Shown here piece after piece: positions 1 through 64,000 of a stretch of DNA of 64,000 nucleotides; position 1 is the first letter of the stretch; every line of letters starts with the position of its first letter. The stretch spans positions 103,070 to 167,069 of IMG/VR virus record IMGVR_UViG_3300012009_000091, one strand, 5' to 3'. Under the pieces are notes generated by a model that did not search any database, was not told where the DNA came from, and saw only the letters and a program-made list of their open reading frames with translations. Both the position numbers and the translations under genes were made by a program. The DNA is from a virus.

Positions 1-2
1 AA

Positions 3-143
3 TGCACAGAATGCGCCGGGACAGGAAAGCTAGTAACCGCTCACGATAGTGATTTGAACGCCGCACGAGACGAGCTACATGCGAGCGATGAGGACCCGGT
101 AGACATTCTCGAGAGAAGGGAGGGGGAATGTATAAAGACATGA
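3..143 (+). CDS. C-terminal end of a truncated hypothetical protein
   Basis: An open frame enters from the left edge and stops with TGA at 141-143. The visible 46 residues begin with a CTECAGTG knuckle-like motif and continue as a charged helix. The end overlaps the next gene's ATG at 128, a typical coupled arrangement. The start and function lie outside the window. The CxxC could be half of a small zinc-binding site, but this cannot be confirmed. Confidence 0.55.
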   Translation, partial: CTECAGTGKLVTAHDSDLNAARDELHASDEDPVDILERREGECIKT

Positions 144-478
144 AGAGTAAGATTCGAGAATTCGATGGGATTCCTGGGTCACCGGAACCCGGTAGACCAT
201 TTATGTTCAAAACCTCGTGCCTATACGCCAGAGGGAAAGACATTCTCGATATGCGCGACCATCCAAAGTGCCAAAGAGTTACATATAAAACGTTCCGAAA
301 ACATTGTTCACACGTTCTGAAGTGGGCAGAATTGATGGGGTATGACCGCAAGATTCCGCTCTCTCGAGAGGAAAATGCGGTGTTTTATAAATCGTTCTAT
401 TGTGGCCGGCCCTGCTACTACATAGAACATTCAAGGATAGAGTTCATATGGGTCAAAAAGCGCGCGTTGTTAAGATGA
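128..478 (+). CDS. Hypothetical protein, 116 aa
   Basis: The ATG at 128 follows a purine-rich GGGAGGGGG ribosome-binding stretch and overlaps the preceding frame. The product is basic, rich in Lys, Arg, Tyr and Phe, with scattered cysteines and no motif I recognise. It is the last gene before a noncoding stretch with three hairpins, so it probably ends a transcription unit. Confidence 0.6.
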   Translation: MYKDMKSKIREFDGIPGSPEPGRPFMFKTSCLYARGKDILDMRDHPKCQRVTYKTFRKHCSHVLKWAELMGYDRKIPLSREENAVFYKSFYCGRPCYYIEHSRIEFIWVKKRALLR

Positions 479-482
479 CCAT

Positions 483-631
483 GCCAACGGGTCTTGACGT
501 TGGCTAAACTAAAAGGAGGTCGTACAGCGAAAGACTGGTCTATACTCGTGATGAGATGAGTACAGATTCTCCCATCAAGACTCATCTCCCTGTAAGTACG
601 TGCCCGTTTCCCTCAGCCGTTACGGGCACGT
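483..631 (+). ncRNA. Three-hairpin noncoding element
   Basis: Three perfect stems follow one another with no gene between them: 483-489 pairs with 498-504 (7 bp), 553-561 with 580-588 (9 bp) and 598-607 with 622-631 (10 bp). An AAAGGAGG-like stretch at about 510-518 follows the first. None has a strong T-run. The element may be a terminator region, a 3' untranslated structure or a small RNA. Strand is assumed from the flanking genes. Confidence 0.45.
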
Positions 632-660
632 GCTCATCCACACCTAGCTATAAATAGACA

Positions 661-951
661 ATGAACGACAAAGACTTAGAAGAGATTGCCGAGTGGTCTT
701 GCGTCGGCGTCGAGACCGCTACGCATGTTTTGAACCAGCAACAGCAAATGACATACACCACCTATGAGATCCCGGTTTATACAGGGAGACGGGCACGCAG
801 GGGCCTGACGCGTATGTGGGGGCTACCTAATGCATGTCCCCGGCTCGGAGAGCCGTTATTTGGGCGGAGTAGAGTCGTCTTCGTAGACGACGATCAAGAT
901 GGTCAGCCTATGGCCTATTGGGTGCCGGAAAACACAAAGGAGAAGACATGA
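661..951 (+). CDS. Hypothetical protein, 96 aa
   Basis: This ATG-initiated frame has no strong ribosome-binding site. Its TGA overlaps the ATG of the next gene at 948, so the two are probably translationally coupled. The N-terminus resembles a short helical region (residues 5-25), followed by a basic GRRARRG patch near 43-49. I recognise no family. It starts a four-gene run, each overlapping the next, that leads into the XRE regulator. Confidence 0.6.
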   Translation: MNDKDLEEIAEWSCVGVETATHVLNQQQQMTYTTYEIPVYTGRRARRGLTRMWGLPNACPRLGEPLFGRSRVVFVDDDQDGQPMAYWVPENTKEKT

Positions 952-1550
952 ATAGAAATGACGAACTGTTCCCCACACCACGTGAATTGTTATTAATCGC
1001 GGACACCAGCTGCTGGGGCCTAGAACGCTTATGTCGTAATCTCGGATGTTCGGCGGACGAAGAATCCAGTTGGATACAAATTGTTCGGCTGGGTGTGAAT
1101 TTCAGCACAATCCAATTAAGCAAATGGTACGAATGGTTGAGGTTCGTGAATAACCGTGCATTTCGGCGGCCGATGTCGGAGGAAGATCGTCAACTCGTCC
1201 GTACTGCGCATCCGAAAGGAGAAGACGCGTGTCTGGCTCACGCGCAGGTGCGTGACTGGCCGCAAGAATTCGTGGCCGTTAACCTGGAGATCCCAATCGA
1301 TCTTCTGGTCGAGCTCGACTTTGAGGACTGGCATCAGCAAACATGGCACGACCGACTGGATGAGGTCGAGGGCCGTCCTGACCTGCTCACTCTCAGCGCT
1401 GCCTACCGTTTGCACACTGCAGACATGATCGATAACAGTGCCCTACGCTATATCGAGAATTTGGTCTGGAGTATCTCGGGACCTGCTGAATGGCGACAGC
1501 GAGTGCGCCAACGCCAATTCTCGGAACTAGGCAAAGGAGACCAGCCATGA
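948..1550 (+). CDS. Hypothetical protein upstream of XRE regulator, 200 aa
   Basis: The start at ATG 948 was preferred over upstream starts because AAGGAG sits just before it and it overlaps the previous stop. The product is acidic and rich in Trp and Leu with no recognised catalytic motif. It is coupled by an ATGA overlap to the HTH gene downstream. That spacing resembles a toxin-antitoxin or regulator pair, but nothing in the protein supports a toxin call. Confidence 0.65.
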   Translation: MNRNDELFPTPRELLLIADTSCWGLERLCRNLGCSADEESSWIQIVRLGVNFSTIQLSKWYEWLRFVNNRAFRRPMSEEDRQLVRTAHPKGEDACLAHAQVRDWPQEFVAVNLEIPIDLLVELDFEDWHQQTWHDRLDEVEGRPDLLTLSAAYRLHTADMIDNSALRYIENLVWSISGPAEWRQRVRQRQFSELGKGDQP

Positions 1551-2038
1551 TCCATAACGAGAACGAGTATCGTGAAGCGGTGCAGCGGCTTCACGAGGAG
1601 CAAGAGCGGCTCGCGGAACACCGCAAGCGCCTGGAGGAGACGGGTCTCGCTGCTGACGAAGTGAAGCGAGCGCTCGATCCGCTTCGTTCCTTCCACGAGC
1701 AGCTTTCCGAGGAAATAGAGAGCTACAAGCGCCTGAAGCGCGGAGAGATTGATGAACTCCTGAACCTCCACGGGCTCGGGACCGCGTTAGTGGCTCTACG
1801 TATTGCACTCGGGCTAACGCAACGCGAACTCGCCGAGCGCCTGGGTGTTCATGAGTCACAGGTATCGCGCAGTGAGCGCAATGAATACCGCGCGATCACT
1901 GTAGACCGCGCCAGCCGGATCCTCGATGCACTCGGCGTCGAGTTACGGCTTGTGTTCGATCAACCAATTATCCGATTGACGCAACGCCAGCCGGATGATG
2001 CAACGCCATCCGAATGGGGGCAAAAGAGGACTAGATGA
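1547..2038 (+). CDS. XRE-family helix-turn-helix regulator with coiled-coil N-terminus
   Basis: The 163-aa product has a charged coiled coil at residues 5-70 and a Cro/C1-type helix-turn-helix at about 78-135. Typical motif elements are visible: TQRELAERLG for helix 2 and ESQVSRSE for the recognition helix. The start at ATG 1547 follows AAAGGAG and overlaps the preceding stop. The architecture resembles antitoxin-like XRE proteins that dimerise through the coiled coil. The likely role is repression of its own operon or of early phage genes. The target is not visible. Confidence 0.8.
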   Translation: MIHNENEYREAVQRLHEEQERLAEHRKRLEETGLAADEVKRALDPLRSFHEQLSEEIESYKRLKRGEIDELLNLHGLGTALVALRIALGLTQRELAERLGVHESQVSRSERNEYRAITVDRASRILDALGVELRLVFDQPIIRLTQRQPDDATPSEWGQKRTR

Positions 2039-2493
2039 AAGGCAAAAAGTTCGCGAAAGACTGGATGGGGAAGATTGTTGAGGTCACTCGTACATTCAAC
2101 TTCAACCCCAGAAGTGGATATTCCAACCCGCTTGAAACACTTCGAGGAGAACATTTCGGTTGGATCCATGTGCTCGATGAGCCGATCGTGGGCTGGGTAG
2201 TTGGTTACACGTACCGGCGCCAAGGGCACACTACATTCTACCCCGAGGAAGGATATGAATGGCGAAGTAGAGGACGTTCTCAACTCGTTTACCTCGTGCG
2301 GCCTTGGCCGAGTGCAAAAACTATCGACGCTATGCCGGATAGCGTGATGTTGACTGATCTTGAACCATACGCATGGTACTACATGACGGAGTACCAGCGG
2401 CAAGAGGCCAGGAAAGACATGGCGCGCACCATGGAAGATCAGTGTAGAGACGGCCGGGGTCAATGGGCTTCGCTTGTAACAAAAAGGAAGTAA
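2035..2493 (+). CDS. Hypothetical protein, 152 aa
   Basis: It starts at an ATGA overlap with the XRE gene and is probably co-transcribed with it. The protein is aromatic-rich, with several Tyr and Trp in the central part, and has a Lys/Arg-rich C-terminus. No family is recognised. A single compact domain seems likely from its length and even composition. Confidence 0.65.
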   Translation: MKGKKFAKDWMGKIVEVTRTFNFNPRSGYSNPLETLRGEHFGWIHVLDEPIVGWVVGYTYRRQGHTTFYPEEGYEWRSRGRSQLVYLVRPWPSAKTIDAMPDSVMLTDLEPYAWYYMTEYQRQEARKDMARTMEDQCRDGRGQWASLVTKRK

Positions 2494-2497
2494 GAAA

Positions 2498-2746
2498 ATG
2501 AAAGAAGGACCAGCAGTTCTCGGAGAACCATGCCCAGAATGCATGGGAGATGATTGGATTATCACAGCGACAATGATCAGTTGCCGTGCTTGTGGATCAA
2601 TGTGGGGACGGGTTAATGGACAGTGGATTGGTCCAGTTAGCCAAGATAAGATTGTGTACGCTCGTGAGCTAATAAGTAGACCTTACACAACCCTCGATCT
2701 GATTGTGTACGCACTTGGAAAAGAGAAGGCAGAAGATGGAGAATAA
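2498..2746 (+). CDS. Small zinc-ribbon protein, 82 aa
   Basis: Residues 12-35 carry CPEC and CRAC pairs separated by about 16 residues, the pattern of a four-cysteine zinc ribbon. A WGRVNGQWIG strand pair follows. Such small ribbons often bind nucleic acid or protein partners. It belongs to the tightly packed rightward operon, and its end overlaps the following gene's start. Confidence 0.65.
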   Translation: MKEGPAVLGEPCPECMGDDWIITATMISCRACGSMWGRVNGQWIGPVSQDKIVYARELISRPYTTLDLIVYALGKEKAEDGE

Positions 2747-3143
2747 ACAACGGCACAAGTGGACGGAACAAGAAGATGAAAGTCTCTTGGAAGTGATCGA
2801 GTCATTGCGCTCAGTCCAGGACCAATACCCGCACAAGAAAGATTTCTGGAACGGGGTAGCGGGGGGAATGGCGCATCTCTGCGGCCTCGTGGTCAGCGGG
2901 AATTCATGTCGCCATAGGTGGCGGAAGATCAAGCCCGTAGACAAGTGGGAAGAAGTGACCGAAATAGTAGATGCCCACGAGCTCATGTTGTCTGGAGACA
3001 TTGAACATGATCTCAAACTGCTGGCCCAGCTGATCAACAATCATCTGATTGATCTTCGGTTAGAGTTGGAAGCGGTACGCGTCAAAGTCGACTGGCTGGC
3101 TAAAGAACTCGGATACCACGAACATCATGAAGGAACAACATGA
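2736..3143 (+). CDS. Myb/SANT-like DNA-binding protein
   Basis: The ATG at 2736 was chosen over 2703 because the protein then begins directly with the domain. Residues 7-66 have three spaced tryptophans (W9, W38, W62) in a HKWT...FWNG...RWRK pattern. This resembles the trihelix/Myb-SANT helix-turn-helix fold. The C-terminal half holds a NHLIDLRLELE-type helix that recurs in the next protein. Probable role: DNA binding in early gene control. The family assignment is by eye. Confidence 0.55.
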   Translation: MENKQRHKWTEQEDESLLEVIESLRSVQDQYPHKKDFWNGVAGGMAHLCGLVVSGNSCRHRWRKIKPVDKWEEVTEIVDAHELMLSGDIEHDLKLLAQLINNHLIDLRLELEAVRVKVDWLAKELGYHEHHEGTT

Positions 3144-3721
3144 GACATAATCCACTAGAACACTGTTGGGATGAGATGTGTGGGCCTGGAAGGGGGTGGA
3201 CCTGGTCATGCAACTGTAACTGTCCTAGTTGTCGAAGCGCTGATGCCAGATCCTCAATCAGCAAAGAAGATGTTGAGCTCAATCGCGTTATGACGAAAGC
3301 CGCTGACATGGGTAAAGACCCGTTTGAAGCGGCTAAGACGTTCAAACAGTTAGTCCACGATCATTTGACGGATATTCGGATTCGGGCTGAGTTGGAAACG
3401 TTAGGTCTCGACGTCGACTGGATGGACAAAGATCCGTTTGGAGTGGCTAAGAAGACCCAAACTTTGGATGAGGTAAACGAGCAACAAAGGGCGGGAAAGG
3501 AAGAGAGAAAAGAGAGAGCAGAAGACCTTGGGGCGGCAGCGCCAATCGAGTTTCAGACTCGCTCCTTTTTCGTAGATGAACATCATCTAGCTCAGACACT
3601 AGTAGCAAGTTTGAGCAGAAATCGTCTACTCAACATCATCAAGGCCATTGAAAACAAGGTTAATGATAATGGTTTCACGAAAGCAATTCGTGATTGGATA
3701 GCCTACGAATACAGGTATTAG
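3140..3721 (+). CDS. Hypothetical protein sharing a helix motif with its neighbour, 193 aa
   Basis: The start is an ATGA overlap. The N-terminus has a CNCNCPSC cluster (residues 24-31) that could bind metal. Residues about 68-95 repeat the DHLTDIRIRAELE...VDWM motif found near the end of the upstream Myb-like protein, so the two share a duplicated segment. A Lys/Glu-rich linker follows near 115-135. Function unknown. Confidence 0.65.
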   Translation: MRHNPLEHCWDEMCGPGRGWTWSCNCNCPSCRSADARSSISKEDVELNRVMTKAADMGKDPFEAAKTFKQLVHDHLTDIRIRAELETLGLDVDWMDKDPFGVAKKTQTLDEVNEQQRAGKEERKERAEDLGAAAPIEFQTRSFFVDEHHLAQTLVASLSRNRLLNIIKAIENKVNDNGFTKAIRDWIAYEYRY

Positions 3722-3729
3722 TGAAAACT

Positions 3730-3739
3730 CATATAAGTT
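3730..3739 (+). promoter_or_regulatory. ATATAAG-type phage promoter core
   Basis: CATATAAGTT lies 48 bases before the ATG at 3787 and directly after the previous operon's last gene. It matches the recurrent (G/A)TATAAG element seen before many units in this window. Confidence 0.5.
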
Positions 3740-3786
3740 TGTGTAATCACTAGATTAAAACTACGGAGGAGAAAACGGAAAGGAAT

Positions 3787-3966
3787 ATGAGTGTTGTGAC
3801 ACCTGACAAAGAAATGGAACTCGATGAGGCCATTGATCACGCCAAAGAGGCGGCACACCGACTAGCCAAAGAAGGCTGCGATGAATGTTCAAGAGAACAC
3901 GCACAATTGGCCGAGTGGCTGGAAGAACTACGTCGCCTCCGACAAGGACGAGAGGAGTGTGGATGA
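3787..3966 (+). CDS. Small helical protein, 59 aa
   Basis: ATG 3787 follows GGAGGAGAAAACGGAAAGG. The product is a highly charged helical hairpin with a CDEC pair near residue 31, followed by REHAQLAEWLEELRRLR. This type of short Cys-pair plus amphipathic-helix protein is common in phage early regions. It is coupled to the CsrA-like gene by an overlap of its TGA (3964-3966). Confidence 0.7.
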   Translation: MSVVTPDKEMELDEAIDHAKEAAHRLAKEGCDECSREHAQLAEWLEELRRLRQGREECG

Positions 3967-4187
3967 CTACATTGACGGTAACGCGGAAGGATCAAGAATG
4001 CGTCGTCTTGGTTCTTCCTTCTGGAAAGTACATCACTGTCCGCGTTTGTGCGCGGGTCAAAGGAGGAACACGGCTCGTTATTTCAGCGCCAGAAGATGTG
4101 CGAATTTGGCGTGAAGAAGTCCTCGTGAAAGCAACTGAACAACAGATGGAAGAATCATGCAAACTAATAGAAAACCCCAAGACCTAA
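3963..4187 (+). CDS. csrA: CsrA-like post-transcriptional regulator
   Basis: This 74-aa protein starts at ATG 3963, overlapping the previous stop; the longer upstream start would run through another gene. Residues 4-53 follow the CsrA plan: an N-terminal LTVTRK strand, a central ITVRV...GGTRLVI core and a SAPEDVRIWREEV segment. The last matches the family's NAPKEVxVHREEI, with R50 at the RNA-contacting arginine. CsrA dimers bind GGA in hairpin loops and block translation or alter mRNA stability. A phage copy could redirect host translation or bind host sRNA sponges. Confidence 0.78.
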   Translation: MTTLTVTRKDQECVVLVLPSGKYITVRVCARVKGGTRLVISAPEDVRIWREEVLVKATEQQMEESCKLIENPKT

Positions 4188-4372
4188 AGCCGCTGATTGA
4201 AGAGCAGTTACAAGAACTTCTGGACTGGGCTGAGTCCACAGATAACTGGGAACTTGTGGAATTGTCCACGTTGGCCCTTCAGGAAAATGAATTGGCGCAA
4301 AATATCTGTGCCGTATTCGTACAAACGCTTCGAGAGCGCTTGGAAAAGGAGAACATAGACGGTGAAGACTAA
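4157..4372 (+). CDS. Hypothetical acidic protein, 71 aa
   Basis: The ATG lies inside the end of the CsrA-like gene, giving a 31-base overlap. The product is acidic and almost wholly helical (LIEEQLQELLDW, LRERLEKEN). No family recognised. The overlap suggests translation coupled to csrA. Confidence 0.6.
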   Translation: MQTNRKPQDLKPLIEEQLQELLDWAESTDNWELVELSTLALQENELAQNICAVFVQTLRERLEKENIDGED

Positions 4373-4586
4373 GCTGTACATCCCCATTGAGTGTGGAATC
4401 AAAACCTGCGCTACGATGGAGGGCAAGATGTGCAAATACGTGCGCGTGAGGCGTCTCGGTACCGTATGGTATTGTGAGCTCTTCCCCAAAGGTGATCTGA
4501 AAACCACGGAGATCGAAGATCGGGGGTGGCTGTTACGCCATCCTCGGTGTATACAACAAGAACAGGAGGAAGAACGTGACATGTAA
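4362..4586 (+). CDS. Cysteine-containing hypothetical protein, 74 aa
   Basis: This frame uses GTG 4362, inside the end of the preceding gene. Six cysteines are spread along the chain (C12, C16, C24, C39, C63 region), suggesting metal binding or a small compact fold. It overlaps the next gene by 11 bases. Function unknown. Confidence 0.6.
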   Translation: MKTKLYIPIECGIKTCATMEGKMCKYVRVRRLGTVWYCELFPKGDLKTTEIEDRGWLLRHPRCIQQEQEEERDM

Positions 4587-4809
4587 GCACACTCTATACG
4601 AGAGATCCAAGGACATGCCGTTCATGTACTGTGTGGCCGGCGAGAATTGTGACCCCGCTAGTCATGGTGGGTACAGCGTACGTTACACGTGTACAAAATG
4701 CGGTGCGACTCGCCTAGTCAACATCAACCAGACGTACATCGAAAAGTCCCCATGGGAACGGCCTTGTCAAGAAGGGGACAACGATAACTCACTCGGCCGT
4801 AGAAGCTAG
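4576..4809 (+). CDS. Small zinc-binding protein, 77 aa
   Basis: GTG 4576 follows GGAGGAAGAAC. A CTKCG pair near residues 39-42 together with upstream Cys and His (CKH at 3-5, C19) suggests a zinc ribbon. Overlap with the previous gene implies coupled translation. No specific role can be assigned. Confidence 0.6.
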   Translation: MTCKHTLYERSKDMPFMYCVAGENCDPASHGGYSVRYTCTKCGATRLVNINQTYIEKSPWERPCQEGDNDNSLGRRS

Positions 4810-4823
4810 GAGGTCTACAATCG

Positions 4824-5789
4824 TTGATTGATGTTTATGGACCCGGTGTCCGCGAGTTAGCACGAAAAATCTGGCCATATGATAGGTCCGACGCCTTTGA
4901 CTATGAACACATTATCTGGGCAGCTGCATTGGTTTGTCGTGGACAGAACTGGATCATTATCTCGTTGAGGAACGGCTTCTTCGGTCCTCCACGAGATGTC
5001 CAGGATGTGTCGGATGCCCTCGGCCTGAGCCCTGAACATCTTCGAGCTGTTGAACACCAGCTGTATCATACGCTAAGAGTCTTCCTCGATGGGGACCCGA
5101 AACCGGGAGATCGGCCTGAGCCGATCAACCTCATCGAGGAAGACCGACATCGGTTAATGCGGAACAAGGATCTCCTTGCATGGCTGCAGATTGGAGAGAG
5201 CATCAAGGACCACTTTTTAGATCTAGGTATGCCTCACATTCGATTACCCAATCGACGGCGATGGATTCGCTATCGAAAAGTCGATGTAGAGCGCTGGCTT
5301 GCGAGATATAAAAAGCCTCGCCCTAAGCCACGGGCGAAAGGAGTGTTTGTGAGATTCACCGTACTGAAACCGCACTACAGAACGCAGCCCTGTAGATTCT
5401 GTGCAGAGATCAAAGAGCGTGGAGGAGATCTTCCATGCATACCTTTGTGCGATGGAACAGAGCAAGAGCAAATTGAACCGTATGTCAATTTCGCCTATGT
5501 GAATGCGTGTGATATTTTGGATATGATCGAGGAGTCGTACGACCATAACATCTATGGGCATTGGCCCTTGGACAAACTCCCCATAATTCGCCGCAAGATC
5601 ATTCACGCCATCAATGTGCCCGCAAATAGAGCACCCTATCTACGTGATCCCCATGTTGAAACCGGGGCTTCGGGAACGAAGTCGGTTATTGTCGGAACTT
5701 CCGAGGAAGCTGTTCTTCGACGGTTGTGGGATCTTTTGTCACTGGTGGACTGGGCTCAAGAGCATGGACGTGACCTTTACTATGGATAG
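4824..5789 (+). CDS. Putative DNA-binding protein with sigma-4-like and excisionase-like domains
   Basis: The TTG start at 4824 is supported by AGGAGG ten bases upstream. Residues 57-86 (DVQDVSDALGLSPEHLRAVE pattern) resemble sigma-factor region 4.2. Residues 114-164 resemble an excisionase/MerR-like winged HTH, with LxxWLQIG...RRRWIRYRKVDVERWLA. Cysteines 190, 193, 205 and 209 could form a zinc site. Two different DNA-reading modules plus a zinc cluster suggest a phage transcription factor. The sigma similarity is weak and could be an ordinary HTH. Confidence 0.6.
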   Translation: MIDVYGPGVRELARKIWPYDRSDAFDYEHIIWAAALVCRGQNWIIISLRNGFFGPPRDVQDVSDALGLSPEHLRAVEHQLYHTLRVFLDGDPKPGDRPEPINLIEEDRHRLMRNKDLLAWLQIGESIKDHFLDLGMPHIRLPNRRRWIRYRKVDVERWLARYKKPRPKPRAKGVFVRFTVLKPHYRTQPCRFCAEIKERGGDLPCIPLCDGTEQEQIEPYVNFAYVNACDILDMIEESYDHNIYGHWPLDKLPIIRRKIIHAINVPANRAPYLRDPHVETGASGTKSVIVGTSEEAVLRRLWDLLSLVDWAQEHGRDLYYG

Positions 5790-6117
5790 AGAGATGAAAG
5801 AACAACTACAAAAAGCATTTCCAGCCGCTCAATTTGAGTCGGATGGAGAAGACGGGCTGGTATTGGTAGTCGATCAGATCCGACTGCGAGTCCAACGTGA
5901 TTCAACAGACGGATTCTACACGGTAGACATATTCCTCAATGCTGTAGCTGGTCAACAGCCTTTTCGGCTGTCCACTACGCGACCCGGAGAGCTCATAGAA
6001 GCTGTGCATTGTGCTCTGGCGTCGATACTGAGTTGGAACAGTCAGATCTGTACAATGTGTACGACGCTGCACAGCATTCTGTGTCCGGATCTTTATATGG
6101 ACCCCGCTGATCGCTAA
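5782..6117 (+). CDS. Hypothetical protein, 111 aa
   Basis: Start ATG 5782 overlaps the previous stop by eight bases; upstream in-frame starts would run through the preceding gene. The protein is an alpha/beta mix with a possible CTMC pair near the end. No family recognised. It closes the first rightward operon, followed by a hairpin. Confidence 0.6.
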   Translation: MDREMKEQLQKAFPAAQFESDGEDGLVLVVDQIRLRVQRDSTDGFYTVDIFLNAVAGQQPFRLSTTRPGELIEAVHCALASILSWNSQICTMCTTLHSILCPDLYMDPADR

Positions 6118-6122
6118 GACAC

Positions 6123-6150
6123 GAAGACGGGAGGCCGCGCTCTCGTCTTC
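6123..6150 (+). terminator. Hairpin after first operon
   Basis: An 11-bp stem with one G-U pair (6123-6133 with 6140-6150) and a 6-base loop begins six bases after the stop codon. The tail is only TTAG, so it may be a weak terminator or a transcript-stabilising 3' hairpin. Confidence 0.5.
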
Positions 6151-6153
6151 TTA

Positions 6154-6160
6154 GTATAAG
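6154..6160 (+). promoter_or_regulatory. GTATAAG phage promoter core
   Basis: GTATAAG sits between the hairpin and the deoxynucleoside kinase gene, 81 bases before its ATG, in the same terminator-then-promoter arrangement seen elsewhere. Confidence 0.6.
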
Positions 6161-6240
6161 GTCGCACGTTGTTCAGTCGTGTAAACCGCGATATACTCTC
6201 GCCATCCTCGTAGAGGGTCAAATTCATTTCGGAGGAATTC

Positions 6241-6954
6241 ATGTCGTATAGTGTTACGATCGTTGAAGGGATCATCGGCGTTGGAAAGAGTACTGTCAGC
6301 CAAGAGCTGGGCAAAGCGCTCGAAAAGATCTCGGAGAAACCGTCTTTGGTTCTTATGGAACCTGACGAGAAAGACAATGCCAATCCCTACTTGGTCGATT
6401 TTTACAAGAACCCCGCTCGATGGGCATTTACCATGCAAATCCACCTCCTGAGTCGAAGATACCAGATGCATGAACGAGCCCAATGGGCCTGTCTAGACGA
6501 AGCTGGCCATGTCGTCTTGGATCGTTCATACTTTGGAGATACTGCTTTCGCTCGTCTTCAGATCAAGAATGGAGATATGGAAGAACGCGAGTTCGAGACC
6601 TACACCAAGCTGTACCACAATATGCAGGCGCATGTTCTGAAGCCTACTGTCTGTCTTCGGTTGTTGGTGAGTCCAGAGACTGCCATCGAACGCATTAATC
6701 GGCGTCTTTTTGAACGCGAGGGACGACAATGTGAGTCCGGTATTACGATTCAGTATCTTCAAGATCTCGACGATGAGATCACCCACATGGCCAATGTTCT
6801 GCGTCAACAGGGTGTGCTGATCCTAGACGTCCCCTGGGATGTGGAGCGGGACAACGCCGATGCACGCGAGAAAGCCGTTCAGAGTCTTGCCCGACGTATC
6901 CACAGTTACCGGCCCGTTGATCCTTTTCTCGATCTTCACCGGAAAACCGTATGA
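6241..6954 (+). CDS. Deoxynucleoside kinase
   Basis: The 237-aa protein has a P-loop EGIIGVGKST at residues 9-18 and a DRS motif at 94-96, matching the catalytic Glu/Asp-Arg-Ser of dNK enzymes. Lid-like RINRRLFERE lies near 151-160, followed by ITIQYLQDLDDE, typical of the dCK/dGK fold. It phosphorylates deoxynucleosides for phage DNA synthesis; substrate preference is not readable. GGAGGAATTC precedes the ATG. Its stop overlaps the HD phosphohydrolase start, forming a nucleotide-salvage pair. Confidence 0.85.
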   Translation: MSYSVTIVEGIIGVGKSTVSQELGKALEKISEKPSLVLMEPDEKDNANPYLVDFYKNPARWAFTMQIHLLSRRYQMHERAQWACLDEAGHVVLDRSYFGDTAFARLQIKNGDMEEREFETYTKLYHNMQAHVLKPTVCLRLLVSPETAIERINRRLFEREGRQCESGITIQYLQDLDDEITHMANVLRQQGVLILDVPWDVERDNADAREKAVQSLARRIHSYRPVDPFLDLHRKTV

Positions 6955-7493
6955 GCAAAACGCATTCATTTACCGGGAGGGAGATTCGATTTGACCACCC
7001 CGAACAGATTGATGTTTGCATTGAAGACATTGCCCACTCCCTGTCGTTGATCTGCCGGTTCAATGGCCATTGCCACGAGTTCTATTCTGTAGCGCAACAT
7101 TCTGTATTCGTCAGTTCTCTACTTGATGATGAGCATGCGCTACCTGGCTTGATGCACGATGCTGCAGAGGCGTATATCGGGGACATCATTGTCCCTGTTC
7201 GAGAGACATTTGGCGCTCATCGAATCGATCAAGTGGAACAGGCGATAGCCTGGAGAATCCAGGAAGTGTTAGAGATTTCTGATTGGACCAATAATCCCGT
7301 TGTCTACGCCGCAGATAAGCAGATGTTGGCCATTGAGGTGCAATCGTTGATGCACTCTAACGCGTTGAATTGGCCAGATGTACGTAATGCTCGAGTAGAT
7401 CCAACACGTCAATGCCGGTCCTGGCATCCAACTCATGCTGAGCATCAATTTTTGATCAGGTACAAGCATTTGAAGTCAATCACAAGAGTATAG
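6951..7493 (+). CDS. HD-domain phosphohydrolase (5'-nucleotidase-like)
   Basis: ATGA overlap with the kinase gene. The HD signature is clear: SVAQHSV (H50), GLMHDAAEAYIGDI (H69, D70) and a later Asp in YAADKQ. This arrangement matches the YfbR-like HD hydrolases that remove phosphate from dNMPs, and many phages carry such a protein. It likely adjusts nucleotide pools together with the upstream kinase. The length of 180 aa is normal. Confidence 0.8.
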   Translation: MSKTHSFTGREIRFDHPEQIDVCIEDIAHSLSLICRFNGHCHEFYSVAQHSVFVSSLLDDEHALPGLMHDAAEAYIGDIIVPVRETFGAHRIDQVEQAIAWRIQEVLEISDWTNNPVVYAADKQMLAIEVQSLMHSNALNWPDVRNARVDPTRQCRSWHPTHAEHQFLIRYKHLKSITRV

Positions 7494-7641
7494 AGCAGTC
7501 TATGTTTATGCAGACGTGCCCAGTGCATAACTAGTTCTGAGAGCGAGGTCTGTTCCACGGATCTCGTCTTAGCGTCTGTTGCAGATGTCATTGAAGCCAG
7601 TGTACACTTTCGCTGAGTAGTTGTGGGACGCGGAGAATCAC

Positions 7642-8784
7642 ATGTCGTTGCCAGAGTTCTTATCCAGGAAGGTCGATTCGGAGTCCCTTGTTCAAAAACT
7701 AGCTCGAGCTGCTCGTACTTCAACACCGGTCTATCATGGATCTCCAGTTAGGGCTGATATACTTCAGCCCAGACTTGAACACGGTGATCCGATGGTTCCT
7801 GACGCGGTCTTCGCTTCCCCGTTTCGAGATTTTGCGCTCGCCTATGCTGGTCGAAAGTGGAGCGATCGTGATTTCAATCAGAGCATACGACGGAAGAGCG
7901 GACAACATGAAATGATCATGCGGGAGATGCGACCGAATGCTATCGAGGACACTTATAAGAATGTTCCAGGCTATCTCTATCATTTGGCGCCACAGGAATT
8001 CGAGCGAACACAGAGACCAGGATCTACATGGGAGGTCATCAGTACCAAACCTGTTAAACCGCTCCGCGTAGAAAGCGTAACAGATGTTCTTCAAGCATTA
8101 GAGAGTGAACCATCGGTTCGATTAGAGAGGTATGATCCTGGCCATCCTGATACTCGGGCCGCGATACGAAGAATGGTCGCCCGGATGAACGAGATGGAAG
8201 ATCCGTCCGAATATCGTGATTGGCGTTTGGAGGGGGCTCCGGATGAGATTCGTCGCCTCTTAGAGGAAGAGGAGGCACGGCTCAAGACGGCGAAAGCTCC
8301 TGTTATTCAAGCCACATCCTTGGACGATCTGCGAGATGCCCTGCAGCTCGAGCAAGATCAATGGGGTGATGTGGTATGTCCCAGTCCTCGGGATAAAGTT
8401 TTCGTGATCAAGGACAACGATGGTATCGTCGGTTCTGTACGAGTTAATACTAAACCGCGTGAAACTTGGGATGATGAAGCTGATAAAGTGATGTCGAAGC
8501 TGGACCCTCAAGTGTGGGTAACTTCTATTGTAGTCCGAAAGGATCGGCGAGGCGAAGGTGTCGGTACTGCTTTGCAGCAGAGCTTACAGCAGAAGTATGA
8601 CCGGATCGCTTTAGGGACAGGGGAGAGGTCTGACGAGTCAATGAAGCATCTGAGCAAGAGACTCGGATTCAAAAAGGTTCTGTTCCGAAACACAGGAGAT
8701 GTGAAAGACGTTCATTTCTGGGAACGGGACAAGACGGCTTCAATTATCAAAAGGGTTCTGTATTCCAAACTTCACGCCGTATGA
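7642..8784 (+). CDS. ADP-ribosyltransferase-like / GNAT acetyltransferase fusion
   Basis: ATG 7642 was preferred over TTG 7621 because GCGGAG precedes it. Residues 28-75 (PVYHGSP...VFASPFRDFALAYA) resemble the NAD-binding entry of ADP-ribosyltransferase-like domains found in phage polyvalent proteins. Residues about 215-372 form a GNAT domain, with VRKDRRGEGVGTAL (299-312) as the acetyl-CoA loop and MKHLSKRLGF near 335-344. A KTA motif and basic helix end the protein. It may modify host proteins after injection. The ART call is weaker than the GNAT call because only the N-terminal motif is clear. Confidence 0.62.
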   Translation: MSLPEFLSRKVDSESLVQKLARAARTSTPVYHGSPVRADILQPRLEHGDPMVPDAVFASPFRDFALAYAGRKWSDRDFNQSIRRKSGQHEMIMREMRPNAIEDTYKNVPGYLYHLAPQEFERTQRPGSTWEVISTKPVKPLRVESVTDVLQALESEPSVRLERYDPGHPDTRAAIRRMVARMNEMEDPSEYRDWRLEGAPDEIRRLLEEEEARLKTAKAPVIQATSLDDLRDALQLEQDQWGDVVCPSPRDKVFVIKDNDGIVGSVRVNTKPRETWDDEADKVMSKLDPQVWVTSIVVRKDRRGEGVGTALQQSLQQKYDRIALGTGERSDESMKHLSKRLGFKKVLFRNTGDVKDVHFWERDKTASIIKRVLYSKLHAV

Positions 8785-8794
8785 CGGCTTTTTT
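8776..8794 (+). terminator. Rho-independent terminator
   Basis: GCCGT-ATG-ACGGC stem followed by six T residues, overlapping the stop codon of the ART/GNAT gene. A second outer C-G pair may extend the stem. Confidence 0.85.
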
Positions 8795-8889
8795 GTCTTC
8801 AACTATCGCTTTGATTTTGCTTCTTGGATCACGTGCTAGTTCTTTTCTGTCGCTTTCTGTGAATGGAGAGGCGTCTCTTGACTTTCCAA

Positions 8890-8896
8890 GTATAAG
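8890..8896 (+). promoter_or_regulatory. GTATAAG phage promoter core
   Basis: GTATAAG lies about 140 bases before the ATG at 9036 and just after the terminator region. The long leader contains a large inverted repeat. Confidence 0.6.
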
Positions 8897-8948
8897 ACCT
8901 AAACTAGCTCTTCCAGCTAGATACCAAGTGGGCTATTCAGCCCGATGA

Positions 8949-9010
8949 GACAGCTGGGGCTGAGATCACGATTTCCGATGGTGTGGAAAGAATCTCTAGC
9001 CCCAGCTGTC
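8949..9010 (+). promoter_or_regulatory. Long inverted repeat in 5' leader
   Basis: A perfect 13-bp inverted repeat (8949-8961 with 8998-9010) has an extra GAGA/TCTC pairing just inside it. The intervening sequence is about 27 bases. It ends 25 bases before the ATG at 9036, between the GTATAAG element and the ribosome-binding site. It could be a protein-binding site, an RNA switch or an mRNA-stabilising structure. Confidence 0.6.
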
Positions 9011-9035
9011 ATAATTTTGAACAGAAGGAGGAAGA

Positions 9036-9302
9036 ATGCACGTGCTCATCCATTGTTTACACTGTCTCCAAGAGACGAGAGAGAATCCTCGAGAAGACGC
9101 ACGATTGGAGGTCGAACTCGAATTCGAAACTGGCGCCGATGTCGGAGTCTTGCACTTACGGTGTGTTCGATGCAACCGTTCGATCAGATCGTTTTCAACC
9201 GTTGTACCCTCGGAAATACGAGATCTACCAAATATGGCTGCGAATCCGTCCGACGGACAGGACGAAGAGGATGAGGGTAAACTAAAGAAGTATCTCAACT
9301 AG
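9036..9302 (+). CDS. Small zinc-finger-like protein, 88 aa
   Basis: AAGGAGGAAGA precedes the ATG. Two CxxC pairs (CLHC near residue 7 and CVRC near 43) suggest a zinc ribbon with an acidic insert between. The C-terminus is acidic and Lys-rich. First gene of the unit leading to the DinG-like helicase. Confidence 0.65.
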   Translation: MHVLIHCLHCLQETRENPREDARLEVELEFETGADVGVLHLRCVRCNRSIRSFSTVVPSEIRDLPNMAANPSDGQDEEDEGKLKKYLN

Positions 9303-9310
9303 GAGGTGAA

Positions 9311-9535
9311 GTGAATTTCGATGACCTGATGAGTCGAATCGAGCGACTTCAAGAACAGTGGCAAGCTGTCGAAGGTGATTACAAGCCCGCGAAGAAGCGA
9401 CGTCAGCGCTTGAGTAAGCGGATCTCCAGACTTCATGCTCAATTGAAGGATGGATTGGCAAATCAACAATTTGTCGATCAACAACGTTTCCATTCCATGG
9501 AAGAGAATCTCCGTTCACTGGGAGTGATCAGTTGA
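9311..9535 (+). CDS. Coiled-coil protein, 74 aa
   Basis: It uses GTG 9311 just after AGGAGGTGAA. Nearly the whole chain is a basic amphipathic helix with heptad-like Leu/Ile spacing. Located between the zinc protein and the helicase; possibly an accessory factor, but function unknown. Confidence 0.6.
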   Translation: MNFDDLMSRIERLQEQWQAVEGDYKPAKKRRQRLSKRISRLHAQLKDGLANQQFVDQQRFHSMEENLRSLGVIS

Positions 9536-9553
9536 ACATAGGAAGGTGACTAG

Positions 9554-11539
9554 ATGAAAGCTGAGGAGTACTTCGGGCCAGAAGGTCTTCTGTCAACAGC
9601 GTTCGATGGATACGAATACAGGGAGGGCCAAGAAGCGATGGCGCAGATGGTCTTGGACGCTATAAAAGACCGTCACCGCGTCATCATAGAAGCGGGAACA
9701 GGGACAGGGAAGACTCTGGCCTATTTGATTCCCGCCGCCGTGACGGGCTGTCGAACGGTTGTTTCGACCGCCACGAAAGCCCTCCAAGGTCAATTGATCA
9801 ACAGCGATGTTCCCAAAGTGCATGCCGCAGGGCTACCCCTCTCGGCTGCTGTTCTGAAGGGACGAGACAACTACGTCTGTAGACGTAAGCTTCGCCAGTG
9901 TCGAAAGAACCCGCCCATTTGGGCTAAGAAAGATGAGCGCTTGTGGAAGAAATTACAAGTGTGGGTACGTGACGACAAAGGATTTCGAGATCGTGCGACA
10001 TTCCCGTATCTAGGAGACGACGCATTGGAGTGGGCTGACGTAACTGTCAGTAGTCAGAACTGTTGGCGAAATACGTGTCCGCTTAAAGACGGGTGCTATG
10101 CCGACCAGGCCAGAGGTCGAGCGGCCTCGGCTCAAGTTCTGATCGTCAACCACCATCTTTTCTTTGCAGACTTGATGTTAAAGTCCGAAGGTGCGCCTGG
10201 GCTTCTTCACAATGTGGATTTCGTTGTGTTGGACGAAGCGCACAAGATGGAATCGGCAGCGACGGGCTTTTTTTCGATTGCTGTTTCCCATGCTCGAGTG
10301 AAGCGGCTAATCCGCTCTATCAATTCTCTCGTCCACACTTACCCTCCTGGTTTTAGAACCAAAATCCAGGAGATGCAAAAGGCTTCCGAAACCTTCTTCG
10401 AGCTGCTCTCAAAGGAAGTTCAAGATCGAGTTGGGAGTGGGTCAATTGAGTGGAGTCGAATTTGTGACGATCGCCTTGCTTCACTCAGTCAAGAGGGGCT
10501 AGAGCGAGTGGAAGAGGTGCATGTCCGGCTTCGAGATTTGAACAATTCGGACATTAAACAGTTCGATGACCCGCCGTTGACAGCGCAAAAGGTGTCATCT
10601 ATTTTGCGCACAAAGACGCAGCGTTTGATGGATGAGTGGGAGGACGTGCTCTGCGATGCGACGGACAATTACGTACAATACGTTCAAGGCCGTCAGTATG
10701 GAGCACGTCTGGTTTCCAGCCCAATCTGTCCGGGCGATGTTCTAGAGCAAGAGATGCTTCCGATCTATCCGGCCATGGCGTTTGTCAGCGCTACGTTGGT
10801 AGTAGGAGAGTCGTTCGATTATTTTCGTTCTCGGGCGGGACTGAGAGACTCGAGCTCTGCTCAAGAATATTGGGTTGAAAGTCCGTTCAACTACGAGAAA
10901 CAAGCAGCTACCTACGTGCCTACTGCCTTTCCGGTTCCTAGTAGCCGGGATTTCATTCCGAATGCCGCGGATGTCATTGAAGAGCTAGTCAAGATTACAG
11001 GGGGTCGGGCATTTGTTCTGTGTACCAGCTATCGGAATATGCACGGGCTGCATAAGGCGCTATCCAACCGGCTCCCTTATCAGATCTTGGTACAGGGAAA
11101 AATGGCGAAAGAAACGATTGTCAAGAAGTTCCAAGAGGAGCCGTCTGTTCTCTTTGCCACGGCCAGTTTTTGGGAAGGAGTCGATATTTCTGGTGAGGCG
11201 TTAAGTTTGGTTGTCATCGACAAGATCCCTTTTGCACCACACACCGATCCTCTCGTCAATGCTCGTGTCGAGCTTCTCAAGGCTGAAGGGAGAAATGCAT
11301 TCATGGAGTACCAAGTCCCGACGGCCGCACTGACTTTGAAGCAGGGATTTGGCCGTTTGATTCGTCGAAGAACGGATCGTGGCATAGTCGCTTTTCTCGA
11401 CACTCGTCTGTTGACCGGACATTACGCGGCACAGCTATGGGATGCGCTCCCTCTCTGTTCCGATTGTGAATCAATCGAACAGTTACAGGGGTGGTACCAC
11501 GATCCTGACAAGTGGATCGACAAGCTGTTGAAGATGTAA
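9554..11539 (+). CDS. dinG: DinG/XPD-like Fe-S DNA helicase
   Basis: The 661-aa protein carries Walker A EAGTGTGKT (46-54), a DEAH box (227-230) and four cysteines (C109, C170, C175, C181) spaced as the iron-sulfur cluster of the XPD/DinG family. It also has a SATL motif III-like segment, SFWEGVDISG and QGFGRLIRR, the superfamily 2 motif VI. It is a 5'-3' helicase likely used in replication or repair of phage DNA. GGAAGGTGAC precedes the ATG. The length fits DinG without a nuclease domain. Confidence 0.9.
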   Translation: MKAEEYFGPEGLLSTAFDGYEYREGQEAMAQMVLDAIKDRHRVIIEAGTGTGKTLAYLIPAAVTGCRTVVSTATKALQGQLINSDVPKVHAAGLPLSAAVLKGRDNYVCRRKLRQCRKNPPIWAKKDERLWKKLQVWVRDDKGFRDRATFPYLGDDALEWADVTVSSQNCWRNTCPLKDGCYADQARGRAASAQVLIVNHHLFFADLMLKSEGAPGLLHNVDFVVLDEAHKMESAATGFFSIAVSHARVKRLIRSINSLVHTYPPGFRTKIQEMQKASETFFELLSKEVQDRVGSGSIEWSRICDDRLASLSQEGLERVEEVHVRLRDLNNSDIKQFDDPPLTAQKVSSILRTKTQRLMDEWEDVLCDATDNYVQYVQGRQYGARLVSSPICPGDVLEQEMLPIYPAMAFVSATLVVGESFDYFRSRAGLRDSSSAQEYWVESPFNYEKQAATYVPTAFPVPSSRDFIPNAADVIEELVKITGGRAFVLCTSYRNMHGLHKALSNRLPYQILVQGKMAKETIVKKFQEEPSVLFATASFWEGVDISGEALSLVVIDKIPFAPHTDPLVNARVELLKAEGRNAFMEYQVPTAALTLKQGFGRLIRRRTDRGIVAFLDTRLLTGHYAAQLWDALPLCSDCESIEQLQGWYHDPDKWIDKLLKM

Positions 11540-11653
11540 TGTCAAGCCCCCAAAAGTGGGGACGTGTACTTGGTTCGGGATGTGCACACATCTGAATCAT
11601 TACGTTACAAAGAACTATGTGTTTTAAGGGACACATGTAAAAGGAGGATGATC

Positions 11654-11875
11654 ATGGGTTGGATCGGACCGACAGAAAGGGTTCAAGATTGTCTGAAGAC
11701 CCATGCAGATCGTGATGAGTACGGGCAATACATGATACGAGGGTCGCAAGTCGTATCGTTTTTGGGTGCCGGTGAAGAGTATGTTCTCGGAGACGGCACT
11801 GAAATTCGTGTTCAGGGAGAGTGGAAACCGATCATCCCGTTATTGTACGGCGGTATACGGGTAACAGTCATTTAG
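11654..11875 (+). CDS. Hypothetical protein, 73 aa
   Basis: ATG 11654 follows AAAAGGAGGATGATC; an upstream frame start would lack a binding site. The product is a small beta-rich protein ending in RVTVI. No family recognised. It is separated from dinG by two small hairpins around 11545-11640. Confidence 0.6.
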   Translation: MGWIGPTERVQDCLKTHADRDEYGQYMIRGSQVVSFLGAGEEYVLGDGTEIRVQGEWKPIIPLLYGGIRVTVI

Positions 11876-11883
11876 GAGGATCA

Positions 11884-12612
11884 ATGGACTTAAGCACAAT
11901 AGACACAAGCAAATTAGAGGCGATCGCAGACTTGCTTCAGCACCAGTTCAGCAAACTGTCTGACAAGTGGACCAAGTGCCAGTGGACCAAGAAGATGGGA
12001 ACCTTGGGTCTCATTGACCTGAAGAACAGGACGGCAGCTGATGTCTATGATCTGATTGTCGGGGCTCGATTTCGTGTCGAAAAACTTCTCTCTACCCTTG
12101 CCGATGCGGGGTACGAGTACAAACTTGTGGTATCTCTGGCTGATGCCGCAGAGTGGGAAAAATATGGGGAGCAAGTTGACGCTTACCTTCGAGATGTTGA
12201 GCGGAGAGCCTATGAGGCGGCGAGGTGTGCTGGAGAACTTATAGAAGGTATCCAGGACCGTGAACTTGCTTCTGCTTCCATAAAGGCGGCGGAAATTTTG
12301 AGACTGGAAAGTGTGCGTCCTTCGGGTCAGTTCGTTTGGAAGAAGTTCTGTCATACTGTCCAAGAGATCATTCGAGCACTTCAGAGAGGGTGGATACCGC
12401 GTTGGACAATTCGAACAGACGATCAACATGTCATTCTCGGAAATCGTCAAGAAGGAAACAGGTCGGAAGAGGTCTACACGGCCTATGAGTGGAATCGAAT
12501 GGAAGGAGGTTTTCCCAGTCCATGTAGTTGGACGATGAAGTTTGTGGGCGATACGGTTCAATGGCTGTTCAATGGCCAAATTCAAGTCGATCCGAAGGTC
12601 GAAGCAGTTTGA
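11884..12612 (+). CDS. Hypothetical protein, 242 aa
   Basis: ATG 11884 follows TAGGAGGATCA directly after the previous stop. The N-terminal half is helical (DLLQHQFSKL, EKLLSTLADAG), with a central region rich in Tyr, Ala and Arg. The C-terminus contains WTMKFVGDTVQW beta-type segments. No catalytic motif recognised. Two terminator hairpins follow it. Confidence 0.65.
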   Translation: MDLSTIDTSKLEAIADLLQHQFSKLSDKWTKCQWTKKMGTLGLIDLKNRTAADVYDLIVGARFRVEKLLSTLADAGYEYKLVVSLADAAEWEKYGEQVDAYLRDVERRAYEAARCAGELIEGIQDRELASASIKAAEILRLESVRPSGQFVWKKFCHTVQEIIRALQRGWIPRWTIRTDDQHVILGNRQEGNRSEEVYTAYEWNRMEGGFPSPCSWTMKFVGDTVQWLFNGQIQVDPKVEAV

Positions 12613-12663
12613 CTTGCGCTTCTATTTTCAGGAGCTCAGGGTTGTCGGCTTTTGTATAGAAGA

Positions 12664-12689
12664 GAGCGCTAAATAGCGCTCGTTCTTTT
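12664..12689 (+). terminator. Rho-independent terminator 1
   Basis: Perfect stem around GAGCGC-TAAATA-GCGCTC followed by GTTCTTTT, 52 bases after the stop of the 242-aa gene. Confidence 0.8.
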
Positions 12690-12717
12690 GGGGTCGCGTT
12701 CTGCGGCCCCTCTCTTT
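12690..12717 (+). terminator. Rho-independent terminator 2
   Basis: A second stem (GGGGTCGC with GCGGCCCC, one G-U pair) follows immediately and ends in TCTCTTT, giving a tandem terminator. Confidence 0.75.
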
Positions 12718-12727
12718 ACCTTCGATT

Positions 12728-12734
12728 GTATAAG
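12728..12734 (+). promoter_or_regulatory. GTATAAG phage promoter core
   Basis: GTATAAG lies directly after the tandem terminator and 28 bases before the ATG at 12762. This is the typical promoter position in this genome. Confidence 0.7.
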
Positions 12735-12761
12735 CAGGTATCACCACGACGAGGAGAAATT

Positions 12762-13142
12762 ATGCGACCGATTCCACAGTGTCTACCACGTTTCTTTTGT
12801 GTCAACATTCCATATTCTGTGCCTAAAGAAGAGATTCCGGACGAGTTTTGGGAGCCCGATCATCCATATCGGCAACCGATGGATATTTGGTTCTTCTTCG
12901 GTGGAGAGACACTGGAGACGGGCGAGAACGGAATACTGCTAACGCTCCAAGATCATACGACGAAGATTTGGCTGGCTCCGAAAAGCGAACTCTCAGAACA
13001 GGACGCCAAGTATGCTACTCACGCCATTGGAAACATTCTGTCGTCATTCGACTTCAACCATGAACACAAAATGGCGATGGCGGCCTATTTGACGGCGGAG
13101 TGGTTTGATCTCATACCGAAGGAGGAAGAGGAGATAGATTAG
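12762..13142 (+). CDS. Hypothetical protein, 126 aa
   Basis: ATG 12762 follows GAGGAGAAATT. The protein begins with a Pro-rich stretch, then a WFFFGGE...GILLTLQDH segment, and ends in a poly-acidic tail (KEEEEID). No family recognised. Its stop touches the convergent gene's stop at 13139-13141. Confidence 0.65.
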   Translation: MRPIPQCLPRFFCVNIPYSVPKEEIPDEFWEPDHPYRQPMDIWFFFGGETLETGENGILLTLQDHTTKIWLAPKSELSEQDAKYATHAIGNILSSFDFNHEHKMAMAAYLTAEWFDLIPKEEEEID

Positions 13143-13375
13143 CGCCCTACTACATGCGGCTTCGGAGGTGCAGGCGGTTGTGGTGCTGCCTTTGATTTGA
13201 GTAAACTAGGGCCTGCCAAAGATCCGGCAACAGATCCTCCGATCGCTCCGATTTTGGGTGCTTTCTTCAACAAGGTCTTGCCCGCCAATCCTCCTGCCAT
13301 TCCCCCGATTAGTGATCCAAGCGCGCGCTTCTCTAGAGCTTGTCGCGCCAATTTGATGTACAGTGGGTTAACCAT
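13139..13375 (-). CDS. Glycine-rich small virion-type protein, 78 aa
   Basis: Leftward gene with AGGAGG before ATG on the complement (13375). After a basic N-terminal helix (IKLARQALEKRAL) comes a Gly/Ala-rich hydrophobic stretch (GSLIGGMAGGLAG...) and a Pro-rich tail. Similar Gly-rich proteins with an early K-x-A motif occur at 55733. It may be a minor internal or membrane-associated virion protein. A TATAAT-like box lies at about 13394-13399 on the complement. Confidence 0.6.
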   Translation of the reverse strand: MVNPLYIKLARQALEKRALGSLIGGMAGGLAGKTLLKKAPKIGAIGGSVAGSLAGPSLLKSKAAPQPPAPPKPHVVGR

Positions 13376-13436
13376 AATTCCGACCTCCTATCGGGATTAT
13401 AATATACTGAGCACATGACGTATACAAGAGGAGAAC

Positions 13437-13661
13437 ATGAAAGTACAACTACATCCGGTCGAGACACGCGTGGTCTGTCCGGTTTGTGTTCGCGAGATTC
13501 CGAATCCTGATCATACCGGAACAGTTTGGACTGAGTACGACTTAACTCGCACCAATGGCGCGTTCTACTGTGAGGTCTGTCGGACTCGATTCACCGAAGT
13601 TCACGTATCCATCGATATGAAGGATCAAGCAGAACATCCTTATTCCGAAGAGAACAGGTAG
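13437..13661 (+). CDS. Zinc-ribbon protein, 74 aa
   Basis: AGAGGAGAAC precedes the ATG. CPVC (residues 14-17) and CEVC (45-48) pairs form a clear four-cysteine zinc ribbon. No specific role readable. A terminator follows it. Confidence 0.7.
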   Translation: MKVQLHPVETRVVCPVCVREIPNPDHTGTVWTEYDLTRTNGAFYCEVCRTRFTEVHVSIDMKDQAEHPYSEENR

Positions 13662-13682
13662 TCAATCAAGAACCAACTTACA

Positions 13683-13717
13683 AGAGTGCGCAGAGGGAAA
13701 CTGCGTACTCTTTCTTT
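13683..13717 (+). terminator. Rho-independent terminator
   Basis: Stem AGAGT-CGCAG with CTGCG-ACTCT (one internal mismatch), 7-base loop, then TTTCTTT; 22 bases after the zinc-ribbon stop. Confidence 0.75.
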
Positions 13718-13798
13718 AGCTCGTGTGTAAATTGTTTACACAGGCAACTGCGCTATCTAGAATTAGCGGTGGATTTTACATAACTACGGAGGACCCCC

Positions 13799-14764
13799 AT
13801 GAGTGACACTATCCCTTACGGATTTGATTTGGACAGCGCCGTTGATTACAACCAACGTAGAGCAAAGGCTTTAGGTTGGTACGACGCCATCCCTGATCAT
13901 GCTGTTTCAGACCATCCGTGTTTCTTTCATGATCCGGTAGAGGGGAACAATGAAGAGAAGAGGAGGTTTGCCCTCGAGGTTCTCAACTTCCAGAGAAAGG
14001 CTTTCTCAGACACAGCCGAACATGACGGCAAACTGGGACAGGATACGTGGACCCGTTTGCTACAGATCTTTGACAATGTAGACGATGCAGAGAGCTTTGT
14101 TCTCTGGAGTGGCCGGCGATTTGCCACTCCTGAGGCGCACGTGATCTCCTTTGAAGAGTCGAATGGATTCGATCTCCATCGTGCTGGCAATTTCTCTCGG
14201 CGCCCAACGGATATCCGCCTGATTGTCCTCCACTGGGGAGGAAGCACTGTTCATAATCTATATCGCTACTTCAATACTCCTGAACGAGATTTGTCGACTC
14301 ATTTCGGCATTGGCCCGATAGGCGCGTACCAGTTTCTTGATCTCAAACATCGAGCATGGCATGCAGGGTATGTCAATGACTACGCTGTAGGTGTAGATAT
14401 TTGTCAACAGCCGACTATTGAGTATCGCGACTACTATTGTCGCCGCCAAGATTATGACGTTTCGGTTGTACAGAACCCAACGGATCGGGGGAGGACAAAA
14501 ATCTTGTCGCTGGACGTTGCTATTTGCGATCAGACGTGTTGGTTGGTCCTTGAGCTATGTAGAGTCTTGAATATTCCATTGAGGGCTCCTAGAGGCGCTG
14601 ACGGGCTCTCAGAGGACGGGCCGATTTGGCATGGAACTTTCGATCGCGATGTTCTCGATAGTGGTCAGTTCCAAGGTGTAGTGGGTCATCATCATGTCAA
14701 AGAGACGAAGTGGGATATGGCCTGTTGGTGGGATATGATTTTCAAGGGTACAGAACTTAGTTAG
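13799..14764 (+). CDS. Endolysin: N-acetylmuramoyl-L-alanine amidase with peptidoglycan-binding region
   Basis: The 321-aa protein has a peptidoglycan-binding-like helical segment at about 55-92 (VLNFQRKAF...GKLGQDTWTRLL). An Amidase_2 domain covers about 136-312. The first zinc histidine is H145 in LIVLHWGGS, another is H188 in RAWHAG, and GHHHVKETKWD (296-306) gives the C-terminal ligand and catalytic Lys/Asp region. It cuts the amide bond between muramic acid and the stem peptide for host lysis. ACGGAGGACCCCC precedes the ATG. The holin and spanins lie far away at 48.7-49.6 kb. Confidence 0.87.
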   Translation: MSDTIPYGFDLDSAVDYNQRRAKALGWYDAIPDHAVSDHPCFFHDPVEGNNEEKRRFALEVLNFQRKAFSDTAEHDGKLGQDTWTRLLQIFDNVDDAESFVLWSGRRFATPEAHVISFEESNGFDLHRAGNFSRRPTDIRLIVLHWGGSTVHNLYRYFNTPERDLSTHFGIGPIGAYQFLDLKHRAWHAGYVNDYAVGVDICQQPTIEYRDYYCRRQDYDVSVVQNPTDRGRTKILSLDVAICDQTCWLVLELCRVLNIPLRAPRGADGLSEDGPIWHGTFDRDVLDSGQFQGVVGHHHVKETKWDMACWWDMIFKGTELS

Positions 14765-14817
14765 CTTTGTCCACCTTCTCTACTGCCTCCATTATCTCGT
14801 CTTCCTCTCAAAAGTAC

Positions 14818-14824
14818 GTATAAG
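14818..14824 (+). promoter_or_regulatory. GTATAAG phage promoter core
   Basis: GTATAAG 116 bases before the ATG at 14940. No other start lies between, so the leader is unusually long. Confidence 0.6.
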
Positions 14825-14939
14825 CAAGCATACTCGCGTGTCCTTCCGTTCGTTAAGAGAATTGGGATAACGGAGACATCGAATGTCCAGTGCGCGGCAA
14901 AGAGTGGCGTACTATAACTGAGAAGACAAGGAGAAGTAC

Positions 14940-15848
14940 ATGATTAATGACAAGAAGATCTGTTTCTATCACAAGGTAGATCCTGACGGCTGGTGTTCGG
15001 CTGCGATTCTCTATGACTACTGGGGTCGTCGGGATCACGTGTTCTACGGTATTAACCATGGAGACAGATTTCCGTGGGCGCGTATTGACTCGGAAACCGA
15101 GGTCTGGATGCTGGATTTCAGCCTGTCTATTAGCGGTATGATTCGTCTTGCCGAGAAGTGTAAGAGGCTCGTGTGGGTAGACCACCACAAAACGACGCTG
15201 GAAGACAAGCACATCTATGAACCGGGATTCGAGGGCCTGCAACGAGAAGGAGATGCCGGGTGTGAACTACTCTGGGAATTCCTTTACGGCGACGAAGAAA
15301 TGCCGCAAGCCGTGCACCTCATTGGGCGTTATGACGTTTGGAAATGGCATGACGTTCCTGGGTCGCTCGAGTTCACGACAGGACTGCGTAGCAGAGAATG
15401 GGCTTCTCGACCCAAAGACTCTTTTTGGACGGCGCTAATCTCTTCTGAACACCCCGGTCACAATAGTATCGTGAACCACTACATTGAAGATGGAAAACTT
15501 CTACTCAAGTGTCGGAATCGTGACTGGCGGATATACGTTTTGGGACACGCATTTGCTACTACGCTTATCTTGCCGAACAAGTTTGCAGAGTACTCAGTGG
15601 TCGCCTGTAACCGGGGCGGAGTAAACAGCCAGTTCTTTGACTTCAGAGAACTCGAATCCCTGTTTCACTACGTTGATTTTGCAGTGAATTTTGCGTGGAA
15701 ACGCGGACAGTGGAAAGTCGGGCTCTGGAAACCTGATTGGATTGACAACGATATTCACTGCGGAGACATTGCCAAAACCTTCGGCGGTGGCGGGCACGAA
15801 GGAGCCGCGGGTTTCCGGTGTAAGTCCTTACCATTCGAGATCGTCTGA
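14940..15848 (+). CDS. DHH-DHHA1 family phosphoesterase
   Basis: 302 aa. Motif I HKVDPDGWCSA (11-21), an Asp at 59 in WMLDFS, the DHH triad at 81-83 and the C-terminal DHHA1 GGGGHEGAAGF (282-292) are all present. Known members cleave nanoRNA, pAp or cyclic dinucleotide products, and one related type III CRISPR enzyme (NrN) cleaves SAM-AMP. In a phage it could recycle short oligonucleotides or destroy a host signalling nucleotide. AAGGAGAAGTAC precedes the ATG. Substrate is not readable from sequence. Confidence 0.8.
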   Translation: MINDKKICFYHKVDPDGWCSAAILYDYWGRRDHVFYGINHGDRFPWARIDSETEVWMLDFSLSISGMIRLAEKCKRLVWVDHHKTTLEDKHIYEPGFEGLQREGDAGCELLWEFLYGDEEMPQAVHLIGRYDVWKWHDVPGSLEFTTGLRSREWASRPKDSFWTALISSEHPGHNSIVNHYIEDGKLLLKCRNRDWRIYVLGHAFATTLILPNKFAEYSVVACNRGGVNSQFFDFRELESLFHYVDFAVNFAWKRGQWKVGLWKPDWIDNDIHCGDIAKTFGGGGHEGAAGFRCKSLPFEIV

Positions 15849-15881
15849 TAACTCTGACACAGCAGTAATAGGAGAAACAAC

Positions 15882-16934
15882 ATGAACGTACATTTCATCT
15901 ACAAGCCGCGCAGTGGAGACCGAGTTTTTGCCATGCGACCGACTCCCGGAATCGCGGTCGTCAAATATGACAACGGCTGCCGGCATGCGGCCGGTGGAAT
16001 TTTGCTCGGGTGGGATGCCGCCCAACCAGGCGAATGGTGGAGGTCCACCGCAAAAGCGGTGGTCAGTGCCGTGGTGGAGTGCTGCGGCGGCCTTGCTTGG
16101 GACGAGCAAGGAACGATCTGGATGATCATCCCGGAGAATGGTGCAGACACCGCCCTACGCCTTATCGAGGAAATCAGGGAGATCGATGTGTCTGGCCAGA
16201 GCGCTGGGTGGCTTGGCAATCGAGTGCGTCTCGGCTTGTGGGTAGAAATCGTCGGTACCCGTCTCGGGTGGGCGGCCGATAGCGGGCCAGCTCCAGTCAC
16301 TCGCCGTCGACACGATGACGGCAAGTGGGAATACATCGCCCGCCCCCCCGGGGCGGTGGTGGTCTGGACGGCTCCGTGGGCGTCCGAGGATGCCTGCGAG
16401 GAGGTCGAGGCGGAGGTCGAGGCGGAGGCGGAGGTCGAGGCGGAGGCGTTGGTCGTTACTCCGACCCTGTTGGAGATGGCGGGCGGAATAAACCTCTGCG
16501 GGCATCATGCCTACGTCACAATCGACATCCTGCATGATCTGCTGTCCCGAGGCATCAATCTCCGGGGCGCAATCCGTGTCTTGCGCGTCGACGCATCCAC
16601 TCCGCAGGAGTGGCGCGATCGCGCTCGAGCCGAAGACGCGGTAATCCGCGAAGCGAGAGAGGACGGCCTCCGGGTTTCCCCGGAACATCTTGCTGCCCAC
16701 CCTGATATCTGCTGGACGGTGGGCACGATACGATCTGAACTGGCCAAAGCTCCGTCCAGCGACGGACTGATCGGCTGCCAGGAGGTCGAGGCGGCGGCGA
16801 ACATTATGCGCGAGGATCGAGTCCGGGCGGTGACGGTCCTGGCACTGCATCAGTGCCAGTCGTACGCCACGTGGGTCGAGCACGCCATCCATGGAATGGC
16901 CGATCTCGCGGCTCCCATGCCAGAAAGGTGGTAG
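15882..16934 (+). CDS. Paralogue A of a two-copy repeat-module family, 350 aa
   Basis: TAGGAGAAACAAC precedes the ATG. The N-terminal domain (1-165, starting MNVHFIYKPRSGDRVFAM) is shared with the next gene. A low-complexity Glu/Val/Ala linker (about 168-187) is encoded by GAGGTCGAGGCG repeats. One C-terminal module (about 190-345) follows, with HAYVTIDIL, DGLRVSPEHLAAHPDICW and DGLIG landmarks. The gene is strikingly GC-rich compared with its paralogue. Function unknown. Confidence 0.75.
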   Translation: MNVHFIYKPRSGDRVFAMRPTPGIAVVKYDNGCRHAAGGILLGWDAAQPGEWWRSTAKAVVSAVVECCGGLAWDEQGTIWMIIPENGADTALRLIEEIREIDVSGQSAGWLGNRVRLGLWVEIVGTRLGWAADSGPAPVTRRRHDDGKWEYIARPPGAVVVWTAPWASEDACEEVEAEVEAEAEVEAEALVVTPTLLEMAGGINLCGHHAYVTIDILHDLLSRGINLRGAIRVLRVDASTPQEWRDRARAEDAVIREAREDGLRVSPEHLAAHPDICWTVGTIRSELAKAPSSDGLIGCQEVEAAANIMREDRVRAVTVLALHQCQSYATWVEHAIHGMADLAAPMPERW

Positions 16935-16976
16935 GCATGATGTCGCCCAAAGGTAACATAAATAAGGAGACAAAGC

Positions 16977-18650
16977 ATGAATGTACACTTCATTTACAAG
17001 CCTCGTAGCGGAGATCGAGTTTTTGCCATGCGACCGACTCCCGGAATCGCGGTCGTGCAGTACGATAATGGGTGCCTGCATGTGGCAGGCGGCTCGTTGC
17101 TCGCGTTTGAGACAGCAGTTCCCGGTAGTTGGTGGCGGGACAAAGCACGGAAATTGTTTTCGACCGTAGTGCTGTATACCGGTGGAGTTGCATGGGACGA
17201 CCGGGGCAAGGTGTCTGTGGTTCTCCCGGAATTTACGGCGCCGGTCGTACTCGACATCGCGGAAGCGGCTGAGGCCATGGAAGACAATGCACCAGGCTGG
17301 TTTGCTAACCGGGCACGTCTTGGAATGTGGTATGAAATCATATCCCAGCGTGTGGAGTGCGGCTTAAATGTTTATGAATGGGCGCCTGTGACGCGTCGTG
17401 AGGTAGACGGAAAGTGGGCATATACTGCGAAGCTACCTGGATCCGACGCTCATTGGACAGCCCCCTGGCCGTCTGATGACGCTGACTGCTCTGAGACGAC
17501 GTCGGTGTCGGATACGGAAGACACCGAGGACGTGCCCCGCGTGCCCGAAGACATAGCCGAAGAGAAGACCCTGGGCGTCAAGAGGGGAACGATTTTGACC
17601 GTGACCCCGACCCATCTTCTTGGCCTGAGCAACCTCGATTTTAGAGGAACTTTTACATACGTGGATATAGATACTCTACGAGACATTGAACACGAAGATT
17701 GGGGGAATGATTCCGTCATTCGAGCCCTGTACCAAGATGCGAATACCCCGCGGGAATGGTTGACGCGGGCGCGAGCCGAGGACCAAGTGATTCGACGGGC
17801 TCTCGACGACGGGCTTCGAGTAACTCCGAAGCATTTGGCTCGACACCCGGATATTTGCTGGGATGAAGAGCTCATCGAAAAAGAATATCGGCAGGCAGGA
17901 GGGTCTTCTGACGGTCTGATCGGGCGGCCTGAAGTACGGCAGGCACTTTTGTCGGAAAGCGAATCTGATTCCGCCATCAGGGCTTTGAAACTAGAAAAAT
18001 GCCTGCCTACCGTTGAGGGGGTCGAGTGGCAAGAACAAGCCATCCACACAATGGCGAATCAAAAATCTGGCTGTGAGAACTGTGCTCAGTCGACCTCTGA
18101 AGACAATGACGCTGGCAACAAAGAGAAGAAGGACTTGAAAAACATTGCGGGCGAACTCATTTTGAAAATGACGCCAACCCATTTCAATAAAGTGTGTGAT
18201 CGTGATTTGCGGGGGAGTCATGCATATGTGACGGTAGACATTCTAGAAGAAATCGCGTGTACGGCTCTGCCGTCTGATGTGCTCACGAGAAAGGATTGGT
18301 TGCCCCGCGCGGGAATCGAAGACCAGGTGATAAACCAAGTTCAAAATAGCGGACTCCGAGTTACTTTGGACCATTTGTTCCGCAATCCAATTATCCGGTG
18401 CTATTGGGATGATGATGACGAAGACGAACAATTGGCCGCGATCTCGCGCGTTAATAGGAGCCCGGATGGCCTGATCGGTATTCCGGAGGTGTTTCAGACA
18501 CGCCTCAGTGAAGCCAACCGCACGAAAGTTCTCGAGGCTTTGAAGCTGGAACAGAGTCCGGGTAACGCTGAGCAGGTGAGGTGGATCGAGCAAGCTATCT
18601 GCGAGATGGCGGACTTTATTGAGCAAAAAGTCATTGAGGAGAAGAAATGA
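16977..18650 (+). CDS. Paralogue B of a two-copy repeat-module family, 557 aa
   Basis: Starts after AAGGAGACAAAGC. The N-terminal domain aligns with paralogue A over about 165 residues. After an acidic linker come two copies of the C-terminal module (about 202-360 and 393-552), each with an FxxTYVDID or AYVTVDIL strand, DGLRVTxxHL and DGLIG. So A has one module and B has two. Codon use is ordinary here, unlike A. The stop overlaps the first pentapeptide gene. No known family recognised. Confidence 0.75.
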   Translation: MNVHFIYKPRSGDRVFAMRPTPGIAVVQYDNGCLHVAGGSLLAFETAVPGSWWRDKARKLFSTVVLYTGGVAWDDRGKVSVVLPEFTAPVVLDIAEAAEAMEDNAPGWFANRARLGMWYEIISQRVECGLNVYEWAPVTRREVDGKWAYTAKLPGSDAHWTAPWPSDDADCSETTSVSDTEDTEDVPRVPEDIAEEKTLGVKRGTILTVTPTHLLGLSNLDFRGTFTYVDIDTLRDIEHEDWGNDSVIRALYQDANTPREWLTRARAEDQVIRRALDDGLRVTPKHLARHPDICWDEELIEKEYRQAGGSSDGLIGRPEVRQALLSESESDSAIRALKLEKCLPTVEGVEWQEQAIHTMANQKSGCENCAQSTSEDNDAGNKEKKDLKNIAGELILKMTPTHFNKVCDRDLRGSHAYVTVDILEEIACTALPSDVLTRKDWLPRAGIEDQVINQVQNSGLRVTLDHLFRNPIIRCYWDDDDEDEQLAAISRVNRSPDGLIGIPEVFQTRLSEANRTKVLEALKLEQSPGNAEQVRWIEQAICEMADFIEQKVIEEKK

Positions 18651-19357
18651 TTCAAGAATCGTACGATAGTGGACTACGCAACTTCTCATATACGCATTTT
18701 GCGGGTGTGAATTTGAGAGGCGCGAATCTACCGGGTGCCAATTTCACGGGGGCCACACTCACGTATGTGAACTTCGTGGGTGCGTACCTACCGAATACCA
18801 ATTTCACGAGTGCTAATCTCTCGAATGCGGATTTTACGGGGGCCAGGCTCACAGGTGCCCGTCTTTCTGGCACTAACTTCACGGATGCCGTGTTAATACA
18901 TACCGCGTTCAAAAATGCTAATCTCGTGGGTGCTAACTTCACGGGTGCCACGCTCACGAACACGAGTCTCATAGGAGTCGATTTTAAGGATACCGTACTC
19001 ACAGGTACCTGCCTCGACCCGGCGGCGATTGTTCCGCCTCTCACCGATGAAGAGATTCTTGCCGCTGGTCTAGAAATAGACGGTGAGTGGGTATGCGGGT
19101 GGAGGACAGAGAGATCAAGAATCGCAGGAGGCACAAAGTACGTTCCGCGCACAGAGCCGTATGTGGCTCCCATCTTCAGCGTGGATCAATACACTTCCTG
19201 CCATCCTGGCATCTACTTGGCTGATCGTAAGTGGCTTGCTGACCATTATGGGAAACACGAGCCCGTTGTCCGCTGTCGTTGCAGACGTGATGAACTACTT
19301 CACTCCGGATATAAGTGGAGGGCAAAAAGACTCTGGATCGAGGCGGAGAAAGAATGA
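18647..19357 (+). CDS. Pentapeptide-repeat protein 1
   Basis: 236 aa. From about residue 15 to 125 the chain is a run of A(N/D)FTGA-type pentapeptides, which fold as a right-handed quadrilateral beta-helix. A conserved C-terminal domain (about 130-236) has LTDEEILAAGL, GEWVxGWRTE, CHPGIYLA, RCRCRRDEL and KRLWIE. All family members here share it, and it resembles DUF5758-like C-terminal domains of pentapeptide proteins. Role unknown. Gyrase-mimic and scaffold functions are known for other pentapeptide proteins but not shown here. Confidence 0.85.
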   Translation: MIQESYDSGLRNFSYTHFAGVNLRGANLPGANFTGATLTYVNFVGAYLPNTNFTSANLSNADFTGARLTGARLSGTNFTDAVLIHTAFKNANLVGANFTGATLTNTSLIGVDFKDTVLTGTCLDPAAIVPPLTDEEILAAGLEIDGEWVCGWRTERSRIAGGTKYVPRTEPYVAPIFSVDQYTSCHPGIYLADRKWLADHYGKHEPVVRCRCRRDELLHSGYKWRAKRLWIEAEKE

Positions 19358-19983
19358 CTATTCAGGAAGAGTACGATAGAGGGCGACGAGATTTCAGGGA
19401 CCTTGATCTCAAGGACGCTGATCTCACAAGCGCTTATCTCGTTAGCGCAGAACTCATGGGCGCGACATTCACGAGAGCATTTCTCAGATATGCTGATCTC
19501 ACGGGCGCGAATTTCACAGATACTGATCTCACAGGCGCGCAGCTTGAACATTCAAAACTCGCGGATGCCGACTTCACAGGAGCAATTCTCACGAATACAA
19601 ATCTCATGGGAACTAGGCTCACGGGTACCGTACTCACAGATACCTGTCTCGACCCGGAAGCAATTATCCCGTCTCTCATCGATGAAGAGATTATGGCCGC
19701 TGGTCTAGAAATGGATGGAGAGTGGGTATATGGGTGGAGGACAGAACAATCACAATTCGTAGGAAGCACAAAGTACGTTCCGAGAGAGGAACCGTATATT
19801 GCCCACGTCTTCAGTGTAGACCAAAATACTCCTTGTCACCCTGGAATTTATCTGGCTAGTCACGGGTGGCTTGATTACCACTACAAGAGGAGAAAACCTA
19901 TTGTCCGCTGTCACTGCAAAAGAGATGAGTTGATTCATGCCGGAGACAAATGGCGGGCAAAAAGACTCTGGATCGAGGAGTAG
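19354..19983 (+). CDS. Pentapeptide-repeat protein 2
   Basis: 209 aa, starting at ATG 19354 in an overlap with gene 1; the longer upstream frame would read through gene 1's end. It begins MTIQEEYDRGRRDF, the family's N-terminal cap. It has a shorter beta-helix (about 12-100) followed by the shared C-terminal domain. Part of its 3' end is identical to copy 5, evidence of gene conversion. Confidence 0.85.
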   Translation: MTIQEEYDRGRRDFRDLDLKDADLTSAYLVSAELMGATFTRAFLRYADLTGANFTDTDLTGAQLEHSKLADADFTGAILTNTNLMGTRLTGTVLTDTCLDPEAIIPSLIDEEIMAAGLEMDGEWVYGWRTEQSQFVGSTKYVPREEPYIAHVFSVDQNTPCHPGIYLASHGWLDYHYKRRKPIVRCHCKRDELIHAGDKWRAKRLWIEE

Positions 19984-19988
19984 AAAGA

Positions 19989-20681
19989 ATGACTATTCAG
20001 GAAGAGTATGATGAGGGGAGACGCAATTTCTCGTATATGCGTTTAGAACACGCATTCCTGAGAGGCGCAAATCTATCGGGTGCAGATTTCACGCATACCG
20101 ATCTCACGGATGCCATGTTCACGGATGCGGACCTCACGGATGCGAACTTCATGAATACACGTTTGATAAACACGATCTTCAAACGTGTTACGCTCACGAA
20201 CGCGGATTTCAGGGGTGCGGACTTAAATGGCGCAATCCTCGTAAGTACAAACTTCACGGGAGTCAATCTCACGGATGCGGACTTCGGGGGTACGCACTTG
20301 AGGGACATAATTTTCACACGCGCCACGCTCACACGTACCTGTTTCGATCCGGAGGCAAGTATCCCGACTCTCACCGATGAAGAGATTCTTGCCGCTGGTC
20401 TAGAAATGGATGGAGAGTGGGTATATGGGTGGAGGACAGAATGGTCGTCTATAAAGCAGGAGAAGTATGTTCCGTGTAAAGAGCCGTATGTGGCACCCGT
20501 CTTCAGCGTGAGTCAAAATACTCCTTGCCACCCTGGAATCTATCTGGCTGATCGTAAGTGGCTCGTGAGAGAGTACGGAAAGTACGTACCTGTTGTTCGC
20601 TGTCGTTGTAAACGATACGAATTAATTCACGCCGGAGATCAGTGGAGGGCAAAGAGACTCTGGATTGAGGAGGAGAGATGA
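19989..20681 (+). CDS. Pentapeptide-repeat protein 3
   Basis: 230 aa, ATG 19989 preceded by GGAGTAGAAAGA. Cap MTIQEEYDEGRRNFSYM, then pentapeptides to about residue 120 and the conserved C-terminal domain. The C-terminal part carries KYVPCKEPYVAPVFSV and CHPGIYLADRKW. The stop overlaps a remnant copy. Confidence 0.85.
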   Translation: MTIQEEYDEGRRNFSYMRLEHAFLRGANLSGADFTHTDLTDAMFTDADLTDANFMNTRLINTIFKRVTLTNADFRGADLNGAILVSTNFTGVNLTDADFGGTHLRDIIFTRATLTRTCFDPEASIPTLTDEEILAAGLEMDGEWVYGWRTEWSSIKQEKYVPCKEPYVAPVFSVSQNTPCHPGIYLADRKWLVREYGKYVPVVRCRCKRYELIHAGDQWRAKRLWIEEER

Positions 20682-20796
20682 GTATTCAGGGTGAGTACGA
20701 TAGAGGGCGACGAAATTTCACGGGCGCCTGTCTTGATCGGCGGTGGCGGCATCTTCACCCGCCAACGAATAGATGATTCTGGACTGAGGAGGAGAA
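20678..20796 (+). pseudogene. Collapsed pentapeptide gene remnant
   Basis: A start codon with family cap (MSIQGEYDRGRRNFTGA) is followed by an unrelated 15-residue tail and a stop at 20774-20776. The next 20 bases match the 3' end of a normal copy (TCTGGACTGAGGAGGAGAA versus CTCTGGATTGAGGAGGAG). The middle of a fifth copy has therefore been deleted or replaced, leaving only head and tail. Confidence 0.75.
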
Positions 20797-21603
20797 ATGA
20801 ACATTCAAGAGGAGTACAACGAGGGAAGACGAGACTTCTCGTATATGCGTTTAGAAGGCGTAAATTTGAAAGGCGCAAATCTATTGGGTGCAGATTTCAC
20901 GAATGCCGATTTCACGAATGCCGATTTCACAAATGCCGATTTCACGGGTGCCTACTTCAATGGTGCGTACTTAAAAGACGCGATTTTCACCCGCGCCATT
21001 CTCGATGATGCGGACTTCACGGCTGCGTACTTACACGGCGCAGTTCTCACGAAAACGAATTCCAAGAGCGCGAATTTCAACAGCGCGAACCTCGAGAATT
21101 CGACGATCAACGAAGCTAAGTTCAGACATTCTGAACTTGTGGGTACAGATCTTGAAAATGCGAATCTTGAGGGAACAGATTTCACGGGTGCCGACCTCAC
21201 GTGGGCCAATCTCATAAAGGCGAATTTCACGGGTGCCATACTCGATGGCACCTGTATCGATCCGGCAGCACCATTACCGCCTCTCACCGATGAGGAGATT
21301 CTTGTTGCTGGCCTATACCCAGAAGGTGAGTGGGTGTATGGGTGGCGAACAGAGATGTCGGCTATGAAGTGCGAGAAATATGTGCCGAGAGAGGAGCCGT
21401 ATGTGGCTCCCGTCTTCAGCGTGGATCAGAGAACTCCTTGTCACCCTGGAATCTATCTGGCTAGCCGCAAGTGGTTAATCGAGGCCCGCTGGGATCTTGT
21501 TGTTCGCTGTCGCTGCAGGCGTGATGAGCTGGTTCACGCCGGAGACAAATGGCGGGCAAAAAGACTCTGGATTGAGGAGGGGAGAAATGAATATTCAAGA
21601 TGA
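20797..21603 (+). CDS. Pentapeptide-repeat protein 4
   Basis: 268 aa, ATG after GAGGAGGAGAA. It has a long beta-helix (about 20-155) with three consecutive perfect FTNAD repeats near 31-45, then the shared C-terminal domain with GLYPEGEWVYGWRTE and CHPGIYLASRKW. Its end overlaps copy 5 by 17 bases. Confidence 0.85.
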   Translation: MNIQEEYNEGRRDFSYMRLEGVNLKGANLLGADFTNADFTNADFTNADFTGAYFNGAYLKDAIFTRAILDDADFTAAYLHGAVLTKTNSKSANFNSANLENSTINEAKFRHSELVGTDLENANLEGTDFTGADLTWANLIKANFTGAILDGTCIDPAAPLPPLTDEEILVAGLYPEGEWVYGWRTEMSAMKCEKYVPREEPYVAPVFSVDQRTPCHPGIYLASRKWLIEARWDLVVRCRCRRDELVHAGDKWRAKRLWIEEGRNEYSR

Positions 21604-22438
21604 ATACGACAATGGACGGCAAGATTTCAAGGGCCTTGATCTAACGGGTACGTTTCTCGTTGACGCGGAGCTCAAGCGCGCCGATTTCACGGACGCGAAT
21701 TTCACGGACGCTGATCTCACAGGTGTGTGTCTCAACCAGGCAACCTTGATGGGCGCGACATTCACGAGAGTACTTCTCAGATATGCTGATCTCGTGGACG
21801 CGAACTTCGCGAAAGCTGATCTCACGGGCGCGCGTCTTTATCGCGCCGACCTCACGGGTGCCACGCTCACGAATGCGACGCTCACGGACGCGAATTTCAC
21901 GGATGCGAGTCTTGCACGTGCCACGTTAGCGGGTGTCGTTCTCGCGAGCACAAATCTATCGTATGTGTCCTTTATGGATGCTGATCTCACGGACGCCGAC
22001 TTCACAGGAGCAATTCTCGCGAATACAAATCTCATGGGAACTAGGCTCACGGGTGCTGTGTTCACGAGTACCTGTCTCGACCCGGAAGCAATTATCCCGT
22101 CTCTCACGGACAAGGAGATTTTTGCCGCTGGATTGCAGCCGGTAGGTGAGTGGGTGTATGGGTGGAGGACAGAGAGATCAAAAATCGCGGGAGACACAAA
22201 GTACGTTCTGAGAGAGGAGCCGTATGTGGCGCCTGTCTTCAGCGTGAGCCAGAATACTCCTTGCCACCCCGGGATCTACTTGGCTAGTCGCAAATGGCTT
22301 GCTGACCATTATGGGAAACACGAGCCCGTTGTCCGCTGTCACTGCAAAAGAGATGAGTTGATTCATGCCGGAGACAAATGGCGGACAAGAAGACTTTGGA
22401 TTGAGGAGAATCAGACATGGGAGCACAGTCGTTCATAG
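21587..22438 (+). CDS. Pentapeptide-repeat protein 5
   Basis: 283 aa, the longest helix of the set. ATG 21587 (MNIQDEYDNGRQDF) lies in the end of copy 4 and follows GGAGGGGAGAA. The C-terminal domain is a mosaic: up to about 22,335 it is nearly identical to copy 1 (GCTTGCTGACCATTATGGG...), and after that to copy 2. Adjacent copies have clearly recombined. Confidence 0.85.
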   Translation: MNIQDEYDNGRQDFKGLDLTGTFLVDAELKRADFTDANFTDADLTGVCLNQATLMGATFTRVLLRYADLVDANFAKADLTGARLYRADLTGATLTNATLTDANFTDASLARATLAGVVLASTNLSYVSFMDADLTDADFTGAILANTNLMGTRLTGAVFTSTCLDPEAIIPSLTDKEIFAAGLQPVGEWVYGWRTERSKIAGDTKYVLREEPYVAPVFSVSQNTPCHPGIYLASRKWLADHYGKHEPVVRCHCKRDELIHAGDKWRTRRLWIEENQTWEHSRS

Positions 22439-22734
22439 TAGAAATTTGGGCGCGCTCGGAACACCAGGCGTTTAGAAAGGCTCGAGAAGATGCGCACTGG
22501 GAACATGGACAAGGAGGGTATACGGGGTCCATCGCCGAGAAAAATCGGTTCCAAATGGTTTGGACCTCCCCTGAAGAGGAACCGGTCGACTTGGCAGAAA
22601 AACTTCTTGAAGATGATGATTCCGAATTCAGCAAGTGGGGTCCAGCTGGGTGCATTATGACTCCGCATAAACGGGTAATAGACAGCGGTAGAACCGAGTA
22701 CAAGTACCTGTTTTTCGGGTGGGCGTCATGCTGA
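22417..22734 (+). CDS. Hypothetical protein, 105 aa
   Basis: ATG 22417 follows GAGGAGAATCAGAC and overlaps the end of pentapeptide copy 5. An FIVEIWARSEHQAFRKA start suggests a small alpha/beta domain in which the first strand and helix read a repeated pattern. No family assigned. Co-transcribed with the pentapeptide block. Confidence 0.65.
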   Translation: MGAQSFIVEIWARSEHQAFRKAREDAHWEHGQGGYTGSIAEKNRFQMVWTSPEEEPVDLAEKLLEDDDSEFSKWGPAGCIMTPHKRVIDSGRTEYKYLFFGWASC

Positions 22735-22979
22735 AAACCGTAATGGAAAGATTGACGCCTGAGTCCCGTGCAAACGTGTTATGCACAGGATGTAGCTGGA
22801 TTATTCGGGAGCGGGGGGCAGAGCATCTACCTGACCATTGCCCTCAATGCGAAAAAGAGAGGTTAGAGTCAGATTGGGAAGGGCTGGCCAGGTACGATGC
22901 AGCTCGCCGCCTCTTCCAGGACTTCTGTGAGATCTATGCTCCAGATTGTGCTGAACCTACGAGAGAAAGAGGAGAATGA
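22728..22979 (+). CDS. Small cysteine-pair protein, 83 aa
   Basis: ATG 22728 preferred over GTG 22719; it overlaps the upstream stop. CTGC near residue 19 and CPQC near 38 suggest a zinc ribbon, followed by a helical acidic tail. The stop overlaps the first FGE-like gene. Confidence 0.6.
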   Translation: MLKTVMERLTPESRANVLCTGCSWIIRERGAEHLPDHCPQCEKERLESDWEGLARYDAARRLFQDFCEIYAPDCAEPTRERGE

Positions 22980-23788
22980 GTACAAATAAAAATTGTCCAG
23001 AAGGGTTTGTTTTGATCAACGCGGGACGGTTTACGATGGGATCGCCGAGTAGTGAACTGTATCGATACGACGACGAGGACCAACACGGGGTACTGATCAC
23101 TCGAGACTTCTATTTACAGGCGACGCCGGTGACACAAGGTCAATGGCGAAGAGTAATGGGAACTAACCCATCGCCATTCACGAGCTGCGGCAACGTGTAC
23201 CCGGTAGAGAGGGTGAACTGGTACGAGGCATTGGCGTACTTGAATGCACTATCAGAGTCAGAGGGGCTAGAGCCGTATTATTGCCTGACGGGCTGTCGAG
23301 GGGTATTGGGCTATAACTACGAATGCGACGAAGTGAAGACAAAAGGATTGGAGTGCGAAGGATACCGTTTGCCGACGGAAGCCGAGTGGGAGTACGCGGC
23401 GCGAGCAGGCACGGAGACGGCTTACTACAGCGGAGAGAACAGAGCGGCATGGAGCGGCTCGGACCCAAACCTGGAGCGGATAGGGTGGTACTATGGAAAC
23501 TCGAAGAACAGATCCCATCCAGTCGCGTGCAAAGAACCAAACTCTTGGGGTTTATACGATATGCTGGGGAATGTGTGTGATTGGGTGTGGGATTGGTATG
23601 GAGAATATCCTAGCTGTTCCGTGACAGACCCAGAAGGGCCGGAAACGGGCAAGTATCGAGTATTTCGAGGGGGCGGCTGGTGTAACGGCGCTCAGTACGT
23701 CCGGTCTGCGACTCGCCTCAGGCATGACCCTGCGGCCCGCAGCATCTTCCTCGGCCTGCGGCCCGCTAGAACAGTAAAATCTAGCTAG
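22976..23788 (+). CDS. FGE-sulfatase-like C-type-lectin-fold protein 1
   Basis: 270 aa. Landmarks of the formylglycine-generating-enzyme fold are GFVLINAGRFTMGSP (9-23), TPVTQGQWRRVMGTNPSPF, NWYEALAYLNALSE, GYRLPTEAEWEYAARAGT and GLYDMLGNVCDWVWDW. The catalytic Cys pair of true FGE is missing near the C-terminus. The last 41 residues (FRGGGWCNGAQYVRSAT...) have the layout of a DGR-diversified variable region. It probably displays a variable binding surface, for example on the virion or host surface. Confidence 0.8.
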   Translation: MSTNKNCPEGFVLINAGRFTMGSPSSELYRYDDEDQHGVLITRDFYLQATPVTQGQWRRVMGTNPSPFTSCGNVYPVERVNWYEALAYLNALSESEGLEPYYCLTGCRGVLGYNYECDEVKTKGLECEGYRLPTEAEWEYAARAGTETAYYSGENRAAWSGSDPNLERIGWYYGNSKNRSHPVACKEPNSWGLYDMLGNVCDWVWDWYGEYPSCSVTDPEGPETGKYRVFRGGGWCNGAQYVRSATRLRHDPAARSIFLGLRPARTVKSS

Positions 23789-23802
23789 GACAGGAGAGAA
23801 GA

Positions 23803-24645
23803 ATGATTACGGCCGAAAATTGTCCGGAAGGATTCGTTTTGATCAAAGCAGGGCAGTTTACGATGGGTTCACTGCCAAGTGAGCAGCATCGCGGTAGTGA
23901 CGAAACCAAACACCTGGTGGAGATCACACGGGATTTCTATTTGCAGACGACGCCGGTGACGCGGGGCCAGTGGCACCACTTGATAGGGAACAACCCATCG
24001 TATTTCACGCAGGGCGGCGACGAGTGCCCTGTGGAAAGCGTGAACTGGTATGAGGCATTGAGCTATCTGAATGCGTTGTCGGAGTCAGAGGGGTTAGAAC
24101 CGTATTATCGCCTGACGGGCTGTCGAGGAGTGTTGGGTTGGGGCTGCGGAGGTGGGGGGTATTATCCTGATGGCTATGTATGCTACAGCGTAGAGTCAAA
24201 AGGGTTGGATTGCGAAGGGTACCGTTTGCCGACGGAAGCCGAGTGGGAATATGCGGCGCGCGCGGGATCCTTGACGGCTTACTACAGTGGCGGGAACATT
24301 AAAGATTTAAGCCGCACAGATCCGAATCTGGCGCAGATAGGGTGGTATTACAAGAACTCGAAGAACAAAGTTCATCCAGTCGCGTGCAAAGAACCAAATG
24401 CCTGGGGTCTGTACGACATGCTGGGGAATGTGTTTGAGTGGGTGTGGGACCGGTATGATTATTATTACCCCTCTGAACCCGTTACGGACCCAGAGGGGCC
24501 AGGAACTGGTGCCCGCCGAGTGTACCGGGGAGGCAGCTGGATCAGCAAGGCGCCGCGTGCTCGGTCTGCTGCTCGCGGCTGGGTTGGCCCTATATACCGC
24601 AGCAACGTCATCGGCTTTCGGGCTGCCAGGACGGTAAAATACTAG
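23803..24645 (+). CDS. FGE-sulfatase-like C-type-lectin-fold protein 2
   Basis: 280 aa, closely related to the neighbour (GFVLIKAGQFTMGS, NWYEALSYLNALSE, GYRLPTEAEWEYAA). It has an extra Gly/Tyr loop (about 110-125). The C-terminus YRGGSWISKAPRARSAARG...RSNVIGFRAA differs from protein 1 mainly at positions that are AAC-encoded in DGR templates. Preceded by AGGAGAGAAG. Active-site cysteines are absent. Confidence 0.8.
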   Translation: MITAENCPEGFVLIKAGQFTMGSLPSEQHRGSDETKHLVEITRDFYLQTTPVTRGQWHHLIGNNPSYFTQGGDECPVESVNWYEALSYLNALSESEGLEPYYRLTGCRGVLGWGCGGGGYYPDGYVCYSVESKGLDCEGYRLPTEAEWEYAARAGSLTAYYSGGNIKDLSRTDPNLAQIGWYYKNSKNKVHPVACKEPNAWGLYDMLGNVFEWVWDRYDYYYPSEPVTDPEGPGTGARRVYRGGSWISKAPRARSAARGWVGPIYRSNVIGFRAARTVKY

Positions 24646-24706
24646 AAAAAGATAGCGCCGTCCTAGATCCTGTGCGGCAGCTCGACCCGTAACTTGGAGA
24701 TAGATC

Positions 24707-25741
24707 ATGATCACGCGGCTGGACCTCACGGACTTTACCCTCTTCGCCCGGGCGGACTTCCAGTTCGGTGCCCTCAACGTAATCCACGGAGCCAACAGCA
24801 GCGGCAAGACCCATTTGCTCAAGCTGGCCTATTGCGTGACCTCCGCGATTACGCCACGTCCGAACGAACCCGTGTCCGGTCAACCAACCAAGACCAGGCT
24901 CGAACCCGCGCTCGGAGCCAAGCTCGCCGCGGTATTTCGGCCCGACCAGGGCAAAGTCGGGCGCCTCACCCGACGGGTGCAGAGAACGAAGAGGTCCGAG
25001 GTTCGGGTCACGCTCAAGGATGCAGGGAACCTCAACTTCTCATTCAGCACCCGAAGTGACCGTGCCGTCGCCACGTCGGAGGTTCCGACGGCTTGGCTCG
25101 ATCAGGCGCCGATCTACTTCCCTACACGTGAGCTTCTGTCTGTGTACCCGGGATTCGTCAGCCTGTATGAGACTCAGGCTGTCCCGTTCGACGAGACGTG
25201 GCGGGATACCTGCCTGCTCCTGGGGGCACCCATCGCGAGAGGTCCGAAGAAGCGTGAGATCGCCGAGCTTCTTCAGCCTCTGGAAGAGGCTATCGGATGC
25301 AGAGCGGTGCTCGAAGGAGACCGCTTCTTTCTGCAGATGCAGCAGCCCAACGCCAAGGTCGAGGCGGATCTCGTCGCTGAGGGGTACCGGAAGCTCTCGA
25401 TGGTGGCCAGGCTCATCGCGAACGGCAGTCTCGATGACAGAGGCTACCTGTTCTGGGACGAGCCGGCGGCGAATCTGAACGCTCGCCTCGTGCGAAAGCT
25501 GGCGCCACTGTTCATCGATCTCGCCGATGGAGGTGTGCAGGTGTTTGTCGCGACGCACAGCCGCTTTCTGATGCGAGAAATCGAGATCGAACGCGCATCT
25601 CGGAAGAAAAAGGCCAGCGTGCGCTACATAGGGCTGCATCCATCGTCTGGTGGGGTCGAAGTCGCCCAGGGCCAAAGTGTGGGCGACTCAGGAGACATCA
25701 CCGGGAACGGGATCGACACCCGGGGCCTAAAGTGCTATTAA
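24707..25741 (+). CDS. SMC/ABC-like ATPase (AAA_15/AAA_21 type)
   Basis: 344 aa. Walker A GANSSGKT (28-35), a degenerate signature region (about 226-243, EGYRKLSMVARL), Walker B FWDEP (249-253) and an H-loop ATHS (282-285). There is no TOPRIM domain. It resembles the stand-alone ATPases of anti-phage systems and OLD-like proteins, but no partner gene is adjacent. The gene is GC-rich, has a weak binding site (TTGGAGATAGATC) and ends in a strong palindromic terminator, as expected for a single-gene transferred cassette. Confidence 0.75.
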   Translation: MITRLDLTDFTLFARADFQFGALNVIHGANSSGKTHLLKLAYCVTSAITPRPNEPVSGQPTKTRLEPALGAKLAAVFRPDQGKVGRLTRRVQRTKRSEVRVTLKDAGNLNFSFSTRSDRAVATSEVPTAWLDQAPIYFPTRELLSVYPGFVSLYETQAVPFDETWRDTCLLLGAPIARGPKKREIAELLQPLEEAIGCRAVLEGDRFFLQMQQPNAKVEADLVAEGYRKLSMVARLIANGSLDDRGYLFWDEPAANLNARLVRKLAPLFIDLADGGVQVFVATHSRFLMREIEIERASRKKKASVRYIGLHPSSGGVEVAQGQSVGDSGDITGNGIDTRGLKCY

Positions 25742-25756
25742 CAATTGAGTCGTGAT

Positions 25757-25805
25757 GGGGAGTCCGTGGGATGTTCCACGGACTCCCCACTATCCATTCT
25801 TTTTA
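25757..25805 (+). terminator. Strong palindromic terminator
   Basis: A perfect 13-bp stem (25757-25769 with 25776-25788), 6-base loop, then ACTATCCATTCTTTTT. It may function in both directions. Confidence 0.8.
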
Positions 25806-25830
25806 TGTGTGGGAAAGGAGGTTATGTATT

Positions 25831-26412
25831 ATGCAGAAGTCGATCACGCTGCTGTCTGTTTTCTTGTCTCTGTCTTTGTTTATGCTGTCCAGTGCGTCGG
25901 CCGAAGGCGACAGTGAGCCCGGTGACGGTAATCGGACTCTAGTCGAGGAGTGTACTGCGCTGTGCGGTGAGTACGAGGCGGCAACGATTGACATCGATGC
26001 CGCTGGTAATCTGGTGGCCTGTACCTGTGACGTCACTGACCCGAGTAGGGTGTGTTGCACTCAAGGTACTTCTGTGCCGTGTGGTGATGCCTGTATTCCA
26101 GAAGGCAGAACCTGTAGCCATGTTGAAGATGGACGAGCCAGTTACTGTGATATCGAGATCTCGGGGCCTAATGTCGAGTATGCTGCCGAATGCGCTGTGC
26201 CCTGTTCTCCGTACACAGTTGGGACCTTGAAGTTGGGGACTGACGGCGCGCTAGTGGCTTGTGGGTGTCATGTTAGTTCTTTGGCCCCGGTTTGTTGTAC
26301 GCCGGGGACGTCGCGTCCTTGTGGCGACGCCTGTATCTCGCCAGACCATAATTGTCAGCGTCCCACCGGCAGGGCGATGTTCTGCGATCCCGACACAGAA
26401 CAAGAAGAATAG
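25831..26412 (+). CDS. Secreted cysteine-rich protein with tandem domains
   Basis: 193 aa. ATG 25831 follows AAAGGAGG by ten bases; an upstream frame start is rejected because this one gives a perfect signal peptide (MQKSITLLSVFLSLSLFML, cut near ASA-EG at 24). Two repeats (about 40-97 and 115-173) share EC-x3-C...VAC-x-C...VCC-x-x-GTS-x-PCGDACI, giving many disulfides. Similar CGxACI modules occur in secreted proteins of delta-type bacteria. A phage-carried secreted protein could act in lysogenic conversion or on the cell surface. The role is unknown. Confidence 0.7.
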   Translation: MQKSITLLSVFLSLSLFMLSSASAEGDSEPGDGNRTLVEECTALCGEYEAATIDIDAAGNLVACTCDVTDPSRVCCTQGTSVPCGDACIPEGRTCSHVEDGRASYCDIEISGPNVEYAAECAVPCSPYTVGTLKLGTDGALVACGCHVSSLAPVCCTPGTSRPCGDACISPDHNCQRPTGRAMFCDPDTEQEE

Positions 26413-26471
26413 TAAGCCTATCCGCTCTCCTCACTCCTCTTCACATCTAAGACAATTCAGCCCTTTATCTC

Positions 26472-26478
26472 ATATAAG
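26472..26478 (+). promoter_or_regulatory. ATATAAG promoter core
   Basis: ATATAAG followed 11 bases later by a perfect palindrome; 115 bases before ATG 26594. Probable promoter. Confidence 0.55.
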
Positions 26479-26489
26479 TCTGGTACACA

Positions 26490-26508
26490 GGTGAGAACGG
26501 TTCTCACC
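26490..26508 (+). promoter_or_regulatory. 19-bp palindromic operator candidate
   Basis: GGTGAGAAC-G-GTTCTCACC is a perfect 9-1-9 palindrome that begins 12 bases after the ATATAAG box, where a repressor would block initiation. A dimeric HTH protein such as the XRE product could bind it. No second copy was noticed. Confidence 0.55.
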
Positions 26509-26525
26509 ATTCGCTAACTGGGTGT

Positions 26526-26548
26526 TGTGCACGCGCACGCGCGCGCGC
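26526..26548 (+). other. Alternating purine-pyrimidine tract
   Basis: A 23-base TGTGCACGCGCACGCGCG-type run, ending in CGC, lies in the 5' leader of the 26594 gene. Such alternation can form left-handed DNA under supercoiling. It may also be chance GC-rich sequence. Confidence 0.5.
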
Positions 26549-26593
26549 CTCACCCCCATCAAAGACGCCAAGCGCGTCGGAGAGGATAAGAGC

Positions 26594-26896
26594 ATGAAAT
26601 TCAAGATGGACAATGGGACGGTGATCGACACACGACTCAGCCGCCGCACGTGGGAGGAAGACAGTTTTTGGGACGGAAGCAACCACATCTCGGTGGCTAC
26701 CGGGAGCCAGTTCGACCACCAGCAGCTGTATGAATCGAGGCGAGGCCGCTACTACCTACGGCATTGGTCCAACTGGCAAGGAACCCGTGACCACGTAGAG
26801 TGGGTGTCCCCGGAAGAGGCAGCTCGTTGGCTTATTGCCAACGAACATGAGCTTCCCGAAGAGCTTGTCCAATTCGAGGATGAGATCGTCGAATAG
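26594..26896 (+). CDS. Hypothetical protein, 100 aa
   Basis: ATG 26594 follows GGAGAGGATAAGAGC. The chain MKFKMDNGTVIDT...WEEDSFWDGSN..., followed by a helix with SPEEAARWL, looks like a small two-part domain of the type seen in bacterial and phage accessory genes. I cannot name the family. Confidence 0.65.
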   Translation: MKFKMDNGTVIDTRLSRRTWEEDSFWDGSNHISVATGSQFDHQQLYESRRGRYYLRHWSNWQGTRDHVEWVSPEEAARWLIANEHELPEELVQFEDEIVE

Positions 26897-26973
26897 GTTC
26901 AAAACTGTAATACACACTGGGTGTGATTCACTCACCCGGTGTTTCGTTCATTCCGAACTCTTCAGGAGCCAAT

Positions 26974-27309
26974 ATGAACTCTGAAAACAACACCGAGGCC
27001 GAAGCCGTGGTGTCCAAGCTTCAAGACGAGGTGCAGATTCGCAGGCTCGGCTTGCGACAGTACAAGGTGCCTGTTTGCGATCCAAGGCTGCCTATCGAAT
27101 TGTCTGGGAGGTGCCCACAGTGCGAAAACATCGTGACCCTCGCTATGTACCGTAGCTGGATCACGAAAACGTGGATGGTTGCGGCCCATAGCGGGTCGGA
27201 CCACTGGGAAGAACGGGATCTACAATGCCCCTACTGTGGACGCTTCGTGAACATAGAGTTCCGGGTCGAAGTCGACATCGTGACACGAGAGAAGGAGCAG
27301 AGCCTATGA
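26974..27309 (+). CDS. Zinc-ribbon hypothetical protein, 111 aa
   Basis: ATG 26974 follows TTCAGGAGCCAAT. CPQC (about 47-50) and CPYC (about 85-88) make a zinc ribbon with a long insert containing Trp and His. Acidic N-terminus. Function unknown. Confidence 0.65.
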   Translation: MNSENNTEAEAVVSKLQDEVQIRRLGLRQYKVPVCDPRLPIELSGRCPQCENIVTLAMYRSWITKTWMVAAHSGSDHWEERDLQCPYCGRFVNIEFRVEVDIVTREKEQSL

Positions 27310-27407
27310 AGCAGCGGAATGAGAAGTGTCCTCGTGCAGTCTAGCCACGGGGACCCGATGGAAACTGATTCGTCGATGTTTAGACGGTCATACGTAGAGG
27401 AAAAAAA

Positions 27408-27620
27408 ATGGACTCAATTGAAGAACCCGAACCCGGCATTGATGTCGGACAAACAGAAATCAAGAAGGAGACAGTGCGAGCGATTCTGGTCGAGATCGAG
27501 GGTACAGAAATGTGGTTCCCGAAATCTCAGATCCACGACGACTCGGAGATCTGGCAAGAAGGGGATGTAGGTCATCTCTACGTCACAGAGTGGCTAGCTA
27601 AGAAGAGGGGTTTTGCTTGA
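27408..27620 (+). CDS. Conserved small protein, 70 aa
   Basis: The segment VRAILVEIEGTEMWFPKSQI and DDSEIWQEGDVGHLYVTEWLA has the pattern of a small conserved bacterial/phage domain: a beta-rich core ending in a TEWLA helix. GAGG lies before the start. Its end overlaps the convergent 27598-27885 gene. Function unknown. Confidence 0.6.
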   Translation: MDSIEEPEPGIDVGQTEIKKETVRAILVEIEGTEMWFPKSQIHDDSEIWQEGDVGHLYVTEWLAKKRGFA

Positions 27621-27885
27621 TCTGACTTACTAACACAGCGAGCGCGTATCCGGGTACAAGCAAGCAAGCGGTTTTTCTGTACTTGCTTTCAGGTGATGTG
27701 TACTTTTTACGCGCTCTCTTCTTTCCCTCTGAGGTACCATACCCCTTCGGGGTTTTGTCCAGTTTATGAGCCTGTTGGGTGGCGGTTGCAAACGCCACCT
27801 GACGGGCTTTTTCTGGTCCGTAGGTTCCAGATCTATTGAGACTTTTTTCGATCCGTCGCGCTCGATCATGAATCCAAGCTGGCAT
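27598..27885 (-). CDS. Phage structural-type protein with KTPKGYGT motif, 95 aa
   Basis: Leftward ATG at 27885 with TGGAGGTGATCTC before it. MPAWIHDRARRIEKSL, VAFATATQQAHKLDKTP and KGYGT are hallmarks of a small domain common in tailed-phage proteins. Then comes a basic KKRARKKY stretch and a KTACLLVPG-type hydrophobic end. It lies against the direction of its neighbours. Probably a minor virion or injected protein. Confidence 0.7.
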   Translation of the reverse strand: MPAWIHDRARRIEKSLNRSGTYGPEKARQVAFATATQQAHKLDKTPKGYGTSEGKKRARKKYTSPESKYRKTACLLVPGYALAVLVSQIKQNPSS

Positions 27886-27926
27886 GAGATCACCTCCAGT
27901 AAGAAGATAGCAATAGGAGCGAGACT

Positions 27927-28178
27927 ATGGCAATAAGAACGATGTGCATCAATTGTGCACAGCAGTGGCCCCTACACTCAAGCAGGGATTTCCAAATGAA
28001 AGGGGTAGCGATTGTTCACTGTCCGATGTGTGACCAACTTGAGCCGGTGGAGTCAGTCGATCGTAAAGTCTTGGAAGATATCGCTGCTGGATGTTCTACT
28101 GTCGAAGAGTTTGCTGTTGCGCTGGAAGATTTCGGACTCATCATGGAGATACTATGTCCCACAAGATCGAACAGGTGA
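27927..28178 (+). CDS. Zinc-ribbon protein, 83 aa
   Basis: AATAGGAGCGAGACT precedes the ATG. CINC (8-11) and CPMC (32-35) pairs form a zinc ribbon, followed by a helical acidic tail. Overlaps the next gene by 25 bases. Role unknown. Confidence 0.65.
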   Translation: MAIRTMCINCAQQWPLHSSRDFQMKGVAIVHCPMCDQLEPVESVDRKVLEDIAAGCSTVEEFAVALEDFGLIMEILCPTRSNR

Positions 28179-28414
28179 AGCGGCTTTTACAGGAGTCGCT
28201 GGCGAAGATCAACACATTAGAAAAGCAGATCAACAATCTCATTCAGGCGTACACACAAGTGATGCTGCATGGAGGGGCGGATCCAGACCAGTTGATCGAC
28301 GATCTTTATTTTTTACTGACCTATGAAGTGCCGGGAGAGCCGTCTCCGATGGTTCGGGAAACAATTCAGGCCATCGTCCGAGCAATACAAGAAATACAAC
28401 AGGAGGACCATTGA
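28154..28414 (+). CDS. Coiled-coil protein upstream of ligase, 86 aa
   Basis: ATG 28154 is preferred to an upstream frame start that runs inside the previous gene. Residues 3-35 form a coiled coil (IEQVKRLLQESLAKINTLEK), with further helices after. One-base overlap with ligA. Possibly an accessory subunit; unknown. Confidence 0.6.
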   Translation: MSHKIEQVKRLLQESLAKINTLEKQINNLIQAYTQVMLHGGADPDQLIDDLYFLLTYEVPGEPSPMVRETIQAIVRAIQEIQQEDH

Positions 28415-30321
28415 TGGATGTCGAACAATTGGTGCAAAAGATTCAGTACCATCGAGTGAAGTATTGGGCAGGCGAACCCGTGATTTCCGATACAGAGTTC
28501 GATCGGCTCGTCGAACAGCTACGGGAACTCGATCCCAACAATGTCATCCTGAATGAGATCGGGGTGGGGTTCATCGAAGGCCGACGGAAAGTGACTCATG
28601 AAATGCCTATGCTGTCTCTCCAGAAGTGCTACACAGTTGAGGACCTGTTGCGGTGGCGTAACAAGCTGTCGGATCCTGATTTGATTGTTAGCCCGAAGAT
28701 TGACGGTCTAGCTGTGGCGTTGCGTTACCGCAGTGGGACGTATGTTCAAGCCATCACTCGTGGAGATGGGCTAGTTGGGGATGACATCACGGAAAATATG
28801 CGGTTCGTGTCTGGCGTCGCTATGCATATTGATGAAGTTCAGGATATCGAAATCCGGGGCGAAGTGTTTATTCCTCGATCTGTTTTCGAGAACCTGTTTG
28901 CAGAGGAGTATAGCAACCCGCGAAATCTCGCGGTAGGTGCATTGAAACGCGACAACGCCAAAGAGACAGCGAAATTCTACTTGGTTTTTCAGGCCTATGA
29001 TGTTCTGGGAAAAGAGTTTTCTTTCGAGACGACCAAGTTCGACTGGCTGGCTTCAGTCAATTGCGTACCAGTTCCGGTAGAACTCGTTACGTCAGAAAAG
29101 GAGATCCGCGCTTTCCTTTTGACAACGCCTGATCAGTACCTTTATGAGATAGATGGCTTTGTGTTCAAAATTGCGAAGTGCTCTCTTCAGAAAGAGCTCG
29201 GCGCTACACGACATCATCCTCGTGGATCAATGGCGTACAAGCTTCAGGGGGATACCGGTGTGTCGTCAGTCAAGGCAATAGAGTGGCAAGTCGGCCGTAC
29301 AGGGGTGCTGACACCGGTCGCTCAGATCAAGACGATTACACTCTCTGGTGCAGTAATCAACCGAGTTAGTTTGCACAACACCAGTATCATGCGAGAGCTG
29401 GACAGCGATCTCCGGCTCTTGAATGCTTCGGTTCAAATTACGCGGCGCGGCGGGGTGATTCCCTATATCGAAAAGATGTTGACCCCTGGGGAGCCTCTTC
29501 AGGTCCCTCTGTATTGTCCGGAATGCAACGGCATCACATTCTTCGCAGACAGGGACCTGCTGTATGCAGAACACGCAATCGATTGTGCTCCGATTCTCTT
29601 GGGGACTCTGCAGCACTTCCTCAAGGTTCTTCGAGTCAAAGGATTCGGTCCTGCGATTTTGGAATCGTTGATTGAAGGCGAGTTCATTCAAACACCTGCA
29701 GACCTCTTGGGATTGACGGAAGACGACTTGCTATCCGTTGATCGGATAGGCGGAAAGCAGGCGAAGAAGCTTCTCGCTCGACTTCAAGAGGTGCGGCAGG
29801 TCCCTTTGTCAACTTTCCTCGTAGCACTAGGGATTCCCAATCTTGGGATTCAGCTCGCTTCGACATTGGCTGACCGCTACCCAACTTTGGGGGATTTGGC
29901 CAAAGCTAAAGAAGAAGATCTCCTTCAATTGCCTGGGGTAGGTGAGGTGGGATGCCGGATCGTCCAAGAGTGGCTTCCAGCTAAGAAGTACCTTATTCAG
30001 GACTTACTTAGACATATCCAAATCGAAGAAAATGTAAAGGACGAGGAGCCGATTGGGTCACTTCCCCTTGCAAACAAGTCTTTCTTGTTCACCGGTAAGC
30101 TACAGTACGCTACTCGATCTAGCGCTGAAGAGATTATCAAAAATCTCGGTGGGTCAATTGTATCTGCTGTGACTCGCAATTTAGACTATCTTGTAGTCGG
30201 AGAAACGTCTGGAGAAAGTGCCAAGCTCAAGCGAGCTCGAATGGTTCAGAGTGCTAAAGGAGCTCTTGAAATCATTGATGAGGATCAGTTTGCGCTTCTC
30301 GTTGGGAAGCGCAACCTGTAG
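28414..30321 (+). CDS. ligA: NAD-dependent DNA ligase LigA
   Basis: 635 aa, close to bacterial LigA length. ATG 28414 follows AGGAGGACC. Domain Ia (residues 1-60) with YWAGEPVISDTEFD is followed by the adenylation domain with KIDG (K95 nucleophile) and an OB fold (TGVLTPVAQIKTITLSG). The zinc-finger region has only one clear CPEC pair. Helix-hairpin-helix repeats (GKQAKKLL, GVGEVGCRI) precede a C-terminal BRCT domain (about 552-635). It seals nicks using NAD+. A reduced zinc finger is unusual and worth checking. Confidence 0.9.
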   Translation: MDVEQLVQKIQYHRVKYWAGEPVISDTEFDRLVEQLRELDPNNVILNEIGVGFIEGRRKVTHEMPMLSLQKCYTVEDLLRWRNKLSDPDLIVSPKIDGLAVALRYRSGTYVQAITRGDGLVGDDITENMRFVSGVAMHIDEVQDIEIRGEVFIPRSVFENLFAEEYSNPRNLAVGALKRDNAKETAKFYLVFQAYDVLGKEFSFETTKFDWLASVNCVPVPVELVTSEKEIRAFLLTTPDQYLYEIDGFVFKIAKCSLQKELGATRHHPRGSMAYKLQGDTGVSSVKAIEWQVGRTGVLTPVAQIKTITLSGAVINRVSLHNTSIMRELDSDLRLLNASVQITRRGGVIPYIEKMLTPGEPLQVPLYCPECNGITFFADRDLLYAEHAIDCAPILLGTLQHFLKVLRVKGFGPAILESLIEGEFIQTPADLLGLTEDDLLSVDRIGGKQAKKLLARLQEVRQVPLSTFLVALGIPNLGIQLASTLADRYPTLGDLAKAKEEDLLQLPGVGEVGCRIVQEWLPAKKYLIQDLLRHIQIEENVKDEEPIGSLPLANKSFLFTGKLQYATRSSAEEIIKNLGGSIVSAVTRNLDYLVVGETSGESAKLKRARMVQSAKGALEIIDEDQFALLVGKRNL

Positions 30322-30325
30322 TCAG

Positions 30326-30351
30326 AAAGCCCTCCTGGAGAGGGCTTTTTT
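30326..30351 (+). terminator. Rho-independent terminator of ligA
   Basis: AGCCCTC-CTGGA-GAGGGCT stem followed by five to six T, a few bases after the ligA stop. Confidence 0.9.
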
Positions 30352-30360
30352 AGGTAGGCT

Positions 30361-30459
30361 AAAAGAAGAGTACAAATAGAATTGACTCTTCTTTTACGAA
30401 ATAGAACGTCTCAATCCCCATCTGAACGGGGCACGTAGACTAGCCTTTCTCGTTACTTA
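30361..30459 (-). ncRNA. Candidate small RNA (about 95 nt)
   Basis: A GTATAAG core on the complement at 30460-30466 points left. About 65-100 bases downstream lies a perfect 11-bp hairpin (30361-30371 with 30385-30395) whose leftward arm ends in TTTTAGCC. The insert has no usable reading frame but has CCCC-GTTCAGAT-GGGG flanked by ACGT repeats. Together these give a short transcript with its own start and end. The hairpin also backs the ligA terminator. Confidence 0.5.
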
Positions 30460-30466
30460 CTTATAC
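30460..30466 (-). promoter_or_regulatory. Leftward GTATAAGTA promoter core
   Basis: CTTATAC on the given strand, GTATAAGTAA on the complement, with no gene directly downstream except the small-RNA candidate. Confidence 0.6.
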
Positions 30467-30611
30467 CTATTTCCAACGCAAAATGCACCCGCATTCTTGA
30501 CGATCACTTTGTCTCTAGAGGACAATCAAATTGCGGTGAGTACGTTCTGGTCCTCCAGTACTCGTCGTCAGGAGCCCTTGGCCCAGGGCTCCTAACTTCC
30601 TTGCATTGATG
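30467..30611. other. Noncoding region with hairpins
   Basis: No gene visible. A stem at about 30536-30562 (GAGTA and CTGG paired around TCCT) and a perfect 9-bp stem AGGAGCCCT/AGGGCTCCT (30570-30578 with 30585-30593) precede the terminator of the leftward unit. Confidence 0.5.
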
Positions 30612-30646
30612 TTAAAAAGGAAGGGGCCTGACGATCCAGGCCCCTT
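30612..30646 (-). terminator. Leftward rho-independent terminator
   Basis: On the complement, a perfect 10-bp stem AAGGGGCCTG/CAGGCCCCTT (30621-30630 with 30637-30646) is followed by CCTTTTTAAC. It ends the leftward unit of the 132-aa and 573-aa genes. Confidence 0.85.
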
Positions 30647-30692
30647 GGGTTTGAGTGCAGAAGATGACTAGCCTTCTGCACTCGAGACGACC

Positions 30693-31091
30693 TTAGAGCC
30701 ACCAGTCGCCGCGGTATACGCGGATTTCCTGGCGCTCTTCGGCCTCTTCCTCTTCCTCTGTGTCGGTCCACTTTGAGGCCGTCCAGTACTGGTTCGGTTT
30801 CCACCGAACCTGGACGGTCTCGTGAACCTCTTCTTCCTCTTCCTCTTCCACCACCCACCAAGGTTGGTGGCGGTCGAGGACCCGAACCCAGTCCTGGATG
30901 CTTCGGGCCTCGAGCTCACGCGCCACGCGCGTAACGTGCTCGAGTTCCGCAGTCTGGACCAGACCTATCTGATGTAGGTCTTGCGCGATGCAGGACGCGT
31001 CGCGCAACAAGTCCATTCCGTGCATCCAGGCCCGGATACGCCGGGCGCTGATGACCTTGACCTCCCGTCGGTCGGTTACCGTGATATGCAC
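30693..31091 (-). CDS. Hypothetical acidic protein, 132 aa
   Basis: The leftward start at 31091 has GGGGGAG before it and overlaps the end of the upstream gene by 16 bases. A basic N-terminal half is followed by two poly-Glu runs and Trp-rich ends. GC-rich like its partner. No family recognised; probably functions with the 573-aa protein. Confidence 0.65.
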   Translation of the reverse strand: MHITVTDRREVKVISARRIRAWMHGMDLLRDASCIAQDLHQIGLVQTAELEHVTRVARELEARSIQDWVRVLDRHQPWWVVEEEEEEEVHETVQVRWKPNQYWTASKWTDTEEEEEAEERQEIRVYRGDWWL

Positions 31092-32797
31092 AGTAACTCC
31101 CCCAACGAAGGGGTCAGCCCCTCAAGGCGCTTGGGCATCATCTCGTCGTTGAGATGTGCTCGACGCTCATACGCGTCGTCGAAGATCGTTACGGGCACCC
31201 CGTAACGATCTTCTAGCTCCCCCTGATGAGCTGAGTCATCCCAGGGCCGGGTAACCACGAAGAGACGGACGACTACCATCTCCTCGCTTCTCCAGCCCTC
31301 GGGCCCGGACTCTGTTCGCCCGTATCCCCGCACCTCTCCGATCACTCGTGCGTGGTCGGAGAGGCAATTAATGCCCCACTCCGCGTGAAGCCCGCCCACG
31401 TTTCGCACGCGTGCGGACTCCGGGAAGTGGTGGGCGACCATTACCGGCCGCTCCCAAGCAGTTCCCTGCTGGGGGCTCAGTAATATATCGTCAACCAGAT
31501 TCCACACACGCCAACCGACAAGGGACCCGTCTTCCGGGTCCTCTTTTGGGCGTGCAGCACGGATCTCTCTTTCCCTGACGTCCATGGACGTCAGCAGAGA
31601 ATACCATGCTTTATGGATCTGTGGGCGCAGGGAGCGGATCAGATGCCCTCGCTGGGCCCGGACCAACTTGGCGCGCCGCGCCCTTGAACTTCTGGCCCCC
31701 AGCAGAGGGTCTGATCGGAAGGCACCCGACTCAAGGCGATCTCGCCTCGTCCGCTGCGCGTTCATGGTTTCAGCCATGAACGCCACCAAGTCCTTTACGG
31801 TCTTGATGGCGGCCGTGTGCGTCCTTGGGCTGTTTACCGCCCAGGCCACCCACGATCGAGGCGAGGCATACGCCTCGGCTGCCTCGTGGCATATCTTCTC
31901 CAGGCTTACGGGACCGGCGTCCAGCGTCCAAACGAGGCCGCTTTGCGACCACCATTTGGGGTGAAGGCCGCACTGTTTTATGGTGCGAACCTCTTCGACC
32001 CCGATTCGTAGTCTGATTTTGCCCTTGTCATAGGCAACTTTTACGTCGCCATTGACTATTGCAGTCATCAACTTATCGTCGGGGTCCACCCACCGGAACC
32101 ATTTCAGCCACTTTCGGGCGGGCACGAGTGCCTGCTCTAACTGTGGCCGAATCGGCTGGAGACGCACCCACTCTGCGTGGAGACGCTCCAGCCGTGCCCA
32201 GAGACTCTCATCGTTCGGGCATACCAATTCGTCCCAGACGGCGCGGAGGAATGCGCCGCTCATCCGGGACAGCCGCTTCAACCACACGGTCTTAGTGTCG
32301 TGTGGGAGCGGCATAGGCTCACGCGCCCGGAGTTTCCTGCTCAGGCGCAGGATCGCCCGCACGCGCGTGCGGTTTCCGGGCCAGATGGGGCGTTCTGGCA
32401 GCATCGAGGCTAACGCCTTCGGATACTGCTCTGCCTTGATGCCAAGGCAGAACGCCCTGATCGCGGCTGAAGGGTCACAAGTGTACGGTGACCCCAACCG
32501 CGATGAACGCTGTTGAGTGGCGAGCCAATAGGCCACCCACTCATCCCACTTTTGGATGAGTCGGTTTGGCGGCAGCAGATTCCATCCTGCTTTCGCCAAA
32601 GCCCAGTCCACGCGATCCGCCGACCGGATTATCCCCAAACCTCGGAGCACGATCCGACCGTAGTCGGATGCGCTCTTGATTTTTCGGGCGGGCTTTGGGG
32701 AATAGCGCGCTCGAAAGGCCTCAGCGACAGTCCAGTCGCCGACTAGCCAATCCGCCTCTTCCTGGCGGAGCCAGGCGGCGGATGGAGTTGCACTCAT
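31076..32797 (-). CDS. Large basic hypothetical protein, 573 aa
   Basis: Leftward, start at 32797 with AAGGAGGAGCAC before the ATG and a hairpin between promoter and binding site. Rich in Arg, Trp and Ala, with many short helices. A central beta region (DGDVKVAYDKGKIRLRIGVEEV pattern) lies near 250-275. No nuclease or ATPase motif found. GC content is well above the rightward genes, suggesting separate origin. Function unknown. Confidence 0.65.
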   Translation of the reverse strand: MSATPSAAWLRQEEADWLVGDWTVAEAFRARYSPKPARKIKSASDYGRIVLRGLGIIRSADRVDWALAKAGWNLLPPNRLIQKWDEWVAYWLATQQRSSRLGSPYTCDPSAAIRAFCLGIKAEQYPKALASMLPERPIWPGNRTRVRAILRLSRKLRAREPMPLPHDTKTVWLKRLSRMSGAFLRAVWDELVCPNDESLWARLERLHAEWVRLQPIRPQLEQALVPARKWLKWFRWVDPDDKLMTAIVNGDVKVAYDKGKIRLRIGVEEVRTIKQCGLHPKWWSQSGLVWTLDAGPVSLEKICHEAAEAYASPRSWVAWAVNSPRTHTAAIKTVKDLVAFMAETMNAQRTRRDRLESGAFRSDPLLGARSSRARRAKLVRAQRGHLIRSLRPQIHKAWYSLLTSMDVREREIRAARPKEDPEDGSLVGWRVWNLVDDILLSPQQGTAWERPVMVAHHFPESARVRNVGGLHAEWGINCLSDHARVIGEVRGYGRTESGPEGWRSEEMVVVRLFVVTRPWDDSAHQGELEDRYGVPVTIFDDAYERRAHLNDEMMPKRLEGLTPSLGELLCISR

Positions 32798-32857
32798 TTG
32801 TGCTCCTCCTTGGGCGCTTTTGCGCCCAGTTTTTGTCTTCGTTTGATACGTATCCCG

Positions 32858-32864
32858 TTTATAC
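32858..32864 (-). promoter_or_regulatory. Leftward GTATAAA promoter core
   Basis: On the complement GGTATAAACGGG lies about 60 bases before the start of the 573-aa gene, between two GATACGT repeats. A variant of the common GTATAAG core. Confidence 0.5.
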
Positions 32865-32869
32865 CAAAC

Positions 32870-33620
32870 GTATCCCTCGTCTCACTACCGGGGCTTTGAG
32901 TGTGCCTCCACACTCCCACGTGAAACTCGATTGCGCGAGGTAGGACCATCCTATCCTCTGCAGGTCAGCTTCGTGGCCGATAGCTTCCGAGTATGCTGAT
33001 GATTGACCTGATTCACAGTGTCCAATTGTGAATCGCCATCAGCCGAAATGGGCGTGGCCAGCCCTCATGCAGTAAATTAGTGATCCGGCTTTATTGGGCT
33101 CCGGATTACGTTCTGCATATTGTTTCGTCACTGTGGTGCCACTTTCCACAGCTGTTTCTAGGGCAAGCTTCATCACTAGCTTGCAAGGATGCCTGACAGT
33201 GGACTACTGTCAGACTTTCAGAAGGCTTCTCATCTCATTACTAGAAGCAGGCTAGACTCCGTTCATGTAGACAAGTCGCATCTGTCCTTCTGATAGATCC
33301 GGTGATGTCGACTCTATTCAGAAGGCTCTACACTTCTATAAAGACGGGGGGTTAGTCATCCCCCCGGATGTTGCATCTGGGATGCCTCCCATAAACCTTG
33401 TAGGAAGTCCTACAAAGCTTACGGGAGGCACGCCCCCTTTCGGGGGCGCCTCCTTCTTCCTCATGCCCCAAAGGGGCATCTTGTGCAGCGGTGTCAGAAG
33501 CGCCTTACTGCTTCTGGCCTACTGCTTTGGGACAGCGACCTTTGTTCCGCCTCCCTGGGTGCGTAACCACCCGTCCCCCGTTTTAACGGGGGAGTTTGCC
33601 TGTGTCGCGTCATCATCGAG
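32870..33620 (-). ncRNA. Large structured noncoding RNA candidate (about 750 nt)
   Basis: No convincing gene exists here, yet perfect hairpins follow one another. Nested elements: 32995-33001/33037-33043 enclosing 33010-33017/33027-33034, 33067-33072/33113-33118 enclosing 33083-33088/33101-33106, and 33384-33390/33423-33429 enclosing 33398-33405/33408-33415. Single stems: 33193-33200/33206-33213, 33431-33437/33442-33448 (GAAA loop on the complement), 33463-33469/33473-33479, 33495-33501/33510-33516 and 33575-33581/33586-33592. Leftward orientation is inferred from the GNRA loop and flanking genes. It may be the 3' part of the 33623-33907 transcript. Confidence 0.6.
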
Positions 33621-33622
33621 CT

Positions 33623-33907
33623 CTACGCGGACGCCACAGGGGACCAATCCCCTGCGGCGAACAGGACCCCAAAAGGGATCCCGGGAGCCCAAATGAGGAG
33701 GCTGCCATCCGTAAGGATGGCGAGCTCCTCCTCGCCGGGCTCCTCTGCCGGCAATCTGCCGGCAGAGTAGAGCATCTCGATGATCAGCTGAGACGCGTAC
33801 TGATAACTCAGCCGCATCTCATCGCTGAACGCGACCTGTGAGAACGCCACTGGGTGGCACTCCCCACAGGTCGCGATTTCAACGATCGCGATCTCAAGAT
33901 TTTTCAT
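33623..33907 (-). CDS. Hypothetical protein, 94 aa
   Basis: The start at 33907 (MKNLEIAIVEIATCGEC) is chosen over 33922 because CGGGAGGAAC lies directly before it. It has a CGEC pair near residue 14, then helices, and a hydrophobic C-terminal half (LLIWAPGIPFGVLF). TATAAT lies about 50 bases upstream on the complement. The gene stands between a tRNA-like element and the structured RNA region. Confidence 0.55.
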   Translation of the reverse strand: MKNLEIAIVEIATCGECHPVAFSQVAFSDEMRLSYQYASQLIIEMLYSAGRLPAEEPGEEELAILTDGSLLIWAPGIPFGVLFAAGDWSPVASA

Positions 33908-34007
33908 GTTCCTCCCGAACATGAGTTTCGTCCCTCACGCGGAACGGCGGATCGGGCGTATTATAGGGCCGCCCAATCTTCTACCCTCTGCGGCATAGCC
34001 GCATATA

Positions 34008-34103
34008 TGCAAGCCCTGGGAATCGAACCCAGGCGACGTTTGTCGCGTCCTTGGCTTGCGGTATGGGATATTGAGTCCCATCAATGCAACTGGGCAGGTC
34101 TGC
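34008..34103 (-). tRNA. tRNA-Leu(CAA)-like gene
   Basis: On the complement: acceptor GCAGACC/GGCTTGC (one G-U, one A-C mismatch), anticodon stem TGGGA/TCCCA with loop CTCAATA (T33 present, anticodon CAA), an unusually long variable region of about 31 bases, and a canonical T-arm CTGGG-TTCGATT-CCCAG. The D-arm is irregular and no CCA is encoded. Length 96. The long variable arm fits a class II tRNA. It could be degenerate or tRNA-like. Confidence 0.5.
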
Positions 34104-34423
34104 ATATTCCTTCTACTAGGCCTTGGGAGTGGGGTGGCGCTTTTCACAGCCTCTCGTGACCATATGGTCAACCGCCTGCTCCGTACCGTTCGATTACTCA
34201 ACACGACACGCTACTTTCGTGTTGAGGGCAACTTTTTCTGACGGGGTATTGCCAAGGTCCCCCATTACGCACCCACACCAAGTTACCCCCATTTTCGCTC
34301 AGGATTTCTCTGAACTTAGGGCCCTGGGCCTTTTGGCCTATACTTGTCTTCAGCTGTTAGGGATAGCTGTTAACCAGGGTTGATGGGATGGTTATACTTG
34401 CCGCCGAATATAGTCGGCGGCGG
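34104..34423 (-). other. Structured noncoding leader between Csx3-like gene and tRNA
   Basis: No gene supported. A perfect 10-bp stem CTCAACACGA/TCGTGTTGAG lies near 34198-34227, with a GACCATATGGTC palindrome near 34158-34169. CCGCCGA/TTCGGCGG just after the Csx3-like stop (34400-34420) looks like that gene's terminator hairpin. AACAGCT is repeated near 34352-34374. Confidence 0.45.
34391..34397 (-). promoter_or_regulatory. Leftward GTATAAC promoter candidate
   Basis: On the complement AAGTATAACC follows the CCGCCGA hairpin directly, matching the terminator-promoter order seen elsewhere; it would drive the tRNA-like gene and 33623-33907. Confidence 0.4.
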
Positions 34424-35587
34424 CTATGTTGGGTCGACGGCGATGACCGTCCCCAGCTTCATAGCCGGGGAATGGGTCATCGCCACCGTCGCCCCCACCC
34501 CTGGCTGGTAACAGGCCAGCCACGGCGTATTGTGGTACGCCATGGCTAGACTGATCGTCAGCCAATTGGGGCCTCGTCCACTTAGGACGATCCCCATTCC
34601 CGGCTGCACAGCCGGGGGGGTGACGTCGTTCAGATCGTCGACGGAGAATACTCCGCCGACGATCTCAAACGTGACGACGGCGAACTCGTCCCTCTCCTCA
34701 ACGGAGAAGGACAAGTTCGCCCCAGAGCCTTCAGATGAAGGCTCTTGACACCCGATTGGGACTGTGCCCAATCGGGGGTCGTTCACGCTTGCGGCTGCCG
34801 GGTGGCAGCCGTGAACGACGGACAGACCCAACCACGCGGGGCTGGGTCCGTCAAAAACGACGTGGTCGTCGGCCCCGAAGCCCCACCCACGGAGGGTGGT
34901 GTCGATTTTGGGAAGGTCTGTGCCTTCCCAATTGATCGACGAAACCACCCTGCCGTTGGGCAGGGTCTTCGTTATCGGAGCTTTTCCCAGCAGCTCTGAG
35001 AGCTGCTGGGTGGTGATGGTGGTGTCCATCGCCGTCTCCAGTGTCCCGGCGCTGAAATCGCACCGGGACAAGACCCGCTGGGCCAGTCTTTGCATTACTG
35101 GCCCAGCGTTGACCGTTCCCCGGTGAAGCCCGACAACCGTCCCCTCTAGAGGGTGGGTGTCGGGGGAGACGGTCTCCTCTCCGGCTAGCCGGCTTTTTAG
35201 GAGGGCTATACACCGTAGCCCGAGGTCTTCCCCAAAACGCCGCCACTCGTCCATAGCTTCGTCTTTTGACGAAAGTACTACGAACGCGTCACAACGCTTG
35301 AAAATTTCCTCGTTCTGTGGTGTAATTCGTCCCCCCACATCGACCAGTGTCAGAGGTAGGCCGACATTCTCCAATCCTGTCAGGACATAGTCCATGAATG
35401 AATTGGAAAAGTCGCCCTTACGTCTGATACGCTGGACGAGTTCTTGGGGGGCCGAATTGGCCCACGTACCTTCCCCGTCCGGACAAGCCCGGAACAAGAA
35501 GGTACCTTCCCGTGGAAGCAATTGCTTCAGGGAAGCGAAAAACACCGACTTTCCGGAATGAGGAGGACCGCAGATGATTACTTTCAT
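34424..35587 (-). CDS. csx3: P-loop NTPase fused to two Csx3-like (CRISPR ring nuclease family) domains
   Basis: 387 aa, leftward. An N-terminal NTPase has Walker A GPPHSGKS (7-14) and a Walker-B-like LTLVDVGG (79-86). A degenerate Csx3-like domain (about 205-280) keeps FDGPSPAWL, H262 and the DPRLG loop (270-274). A second Csx3 domain (288-387) has SGRGPNWL (336-343), H352 and a MTHSP segment, but QPG replaces the DPR. Csx3/Crn3 enzymes cleave cyclic tetra-adenylate made by type III CRISPR systems. In a phage it probably antagonises such immunity. The His and DPR elements are divided between the two copies, suggesting a pseudo-dimeric active site. Preceded by GAGAGGAGTAGG. Confidence 0.78.
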   Translation of the reverse strand: MKVIICGPPHSGKSVFFASLKQLLPREGTFLFRACPDGEGTWANSAPQELVQRIRRKGDFSNSFMDYVLTGLENVGLPLTLVDVGGRITPQNEEIFKRCDAFVVLSSKDEAMDEWRRFGEDLGLRCIALLKSRLAGEETVSPDTHPLEGTVVGLHRGTVNAGPVMQRLAQRVLSRCDFSAGTLETAMDTTITTQQLSELLGKAPITKTLPNGRVVSSINWEGTDLPKIDTTLRGWGFGADDHVVFDGPSPAWLGLSVVHGCHPAAASVNDPRLGTVPIGCQEPSSEGSGANLSFSVEERDEFAVVTFEIVGGVFSVDDLNDVTPPAVQPGMGIVLSGRGPNWLTISLAMAYHNTPWLACYQPGVGATVAMTHSPAMKLGTVIAVDPT

Positions 35588-35688
35588 CCTACTCCTCTCA
35601 CCAGAGAGTCATTTGCGCTCTACTCTTTCTGCTTGCACCCTACTGCAAGTGGAAATTTCAAGCTCCTGGGAAGACCTCCCAGTCGGGC

Positions 35689-35737
35689 AATTGACGAAAA
35701 TTGTTTTTACGTGACGCTCGTCAATTTGGTGCGTCAC
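35689..35737 (-). promoter_or_regulatory. H-type pseudoknot in leader of Csx3-like gene
   Basis: Two perfect stems interleave: 35689-35696 with 35719-35726 (8 bp) and 35711-35717 with 35731-35737 (7 bp). They lie about 100-150 bases before the start codon on the transcribed complement. A further 6-7-bp stem ACGCGG/CCGCGT (35745-35761) lies upstream. Probable regulatory RNA fold. Confidence 0.5.
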
Positions 35738-35775
35738 TATAAATACGCGGTTCTCGCCGCGTAAATAAAAATGGT

Positions 35776-36045
35776 TTAGCATCTGGTCAGGTAGGAAAGA
35801 CCAGGGATCATCAGGAAGATGATCTCCGCAAAGGACTTGCGGACCGTGCCCCGAGGATCGGGGTCTTTACAGAACTCATCCAGCATGTTGCATGCTGGGC
35901 AACCTACAAGGCGGACCGGGTTCTGATTCCAGTCCGACAGGAGTGCATTACGCTGCACAAACGACCACCATAACCTGGCAGTGGAGTCCGGAAATTCGCT
36001 TCCGGAACGGGTGGATCTTACCGAGTAACCACCATCTCGGCCCAT
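35776..36045 (-). CDS. Hypothetical protein, up to 89 aa
   Basis: The leftward frame has no ribosome-binding site at its first ATG (36045); a shorter start inside is possible. The C-terminal part has a CPAC pair and a hydrophobic tail (AEIIFLMIPGLSYL). Positioned between two structured noncoding stretches. Moderately credible only. Confidence 0.4.
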   Translation of the reverse strand: MGRDGGYSVRSTRSGSEFPDSTARLWWSFVQRNALLSDWNQNPVRLVGCPACNMLDEFCKDPDPRGTVRKSFAEIIFLMIPGLSYLTRC

Positions 36046-36244
36046 GTTTAATGCTATTGGGGTGCAGGGACCTCTACGCGAGGTTGGCGGTGTAGATTTA
36101 GCTCTACACGAACTGATACTTGGTATTTTAGTCTGTAGTACCTTCAGACTATCCAGCTATGGCACTGGATGGCCAACAATCTAAGCCTGATTGCCCAAGG
36201 CAGCTCTTACCCAGAACTTGGGGAGTTCATACCCAGAACTCATA

Positions 36245-36280
36245 GGGCCTCCCATTGTAAAGGCGGGGTTGGTGCGCCTG
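36245..36280. repeat. Direct repeat copy 1 (36 bp)
   Basis: GGGCCTCCCATTGTAAAGGC... identical over 36 bases to 36359-36394, 114 bases apart. Confidence 0.8.
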
Positions 36281-36358
36281 CTCGTATAACTCCCTGAGCA
36301 AGGGGTTGGCACTTGGTAATCTGCCTTAGTGCCAGAGGCAGTTCATAACCCTGAACGG

Positions 36359-36394
36359 GGGCCTCCCATTGTAAAGGCGGGGTTGGTGCGCCTG
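36359..36394. repeat. Direct repeat copy 2 (36 bp)
   Basis: Second exact copy; no third copy noticed. Confidence 0.8.
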
Positions 36395-36490
36395 GGGAAT
36401 ATTCGTGTGCCGAAGGGTGCGCGGTTGGGATCGGTGTTCTCCTTTTGGAGCCGATGTGCGCAAGTGGCACGTGGTAAGTTCCCTTAAATA

Positions 36491-36497
36491 CTTATAC
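36491..36497 (-). promoter_or_regulatory. Leftward GTATAAGTA promoter core
   Basis: ATAAGTATAAGTATTT on the complement, directly after the terminator of the 68-aa gene; drives the structured region. Confidence 0.6.
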
Positions 36498-36519
36498 TTA
36501 TCAGAGTCTTTATGGATAC

Positions 36520-36573
36520 TAAAAGTTCAGGGTGGAGGTTTACAGAAGTTCCCAGATGCCACCCTGAACTTTG
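36520..36573 (-). terminator. Leftward terminator with long stem
   Basis: On the complement, about 14 bp of perfect stem (AAAGTTCAGGGTGG with CCACCCTGAACTTT), a 23-base loop, and TTTTAG. It ends the 68-aa gene and abuts the next promoter. Confidence 0.75.
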
Positions 36574-36574
36574 A

Positions 36575-36781
36575 CTAACGGCGGTTTTTACGCCGCCGGC
36601 GTCGTCGTCGGGAATTGTTTTCGGAGTGCGCATCCTCCCGACTCAAACGCGCACCCTCTTCTCGAAGTGCTTGGCGCTCCTCTGCCCAGAGGTCGCGCGC
36701 CGGTCCCCGCCGGACCGCGTCGATCACGGCAGGGGCGGCGTGCTTCGCCAGGGCGAGAAGCGCCTTCTTCTTTAGAGACAT
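36575..36781 (-). CDS. Small basic protein, 68 aa
   Basis: The leftward ATG at 36781 has AAGGAGGTTAA before it and GTATAAGTATC 30 bases upstream. A short hydrophobic helix (ALLALAKHAAPAVIDAV) is followed by a helical acidic part and a C-terminal run of arginines, suggesting nucleic-acid binding. A single-gene unit with its own promoter and terminator. Confidence 0.65.
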   Translation of the reverse strand: MSLKKKALLALAKHAAPAVIDAVRRGPARDLWAEERQALREEGARLSREDAHSENNSRRRRRRRKNRR

Positions 36782-36810
36782 TTAACCTCCTTGGGTTGTC
36801 TCGTTAGATA

Positions 36811-36817
36811 CTTATAC
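36811..36817 (-). promoter_or_regulatory. Leftward GTATAAGTATC promoter core
   Basis: Overlaps the last codons of the thymidine kinase gene and lies 30 bases before ATG 36781. Confidence 0.65.
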
Positions 36818-37519
36818 GTTTTGCCAACGAACGCCGGCAACTTGATGATCGTTTACATGTTGTGCCTTGAGTTCACATTGTACGCCGTAGAACGTTGCAG
36901 GACATTGATGGATAGAGGGGTCAAAACACGCCCGGCAGCGAGGCTCATAGATGTCCTCGGCACCCGGAAGAATCCGTTCGGAGGAGATTATCGTGCGGTG
37001 ATTGTAGATCGCTTGTTTTCCGCAGACACAGCACTGTGCGTACTTCATGAAGATTGTGTCTGCTACAGCCATCAATCGTAGAATAGGAAAGAAAGGCTGT
37101 CCTATGTAATCGGACATAAGTCCGACAACATAGACGTTGATACCAAGATGGTTCACTAGTGACATACAGACGTTCACTAGATCTTTGGGGAACATGTGCG
37201 CTTCTTCAATAGCGATGGTATTCACGGAAATGGCTCGTTCCATCTCCATGACGCATTTTGGTATTTGGAGTGGGTGTTCGAGTGGGATAGCTTTCCGAAC
37301 ACGTCCGTTGTGTGTTCGGATGACGTCTTGTCCGTCTCTAACATCCTTCTGGGGCTTGAAGATGGGTATGGCTCTATCTTCGAGGCTGTCGAACAGTAAT
37401 TCGGTTTTCCCTCCCCACATGGTGCCTGTGATTACGGTAAGTATTCCTGGAGTCCGCGTAGACGGTTCATCCATGTTGGATGAATCATTGGACTTTCCAT
37501 TTCCTCGCTCTCGGTCCAT
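36812..37519 (-). CDS. tdk: Thymidine kinase (type II)
   Basis: 235 aa. Walker A GTMWGGKTE (32-40), a catalytic-site IEEAH (104-108), SDYIGQPF lasso-type segment and zinc cysteines CxC at 164/166 with CRAC at 195-198. It phosphorylates thymidine with ATP and complements the dTMP kinase upstream. CGGAGGTACA precedes the ATG. Its start overlaps the end of the 37432-37791 gene. An N-terminal extension of about 25 polar residues is longer than usual. Confidence 0.88.
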   Translation of the reverse strand: MDRERGNGKSNDSSNMDEPSTRTPGILTVITGTMWGGKTELLFDSLEDRAIPIFKPQKDVRDGQDVIRTHNGRVRKAIPLEHPLQIPKCVMEMERAISVNTIAIEEAHMFPKDLVNVCMSLVNHLGINVYVVGLMSDYIGQPFFPILRLMAVADTIFMKYAQCCVCGKQAIYNHRTIISSERILPGAEDIYEPRCRACFDPSIHQCPATFYGVQCELKAQHVNDHQVAGVRWQNV

Positions 37520-37791
37520 TGTACCTCCGTCTCATTATAACTGATTATGGGATAATTCTCCTTGTCGGGCGTGGCTAGAAAGTACAATAGCCTCTGATTA
37601 CACTCATCAAGTTTTCTGAGGAGAAATTCGCGCTGCTCCCTAAAATCAGCGCGATCTTCCGCATAGCGTTCTTCTAGCCTTTTGTAGTAGACGGTGGCGC
37701 CTCCCCAAACAGCACTTGCAACGACGCCTACAATTCCAAGTACAATGAGACTCTGCTTTCGGGTAACGCTCACAGGTTTTGGTGCTGTCAT
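37432..37791 (-). CDS. Membrane-anchored coiled-coil protein, 119 aa
   Basis: Residues 13-33 form one transmembrane helix (SLIVLGIVGVVASAVWGGATV). A Glu/Arg/Lys-rich coiled coil (about 38-70) and a soluble tail follow. The layout resembles an inner-membrane spanin or other anchor protein, but it is not next to the lysis genes. It overlaps the thymidine kinase start by 88 bases. Confidence 0.55.
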   Translation of the reverse strand: MTAPKPVSVTRKQSLIVLGIVGVVASAVWGGATVYYKRLEERYAEDRADFREQREFLLRKLDECNQRLLYFLATPDKENYPIISYNETEVQWTESEEMESPMIHPTWMNRLRGLQEYLP

Positions 37792-37826
37792 GGGGAGGCT
37801 CCTAGATTTTTGGGAAAGTCGGCTGA

Positions 37827-38615
37827 TTAGTTTTGGAGCGAAGTGGCGAGATTTGGTGGCCCGTTCTGATTCATCAGTTTCTCGATAGCTCCCTCCACAT
37901 ATGCATTTACAGCGCGCGGAAGGAGACCCCCGTCAATGACCTCCACATTCCCTCCTTGATTCTGGAGAGTGGTTGCGAGCTGTCTGTACACGTCCTCAAC
38001 TTCTGTGAGGAACTCGATGTTCTCGTACTTCTCGAACTTCTCTCCCCCTCGTGCATCAATTCGATCCATCGCTACTTTCGGTTCCATCGCCAAGAAGATG
38101 GTGAGATCGGGGAAGGGCGCAAATTGATTGAGTTGGTAAATCCAGTCAATGTTCAACCCGGCAGCTGCATCATAGGCTAAACCGCTCATCACGTAGCGGT
38201 CACAGACCACAGACTTTCCGCTGGTCAAGATCGGGTTGATCTCAGTGAGATAATGATGCAGTCGGTCTGCAGCGAAGAGGAGTGCAAAGATTCGGTTGTC
38301 GGGAGCTTCTTCTTCTCCCATGAGCACCTGCTGAATTATCGACCCTACAGGTCCGTCGGTCGGTTCGGATGTGAAGTGTGTTTCATGGTATCGATCTGAC
38401 ATGAACGCCGATGCATGAACTGCTTGAGTGGTCGTACCAGCCCCGTCGATCCCTTCGACGGCAATCAACTTTCCCCTCGGTGGGGCGTTCGGATCTTTCT
38501 TTTTCTCGATCCTTAACTGGCCAGAGGATTCCATTTTGAGAATGACAGTTCCCTCGGGAGTATCAATTTCGACAAACGGTGTCTCAGTGTCGATTCCTTC
38601 GCCTCTAATTTTCAT
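37827..38615 (-). CDS. tmk: dTMP kinase with unusual P-loop
   Basis: The start at 38615 follows AGGAGGACCTAC; the longer frame start lacks a binding site. 262 aa. An extra 45-residue beta-like N-terminus precedes the kinase. The P-loop reads GIDGAGTTTQ (55-64), with Thr at the usual Lys. TSEPTDGPVG, ALLFAADRLHH and CDRYVMSGLAY (138-148) are strong Tmk signatures. From memory, GAGTTT and these motifs resemble Myxococcota Tmk. It makes dTDP for DNA synthesis. Activity is likely but the Lys loss should be tested. Confidence 0.8.
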   Translation of the reverse strand: MKIRGEGIDTETPFVEIDTPEGTVILKMESSGQLRIEKKKDPNAPPRGKLIAVEGIDGAGTTTQAVHASAFMSDRYHETHFTSEPTDGPVGSIIQQVLMGEEEAPDNRIFALLFAADRLHHYLTEINPILTSGKSVVCDRYVMSGLAYDAAAGLNIDWIYQLNQFAPFPDLTIFLAMEPKVAMDRIDARGGEKFEKYENIEFLTEVEDVYRQLATTLQNQGGNVEVIDGGLLPRAVNAYVEGAIEKLMNQNGPPNLATSLQN

Positions 38616-38625
38616 GTAGGTCCTC

Positions 38626-38895
38626 CTAGAATGGAAGTAAAGAGATGTAGTCCATCTCATCGCATGTATGGATCGGCAGATCCTCATAGCCCAGAGGACA
38701 ATAACCGATCCGAAGATAGACAAACTCCCCGAGAATGTTCCAGATCAACATAGCCCAGTGACGGTACGTCTCGGCTGTGTTGCTAATCCATAATCGGTCG
38801 TCTGTCTGGTCGACGCAATAGCCTGCTTCTCGAAGTCCGTGCGCTACGGTGTCTAGACGATCTGGAGCACACGGTAGCTCAACGAGAACGTTCAT
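38626..38895 (-). CDS. Hypothetical protein, 89 aa
   Basis: Leftward; the ATG overlaps the upstream stop. It begins MNVLVELPCAPDRL and is a compact alpha/beta protein with no known motif. Co-transcribed with the dTMP kinase and the virion-like genes before it. Confidence 0.6.
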   Translation of the reverse strand: MNVLVELPCAPDRLDTVAHGLREAGYCVDQTDDRLWISNTAETYRHWAMLIWNILGEFVYLRIGYCPLGYEDLPIHTCDEMDYISLLPF

Positions 38896-39497
38896 ATTTC
38901 GAGTCCATAGAGGTGGTAAATGTGAAAGATTGCCCCCGCTGGGGCGTGTAAAAAAGCGACTCGATCGTTGAGAAAATTACACGGGTAGTCAGTCTGCTCT
39001 TCGTTGTTTTGAATCACCAGTCGATCGGAGCTCATGATCATGTACGTGAGGGAGTCATACTCCACACCAGGTGGGAGTGTTTTTCGATCACGTAACCCGA
39101 GATCTCGATCTCGAGGTAGGAGTCCGCACAACCAGCGGTCGGTATCACGGGTAGGTTCCTGGACCAGTTGAATCTGATACACCAGCATCATCTGGGTATA
39201 GCCGAGTCGGGGTCGTCCGGTAAACCACAGACTGTGGTCGGCGTCCTCGCGAGCGCCAAAAATGATGTAATCTGATTGTGGATCCCAGATACATTTTTTT
39301 GCGTTGGCTGTCTCTCGAGTCCAGTCCGAGAACTTATTCGGGTTGAGAAGGAGGGGTTGTCCGATTTGATCGTAAATCACATTGGCCTTGGCCCACTGTT
39401 TCGGCACCAAGAGCTGTAGATCGCGGTGAACCGTCAATGTTCCTGCTGTCGATTGTGGTGGACTGATATAGGCTCGACGTTTGTCTAACAGGTGCAT
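38892..39497 (-). CDS. Hypothetical probable virion protein, 201 aa
   Basis: Leftward, beta-rich with many Tyr, Trp and Leu and few charged helices. The C-terminal region VAFLHAPAGAIFHIYHLYG suggests a virion or attachment protein. Located in a run with two similar genes. No family recognised. Confidence 0.6.
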   Translation of the reverse strand: MHLLDKRRAYISPPQSTAGTLTVHRDLQLLVPKQWAKANVIYDQIGQPLLLNPNKFSDWTRETANAKKCIWDPQSDYIIFGAREDADHSLWFTGRPRLGYTQMMLVYQIQLVQEPTRDTDRWLCGLLPRDRDLGLRDRKTLPPGVEYDSLTYMIMSSDRLVIQNNEEQTDYPCNFLNDRVAFLHAPAGAIFHIYHLYGLEI

Positions 39498-39500
39498 GGC

Positions 39501-40055
39501 TTATACCGCAGATAACCAACAACGAGAATCGCTACTGACACCGACTTGTAGATCGTCATAGCCGCCGTCCGCTTTCCCTACAAGTGCAAGATGGAAATCT
39601 GCGGCCATATCGCTTAGCAAGATCGCCGCACTTCGGGAATGCGTAGTCTGTGCAGTAGAGGCAGCGACTGTATCCGTTAGGTCTGTGTAGTCTGCAGATA
39701 CAACGTTCCCTTCTCCGACCTGTTTGGTGTCAGGAACGACCATCCACTTGGACAGACCCGTACCTCCGTTTCCGTTGTCGATCCCTTGGGAACGCCATTC
39801 GAGGAACAGCTCCCATGAGTAAGGAGTTGTGATCCATGTTGGCAGAACGATGGCAATCTCTTTCTGGACGAGGAGTTCGGCAGACCCAACGGTTGCACCA
39901 GGAGTCCAGATCGTTGTAGGGTCCGCGGTCATACATCCAAGTGTATTGCCAGGCCAGAGATATCGAGGAGCTCCAAACACAATAGTGTCTCCCTCAACGG
40001 CGGAGACACCATTAACCGTGAGCCGTGTCCCGATACCGTTGATGATGATGTTCAT
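39501..40055 (-). CDS. Hypothetical virion/decoration-type protein, 184 aa
   Basis: Leftward; overlaps the next gene by one base. Ser/Thr/Gly/Val-rich beta protein with a NGNGGTGLSKWMV centre, as in phage tail or head decoration proteins. It ends with a LQVGVSSDSRCWL strand. The role is inferred only from composition and neighbours. Confidence 0.6.
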   Translation of the reverse strand: MNIIINGIGTRLTVNGVSAVEGDTIVFGAPRYLWPGNTLGCMTADPTTIWTPGATVGSAELLVQKEIAIVLPTWITTPYSWELFLEWRSQGIDNGNGGTGLSKWMVVPDTKQVGEGNVVSADYTDLTDTVAASTAQTTHSRSAAILLSDMAADFHLALVGKADGGYDDLQVGVSSDSRCWLSAV

Positions 40056-40498
40056 TAGATCAGCTCAGAGTTGTAGGCCCATTTGCGGTAGACCAAATAA
40101 ACATCGAAGTCTATTAATGTCCCCGAAGACCCGTCAAGGTGCATATTGATCTCTTCTCCGTTGGCGATCACCGTACCGACCGTTCCCCCATCAGCGGCGA
40201 TTTGTTTGCCCAGTGCATCGATCCGTTCTCGATCCCCTTCAGTCGAGTCAATGATGAGCTGATTATCACTGTTCCCGCCTTTGATGGCAATCGAACTCAG
40301 ATCCACCGTTGTGGCTCCTCGAGATCGAACGACAGTCCCTAGAAGACTGATATCTCCACTGGCTGTTGCCAGAAGTACCGGCGTGGCGGTGTTGTTGGCA
40401 ACATTCACCCTTACCGGTCCAAAAACTTGTACTGCTCCCGGCATGGTCGCAAGAAATGGTCCGTTGTACATAACGCCCTCCGTTGAAGTCCATCTCAT
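40055..40498 (-). CDS. Hypothetical virion-type protein, 147 aa
   Basis: Leftward, first gene of the block. Two starts are possible: ATG 40498 after GAGAGGCGG, or 40471 after GGAGGG. Beta-rich with VFGPVRVNVANNTATPVLLATASG typical of small virion or receptor-binding proteins. It faces the iteron region. Confidence 0.6.
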   Translation of the reverse strand: MRWTSTEGVMYNGPFLATMPGAVQVFGPVRVNVANNTATPVLLATASGDISLLGTVVRSRGATTVDLSSIAIKGGNSDNQLIIDSTEGDRERIDALGKQIAADGGTVGTVIANGEEINMHLDGSSGTLIDFDVYLVYRKWAYNSELI

Positions 40499-40580
40499 AG
40501 TACCGCCTCTCGGGTACCCGAAGCAACCGGATCCAACACCCTCTTCACAGCGCCTGCTCTCTATATCTTCCCGTGTGTTT

Positions 40581-40606
40581 CTATACCTGTCTATACCTGT
40601 CTATAC
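40581..40606. repeat. 10-bp direct repeats, array 1
   Basis: CTATAC followed by two perfect CTGTCTATAC units, about 2.6 copies at exact 10-bp spacing. Confidence 0.8.
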
Positions 40607-40641
40607 ACACGTATTTTCCTTTAGTTTTCTTTCTGCCCTAA

Positions 40642-40693
40642 GCGAGATAGACACGGGAGCCTGAAGCTCCCGTGTCCATTGTCTCGCGATTGG
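40642..40693. other. Long palindromic hairpin
   Basis: A perfect 11-bp stem (40650-40660 with 40666-40676, loop CTGAA) extends with GCGAGA/TCTCGC outside it. It lies between the two iteron arrays and has no T-run. Confidence 0.65.
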
Positions 40694-40738
40694 GCAGATT
40701 ATCTTCTATTTCTTTCTTTATTTATTATATATAGTTGT

Positions 40739-40778
40739 CTGTCTAGACCTGTCTAGGCCTGTCTATACCTGTCTATAG
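40739..40778. repeat. 10-bp direct repeats, array 2
   Basis: Four CTGTCTAnnn units in exact 10-bp register (CTGTCTAGAC, CTGTCTAGGC, CTGTCTATAC, CTGTCTATAG), next to an AT-rich tract at about 40704-40736. Confidence 0.8.
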
Positions 40779-40885
40779 GGAGTGGATTCATATGAGCTAA
40801 GTTGTATTGATCGCATTGCGATCTAGATCATCTCGACTTGTCTTCTGAATCAACTTTGATTATGGTACGCGTTCTATGCTTCGTG

Positions 40886-40892
40886 GTATAAG
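40886..40892 (+). promoter_or_regulatory. GTATAAG phage promoter core
   Basis: GTGGTATAAGTCG 29 bases before ATG 40921, at the right end of the iteron region. Confidence 0.7.
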
Positions 40893-40920
40893 TCGCTGCA
40901 TTCAAAACCATGGAGGTTAT

Positions 40921-41637
40921 ATGAACAAGAGAGGTATTCTGATGGACCGGAACGATCAACCATCGACATTCTGGTTCTATCTATTGATCGTGCTGATTTT
41001 TCTCGTGGTACTTCTAGCCGCCAAGTCTGTAAGGTCAGAGACATATGCACCATTCTGTCCTGAGATCTACCTGGAGTGTCCTGATCGAGATTTCTCTCAG
41101 TCCCGGAATCTCTGGCATCTCCTTGAGGAGAGCGGAGCAGAAAATTGGGAGATCGCAGGTCTTCGAGCCATTACCAACAATCTTGATTCCAAAGATCCGT
41201 TAGATGTGGTCCGTACAGATTGCGGCTCTTCTGGTTGGGCACACAGACGACCAAATGACGGGTGTGATGGATTCAGTATGGGGATTTGTTCCGAACACGA
41301 ATGCCCATATCACGATCAGGAGTGGAGGGACTGGGTTCTAGCTCTATTGATGTGGGACATGGAACAAAATCAGAGCCAGCTTCAGCTACATAAGTGGCGG
41401 CAGATCATGGATCTTGCTATCAATCGAGCCCCTCGTCGATGTCGACATAGAACTCGATGTATGATCTCTCTGGTAGCAATTGCTAATTCAATCCCCAGCC
41501 ATGCGGCTGGAATTGGTTGGCAGACCGAGTGGGATCCAGAAGCTATGATGAATGAATACGTTCAACGTCGTCCAACTCGACATCGACAACGTCGAGTGAG
41601 TAGAGTAAGAGAACAGTGGGCTCTACAAGAGGATTGA
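40921..41637 (+). CDS. Membrane-anchored hypothetical protein, 238 aa
   Basis: ATG 40921 follows CATGGAGGTTAT. Residues 16-33 (FWFYLLIVLIFLVVLLAA) form one signal anchor. The soluble part has seven cysteines and Trp-rich helices and ends in a strongly basic tail. I considered a muramidase but found no catalytic motif. Function unknown. Confidence 0.65.
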   Translation: MNKRGILMDRNDQPSTFWFYLLIVLIFLVVLLAAKSVRSETYAPFCPEIYLECPDRDFSQSRNLWHLLEESGAENWEIAGLRAITNNLDSKDPLDVVRTDCGSSGWAHRRPNDGCDGFSMGICSEHECPYHDQEWRDWVLALLMWDMEQNQSQLQLHKWRQIMDLAINRAPRRCRHRTRCMISLVAIANSIPSHAAGIGWQTEWDPEAMMNEYVQRRPTRHRQRRVSRVREQWALQED

Positions 41638-41638
41638 A

Positions 41639-42127
41639 ATGACAACAGGACCATCGACACATGACAACATCATTCCACGAGGTGCTTTTGGGCGTATTCC
41701 CTGGACAGGGAAGGCCATGCTTCATCGTCAGTGGAATCCGATCAGAACGGTGGTCTCTGGTAATGAGGATCCTACCCCAATCAAAGTCCTTGCGGACAAT
41801 GGAGGGTGGGATCCTCTTCCAGATTCACTCAGCATGATCAAAGCCGCTAGCGAAGTCGAGATTATTGTTAGCCACCGAAATCTTGGTCTGAATGGATTGA
41901 TTCCGGGATCTCCTAGTTGGAAAGGATTGCTTTGGATTTTTGGCGGAGAACCGGAGCGACATGGTTCAGATCAACGGATGTGGACTAAAGCAAACTGTCC
42001 TATTTGGGAGAGGACTGGAGGCGAAACTTTCGCGGAACGTTTTGACGTGGCTGCATACTCCTACATCATGTTTCAGATCTACGAGGTCAGTATAGGTGAG
42101 GTAGAACTTCTCGTTCGTCCGACCTAA
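41639..42127 (+). CDS. Virion-type protein, paralogue of the next gene, 162 aa
   Basis: A beta-rich protein ending GEVELLVRPT. The segment WKGLLWIFGGEPE...MWTK...YSYIMFQIYEVS aligns with the next protein's GELWVMAGPPD...AWFAMFRISSR, so they share a fold. Probable tail-tip or decoration component. Confidence 0.65.
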   Translation: MTTGPSTHDNIIPRGAFGRIPWTGKAMLHRQWNPIRTVVSGNEDPTPIKVLADNGGWDPLPDSLSMIKAASEVEIIVSHRNLGLNGLIPGSPSWKGLLWIFGGEPERHGSDQRMWTKANCPIWERTGGETFAERFDVAAYSYIMFQIYEVSIGEVELLVRPT

Positions 42128-42189
42128 AATAGGTCGGCTAATTGACCGGTTCTTTTAGAACATAGTATTTTAGTCCTGAGGAGGACGAC

Positions 42190-42675
42190 ATGGCCTTTAT
42201 CGATACCGGATTGACGCATCCAGATCAGTTGATGAAAGGGTCTGCACATGACCCTCGTCGGGTCTCTATATATAATCGGTGGGTGGAGTGGCCTGCATGG
42301 AGAAACAACAGTGGAGCTGATGTGTATCCACATACATTGGCATATCCCGCTGATTATCCCCCTGATGGCACTTCTTGGGATGGTCGAATCGTCGACATTC
42401 GGGGGTGTGACCATTTGGTCATCGCGGTAACTGGAGAAGTACTAAACGCTTCCGGGATAATCACGAATGTAACAGCTTGGGAGGGAGAGCTGTGGGTAAT
42501 GGCAGGGCCTCCTGATGTAGCTCAGTGGTGTCTAGTACCTGGATCTGAAACGGGAGCAATGGCGGGTAAGACCTACTACAAGGTCACTGAAGTTCCCGGC
42601 GCTTGGTTTGCGATGTTTCGGATTTCTTCTAGAACAGGCACTGGGGTCATGAAAATTGGACTGCGTCAACTGTAA
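42190..42675 (+). CDS. Virion-type protein, paralogue of the previous gene, 161 aa
   Basis: TGAGGAGGACGAC precedes the ATG. Beta-rich, with GELWVMAGPPDVAQWC and a C-terminal GTGVMKIGLRQL strand that mirrors the upstream gene's end. Its stop overlaps the next gene's ATG. Confidence 0.65.
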   Translation: MAFIDTGLTHPDQLMKGSAHDPRRVSIYNRWVEWPAWRNNSGADVYPHTLAYPADYPPDGTSWDGRIVDIRGCDHLVIAVTGEVLNASGIITNVTAWEGELWVMAGPPDVAQWCLVPGSETGAMAGKTYYKVTEVPGAWFAMFRISSRTGTGVMKIGLRQL

Positions 42676-43017
42676 TGCCGATCTGGGGTGGAATATGTGG
42701 TCAGTGCGCTACTGGAGGGAGCGTTGGAATTGTCTTCCTCAAGTACAGCGCTTTAGTGACCGCTAACATTCCCGCGGGGACCAACGTGACGGGTGCTGGA
42801 GTAGCACCCAATTTGGATGTGCAGCTGGGAAACTACCTCTCAGTTGACTTTGAGGATGACGTCAACGTGTATTTGAATGGGCAGCTGCTTGAAAATGGGC
42901 CTAACGCAGGCACGCCTGATGAATGTTTATCCCGGAGACAGTCCCGCTAACGGTGACCTGAAATTCGAGTACAGGCTCAAGCAGAATGACGTCATCACGA
43001 TGATCATCTGGAGCTAG
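42675..43017 (+). CDS. Phage virion protein interrupted by +1 frameshift
   Basis: The open frame runs 42675-42950 but ends in a nonsense tail after NGPNAGTPD. In the +1 frame after 42920 the sequence continues as NVYPGDSPANGDLKFEYRL and on to a TAG at 43015-43017. The combined protein gives a smooth VYLNGQLLENG...NVYPGDSP...GDLKFEYRL tail-protein pattern. So one extra G near 42921, or a programmed frameshift, splits the gene. Confidence 0.65.
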
Positions 43018-43035
43018 AGCTCATAGAGGAGGACC

Positions 43036-43671
43036 ATGGGAACGGAAAAGTCACTAGTACGGATGTCCGTCTTGAAAGAAGATCTTGAGAGGCTGACAGA
43101 CGGCAGACAAGCGGCTATCACGGAACGTTGGAAGATGGAGGGAGGGGCCAGTGCATGTGATTCCTTCATCGCCAATATCCAAGGGTTGCAGATGAGGGCC
43201 CAGAAGCAAGCTGAATCGGAAGGCTGGAGTTTGGAGCGTTTGTCATTCGTCAAGCGTTATCTTCAGATGGCCATTGAGGTTTCTCAAGAGATGAAGCGCG
43301 CGTCTATGATTCGATACAATCAGTATCAGGGTCAAGTACAGGCGTATGAATCATTGATTCACGATACTCGGTCGAAGTTCGAGTTCGAGGATGCGAAAAC
43401 TCGAGGAGAAGTGCAAGCTGATGGTGACCGGCAAGTAGGAGAACATCCTGGACCTACATTGGCTCAGCAGCGACGAGCAGAAGCTGAGGCGTTGGAAGAG
43501 CCGGAGAAGCCGATAGAGACTGACCCTTCGGATTTGACGTGTGTCTGCGGCAAAGTGTGTAAGTCGATCGGCGGGTTGAAGCGGCATCAACGGGCGTGTA
43601 GTATGGTTGTTCAGGAGAAGTCGGAGAGCCACGATGCCGAGGACACCAGACAGATGTCCGGGAGCGAGTGA
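43036..43671 (+). CDS. Helical protein with C-terminal C2H2-like zinc finger
   Basis: 211 aa. GAGGAGGACC precedes the ATG. Long amphipathic helices to about residue 110, a Pro/Glu-rich linker, then CVCGKVCKSIGGLKRHQRAC (about 170-189), a Cys-Cys...His...Cys finger-like motif. Perhaps a virion assembly or DNA-packaging helper; not named. Confidence 0.65.
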   Translation: MGTEKSLVRMSVLKEDLERLTDGRQAAITERWKMEGGASACDSFIANIQGLQMRAQKQAESEGWSLERLSFVKRYLQMAIEVSQEMKRASMIRYNQYQGQVQAYESLIHDTRSKFEFEDAKTRGEVQADGDRQVGEHPGPTLAQQRRAEAEALEEPEKPIETDPSDLTCVCGKVCKSIGGLKRHQRACSMVVQEKSESHDAEDTRQMSGSE

Positions 43672-44128
43672 CGAAGAGGGCATCTTCTTTGAAGTCGCAT
43701 CCAGTCCTACCCAAAATGGAGAGCTCCGGTATACCGGTACCGGTCTTTTCTTTCGTCATGATGACACAAACTACGATCTTCTAATCGATGAGACGGGACT
43801 GTCTGAGTCCCAACATGCTCTCCTCCGCCAGTTGATTCATTTTCTCGATAGTGGACCTGGTGATGGGTTCGCCTCTGGTCATGAGGAAGTCTATGCGTAT
43901 GACGGCATCAAGCTGACGTCTGCGATTTGGTACACGGACAATACACACTCGACTAAGTTGTATGAGCTGGTCTATACCTACAGTGGAATCTTGGTAGCCA
44001 CTGAGACGGCCAAGATGTATGATAGTGATGGGTCGACGGTATTGGCTCAAGCAGTCGATACCTATTCGTACTCGGGAGTTTTCCCGACAAAACGTGTGCG
44101 TGTAATTACGGTTCGATCTCGGATATGA
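43634..44128 (+). CDS. Hypothetical virion-type protein, 164 aa
   Basis: ATG 43634 overlaps the previous gene by 38 bases; GGAGAG lies before it. It has beta-strand-rich YELVYTYSGILVATETAKMYDS segments in repeated pairs, like phage tail or baseplate proteins. The stop comes 37 bases before the next gene. Confidence 0.6.
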   Translation: MPRTPDRCPGASDEEGIFFEVASSPTQNGELRYTGTGLFFRHDDTNYDLLIDETGLSESQHALLRQLIHFLDSGPGDGFASGHEEVYAYDGIKLTSAIWYTDNTHSTKLYELVYTYSGILVATETAKMYDSDGSTVLAQAVDTYSYSGVFPTKRVRVITVRSRI

Positions 44129-44164
44129 AGATGCTCGCCCATATTTCGGCGAAGAGGTGATCTA

Positions 44165-44575
44165 GTGGCGATTCGGGTTAATGGGCAGAAAGTAGCCGGT
44201 ACGCTAGGGATCATCATCAACGGTGTCGAACTGTCGGTTGAGGCAGGATCTGGAGCAGCATTTTACAGTGTGCTAGCAGATCCGCCTGACATTACTCCGG
44301 GAGAGCCGGACACTCTCCGAGAAGCATTCTCCGCGGTATTACCGCAGCGGTCGGTTGATGATTTGCCTGACGCACTGTCTAAGACAGTGCGTACAGTATT
44401 CTTATCGACTGGGATGGATGTACACGCGGTCGATAGTCCGCTGTCCGATAGTCCGATGCCGACTGTCGAAACGTTGACTTTTCTGTTGCCGAGTAACACG
44501 GTGTATTATCTAGATGATTCTCCCATAGAGACGGTGGATAGTCTAGCGGCTAGCTTGCCGACGCCGTTTGTGTGA
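44165..44575 (+). CDS. Hypothetical virion-type protein, 136 aa
   Basis: GTG 44165 after AAGAGGTGATCTA. Begins MAIRVNGQKVAGTLGIIINGVELSV, a typical beta start of small phage tail proteins, then a Ser/Asp/Pro-rich tail with repeated SPLSDSPMP patterns. Role unknown. Confidence 0.6.
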   Translation: MAIRVNGQKVAGTLGIIINGVELSVEAGSGAAFYSVLADPPDITPGEPDTLREAFSAVLPQRSVDDLPDALSKTVRTVFLSTGMDVHAVDSPLSDSPMPTVETLTFLLPSNTVYYLDDSPIETVDSLAASLPTPFV

Positions 44576-44582
44576 GTTTGAT

Positions 44583-45671
44583 ATGACTGCTTTTACGCCT
44601 CAAGTAGGGCGCATCTTTATTGATCCCAGTTTGTATCCTTCTGGGACCAATAATCAGGCCCTCTATCAGATCCCCAAATTAGAGGATATTGCAGACGTAT
44701 TGGTCACTCTTTCGGCTGGGTGGGCTGAACCGTGGACTCGTGTCTATACGGGTGGCGGTTACTACACACACCAGAAACATACTGTTTTAGAGAGAGCAAA
44801 CGGAAGCAATAAATCTCAGATTATCCTTGCTTATGCGACATCAACTTCCTACATCAGGAGTCCCAATCAAGTAGAAGTGTGGCCGTCGAGTTATGGTTTT
44901 TGGTTGGCTTACAAATCTTCTTTATCTGGGGCGAACATTGACTACGCTGCGTTGGATCCGGAGTATGATGACAGTTTCATCTCGAGCGGAAATGCATTTC
45001 GATTTGCTCACGCGATGGATTCGTCGGTGGAGCATTTCTATAATCAGGAGTGGTATTTCGTTTGGTTAGCCGAAGAGTCTAGTCGGCGTGTAGTATTGAT
45101 CTGCGAACGACCACTTCATTCGATTGGGTCCATTTTGATCATGGGAGAGGATGTGATTAGCGACCCATACAATGTGGGGACAGGTAAGTGGCGGGGTGAT
45201 GGTGATATTTCTCATCCGGAACCAGATGTATATCCAGAGCTCTTTTTGGGGTATTCTCGTGGTGCTGAAGGAAATTGGTATCCACTTGCGTCACGCGTTA
45301 ATACCCTCCAGTGGTACGGTACTGATCATGAGGTGAACTGGAGAGGAACCTCGTCTGGAGGTATTACTGTGCGTGAAGACCTATTGGGACCGAGTCCGTC
45401 TTCAGCACCTCCATATCACCGAGAAGCTATGATGATCTACGACAACCCGGAACGTAGACATGGGACTGTGTGGTCTGGATATGATGCGAGTGCTCCAGAT
45501 ACACCCGTGTCTGGAAATACTCTCAAAGGCTTGGTCGATCCCGATTTTGTCTCACTTGCCGCTCGAAGTGCATTTAGCACCTATGAGCTCTTGAATGGGG
45601 GAGACTTTTTGCATATCAAAGACGGGTTGTGTGTTGGGTGGGATCCTGCTCTCGGCTCAATGCCCACATAG
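44583..45671 (+). CDS. Tandem tail/virion paralogue 1, 362 aa
   Basis: The start at ATG 44583 (MTAFTPQVGRIFIDPS) is chosen by analogy with the two following copies. Central beta-rich body with many Tyr/Trp; the C-terminus HIKDGLCVGWDPALG is conserved in all three. Probably receptor-binding or fibre-type subunits. No known family. Confidence 0.7.
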   Translation: MTAFTPQVGRIFIDPSLYPSGTNNQALYQIPKLEDIADVLVTLSAGWAEPWTRVYTGGGYYTHQKHTVLERANGSNKSQIILAYATSTSYIRSPNQVEVWPSSYGFWLAYKSSLSGANIDYAALDPEYDDSFISSGNAFRFAHAMDSSVEHFYNQEWYFVWLAEESSRRVVLICERPLHSIGSILIMGEDVISDPYNVGTGKWRGDGDISHPEPDVYPELFLGYSRGAEGNWYPLASRVNTLQWYGTDHEVNWRGTSSGGITVREDLLGPSPSSAPPYHREAMMIYDNPERRHGTVWSGYDASAPDTPVSGNTLKGLVDPDFVSLAARSAFSTYELLNGGDFLHIKDGLCVGWDPALGSMPT

Positions 45672-45679
45672 GAGATGAG

Positions 45680-46717
45680 ATGGCTACCAATTTTGCCCCA
45701 TCTGTAGGCCGTGTATACATTGATCCAACTTCGTATCCTAACGGATCGAGTATTGAGCAACAGTTCCAAAGTCCTAAGCTCAACGATATTGCAGATGCGC
45801 TCGTTAACACAGGAGAAGGGTGGACCCGCGTTAATACGGTTGGGTATAGTTCTTACATGTGTTACACCATGTTGGAGCGTCTTTCCGGTTCTGATGTCGC
45901 GCAGATCGTGTTAGCGTATACGCAGAGTACTAGCTACATCAGCAGCAATAATTCCTTTTCGCAGGTCAGCACGAGTTACCTACTGTGGATCTGTTATAAG
46001 CCGTCTACGGTTGTGGCTACGCTCGATGATACCGGGTCCACTACTCCGTACCATAGTAATTTTTGTTCGGACGGTAATAGTTTCTTGCTTGCGCCTGTTC
46101 AATATGAGGGCGCGTTTCATGATAACGATTTTCACTTCATGTGGTTGGCGGATGGGGAGCGTGTGGTTCTTGTCGCAGAAAAGCCGCTACATTATCCGAT
46201 CGGTGTTGCGGCGTTTGGCCCTGATTTGATTGATACGTTCTACAATGTTGGCACTGCCAATTGGCAGGGGTCTGGAGACATCGCTCACCCGCAACCTGAT
46301 ACGCAGGCAGAACTGTTCTACGTTCGGTGTTATCCCTCGATGACCCCCGGTCAAGACTATCCGACATCGTTGCAGTGGTACAAAACGGATGGTGTCTGGA
46401 ATGGAACATATGGAGAGGGGGCTGCTGTTCGCGGAGAGTGGATTCAGAATGTTACCCCGAATGGCGTTCAGCCATTCATCCGAGAGCCTATTATCGTTTA
46501 TAAGTCTGAATACGGAGCTGTGTGGCCGGATACAGGTGGTGTTGATGGGAACGGTCTCAAGGGCAGCATAGATATGGACTTCCTTTCTGCTGTCAACGCT
46601 GGGCCGAATTCTGCGAACTTGAAGAGTTACCAGCGTCTAAGCAGCGGAGAATTGCTGCACGTTTCAGACGGTTTGTGTGTGGGGTGGGACGCGATGTTCG
46701 GCCCTGTGCCTACGTAG
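45680..46717 (+). CDS. Tandem tail/virion paralogue 2, 345 aa
   Basis: GAGATGAG precedes ATG 45680. Begins MATNFAPSVGRVYIDP and ends HVSDGLCVGWDAMFG, matching copy 1. Internal segments (FHDNDFHFMWLADGERVVLVAE) align with EHFYNQEWYFVWLAE of copy 1. The gap between copies is only eight bases. Confidence 0.75.
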   Translation: MATNFAPSVGRVYIDPTSYPNGSSIEQQFQSPKLNDIADALVNTGEGWTRVNTVGYSSYMCYTMLERLSGSDVAQIVLAYTQSTSYISSNNSFSQVSTSYLLWICYKPSTVVATLDDTGSTTPYHSNFCSDGNSFLLAPVQYEGAFHDNDFHFMWLADGERVVLVAEKPLHYPIGVAAFGPDLIDTFYNVGTANWQGSGDIAHPQPDTQAELFYVRCYPSMTPGQDYPTSLQWYKTDGVWNGTYGEGAAVRGEWIQNVTPNGVQPFIREPIIVYKSEYGAVWPDTGGVDGNGLKGSIDMDFLSAVNAGPNSANLKSYQRLSSGELLHVSDGLCVGWDAMFGPVPT

Positions 46718-46725
46718 GAGAGGTC

Positions 46726-47712
46726 ATGGCTACCGATTTCGCGCCATCTGTTGATACCATCATCATCGATATCGCCACATATGGGTCTCTTAGTACAGGC
46801 GCTGACCAACAGGATAAGCTCGAGGCGTTGGCAGATACCTTAGTTGGGATGGGAGAAGGGTGGACCCGGGTGGCCAGTTCGGATTTTAACGGGGTCAATC
46901 AAGGGTGGTTTGTTGTTCTGCAGCACGGTGCTGGTCCAATCTATACTCAGATTTGTCTGGCGTATTGTAACGCTCTATCGGATTTTGACGGGAACAATCT
47001 TGGCGGCCAATACAAGCCAAGCAACGGCTTGTATATTGCTTACAAGACGTCTACATCCGGTGCGAATTTCGACTACTCTACAGATGATCCGAACGGGTCG
47101 ACGTTCATCTCCGATGCCAACAGTTTCAAGTTTGTCTTGTGTCATGATCAGGGTACAGCTTTCCACAATAACGATTGGAAGTTCACGTGGTTGGCAGACG
47201 CGTCGCAAGTCGTCCTGGCGGCCAGCGACTCGTTGATGGTGCCTAATGGACTTTCGATCATGAGCGAAACGGCCATCGACGAGTATTACAACTCGGGGGA
47301 CACTCGACCCGAACTTCAGCTCAATTGGAGTACTACGGATATGACTCCGGGTGTCGACACGACTCACGGTCATCAGTTTTATCGGTACAACGACGGCACA
47401 ATGATTTCGTCGCACGGTTCAATTTGTAATGGGCTGGCGTGTCATGCGGAGATCATGACGAGTCAGTGTAACCCTGTGGAACCTTGGTTCGTCCAAAAGT
47501 TAGCGGTATGGAATGATGCCGTTGGCTCGTGTAATAATACAGGGTCAGGAGACAATTCGATCAAGGGGAACATCAACATGGACCTCCTGTCATTTATCAA
47601 TCACCATAATTTGGTTGATTGGCAGCAGATTGATTCCGGGAACAATTTGCACATTCATGACGGGATCATGGTTGGGTATGACCCGACAAACGGGCCTGTT
47701 CCGACGTCCTAG
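46726..47712 (+). CDS. Tandem tail/virion paralogue 3, 328 aa
   Basis: TAGGAGAGGTC precedes ATG 46726. Begins MATDFAPSVDTIIIDI and ends HIHDGIMVGYDPTNG. Cys residues near the C-terminus (SICNGLACHAEIMTSQC) are specific to this copy. More divergent than copies 1 and 2. Confidence 0.75.
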   Translation: MATDFAPSVDTIIIDIATYGSLSTGADQQDKLEALADTLVGMGEGWTRVASSDFNGVNQGWFVVLQHGAGPIYTQICLAYCNALSDFDGNNLGGQYKPSNGLYIAYKTSTSGANFDYSTDDPNGSTFISDANSFKFVLCHDQGTAFHNNDWKFTWLADASQVVLAASDSLMVPNGLSIMSETAIDEYYNSGDTRPELQLNWSTTDMTPGVDTTHGHQFYRYNDGTMISSHGSICNGLACHAEIMTSQCNPVEPWFVQKLAVWNDAVGSCNNTGSGDNSIKGNINMDLLSFINHHNLVDWQQIDSGNNLHIHDGIMVGYDPTNGPVPTS

Positions 47713-47801
47713 ATCGGTAGATTGCAGGTTGTCTGATTTTCCACTTCTGCGGTATCATTCTACTGAGAAGGGGTGAAAACCTACAGAAGCGGGAGAACGA
47801 C

Positions 47802-48599
47802 ATGAGCGATGAGAAGAAAAAACCAGGGTCGATGGTCATTCGACGTCCCCGCAATACTTGGTCTGAGGATATGGCTGAAACCGTACCGACGTCTCAGCCC
47901 ATCCCAGGTGTTCACGATGTTGGGGATGACACGCCTCCGGAAGTTCCTGTTCTCAGACGAACAGTCGGTGATGTCGATACAAATAGCGTGGTTATCCATA
48001 ATGTGTCTGTGATCGCTCCTGGCCGCGATCTGATGAATGCGCTCAAGCTTATGCCCGTCACTTTGCAGTATCACTACATTTCTCCAGTGAAGGATGGGTT
48101 CGTCGAGCGCGCATTGAAGACTCGGCCTTCAGTCGTAGTGGTTTGTTCTGACGGGTGTTCGGTCATTTCCGGCCATCGAATTTGCGAGGCGGTTAAAGGC
48201 TCTTCGAATACTCCTGTGGTGTTCGTGAATAATGGAGAACTCCCACCGAACTTTTCACATGAGCCCTTCGCTGATGTAGATGTGCTGTACCCTACCAATT
48301 TCGAAGAGCGATTCAATCTTGTCGTCGAATTGGCTCGAATCGCGTACAATGTTCCTGTTCCCAGTGTTCGTGTAGGACCTAGTCCAGCGGAAGTGAAATT
48401 TGTCAAGTATAGGAGCCGAACATGGGCTTTCATCGGGATACCATTCACATCTATCGTATCAGGCGCAATAGCTTTGTGGCTGACGAACGACCCAGAGTTG
48501 GCAGCGCAATTTGCGCTGATTATGGGTTTCGTTATAACCGGGACAGCAGTCAGTCCACGCTTGATCGAAAAGATTATCGAAAAGTGGGTTGGGCGCTGA
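47802..48599 (+). CDS. Membrane protein with degenerate response-regulator receiver-like domain
   Basis: 265 aa. A polar N-terminal linker (1-60) leads into an alpha/beta domain (about 62-170). Its order of strands and helices (VSVIAP, RPSVVVVCSD, TPVVFVNN, VDVLYPTNFEERF) mirrors receiver domains but lacks the phospho-Asp and the KPF lysine. Two transmembrane helices follow (about 208-232 and 236-257). Probably a membrane-tethered protein-binding module. Upstream of the holin. Confidence 0.6.
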   Translation: MSDEKKKPGSMVIRRPRNTWSEDMAETVPTSQPIPGVHDVGDDTPPEVPVLRRTVGDVDTNSVVIHNVSVIAPGRDLMNALKLMPVTLQYHYISPVKDGFVERALKTRPSVVVVCSDGCSVISGHRICEAVKGSSNTPVVFVNNGELPPNFSHEPFADVDVLYPTNFEERFNLVVELARIAYNVPVPSVRVGPSPAEVKFVKYRSRTWAFIGIPFTSIVSGAIALWLTNDPELAAQFALIMGFVITGTAVSPRLIEKIIEKWVGR

Positions 48600-48756
48600 T
48601 CATATTGTTGTGGGTGCTCATGGTTCTGTTTTTTGCAGGGTGTATGGTGGTGTCTTTTATCTAGGGGTGCTGTTGTACGCCTTCTGCATCTCCGGTATTC
48701 TCTACCAAAACGCCCTTCGGGGCAGTGTGAAAATCTCTACCATTTAGGAGGACCGT

Positions 48757-49191
48757 ATGGCTGATTTCGGAATGACCTTGTTATCGTACTTGCTTCCTGT
48801 CATCGCGGCTGTGTTGACTGGGCTCATTTCTTGGGGGCTTTCCAAGCTTTTCAAGAAGTGGGGGATCGACTTGGATCTCACCAAAGACGCGACTGTTCGA
48901 TCTGCGATTCGGACGGCGATCAGTGGCGCTGAAGAGTGGTCTGAGAGGAAGCTCAAGATCGAAGGGAAGAAGCCAGAGGGTGCCGAGAAGGCCAAGTGGG
49001 TACATGCTCAAGTATCTCGTATGTGGCCAAAACTTTTGCCTAACGATCTCGACGGCATGATCGATGAGGAGCTCTCCCTCATGTCTGGAGTCGGGGCCAC
49101 CGGGGATCGAGTTATCGGCGCGCGGCTCTATCCGCCTGTGGGGGCGCTTGATGGGAAGATGCCACTTAATGAGACTACGGTAGAACAATGA
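48757..49191 (+). CDS. Holin-like protein (LLH type)
   Basis: 144 aa. TTAGGAGGACCGT precedes the ATG. One N-terminal transmembrane helix (about 7-27), then a charged amphipathic region with AVRSAIRTAISGAEEWSE, the pattern of LL-H-type phage holins. Immediately upstream of two overlapping spanin-like genes, which supports a lysis role. Confidence 0.65.
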   Translation: MADFGMTLLSYLLPVIAAVLTGLISWGLSKLFKKWGIDLDLTKDATVRSAIRTAISGAEEWSERKLKIEGKKPEGAEKAKWVHAQVSRMWPKLLPNDLDGMIDEELSLMSGVGATGDRVIGARLYPPVGALDGKMPLNETTVEQ

Positions 49192-49592
49192 CGGTCACCG
49201 CTGCTATTCTGGCTATTGTGGCCGCTCTTCTTCCGCTCTTCGTGAAATGGCTTAATACAAAAATGGAGGAGAAGCCGGATGGACTTTCCACCCTCGCTCG
49301 ATTCCATGCACAAGAAATCCGCGACCTTTCTACCGCTATGGAGTCTGGTACTGCTACTGACGTGGCTTTTGTTTGGGCTCGGCATGATCGGATGTTGCTC
49401 GACGCCGGTTTGTCCCCCTCTCGATCCGGAGGTGGTGGTAGTCGACAACTCCGAGATCTCAAAGAACTCCGACGGGACGTACACAGTCACCGTTGGGTGG
49501 ATGTTGCGTCGCCTCGAGTACGAACAGAGTCTCCTCGCCGCACTCGGGCGCTGCGAAGAGGGGATGCAGTGAGTATTCCAATTTTGGATTGA
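49188..49592 (+). CDS. Inner-membrane spanin (Rz-like)
   Basis: Overlaps the holin stop (ATGA). A short N-terminal transmembrane helix (about 3-20), then a charged coiled-coil-like periplasmic part (EEKPDGLSTLARFHAQEIRD). It contains a second gene wholly nested in the +1 frame, exactly the layout of Rz/Rz1 pairs. The later part of the frame is Arg-rich and may be constrained by the nested gene. Confidence 0.6.
   Translation: MTVTAAILAIVAALLPLFVKWLNTKMEEKPDGLSTLARFHAQEIRDLSTAMESGTATDVAFVWARHDRMLLDAGLSPSRSGGGGSRQLRDLKELRRDVHSHRWVDVASPRVRTESPRRTRALRRGDAVSIPILD
49279..49572 (+). CDS. Outer-membrane lipoprotein spanin (Rz1-like), nested
   Basis: 97 aa, completely inside the Rz-like gene in another frame. 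GGAGGAGAAGCCGG lies directly before its ATG. A signal sequence (LPLWSLVLLLTWLLFGLG) ends at lipobox-like GMIGC-C, followed by STPVCPPLD; a Pro/Val region and a coiled-coil C-terminus complete it. It would join the inner-membrane spanin to fuse membranes at lysis. Confidence 0.65.
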   Translation: MDFPPSLDSMHKKSATFLPLWSLVLLLTWLLFGLGMIGCCSTPVCPPLDPEVVVVDNSEISKNSDGTYTVTVGWMLRRLEYEQSLLAALGRCEEGMQ

Positions 49593-49596
49593 GTGC

Positions 49597-50979
49597 ATGC
49601 CTGAAGAATATGATCCTAGACTTGATGAGGCTCCCCCTTCGGCGGCTGAAATTGCAACGTTGACCGGGTTAGGCGCGGCATCGATTGCCGCGCCCTATAC
49701 TTCACAGTTTACGCGAGCTGTTCACCATTTGGGGTCGCTTGAATCGGACAAACGTTTGACCAGCAAACTAATACGTCGTCTAGAGGATGCGGCAGACGTG
49801 GCCCGCGGTACTGTGACGCGTTTTTCAGATCTACCGCCTGGCGGTGAGTTTACTGCTACGGGGCTTAACATTTCCCCTAAAGGGGTGAAGGTATTTTCTC
49901 CATATGTGGAGGTTTCTTCTTATACTCCTCCGTTTACGGTGGCCCATGAATTAGGTCACGCCCAGCAGGGAAAATCAAAAGCTCGCATTCTGCTTTCCGG
50001 CTTGTTGAAAAGCAGATTCATGAAGTATGCGCCGGCCTTTGGGGCGGCGGTGGCAGATCCTGATTCTGTCGAAGGTAAATATATCGTTCCTGGTCTAGGG
50101 ATCGCTCGTGGAGTACATACATTAGGCGATGAAGCCGGTGCGTGGGTGCGGGGAAGAAATATCCTTCGTCGGGCCGGATTACCGACAAAAGGATTAGCTC
50201 GGTCAGCGTCTGGGGCGTTGCTGTCGTATTTGCCACAGATGGTGGCGGCCGGATCGATCCCTCTTGCTATTCGAGCTATCAAGAAACGATTGGCTGGAGG
50301 TGGAGGACGCGCTGAAGAACCCTTGAAAGAGGCGGCCCGCAAACTCGACGGCAAGTATCGTTTTCAAGGTTTTCCGATTTCCATTGAAACCGCGAAGGGG
50401 GCCACTCGTTCGGGTATCGATAAAGACGGTCGTGAATGGTCCGTCAAGATGAACTGTGATTATGGCTATATCCGAGGGACGGAAGGGTATGATGGAGAAC
50501 ATCTCGATGTTTTCATCGGTCCCCACGAAGATTCCATCTCGGTGTTTGTGGTCCGGCAGATTCATCCGGACACGAAGAAGTTCGACGAGGACAAAGTGTT
50601 GCTTGGGTTCAAGTCCCAAGAGAAAGCGCTCAAGACCTATCTCGGCAACTATGATCGGAAAGATCATGTAGACGGGATTCGGGAGATCCCCCTCGACGCT
50701 TTCCGTGCTATGATTAAAGTGCACAAGGGGAAAAAATTGACTGACACCGACACGATCCAAAAGGTCGCCCAGTTTCTCCTTCCCGGATTCCGTATTGTTC
50801 TAGCGGCTGAGAACGCGAGTGCACCTCGGTTAAGCGGGGGGTTGAAAGGAACTACCGGCAAGAAACCGAAACCACCCGCGATGAATCTCACACAGGGCAG
50901 TATCAGTGTTCCTGGTATGCGAACCGGATCCACAGCGACTGACACCAACTTGATGCCGAAGATCCGCTCCGATTCTTAG
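49597..50979 (+). CDS. Polyvalent protein: metallopeptidase-like plus inorganic-pyrophosphatase-like domain
   Basis: 460 aa. Near residue 114 the sequence AHELGHAQQ gives a zinc-peptidase-type HExxH. The C-terminal half (about 248-395) has KLDGKYRFQGFPISIE, NCDYGYIRGTEG, DGEHLDVFIGP and GFKSQEKALKTYLG, the signature of the InPase-like domain of phage polyvalent proteins. A QKVAQFLLPG tail follows. Such proteins are injected with DNA and counter host defences or remodel the cell. Binding site weak. Confidence 0.6.
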   Translation: MPEEYDPRLDEAPPSAAEIATLTGLGAASIAAPYTSQFTRAVHHLGSLESDKRLTSKLIRRLEDAADVARGTVTRFSDLPPGGEFTATGLNISPKGVKVFSPYVEVSSYTPPFTVAHELGHAQQGKSKARILLSGLLKSRFMKYAPAFGAAVADPDSVEGKYIVPGLGIARGVHTLGDEAGAWVRGRNILRRAGLPTKGLARSASGALLSYLPQMVAAGSIPLAIRAIKKRLAGGGGRAEEPLKEAARKLDGKYRFQGFPISIETAKGATRSGIDKDGREWSVKMNCDYGYIRGTEGYDGEHLDVFIGPHEDSISVFVVRQIHPDTKKFDEDKVLLGFKSQEKALKTYLGNYDRKDHVDGIREIPLDAFRAMIKVHKGKKLTDTDTIQKVAQFLLPGFRIVLAAENASAPRLSGGLKGTTGKKPKPPAMNLTQGSISVPGMRTGSTATDTNLMPKIRSDS

Positions 50980-51035
50980 TTCACCAGAGTTCCCTCTGTA
51001 CTTTTCATATCAGCTCCTCTATAGTTGCGAAGTCA

Positions 51036-51042
51036 GTATAAG
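51036..51042 (+). promoter_or_regulatory. GTATAAG phage promoter core
   Basis: AGTATAAGCTGAC 38 bases before ATG 51080. Confidence 0.65.
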
Positions 51043-51079
51043 CTGACACATACATGTGTAACTATATAGGAGAAGAACA

Positions 51080-52099
51080 ATGTCAGCACTGTTGGATTCC
51101 ATGTTTTGGGTCGCCGAAGACGGCGAACCGTGGCATAAGGAAGGAACCCGAATTGAGTATCGAGTCACTACTGGAAAGGAGGCACAGAAACTCGCAGGCT
51201 GTGAATGGGGTGTAGAGTTGCGGCCACTCTACTTTCAATCTAGTCTCAGCATTTCACGACAGGCGGCAGATGGGAGTCAGTATGAAGAGCGGCAGCTAGT
51301 CGAAACTGACCAATGCGCGGTCATTCGGACCGACACGGAGGGGTATTTGGCAACTGTCGGCCGGAAGTTTGAACCGCTGCAGAACGATGAATTCTTTTCG
51401 CTGATGGATGAGATCGTTGGGCAAGAAGAGGCGGACTATCGAACAGCTGGATCTCTGAAAGGAGGCCGCGTCGTGTGGGTCTTGGCGTCTCTACCTGGTT
51501 ATCTCAAGGTCGGCAAAGATGATCACATCGCTCAGTTTCTTCTGGCGTCTAATGCGCATGACGGGTCCCAGTCGTATCGCATCAACCCGACCACAGTGCG
51601 GGTGGTGTGTAACAATACGCTCACCATGGCAAATTCTATTGCAGATCAAACAGAGGCCAACGGGGGCGTGAGTGTGCAGCGGTTCTGGCATACGTCTGGA
51701 TTGCAGAAGAGAGCTTGGGACTACGCCAAAGCTATGGCTCAGATTCGAGTCTTGTTCAAGAAGTCCGAGGAGGTCTATCAGGAGCTCGCCCAGTGTGAAG
51801 TGAACCAAGAGGATGTAGACAACTTCTTGGAGGACGTCTTCCCGATTCCCGAGGATGCCAAGCGTCCGACGCGCATGTTGAACATGCGCGAGTCGGTGCT
51901 TCACAAGTTCGAGGGCGCTGGATTGGGATCTGATCTCATTACAGCTCGAGGAACCGCATGGGGACTTTACAATGCTCTTGCCGAGTTCGTGGATCATGAT
52001 CGTGGCAATAGTGTGGATCAACGACAGTACAACTCGTGGTTTGGTACTGGCGCTTCCATGAAGGAGCGCGGTTTCATTCACGTCGCCAATTGGCTGTAG
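51080..52099 (+). CDS. DUF932-type phage/plasmid-like protein
   Basis: 339 aa. TAGGAGAAGAACA precedes the ATG. WVAEDGEPWHKEG, VGRKFEPLQNDEFF, YRTAGSLKGGRVVWVLASLPG and NPTTVRVVCNNTL match the DUF932 (phage/plasmid-like TIGR03299) pattern. Function is unproven; often found next to replication genes. A hairpin pair (52108-52125 and 52140-52169) follows. Confidence 0.8.
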   Translation: MSALLDSMFWVAEDGEPWHKEGTRIEYRVTTGKEAQKLAGCEWGVELRPLYFQSSLSISRQAADGSQYEERQLVETDQCAVIRTDTEGYLATVGRKFEPLQNDEFFSLMDEIVGQEEADYRTAGSLKGGRVVWVLASLPGYLKVGKDDHIAQFLLASNAHDGSQSYRINPTTVRVVCNNTLTMANSIADQTEANGGVSVQRFWHTSGLQKRAWDYAKAMAQIRVLFKKSEEVYQELAQCEVNQEDVDNFLEDVFPIPEDAKRPTRMLNMRESVLHKFEGAGLGSDLITARGTAWGLYNALAEFVDHDRGNSVDQRQYNSWFGTGASMKERGFIHVANWL

Positions 52100-52107
52100 A
52101 CCCTAAG

Positions 52108-52169
52108 TGCGCATTTCTGCGCACAACTCCTTAGTTCATAACAGGAGCTCCGCTAGGAGTTTCTGTTAG
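52108..52169 (+). terminator. Two hairpins after DUF932 gene
   Basis: GTGCGCA-TTTC-TGCGCAC (7 bp, about 52108-52125) is followed by TAACAG-AGCTCC...GGAGTT-CTGTTA (12 bp, one G-U). No long T-run, so a processing signal or weak terminator is as likely. Confidence 0.45.
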
Positions 52170-52248
52170 CTTACGTAGGCTAAAAAAGTGAGCACGGTTC
52201 TCTAGGCTGATATGGATGAAGGCCAGTATAGAACTTCTTACCGCATAC

Positions 52249-52292
52249 TAAAAATACGCGGGTCCGACTTACTCCTTTTGTCTCGCCGCGTA
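52249..52292 (-). terminator. Leftward terminator
   Basis: On the complement TACGCGG pairs with CCGCGTA across 24 bases and is followed by TTTTTAG; just after the 51-aa gene. Confidence 0.65.
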
Positions 52293-52300
52293 CTGTAGAG

Positions 52301-52456
52301 TTATGGAGTAGACTTCTTCCGGCCGCCGTTCTGCGCTCGCAAGCGCATGCGGCGGCCGGCTCGCCAATCCTCGACGGCCTCTCGGCCGTGTCGGATCAGG
52401 AGCCCAGCCGCCACACCGCTTGCAAACGCAACGGTGGCGGTGATGAACAGTATCAT
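52301..52456 (-). CDS. Small membrane protein, 51 aa
   Basis: Leftward, too short for a 60-residue cut-off. CGGAGGAAAC precedes its ATG. A transmembrane helix (MILFITATVAFASGVAAGLL) is followed by a basic tail (RAGRRMRLRAQNGGRKK). Promoter 23 bases upstream. A small stand-alone unit. Confidence 0.65.
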   Translation of the reverse strand: MILFITATVAFASGVAAGLLIRHGREAVEDWRAGRRMRLRAQNGGRKKSTP

Positions 52457-52478
52457 GTTTCCTCCGTTTCTCTAATTA

Positions 52479-52485
52479 CTTATAC
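52479..52485 (-). promoter_or_regulatory. Leftward GTATAAGTA promoter core
   Basis: TTTTTTAGTATCCTGTATAAG on the complement: T-run terminator, then AGTATCC, then promoter. Confidence 0.7.
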
Positions 52486-52489
52486 AGGA

Positions 52490-52658
52490 TACTAAAAAAC
52501 GGGTGATTTCGTTCCCTTCATTGCGTATCCTTGATTCCGGTTCGACTCTCGAACTCTCCTCACAACTCTTGAGTTGGTTTTGGCAACAAGAGTCCTCACG
52601 GACTTCTTAATACCCTTGACGGGTCAACGGGAATCACCCGCTCGATCTCTCAACTGTC
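52490..52658 (-). ncRNA. Structured 3' RNA ending in T6
   Basis: On the complement, CGGGTGATT at about 52641 pairs with AATCACCCG at about 52500. Between them are a long hairpin ACTCTT-GTTG...CAAC-AAGAGT and a GTCC-GTGA-GGAC tetraloop stem. CACCCGTTTTTTAG ends the element. It follows the 63-aa gene and may be its 3' region or a processed RNA. Confidence 0.5.
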
Positions 52659-52850
52659 CTACAGATCAAGCCAGTTCTTGGCCCGATTGATCCGCCCTCC
52701 GGTTCGGCATCTGTCTTTCTGGCGGCTTGCTTTCACCTTACGCGATGCTTTTTGGGTCTTGTACTCAGACTTCAGCTTCCTCAGTGCAGCATCGGTCCGC
52801 TGTTGAACGACTTTCGCTTCTGCCCGACGGGTTTTTCGCGATCTTGCCAT
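52659..52850 (-). CDS. Small highly basic protein, 63 aa
   Basis: The start at 52850 (MARSRKTRRAEAK) follows CGGAGAAACCA and is preferred over 52880. The chain is Lys/Arg-rich and helical throughout, as in nucleic-acid-binding or virion core proteins. It has its own promoter at 52884. Confidence 0.65.
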   Translation of the reverse strand: MARSRKTRRAEAKVVQQRTDAALRKLKSEYKTQKASRKVKASRQKDRCRTGGRINRAKNWLDL

Positions 52851-52883
52851 TGGTTTCTCCGTTAGGTAGTTTCCGATCAAATA

Positions 52884-52890
52884 CTTATAC
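52884..52890 (-). promoter_or_regulatory. Leftward GTATAAGTA promoter core
   Basis: CATAGGTATAAGTATTTG on the complement, 34 bases before ATG 52850. Back-to-back with the rightward RNase HI promoter. Confidence 0.7.
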
Positions 52891-52925
52891 CTATGAAATC
52901 ATTAATTTTTTAGTTCAAATTCATG

Positions 52926-52932
52926 GTATAAG
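52926..52932 (+). promoter_or_regulatory. GTATAAG phage promoter core
   Basis: TTTTTTAG lies 13 bases upstream and the ATG of RNase HI 26 bases downstream; the divergent partner is at 52884. Confidence 0.7.
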
Positions 52933-52957
52933 ACGGAGCTGTCATAAAGGAGGAAAT

Positions 52958-53578
52958 ATGAAGCTCATAATTTACACTGATGGAAGTTGCTACCCAAACC
53001 CCGGGCCTGGTGGAGGGTGGGGTGCAGTGATAACCACGCCTGATCATGCTATTTTGGCCTGTGGTCGAACTGCATCCGGATTCGGCTCAGTGATGATGCC
53101 GATGAAAGATGACCCAACTCCACGAATGCTCACCACCAATAATCGGCAAGAATTGATGGGCATCTTGATGGCGCTGAGACTGTTAGAGGCAGAAGGTCAT
53201 CATATCTGGGTTTGGTCGGATTCAGAATGGGCCGTCAATTCGATTTCTGGGAAATATCGATCCAACAAAAACAAGGATCTGCTCGACCAAATTCGGATGG
53301 AAATCAAGCGATTAGGTACAGCTCATTGTAAATTTCGTCATATCAAAGGACATGCAGGTCACCCACTTAATGAGCTGGCTGATAGGTTGGCTGGAAAAGG
53401 GCTACAAGCGGTAGACAGTCTCAAGATTGAGGACGGTAGGTGGCTAGATGATGAACATCAGAGGTTAATAGAAGTCGTTGGTTTTCTTCCCCAAGATATT
53501 TCGGATGGAGGAGGATCTTCGCGAGCCTCCTCCACCCTAGTGACATACCATCACACACTTCGGATCAGTTTTCGTTAG
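52958..53578 (+). CDS. rnhA: Ribonuclease HI
   Basis: 206 aa. AAGGAGGAAAT precedes the ATG. The catalytic carboxylates are clear: D8 (YTDGSC), E65 (NNRQELMG), D88 (VWSDSEW) and D142 (NELADRLAG), with H132 in HIKGHAG. A C-terminal extension of about 50 residues is unusual. It removes RNA from RNA-DNA hybrids during replication. Its last bases overlap the convergent RecA-like gene. Confidence 0.9.
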   Translation: MKLIIYTDGSCYPNPGPGGGWGAVITTPDHAILACGRTASGFGSVMMPMKDDPTPRMLTTNNRQELMGILMALRLLEAEGHHIWVWSDSEWAVNSISGKYRSNKNKDLLDQIRMEIKRLGTAHCKFRHIKGHAGHPLNELADRLAGKGLQAVDSLKIEDGRWLDDEHQRLIEVVGFLPQDISDGGGSSRASSTLVTYHHTLRISFR

Positions 53579-54339
53579 TCGTAGTCGTCTCGGGAGGTAT
53601 AGACCTCCCGAGCGACATTGATCTCGTCTTTTTGGAAGCCTGCTTGTTTTAGCTCTCGCGGAAGATTGACGTGTCCGTACTCATCGATGGACAGATTGAT
53701 CTCAGTTGCGGCGATGTCTGTTCTCGGATTGGCTACACGTACTTTCAGCGACTTTCTTGTATCGTCTAGGACGACAAGGGCGCGATCATCTTCTTTGGCT
53801 GCATGTGGAATCCCTCTTTTTAGTCCTCTCTCGTTCATCATACGCATGACCAGTGTCGCTGTATCTGCAGAGCGGTATCTTGTTCTCATCTTCTGTAGAA
53901 GTGTTTGGATTTCATGCCACCGTTCCAGGCCGTCTTTTTTGGTGAGTAGGGCGTCCAGCGTGTCGATGACCAATAGATCGTAGGATTTTCTTTGTGCAGC
54001 GCGGAGAGCTCTCTCCATCCCGTCCAGATCAATCGTTCGGGCTACGTTGATGGTGCTCAAATTCAAATCCGCGCGGCGCATGAGTTCGAGATCCAACATG
54101 ACGGTAGCGATGATCCCGATTGTCTGATGGCGCTGTTGCGCTGTTCGCAGTGCAGCGAGGAGGAGCCGTTCTGGATCACTCCCCGCGGCAAAGTAAATGG
54201 TCGTGATTTGTCCTCTGAGATACCCTCCGTTTAGTGCTGTGTCCAAGGCGACGCTTCCTGTCTGAAAGTAGCTTGGCTTAGCGCGTTTGGTTTTTCTCCA
54301 CCTTTTAGCTTCTTCGGCTTGACGTCGGAGCGACTTCAT
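53575..54339 (-). CDS. RecA/RadA-fold protein with degenerate Walker A
   Basis: 254 aa, leftward. A basic N-terminus (RRQAEEAKRWRKTKR), then the RecA-core pattern TGSVALDTALNGGYLRGQITTIYF. The P-loop position reads AAGSDPERLL (51-60), with no Lys-Thr. Walker B DLLVIDTLDALL (121-132) is intact. It may bind DNA or partners without hydrolysing ATP. It overlaps the 54336-54863 gene and runs convergent to RNase HI. Confidence 0.65.
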   Translation of the reverse strand: MKSLRRQAEEAKRWRKTKRAKPSYFQTGSVALDTALNGGYLRGQITTIYFAAGSDPERLLLAALRTAQQRHQTIGIIATVMLDLELMRRADLNLSTINVARTIDLDGMERALRAAQRKSYDLLVIDTLDALLTKKDGLERWHEIQTLLQKMRTRYRSADTATLVMRMMNERGLKRGIPHAAKEDDRALVVLDDTRKSLKVRVANPRTDIAATEINLSIDEYGHVNLPRELKQAGFQKDEINVAREVYTSRDDYD

Positions 54340-54863
54340 AAGTCTTCCTCCTCGAATCCATATTCAAACAATGCTTGACGCAGCTTTCGGTTCTCTAGGT
54401 CCAACTGCTTATTACGCGCAAGGAGCTCAGCGATCTTCTTTGATGCTGTGGCGTGTGAGACAGAATCGATGTGACATATTGGACAGGGCGTGTCTGCTTT
54501 CTGTCGGTCATACCAGACCAAATTACACCAGCCTTCGTCGGCATCTATGAGCATGTATTCCCGGTCCATTAAAGCAAGTGTGTCTGCAATAAAGTACAGC
54601 CAAGATTCGTTTTCGCCAATGCGATCTACTAGTGCATCTGTGATAATGTCTGGGGTCATGTTCAATACATCATCGAGCTGTTGTTCGATCCCCGTAGCAA
54701 TCCGATGTAGGATGGAGATCAGTTTCTTGCGTGAGATCTTCTCCGGTTCTTTTTGTAACAGGCGAATAAGGCTTTTTAGCCGACGGAGTTCGGATCCCTC
54801 ATGGTTCAAATCGCTCGAGATCTGCTTTAGCACCTCCCGCGCGAAGTCTGTGGTCGATATCAT
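54336..54863 (-). CDS. Hypothetical helical protein with Cys pair, 175 aa
   Basis: Leftward; GAAGGAGGTTGCT precedes the ATG. Helical N-terminal half, LYFIADTLALMDREYM, then a TPCPICH zinc-type motif near 130. The C-terminal coiled coil (LLARNKQLDLENRKLRQALFEYG) may mediate dimerisation. Probably works with the adjacent RecA-fold protein. Confidence 0.65.
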   Translation of the reverse strand: MISTTDFAREVLKQISSDLNHEGSELRRLKSLIRLLQKEPEKISRKKLISILHRIATGIEQQLDDVLNMTPDIITDALVDRIGENESWLYFIADTLALMDREYMLIDADEGWCNLVWYDRQKADTPCPICHIDSVSHATASKKIAELLARNKQLDLENRKLRQALFEYGFEEEDL

Positions 54864-54890
54864 AGCAACCTCCTTCGTATTTGTTGTGCT

Positions 54891-54897
54891 CTTATAC
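54891..54897 (-). promoter_or_regulatory. Leftward GTATAAG promoter core
   Basis: GTTTTTAGCCTGTATAAGAGC on the complement: terminator T-run followed three bases later by the promoter for 54336-54863. Confidence 0.7.
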
Positions 54898-54899
54898 AG

Positions 54900-55316
54900 G
54901 CTAAAAACGACGCCACTGGACCGTCACGGTGTTGTGTTCGCCCGGTCCCGGCTCCTCCAGTAACCGGAGGAGATGAGACCGGTTACTATTGCAACCGGGG
55001 TCGGCATTCACGTGAGCTCTCCCTCCCCCCGAATGGGGTTGTCCACTCACCACCATGGGCGTCATTTCTTGTGACAATTCTGTACGGTGTACACCAGCCC
55101 CGCGTTAGCGGGTGCTTCACCTTAGCTGGTGCTACCTCTCCGAGCGTACTTCAGTCTAGGGAGCTGTGGACGTTTCCGTCCGGTCCCCATTACCTTTCCT
55201 ACTAGGTACGGAAGGTCTGACTCCGTACAGGTTTGCAAGATCGAACGCTCACGACACGACACTTCGCAGTGCAACTCCCGGATTACGGTATCTGGAAGTT
55301 TTCGATCTCTCATTTA
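54900..55316 (-). ncRNA. Large structured RNA candidate (about 410 nt) with own promoter and terminator
   Basis: Leftward from GTATAAGTAAATG (55317) to the GTTTTTAG end (54900). Stems: 55238-55244/55302-55308 (7 bp closing stem), 55260-55263/55268-55271 (GCGA loop on the complement), CGTAC-type 7 bp near 55206-55228, 55168-55172/55177-55181 (GAAA loop), 55092-55098/55125-55131 enclosing 55099-55103/55108-55112, plus CCGGTT/AACCGG and CTCCTCC/GGAGGAG near 54950-55000. The only frame in it has no ribosome-binding site. Confidence 0.6.
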
Positions 55317-55705
55317 CTTATACCTACGAGATTCAACACTTTCCCGACTCTCCTGGACATGCGACTGCTGTGGGTTTCTTCAAGTCCGGCGGCTAGAGCT
55401 CGAGCTTCTAGATCGAGGATTGAATCGCCGAACTCGATCAGGAATTCTTCGGGTCCGATGATCTCTCCAGTATTCTCGCTCTCTAGTTGTCTTTGTGTGC
55501 GCACTTGGTCTATCCTGAGTTGGTACTGGACTAGTGTCCGTACGATTCGTGCTGCAACAAGGTCCGGTAGGACAGACAACGCAGTCGGACATGCGATGAG
55601 CGCATCTCCCACGAGTTGACGAGTGAATACCTCTTGTTTGATCTCCTGGCCGTAGTTCTTGTTGGCGCGATTCATCACATACTGTTTCAAATCGTCTTTC
55701 GTCAT
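55310..55705 (-). CDS. Hypothetical protein, 131 aa
   Basis: The start at 55705 (MTKDDLKQYVMNRAN) follows AGGAGAAGGGA; the longer start would overlap the rightward gene. All-helical with a YVMNRAN...EVFTRQLV, VRTLVQYQLRID and EEFLIEFGDSILDLEA pattern, like a scaffolding or chaperone protein. The end overlaps the promoter of the structured RNA. Confidence 0.6.
   Translation of the reverse strand: MTKDDLKQYVMNRANKNYGQEIKQEVFTRQLVGDALIACPTALSVLPDLVAARIVRTLVQYQLRIDQVRTQRQLESENTGEIIGPEEFLIEFGDSILDLEARALAAGLEETHSSRMSRRVGKVLNLVGISK
55317..55323 (-). promoter_or_regulatory. Leftward GTATAAGTA promoter core
   Basis: GTAGGTATAAGTAAATGAG on the complement lies in the last codons of the 131-aa gene and starts the structured RNA. 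Confidence 0.7.
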
Positions 55706-55732
55706 TCCCTTCTCCTGTGGTAGGTTGTGAAT

Positions 55733-56035
55733 ATGGACGCTTCCTTCTTCCAAGATCCGACCATTCGTGATTTCATCGCTCGTGACATTCAACAAGCGGG
55801 CGATGAAGCCACGATGGTCAAGAGTGCAGGTTTTCTCGGCCCAGCTTTGATGGTCGGTGGTTTGGGCGGTCTCTTATACGCCGGAGCGAAAGGGCTCAAG
55901 GGGGTGCGTAAAGCATCTCCTCCTGGTCAGCGCTGGCGTCAGCTTCGTCGTCGAGCGCTTGTGACGGGCCACCCAAGAGCTGGACGTCCACCAACTCCCA
56001 AGGCTGACCCCACTTTGTCTCCAAGGCGGATCTAA
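55733..56035 (+). CDS. Gly-rich virion-type protein, 100 aa
   Basis: Rightward, divergent from the 131-aa gene. MDASFFQDPTIRDFIARDI, a VKSAGFLGPALMVGGLGGLLYAG hydrophobic centre and a basic Pro-rich tail resemble the Gly-rich protein at 13139. The end overlaps the leftward gene at 55896 by 140 bases. Start may also be GTG 55727. Confidence 0.5.
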   Translation: MDASFFQDPTIRDFIARDIQQAGDEATMVKSAGFLGPALMVGGLGGLLYAGAKGLKGVRKASPPGQRWRQLRRRALVTGHPRAGRPPTPKADPTLSPRRI

Positions 56036-56534
56036 TCTTTTTAGGCAGATCTTTCATTCGAGGTTGTGGTTCGTCATACAACTTGTCGACGAGGCCGTAC
56101 AGTCGAAGTTGATCGGATACGATGGCTTTCCCTACTTCTGCAACGACTATTCGTGCATCACATCCACCACTGTGCAGCCTGATTACTAGTCGACTTCCTA
56201 AGCACCAAAGCCCTCGTATTTCTTTCGCAAGCTTGTAGTCATAACGCAATGCGAAGTCATTACTTGAGCTGAAGTGATATGCAAGGATCGGGGTTGGGGC
56301 TGCTTTGTTGTTGATCAAGACGTCGAGAAACCACGCATCGTCGTAGAGCGCCCACTCGAGTTCTAGCTCTTTGTCTTGTAGGGTGTTGTAAACGAGTGTG
56401 GAGTATCCTCGTAGGTCGAAGTAGCCGTCGATCAGAATGATTGGATTGCGTGTGATCAAAAGTTGTCGGTATCCCCACTCTATGGTGGCGGAAGGTGTAC
56501 CGTGCTGTTGTAGATAAGACACAACTGACTCCAT
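55896..56534 (-). CDS. Hypothetical protein, 212 aa
   Basis: Leftward; GAAGGAGGACTTT precedes the ATG. A mixed alpha/beta protein with LITRNPIILIDGYFDLRGY and RLVIRLHSGGCDARIV segments. The C-terminal tail is acidic. No family recognised. Confidence 0.65.
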   Translation of the reverse strand: MESVVSYLQQHGTPSATIEWGYRQLLITRNPIILIDGYFDLRGYSTLVYNTLQDKELELEWALYDDAWFLDVLINNKAAPTPILAYHFSSSNDFALRYDYKLAKEIRGLWCLGSRLVIRLHSGGCDARIVVAEVGKAIVSDQLRLYGLVDKLYDEPQPRMKDLPKKIRSALETKWGQPWELVDVQLLGGPSQALDDEADASADQEEMLYAPP

Positions 56535-56564
56535 AAAGTCCTCCTTCTCTAGGTTCTGTGCGGT

Positions 56565-56571
56565 CTTATAC
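56565..56571 (-). promoter_or_regulatory. Leftward GTATAAG promoter core
   Basis: TCGTATAAGACC on the complement, 31 bases before the start at 56534. Confidence 0.65.
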
Positions 56572-56574
56572 GAC

Positions 56575-56883
56575 TTAGGAGGGCTGGAAGATGATCGCGG
56601 TCTGTGTCTCTTGTTCGAGAGCGTGTTTCATGTCAGCAATGGACGATTCTTCCTTGTCGGCGAGATTCTCAGCGATTTTGATGAAGTTTTTCAGGGCTTT
56701 CTCAGCACTCTTGAGCAGCGCCGTTCCTCCCTCTGATGTGAGGTCTCCACCGGCCATTCCAGCGCGGCAGAGGGCGATTGTCTTCAGAATGTCTAGAAGT
56801 TGTCTATGGTGACTGATCAAGGCCATGAAGATCTTCTGTAGGCCAGTGATATTCGGCACGCCGATGTGCGTGTCATAGAACAC
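56575..56883 (-). CDS. Hypothetical helical protein, up to 102 aa
   Basis: Leftward; the annotated N-terminus of the longer frame is inside the next gene, so the true start is GTG 56883 or ATG 56826. Helical throughout (GLQKIFMALISHHRQLLDIL, LLKSAEKALKNFIKIAENL). Probably a virion assembly partner of the 262-aa gene. Confidence 0.5.
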   Translation of the reverse strand: MFYDTHIGVPNITGLQKIFMALISHHRQLLDILKTIALCRAGMAGGDLTSEGGTALLKSAEKALKNFIKIAENLADKEESSIADMKHALEQETQTAIIFQPS

Positions 56884-56912
56884 GCAAGCCCGCGCCCACC
56901 CATCGGGCGTGC

Positions 56913-57701
56913 CTATGATTTTTTTATTTCTTGTCCTACGAACTGAGCATCGCTGACTGTGCGTCGTACTCGTTGCTCGAACCACGTGATGTTGACCATG
57001 ATCAAGTCTACGATGGCTGGGTTCTTCTGGAGGATCCATTGCAGACGTTTCTCAAAGAGTGTTCCAATGCTTTTCCAATCGCGGGAAAAGGCATTTGGAA
57101 GTTCGTTTGGGATATTCGAATCTCCGGGAATCTCGTTGTCGATTCTTTGAACTGTCAGGGCGTAGAGTAAGAATAGCCGGAGCTTCATCTTGGTGGTGGA
57201 CGTCATCGTATGCCCTACGATCTCGAAAATCCACCGATCGACTAAGGTGACTAATGTGGTTGGGATGGTACGAAGGACCAGTTTGATTTTGCCGGCGAAA
57301 AGGGGGACTTCTTGTTCTGCGAAGTCGTCCCACAGAAGTCGCGTTACGTCAATCGGTTCGAGCGACGCTTCGATTTTCGATCTCAACTGTTTGTTGTCTT
57401 CGAGGATTGGATCCAGATCTTTTAGTTTGGATCCTGCGTTGCCAACCATAGCAGCGATTCGGGAGGCGGTTTTGACTTCCTCTTCCGTTGCCGGTTGTAC
57501 GCTAGGGTTGGGGATTTCTTTCTTCTCTTCCTCTTTTGACTCCTCTACAGGAGTGAGGGGGTCTGCGTCGATCTCCTCTCCGCGGGCGATACGTGCTTGA
57601 CGATCGGCCTCTTCGGGAGTGTAGCCTCCGCTGAGTTTTTGGTTCTCAGAGTATCCGGCCCCGATACCCCGCTGTAACCGATCTTGAATTCTTGTTGACA
57701 T
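56913..57701 (-). CDS. Hypothetical protein, 262 aa
   Basis: Leftward; ATAGGAGAACCC precedes the ATG. A disordered Glu/Pro-rich N-terminal third (ESKEEEKKEIPNPS) is followed by a helical hydrophobic domain rich in Leu, Val and Arg. A structural or assembly protein is plausible. No homologue recognised. Confidence 0.6.
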   Translation of the reverse strand: MSTRIQDRLQRGIGAGYSENQKLSGGYTPEEADRQARIARGEEIDADPLTPVEESKEEEKKEIPNPSVQPATEEEVKTASRIAAMVGNAGSKLKDLDPILEDNKQLRSKIEASLEPIDVTRLLWDDFAEQEVPLFAGKIKLVLRTIPTTLVTLVDRWIFEIVGHTMTSTTKMKLRLFLLYALTVQRIDNEIPGDSNIPNELPNAFSRDWKSIGTLFEKRLQWILQKNPAIVDLIMVNITWFEQRVRRTVSDAQFVGQEIKKS

Positions 57702-57772
57702 GGGTTCTCCTATTGTTGGTCCTCTGATAGTACGTTATCTTACAGAAGGACGGTACATTATCGAGGTCGATT

Positions 57773-58081
57773 ATGGAAATCGCAAGTATCATTCACGATC
57801 GAATTCGTCGAATGTTAGAGAAGACCGCGGCGCCCCGGTCACGGTTGTCAACGCGGGCGCTATTGCAACATGGAAAGGATATCTATGGAGGTCCGGTGTC
57901 TGCTTCGGGATTGGTGCCTGGTCCGGCTAGTCTGATTGATCCTAGATCGTCTGGTTCTCTGACACGGCGATTGTGGTCCTGGACCGGTCCGACTAGTGCT
58001 GACTCCGCAGGTCCAAGCACCGTCTCTTCTGGTCTTTTGGAGAGACTTCGTAATCGGACTTCTAAGGGTTCTGCAAGCTAA
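57773..58081 (+). CDS. Small virion-type protein with KTA motif, 102 aa
   Basis: GAGGTCGATT precedes the ATG. IRRMLEKTAAPRSRL near the N-terminus is followed by a Ser/Pro/Gly-rich chain. Similar K-x-A motifs occur in other suspected injected or virion proteins here. Ends at a strong convergent terminator. Confidence 0.55.
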   Translation: MEIASIIHDRIRRMLEKTAAPRSRLSTRALLQHGKDIYGGPVSASGLVPGPASLIDPRSSGSLTRRLWSWTGPTSADSAGPSTVSSGLLERLRNRTSKGSAS

Positions 58082-58084
58082 GAA

Positions 58085-58132
58085 GAACTGGCTGAGGTGA
58101 TGTCGGATGACGTCACCTGGCTCAGCCAGTTC
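58085..58132. terminator. Bidirectional terminator-like palindrome
   Basis: Stem of 12 perfect pairs (58085-58096 with 58121-58132) plus 8 inner pairs with one G-U (58097-58104 with 58109-58116), between convergent genes. Confidence 0.75.
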
Positions 58133-58210
58133 AAGAGATAGGATGTCTGTGCCGGCGATGTGATGCGAGCCCGCCGCCAGTTTGGGCGACGAACCTGCAC
58201 GTAGGGCAGG

Positions 58211-58885
58211 TTAGCGGCGGGACCGCTTCTTCCTGCTCTTCTTCCGGCTCTTCCTCCGGCCCTCGTCCCGGTCCTCGTCCCGGCGGTCGTTCCGCCGGTC
58301 GACAGCACTCTCTAACCTTTCGACCTGTTTGGCCGTCTCCGTGGCGCTCTGGAACGCCTTGGCCAGGTTGGACTGGCCCAGGCCCACGCTCTCGGCGTGG
58401 GCCCTCAGGTGCTCCCCCTGCGTAGCCACCTCCTGGTGGATGTTTGCCAGGAGGGCCTTCTTGGCATCATCACTCTCCTGCTGTCCCAGGAGGTTGAGAT
58501 GCGCCTCCAGACGGTCATGGGCCTTCTGGAGGGTCGTCAGGCCGTCATTGGACGACCCTAAGCGGGTAAATTCCTGCGTTAGCAGGAGCACCCGCTCCGT
58601 CACCAGGTCTGGCATGGCCTCGACGTGCCCCCGGAGGGCCGCCGTCTCGCAGAGGATATCCTCTGCGAGATCATCGAGGTCGTCTACCTTATGGCGGACG
58701 TCCCCGATGACCAACCGGTTCCAGATCGCCAGGCCGACGCCGGCGGCGCTTGTCACGGCGCCGCCGATGAGCAGGCCCTTGTCGAGCCCGCTCAGTTTTG
58801 TGGTTTGGCCTTGCGGCCGGAGGTTTGTTGCTTCGACACTCTCCCCTGCGGAGGGGAGAGCTGTGACGTTGTTAGGATTTCCCAT
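58211..58885 (-). CDS. Membrane-anchored coiled-coil protein with basic tail, 224 aa
   Basis: Leftward; AAAGGAGAAAAAGA precedes the ATG. A transmembrane helix (about 37-57, GLLIGGAVTSAAGVGLAIW) is followed by a long coiled coil (60-195) and a Lys/Arg-rich tail (RRKSRKKSRKKRSRR). Probably anchors to membrane and binds nucleic acid or acidic partner. Pairs with the upstream membrane coiled-coil protein. Confidence 0.7.
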   Translation of the reverse strand: MGNPNNVTALPSAGESVEATNLRPQGQTTKLSGLDKGLLIGGAVTSAAGVGLAIWNRLVIGDVRHKVDDLDDLAEDILCETAALRGHVEAMPDLVTERVLLLTQEFTRLGSSNDGLTTLQKAHDRLEAHLNLLGQQESDDAKKALLANIHQEVATQGEHLRAHAESVGLGQSNLAKAFQSATETAKQVERLESAVDRRNDRRDEDRDEGRRKSRKKSRKKRSRR

Positions 58886-58903
58886 CTTCTTTTTCTCCTT
58901 TGT

Positions 58904-59233
58904 TCACTTCGCCAAGTTGGCGAAGCGATTCTCCAGTTGACGTCTCGACGCGTCGAACTCGTCTCTGAGCTGCTCCCAGCGACGTCTCGACGCGTCTAAC
59001 TCTTCTTGGATGGCCCGGAGAGCCTTGTCGATCTCCTCGGACCATCCTTCTAATTCTTTGACTCGGCTGCGGGTCCCCCCGTTGGACACAAGGGCCCAAA
59101 TGGAGAACCCGACAGCCCCAACACTGGCCATCAGGGCTACTCCTGATGACCAGCCCATTTCTGCGGCGTCGTACGCCGGACGGTGCGGTGGTTGGTGCAC
59201 CACAACGACCGGTCCGCCGCCGTCTTGTTCCAT
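58904..59233 (-). CDS. Membrane-anchored coiled-coil protein, 109 aa
   Basis: Leftward; GCGGAGGAGCCT precedes the ATG. One transmembrane helix (about 31-50), then a coiled coil. A DASRR element is encoded twice by near-identical CGACGTCTCGACGCGTC. Shares its architecture with the next gene, so the two may form a complex. Confidence 0.7.
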   Translation of the reverse strand: MEQDGGGPVVVVHQPPHRPAYDAAEMGWSSGVALMASVGAVGFSIWALVSNGGTRSRVKELEGWSEEIDKALRAIQEELDASRRRWEQLRDEFDASRRQLENRFANLAK

Positions 59234-59300
59234 AGGCTCCTCCGCGTATGGTAAGTTTTGGTTATGCTACTAAAAATATTTAGCAGCGCGTCTCTACCCA

Positions 59301-59307
59301 CTTATAC
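59301..59307 (-). promoter_or_regulatory. Leftward GTATAAGTG promoter core
   Basis: GCCGTATAAGTGGG on the complement, 68 bases before ATG 59233. Confidence 0.65.
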
Positions 59308-59327
59308 GGCGAAAGACGAAAAACTTC

Positions 59328-59357
59328 TTGACATTGGCAAGTTTGATAGATTAGGTT
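59328..59357 (+). promoter_or_regulatory. Host sigma70-like promoter candidate
   Basis: A perfect TTGACA (59328-59333) and TAGGTT (59352-59357) are separated by 18 bases. The start point would fall at about 59364, almost at the ATG of the MerR-like gene. Confidence 0.5.
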
Positions 59358-59365
59358 TTGCTTTG

Positions 59366-59578
59366 ATGAAGCTGATGGGAATTACTGAGGCAGCGGCCAA
59401 ATTGAATCTCAGCCCCTCGACATTGAGACGGTTAGAGAAGTTGGGTCAGGTTTCGCCCGGTAGAACGCCCGGCGGCCATCGACGGTATACAGAAGAGCAG
59501 CTGGAAGATCTGCGAGTGTATTTGGAGAAGAAAACGCTTCGTCGATCTGTGTTTCGTGGAGTCACACTAGGAGATTGA
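59366..59578 (+). CDS. MerR-type helix-turn-helix protein, 70 aa
   Basis: ATG 59366 chosen because the longer frame runs across a leftward promoter. Residues 4-55 form a MerR-like HTH (GITEAAAKLNLSPSTLRRLE, HRRYTEEQLEDL) with the SPGRTPGGHRRY wing. With the promoter 10 bases upstream, translation may be leaderless. It probably regulates the structural operon or its own gene. Confidence 0.65.
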   Translation: MKLMGITEAAAKLNLSPSTLRRLEKLGQVSPGRTPGGHRRYTEEQLEDLRVYLEKKTLRRSVFRGVTLGD

Positions 59579-59579
59579 T

Positions 59580-60419
59580 GTGAAAGGAGATCAGAATATT
59601 CCAGGTGTTCCACCTCCTGGCGTGTCACGAGAAGTTGATTCGCAAACAGGTAGATATGAACAAATCAGTCGGCGGGGGAGTTCCTTTAGCCAAGCACGGG
59701 AGGCGATTGAAATGACAGACGATCAACATCTAAAAGGCGGGCGACGAAGACGGCAGAAGCCCGTAGACCCCCAACGTCAACAGCGGCGGAAACGTCCCCG
59801 ACAGAGCCCCCACCCCCGTAAACAGCAGAAGCGGGTGCAGCGACAACAGCGCGAAGAGCCGCAGCGACCGCCGCGTGAAGAGCCGACATTAGTCCATCGG
59901 CCCCAACATCGAAAATCGGATCTCTTGGTATCCAGATCTTCTACTGCCCACCGACCTCGCTCTGGTCAAGGCGGAGACACTGTTGCTCTTCCTCCGCGGC
60001 GTCGGTCGGGAATGCGTACGTCGTACGCGTTCATCAACGGTGTGGACGGTCGAGAGTTTCAGTTCAAAAAGATGAGCTCGGAGTCCAAGACGGCGGAGGC
60101 GACCAACTACGATTTGGGCATGATGAGTTTGATCGCGTTGGTCCAAATCGCTCGAGGTGCAGATCCGGTGGACGTCCTCCGAGCTTTCAAACTCCGCATC
60201 GTGGATGAGAATGGTCAGGTCTTTTTTGACTTCCGCGATTTGGAAGAAGCGCCGGATCAAGATGCCCCCTTCTACGAAGAAGGCGAAGAAGAGTACGAAG
60301 AGTATGATGCTGTTGTGGACGACCTCTACGCGGAAGAGGCTTATGACAGTGACTACGATAGATATGATGACTACGACGACGACGACTACTATGAAGGGGC
60401 AGGCGGCGTAGGCTATTAG
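59580..60419 (+). CDS. Structural-operon protein with basic and acidic halves, 279 aa
   Basis: GTG 59580. A strongly basic, Arg/Gln/Pro-rich disordered N-terminal half is followed by a compact domain (about 140-215, TSYAFINGVDGREFQFKK and SLIALVQIARGADPVDVLRAF) and a Glu/Asp/Tyr-rich tail (YEEYDAVVDDLYAEE). The opposite charges suggest an assembly or scaffolding role. No homologue named. Confidence 0.6.
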   Translation: MKGDQNIPGVPPPGVSREVDSQTGRYEQISRRGSSFSQAREAIEMTDDQHLKGGRRRRQKPVDPQRQQRRKRPRQSPHPRKQQKRVQRQQREEPQRPPREEPTLVHRPQHRKSDLLVSRSSTAHRPRSGQGGDTVALPPRRRSGMRTSYAFINGVDGREFQFKKMSSESKTAEATNYDLGMMSLIALVQIARGADPVDVLRAFKLRIVDENGQVFFDFRDLEEAPDQDAPFYEEGEEEYEEYDAVVDDLYAEEAYDSDYDRYDDYDDDDYYEGAGGVGY

Positions 60420-60430
60420 AGGGAGGACGC

Positions 60431-60670
60431 ATGCTGCAAGTCAATACGGAAGGCATCAAAGTTGAAAGCCACAGTGTGGATGTCGACATTCCCTGGATCG
60501 CGCTGGTTACAGCGGGGGCAGTCGTAGGCCGCGTAATCCAATTCTTCGGGCGGACCTCTCGACGGGACAGGCGTTCGGAGATTCGTGAGGAGAGGCAGCG
60601 ATGGCGTCAAGAGTATGAAAGTATTCTAGACGAGATCCGAACGCAGCGGTCAATAGCCCGTGATTGCTGA
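60431..60670 (+). CDS. Small membrane/coiled-coil protein, 79 aa
   Basis: GGGAGGACGC precedes the ATG. A short hydrophobic stretch (about 23-40) and then a basic coiled coil (RRDRRSEIREERQRWRQEYESIL). Overlaps the next gene by one base. Role unknown. Confidence 0.6.
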   Translation: MLQVNTEGIKVESHSVDVDIPWIALVTAGAVVGRVIQFFGRTSRRDRRSEIREERQRWRQEYESILDEIRTQRSIARDC

Positions 60671-61449
60671 TGGCTAAGAAAACACGCAAGCAGAGAAATC
60701 GCCCGCGCAGGCGGGTGCCTTATAAAACAGGGCGAGCGGTAGTTTCACAGGATTCTTCGGCGCAATCCGGGACTATTCTGGATGATCGGTCCAGACGGGT
60801 GGGTCAATTTGCACTGAGTGACGGTGTATTTGATCTGGATACTGCTCTACAATCTGCTCAAGAACTTGCGTCCACTGCGCAACAGCAGCAGTGGGAAATT
60901 CGAGCTATCTTTGCTCTTCGCCGGCAAGATTCCCCTGTTCGAGGTGCGATAATCAAACCGATTCGCCAAGTCGGGCTGTTCTTGTTCAAGCCTCGAGGGT
61001 TGACAATCGATGTCGCTGAAGACGTGATTCATCGTCTCGGGTTCGAGGAGGCAGATATGCGTCTCCGAGAAGCGCGTGATGATGCAGGACGCGTTGTCAA
61101 AGATAAGTCGGTCATTTTTGTGGTTGAAGATCCTGCTGGTACAACGGGTGTGTCGACTATCAATCGGAATACTCTCGTTCGCCATCTGTTGAGCATGTGG
61201 AGAAAACCTCCAGTCAACACCAATGGGATCATACAGCTCTGGTACGATCGGATTAATATTCGACTTTCTCGCGCTGATCTGATGAAGACGTCCGCACGCG
61301 ATACTCTTTTTGGACACTTGCAGCATGTCCTCGAGTTGATGAAGCAAGGGTTTCGATACGATCCGTGGGCTGGAGATCAACCGAAAGAGGGTCAACTTCG
61401 GAGAGTTAACGAACAGGGGTTCGGGCCATGGGTGAAGGATCGACAGTAG
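60670..61449 (+). CDS. Hypothetical structural protein, 259 aa
   Basis: ATG 60670 chosen; TTG 60664 lies too close to the previous gene. A basic N-terminal tail (MAKKTRKQRNRPRRRVP), then an alpha/beta body ending LRRVNEQGFGPWVKDRQ. Near residue 115-140 VIHRLGFEEADMRLREA. Probably a head or portal-associated protein; no recognised family. Confidence 0.6.
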   Translation: MAKKTRKQRNRPRRRVPYKTGRAVVSQDSSAQSGTILDDRSRRVGQFALSDGVFDLDTALQSAQELASTAQQQQWEIRAIFALRRQDSPVRGAIIKPIRQVGLFLFKPRGLTIDVAEDVIHRLGFEEADMRLREARDDAGRVVKDKSVIFVVEDPAGTTGVSTINRNTLVRHLLSMWRKPPVNTNGIIQLWYDRINIRLSRADLMKTSARDTLFGHLQHVLELMKQGFRYDPWAGDQPKEGQLRRVNEQGFGPWVKDRQ

Positions 61450-61685
61450 TTATCCGGGTGGATGCACGAGAGAAGACTCCCGAAGAGCTGCTCATCGCGT
61501 TCAATCCGATCGTGGATCGATTTAGTCAGTGGATGTCTCAACACACCATCGTACCGCAACCGTTGATCCGTAGTGAACGAGAACTCATTCGCCAGTTTTT
61601 ACTCTGGCTATCCGGAGATGGTCATGCAGAAGACCAACCAAGTTCGGAAGATCAAGACCCCTCTCTCCAAGTCTCAGATTCTTGA
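61428..61685 (+). CDS. Hypothetical protein, 85 aa
   Basis: ATG 61428 overlaps the preceding gene by 22 bases. One small domain with LLIAFNPIVDRFSQWM and a helical end, then an acidic tail that overlaps the next gene by 62 bases. Confidence 0.55.
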   Translation: MGEGSTVVIRVDAREKTPEELLIAFNPIVDRFSQWMSQHTIVPQPLIRSERELIRQFLLWLSGDGHAEDQPSSEDQDPSLQVSDS

Positions 61686-62013
61686 GGCGTCTAAGTATCG
61701 CCTGTATCTCTTGGTCAAAGACGCTGTTGTACAACACGCTGATGATGGAGGCGCTATTCTTCCAGCGGGTCGGATGATCCATCTGTTAGATCCTCAGGCT
61801 CCTGAGCTGGAGGACGAATATCTCGCGCTCGAGCTCTATATTGATACTCCACAATACTGCGATCCTCGTTCCGGTCTTCCCGAGGGGGTAACTCACGCCC
61901 AAAACGGTGGGCGAGGGTTCCGTCTTCTCCCAGTTCCACTTGGACAAGAACAGGAGTGGCTGCGGGTCGCTTCTGAGAAGTATCACGCCAAAGATTCTTC
62001 TGTCTCTAAATAG
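61624..62013 (+). CDS. Hypothetical structural-operon protein, 129 aa
   Basis: ATG 61624 is preceded by CCGGAG; upstream starts are too near that site. Body with SQILEASKYRLYLLVKDAVVQH and acidic LEDEYLALELYID strands. Function unknown. Confidence 0.6.
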   Translation: MQKTNQVRKIKTPLSKSQILEASKYRLYLLVKDAVVQHADDGGAILPAGRMIHLLDPQAPELEDEYLALELYIDTPQYCDPRSGLPEGVTHAQNGGRGFRLLPVPLGQEQEWLRVASEKYHAKDSSVSK

Positions 62014-62101
62014 ACCCTTCCATACAGTTCCCTCTTCCCGCTTGATGGATTGTGTTGTACCGGCGATACTGTAAGCGGTCCTCTGCCGGAGCAATTTCAT
62101 C

Positions 62102-64000
62102 ATGATGGACAGTCAAGATATCAACGCGATCCTCGACGGCCAACAAGACGAGATGTGGGGAATGTCCGGTATGGGCGCATCTCCGTCGTATGGAGAGGAG
62201 TTCTCTGCCTCCGCTATGAGCGGCGTTGCGGAGATCGGCTTGCCGGCTATGGGATTTGGGGCAGCTGTTACTGGCTGGTCGGCTGCAACCCGCATGGGAG
62301 TCGATCCTGCTTTCGGAGCTCCTCGAGCTGGCTGGCGAATGGGGTCCAAAGTGGCCAAAACCTTTCGTGCGGGGGCCATTGCAAAAACTGCGTTGAGTGG
62401 AGCGGGCCTAGCTGTTGGTATGTTTACTGGCATACTGCCTGGGCTTGCTCTTGACGCTGCTGTGCGCGGGGTAGGTGGAAACATAATTGAGGGGGCTCAA
62501 TCCTATACGGCTACCAATCGATTTATGCAGCAGCTCGGTAATGAAACCGCTGGCTTTGGTGGACAATCCATTCTGGGAGTCGGAGGCGCCGCTTTTCAGA
62601 ACGCACAAGAGTGGACTCTTGAGCATGGGGCCGACGCGATGTCCAGTATGGGGGAAAGTACTGGTTTAGGGACGCAAGGCATTATGCAGATGGGCGGAGA
62701 GATGGCTACCAGCGGAATGCTGGGTGAGGTTCGCAATCCGCAAGAGTTCCTCTCTAAGTTCCGTGAGAAGCTTGGTCAAGTTCGTGAGGTGTCTCGTACT
62801 TTAGACATCTCTCTGCAAGAAGCAACGGCAGTGATGCAGCAGCTTCAAGATGCTGGCATTTCATCCGAAGGGCAGGTCGGCTTGAGTACGCGTGCGGGTG
62901 CAATTTCGGGGCTGACAGGTCAATCACTCGACGTTGTTATGGGCGCTGGTATGGAGGGGGTTCAAATGGGCGCCCAACTGGGCATAGGGGCGGACCGGTC
63001 TTTTCAGGTCGGGATGCAGAATCTCAGTTCGTCGTCTGTCATGTCTGGATTGGGGGCGATTGATCCGCGTACATTGGCTCGTTATGGGGGCGCTACGGGT
63101 CTTGCCCAACAAATGACTCAGATCGATCTGCAGATGGGTATGACCCACGGAGGTCAAGAACTCATCTCGCGGCTTGTCAATGAAGAGGGTTCTGGTTTCG
63201 ATTTTGCGCGTATGGGGACCGCGCGGGGAGGAGAACGTCCTGGGAGTCGGCGAGACATTGACCCGTACGCGATGGCCGATCTTCAAGAGGACTTTCTCGA
63301 TAACCAACGGGGCATTGTTCTGGGACGTATCTCGCAGCTGCGAGGAGAGTACACGGACGATAAGGAGTTCCATCGAGCTCAATATAGCTTTCTGCGAGAG
63401 ATGGGTATTGACGATCCACAGATGCAACAGGCCTACCTCCAAAATCTCCGATCTGCACCGACTATGGATCTGTTAGAAACGGGCCAACAGATCGAGAGTG
63501 ACGAGCAGATGGCCGCTGAGATACGGTCTCAAGCGCGTCAGGCGTTTAGTCGCGTATTTTCGGATATGGGTGATTGGATCAATGAAGCCATCTCTCAGCC
63601 CATCCAAGAGTTTGGCCGGACGATGGCCCGAACATTCGAGGAAGCTGGACAGGCCATCAGTGAGGCGTATAGCGGACGGCCTGATAGTCCTACTGGGATG
63701 ATTGCTCCGGATGTAGCTGCTCTACAAGAATATGGCCGCGGCGTATGGATGGGGAATTTCGATCAAGGATATTCTCGAATGGAGATCGCCGATTTTATGG
63801 AAGGCGGCGGCGCATTTGGTACGTTCCAAGAAGAAGATCGTCGAGGGTTTTTTAGTCGAAGTGGTTTGTTGGCAACGGAAGATAATCGCCTCGCGGCTTG
63901 GGCAGTAGAGCAGGAATCAGAAGGTCGGTTGGATTTGAGTGGGATGGGAATTCGAACAGCTCGGACAGAGGCACAGCGTCGCCGTCTTGAAGATCGTGGA
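62102..64000 (+). CDS. Large Gly/Met-rich structural protein, incomplete at right edge
   Basis: The frame from ATG 62102 (or 62105) is open to the end of the window (633 codons), so it lies beyond any closed reading frame. CCGGAG lies 12 bases before. Gly/Ala/Met-rich N-terminal helices (GFGAAVTGWSAATRMG, LAVGMFTGILPGLALDAAV), GMQNLSSSSVMSGLG and long charged helices suggest a tape-measure or internal virion protein. The true length is unknown. Confidence 0.65.
   Translation, partial: MMDSQDINAILDGQQDEMWGMSGMGASPSYGEEFSASAMSGVAEIGLPAMGFGAAVTGWSAATRMGVDPAFGAPRAGWRMGSKVAKTFRAGAIAKTALSGAGLAVGMFTGILPGLALDAAVRGVGGNIIEGAQSYTATNRFMQQLGNETAGFGGQSILGVGGAAFQNAQEWTLEHGADAMSSMGESTGLGTQGIMQMGGEMATSGMLGEVRNPQEFLSKFREKLGQVREVSRTLDISLQEATAVMQQLQDAGISSEGQVGLSTRAGAISGLTGQSLDVVMGAGMEGVQMGAQLGIGADRSFQVGMQNLSSSSVMSGLGAIDPRTLARYGGATGLAQQMTQIDLQMGMTHGGQELISRLVNEEGSGFDFARMGTARGGERPGSRRDIDPYAMADLQEDFLDNQRGIVLGRISQLRGEYTDDKEFHRAQYSFLREMGIDDPQMQQAYLQNLRSAPTMDLLETGQQIESDEQMAAEIRSQARQAFSRVFSDMGDWINEAISQPIQEFGRTMARTFEEAGQAISEAYSGRPDSPTGMIAPDVAALQEYGRGVWMGNFDQGYSRMEIADFMEGGGAFGTFQEEDRRGFFSRSGLLATEDNRLAAWAVEQESEGRLDLSGMGIRTARTEAQRRRLEDRG

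Follow-up and report, generated by a model that had tools for sequence, protein, structure and literature searches.

A phage-borne P-loop NTPase fused to tandem Csx3 copies, and its viral and bacterial relatives

Csx3 is an enzyme fold that degrades an alarm molecule of bacterial defence against viruses. In Crn3/Csx3 of Archaeoglobus fulgidus (AfCsx3; 6YUD, 3WZI), cA4 is sandwiched by two dimers, one face of the site providing S44/G45/R46, D69 and R71 and the other H57, H60 and H80; the D69A and H60A variants, each inactive, regain activity once mixed (PMC7371418). Viruses are known to carry ring nucleases of other kinds, AcrIII-1 (DUF1874) and AcrIII-2 (viral SAVED) being the precedents (PMC12751052, PMC12409355). 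A survey of 28,114 phages reported AcrIII-1, Csx20 and Csx16 and not Crn3 (Hoikkala et al. 2025; PMC12409355), and we found no description of a phage Crn3 in the open-access literature. Fusions of Csx3 to a P-loop NTPase are catalogued by PADLOC in two forms: AAA-Csx3 (C3a67, PDLC01059), and Csx3-AAA (Csx3', PDLC01045) of cyanobacterial type III loci, in which Csx3 comes first and Cas10 is adjacent or on the same cyanobacterial plasmid. One protein of the latter form, on a Pseudanabaena plasmid, has two Csx3 copies.

Here we describe an AAA-Csx3 gene in the last 64 kb (the window) of a 167,069-base IMG/VR record. The source is a large tailed phage: the first 100 kb of the record encode families of the large terminase subunit, baseplate wedge, phage DNA polymerase, DnaB helicase, primase and UvsX-like recombinase, confirming the phage context proposed by the first-pass annotation, and in the window the gene is flanked by NAD-dependent DNA ligase, thymidine kinase and thymidylate kinase. 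Elsewhere in the record (50236-56478; 10236-16478 of locus L041) lies a fused multisubunit-type RNA polymerase, a single chain of 2080 residues with Rpb2 (RNA polymerase beta) domains followed by Rpb1 (beta-prime) domains. From ORF translations only, the window also contains, at 18647-22438 and 22976-24645, several related pentapeptide-repeat-like proteins in tandem with a common C-terminal part and, after them, two similar formylglycine-generating-enzyme-like (SUMF1-like) proteins.

The 387-residue ORF is a genuine P-loop NTPase-Csx3-Csx3 gene on a phage contig, and a ribosome-binding-like GAGGAG lies directly 5' of its ATG start (coordinates in the table). Its N-terminal domain matches PADLOC PDLC01515 over residues 1-171 with an E-value of 1.4e-48; the Walker A motif is unchanged across the four full-length relatives in the alignment, and a conserved ACPDGEGTW and a Walker B-like VDVGG are present as well. 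Foldseek against the PDB places this domain near MinD/ParA, SRP54 and adenylate/shikimate kinases (E about 1e-3). The P-loop NTPase assignment made at first pass is thereby upheld. The description of the protein as NTPase-driven finds no such support, and the same P-loop domain also occurs alone.

Table. Coordinates of the phage gene, its motifs and the hairpin-dense block in the window, and of related genes in other loci.
Locus	Feature	Position	Strand	Basis or remark
Window	ORF P-loop NTPase - Csx3-like - Csx3, 387 aa	34424..35587	-	Profile matches, including PADLOC C3a67
Window	P-loop NTPase domain, residues 1-175	35063..35587	-	PADLOC PDLC01515, Foldseek neighbours
Window	Walker A GPPHSGKS, residues 7-14	35546..35569	-	Alignment
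Window	Middle Csx3-like copy, residues 189-287	34727..35023	-	Second PF09620 stretch, hhalign
Window	H259-G-C-H262, middle copy	34802..34813	-	Aligned with H57/H60 of AfCsx3
Window	D270-P-R272, middle copy	34772..34780	-	Aligned with D69-P-R71 of AfCsx3
Window	C-terminal Csx3 copy, residues 288-384	34436..34726	-	PF09620, TIGR02579, Foldseek, hhalign
Window	SGRGPNWL, residues 336-343	34559..34582	-	Equivalent to the cA4-contacting S44/G45/R46 loop (roles: PMC7371418)
Window	H352, C-terminal copy	34532..34534	-	H60 equivalent
Window	Q361-P-G363, C-terminal copy	34499..34507	-	Replaces D69-P-R71
Window	H372, C-terminal copy (within THS)	34472..34474	-	H80 equivalent
Window	Short perfect hairpins, dense block, contains the Csx3 ORF	30290..36151	.	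GC about 58-62% in most of the block
L008 (Clostridia)	P-loop-Csx3-Csx3 gene	10001-11470
L008 (Clostridia)	Second tandem Csx3 gene	13002-13985
L009 (Clostridia)	P-loop-Csx3-Csx3 gene	4701-6170
L009 (Clostridia)	Second tandem Csx3 gene	7666-9261
L045 (G676, IMGVR_UViG_3300026484_000007)	Csx3 gene	5980-6276	+
L045 (G676)	P-loop gene	6298-6933	-	Convergent with the Csx3 gene
L046 (viral)	Csx3 gene	375-746
L047 (viral)	Csx3 gene	5914-6195
L051 (viral)	Csx3 gene	4911-5246
L052 (viral)	Csx3 gene	4896-5207
L053 (viral)	Csx3 gene	4731-5273		W for R46

PF09620 (Cas_csx3) matches the protein in two stretches (E = 2.6e-25, 88.5 bits, cut-off 21), and in a DNA search these score 70.4 and 23.6 bits. Because each copy alone exceeds the curated Pfam cut-off, we rejected a chance motif match. 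NCBIfam TIGR02579 (E = 9.9e-26, 89.9 bits, cut-off 55.4) and the PDB sequence of the solved AfCsx3 (E = 1.6e-15) also match the window protein. A full-length AlphaFold2 model, built on an alignment of 15 sequences, has a mean pLDDT of 82 and a pTM of 0.57; in Foldseek the predicted C-terminal copy matches AfCsx3 (3WZG) at 35% identity, with an rmsd of 1.4 and a TM of 0.86 by target length, and hhalign pairs this copy with classical Csx3 at a probability of 99.6. Sequence, profile and fold all identify the C-terminal copy as Csx3 without doubt, and the signature picked out at first pass (SGRGPNWL, H352, THS) is sound.

The middle copy, which carries FDGPSPAWL, gives a more partial picture. Its family profile aligns with classical Csx3 over 39 columns that make up the GxxPxWL-HxxH-DPR core (hhalign probability 97.1), and when modelled alone by AlphaFold (pLDDT 84) it returned a weak Csx3 match (Foldseek E = 0.18, TM 0.43). 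We take this copy to be a Csx3 homologue in its core, with a weaker, half-domain match and a full fold that is predicted weakly. The first-pass annotation had called it degenerate; homology stands, although the match is partial, and the copy is fuller than was described in that it also keeps H259/H262. Profile and structure comparison of the two domains thus came out firmly for the C-terminal copy, and for the middle copy by profile more than by structure.

We compared the AfCsx3 catalytic and binding residues in our own alignment of 25 Csx3 domains. The middle copy keeps the equivalents of H57, H60, D69 and R71 (H259, H262, D270 and R272) and lacks those of S44, R46 and H80, while the C-terminal copy keeps S44, G45, R46, H60 and H80 (S336, G337, R338, H352 and H372) and has M349, Q361 and G363 in place of H57, D69 and R71. 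The D69/R71 equivalents of the window protein are therefore found in the middle copy only, in agreement with the first-pass reading of DPR in that copy and QPG in the last. All of the residues checked (S44, G45, R46, H57, H60, D69, R71 and H80) are present across the two copies; H57, H60, D69, R71 and H80 occur together in neither, and the set is completed only by both copies jointly.

We propose, tentatively and at a little under an even chance, that the phage AAA-Csx3 member acts in counter-defence, capturing and probably cleaving a cyclic oligoadenylate such as cA4 or a similar host alarm nucleotide. In the scheme we infer, which takes in ligand, cleavage, stacking geometry, NTPase role and counter-defence role, Csx3 units would hold the ligand between them in a Crn3-like manner: the C-terminal copies would contribute H352, H372 and the binding loop SGR, and H259/H262, D270 and R272 would come from the middle ones. 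Having two copies in one chain would promote the stacked active arrangement, which AfCsx3 attains only by tetramerising: a dimer of the fused chain could equal the AfCsx3 tetramer, the C-terminal copies facing the middle copies around one cyclic nucleotide. The P-loop domain might gate this assembly or couple it to nucleotide state. The complementary residues across copies, together with the rescue of activity when D69A and H60A AfCsx3 are mixed (PMC7371418), argue for this proposal. The viral ring nucleases AcrIII-1 and AcrIII-2 are a precedent for it (PMC12751052, PMC12409355), having the same proposed task, the removal of cyclic oligoadenylate during infection; their folds are unrelated to the window protein, and a Pfam search of that protein returned no DUF1874 or SAVED match. 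Against it, each copy is incomplete (H57, D69 and R71 missing from the C-terminal one, S44/R46 and H80 from the middle one), and the middle copy is only weakly Csx3-like by predicted structure.

That incompleteness could also describe a sponge, in which SGR loops would bind cA4 or a related signal tightly while a degenerate active site left it uncut. The S336-G337-R338 loop and H372 are kept while the catalytic D and R are absent from the same copy, and Csx15, which is slow or sponge-like, offers a precedent (PMC13148439). However, the middle copy retains D270/R272 and H259/H262, and a sponge has been argued to be a poor fit for type III signals because they are produced in such quantity (PMC13148439); we consider it improbable.

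The architecture of the window protein is already catalogued, because C3a67 matches it end to end (residues 3-384 on profile positions 7-379 of 382, E = 1.8e-67). Bacterial relatives, 31-43% identical, share its domain order and P-loop-Csx3-Csx3 layout, whereas Csx3-AAA unites the same two domain families in reverse order. With C3a67 in existence and the layout shared by bacteria, a unique phage invention is ruled out, and the earlier reading finds no support on this point. A genome scan identified five bacterial loci of the family; family searches were positive in six of 380 genomes in one Patescibacteria phylum sample, in three of 247 in the order around L007 and in three of 25 in one family, while 291 genomes of the class Clostridia gave no match beyond the query genome itself. 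The bacterial loci include full P-loop-Csx3-Csx3 proteins, solo P-loop proteins and Csx3-P-loop fusions. A Doudnabacteria P-loop-Csx3-Csx3 copy (L010, 2766-3937) lies in two overlapping frames, through a frameshift or an assembly error, and a viral-classed contig (L012, 10001-10603) that resembles a haloarchaeal region with a CRISPR-array-like repeat encodes a solo Csx3-associated P-loop domain. The P-loop tree does not resolve the phage branch and supports neither direction of gene transfer.

Compared with AfCsx3, whose fold and whose SGR, H60 and H80 positions the C-terminal copy shares, the window protein differs not only in the residues that this copy lacks but also in being fused, in tandem and with a P-loop domain added. 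QPG is found in the C-terminal copy of all eight aligned P-loop/tandem Csx3 proteins, and the middle copies vary. In the three aligned full-length proteins of the Patescibacteria group (L007, L061 and L027), the nearest relatives of the phage protein, the middle copy keeps H57/H60 and has NSPDG in place of the DPR loop, leaving D69/R71 missing in both copies, whereas the phage member keeps D-P-R. This absence of D270/R272 from the closest kin counts against the counter-defence proposal. Two Clostridia P-loop-Csx3-Csx3 proteins have DIR/DVR and no histidines in the middle copy, and each is adjoined by a second tandem-Csx3 gene with the histidines present (one of them one column off in the alignment) and D/R absent, so that these gene pairs look, from aligned residues, as if one active site were divided between two proteins. 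Since the patterns in Patescibacteria and Clostridia differ, the D/H division between copies is, as far as the alignment goes, not a fixed trait of the AAA-Csx3 family. The active site shared between copies, as first proposed, thus holds for the window protein in that its set is complete only jointly, and fails as a conserved arrangement.

Cas10 (PF22335) was absent from all 14 bacterial genomes that match the C3a67 family (mostly MAGs and possibly incomplete, some matching in the P-loop part only) and present on all three of the cyanobacterial plasmids that served as positive controls; Cas1 was present in two of the 14. A few of the Cas10 absences could be missing MAG data, yet 0/14 against 3/3 is a clear contrast. 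The AAA-Csx3 family therefore probably works largely outside type III CRISPR, and the ligand it usually handles may be something other than a type III product. For the phage protein, close kin that mostly lack type III CRISPR weaken the direct anti-CRISPR inference; the lack of Cas10 is thus a point against counter-defence as well as against CRISPR as the target named at first pass, and an anti-CRISPR role for the window protein is possible.

The scarcity of Cas10 and Cas1 also favours a CRISPR-independent regulator, in which the Csx3 (STAS-like) copies would bind a nucleotide uncut and control the P-loop NTPase, the phage having taken a bacterial gene for host takeover or metabolism. Csx3 has been unified with the STAS fold in the literature (PMC7159879), a solo P-loop domain exists, and the loss of D69/R71 in Patescibacterial members and the C-terminal QPG of every aligned member point the same way. 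We regard this regulator as a real but doubtful alternative: the phage copy retains D-P-R and the His positions, which would be needless in such a role, and unrelated phages have stand-alone Csx3 proteins with intact catalytic sets, one of them adjoining a P-loop gene.

These phages came from 2.9 million IMG/VR contigs, among which six further contigs (G676-G681) carry PF09620 above the cut-off, in scans that rely on short patterns and may miss close kin of the record that contains the window. G676 (272 kb), G677 (42 kb), G678 (45 kb), G679 (90 kb) and G680 (93 kb) have the complete catalytic set, with S or E at position 44 followed by G45, R46, H57, H60, D69-P-R71 and H80; the sole difference in G681 (42 kb) is W for R46. 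Terminase (phrog_2) is present in G676, G677, G680 and G681, G680 also encodes an endolysin, G678 encodes SbcCD-like and Holliday-junction resolvase proteins, and in G679 phage primase, UvsX-like and ribonucleotide reductase families adjoin the Csx3 gene. Scans of viral contigs with the single protein, the P-loop domain alone or the C-terminal subfamily found nothing, PHROGs gave no match, and tblastn of the window protein, two viral Csx3 and the P-loop protein against 50,697 deposited phages returned zero matches.

Like the window protein, the six are Csx3 on viral contigs; they differ from it in being single unfused domains, five of them catalytically complete. In G676 a 211-residue P-loop protein encoded on the opposite strand ends 21 bp from the stand-alone Csx3 gene and belongs to the same P-loop family (5e-14 against the Csx3-associated P-loop model, 6e-10 against the window P-loop domain). 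That Csx3 and a P-loop gene adjoin each other outside bacteria too argues for a functional connection of the two domains. The G676 Csx3 gene has a GC content of 47% in a locus of 30% GC. These contigs are a point in favour of the counter-defence proposal for the phage AAA-Csx3 member, and they are themselves a stronger anti-CRISPR lead than the window protein.

The gene also lies in a block of about 6 kb that contains about 50 perfect hairpins, with stems of 7-15 bp and sequences that are all different, in coding and non-coding DNA alike; most of this block is at 58-62% GC, against 52% for the phage. Counting stems of 7 bp or longer, the Csx3 ORF has nine hairpins, where synonymous-codon shuffles averaged near 1 and never exceeded 5, and a 573-residue ORF (31076-32797) has 10 against 1.5 expected under synonymous shuffling. 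This neighbour of the Csx3 gene has a GC content of 61% and no Pfam match. Within the phage, hairpins are densest in the 2-kb bin at 33-35 kb of the window; in G676 and the G245 contig, too, the densest bins coincide with their Csx3/P-loop genes. In a test over 15 contigs, three of which had already been seen when it was set up, enrichment at the gene was uneven (six with P < 0.05; Fisher combined 7e-5). The block may be an acquired island or structured mRNA, and it is independent of the Csx3 finding.

A phage-carried defence module, directed against competing phages or mobile elements, would suit a gene in a GC-rich, hairpin-rich block whose other ORFs have no assignment, and PADLOC places the family among defence-associated proteins. 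We nevertheless think it very unlikely, as the neighbours tested included no recognisable gene for a nucleotide cyclase or an effector.

Beyond the single phage, we would put forward a broader scenario only as a rather unlikely one: a CRISPR-free Csx3 lineage, fused to or paired with a P-loop NTPase of its own, would move between Cas10-less bacteria (Patescibacteria and Clostridia) and phages, handling a cyclic-nucleotide signal other than those of type III systems, with the sandwich site variously split, between tandem copies in the phage and between neighbouring proteins in Clostridia, and hinting at an undescribed bacterial signalling or defence pathway that phages counter. The presence of Csx3 in Cas10-less bacteria raises the question of which nucleotide is its substrate. 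The viral Csx3 contigs are amenable to existing assays, and the seven Csx3-bearing IMG/VR contigs, of which five have the catalytic set intact, would bring a third fold into the viral anti-type III arsenal.
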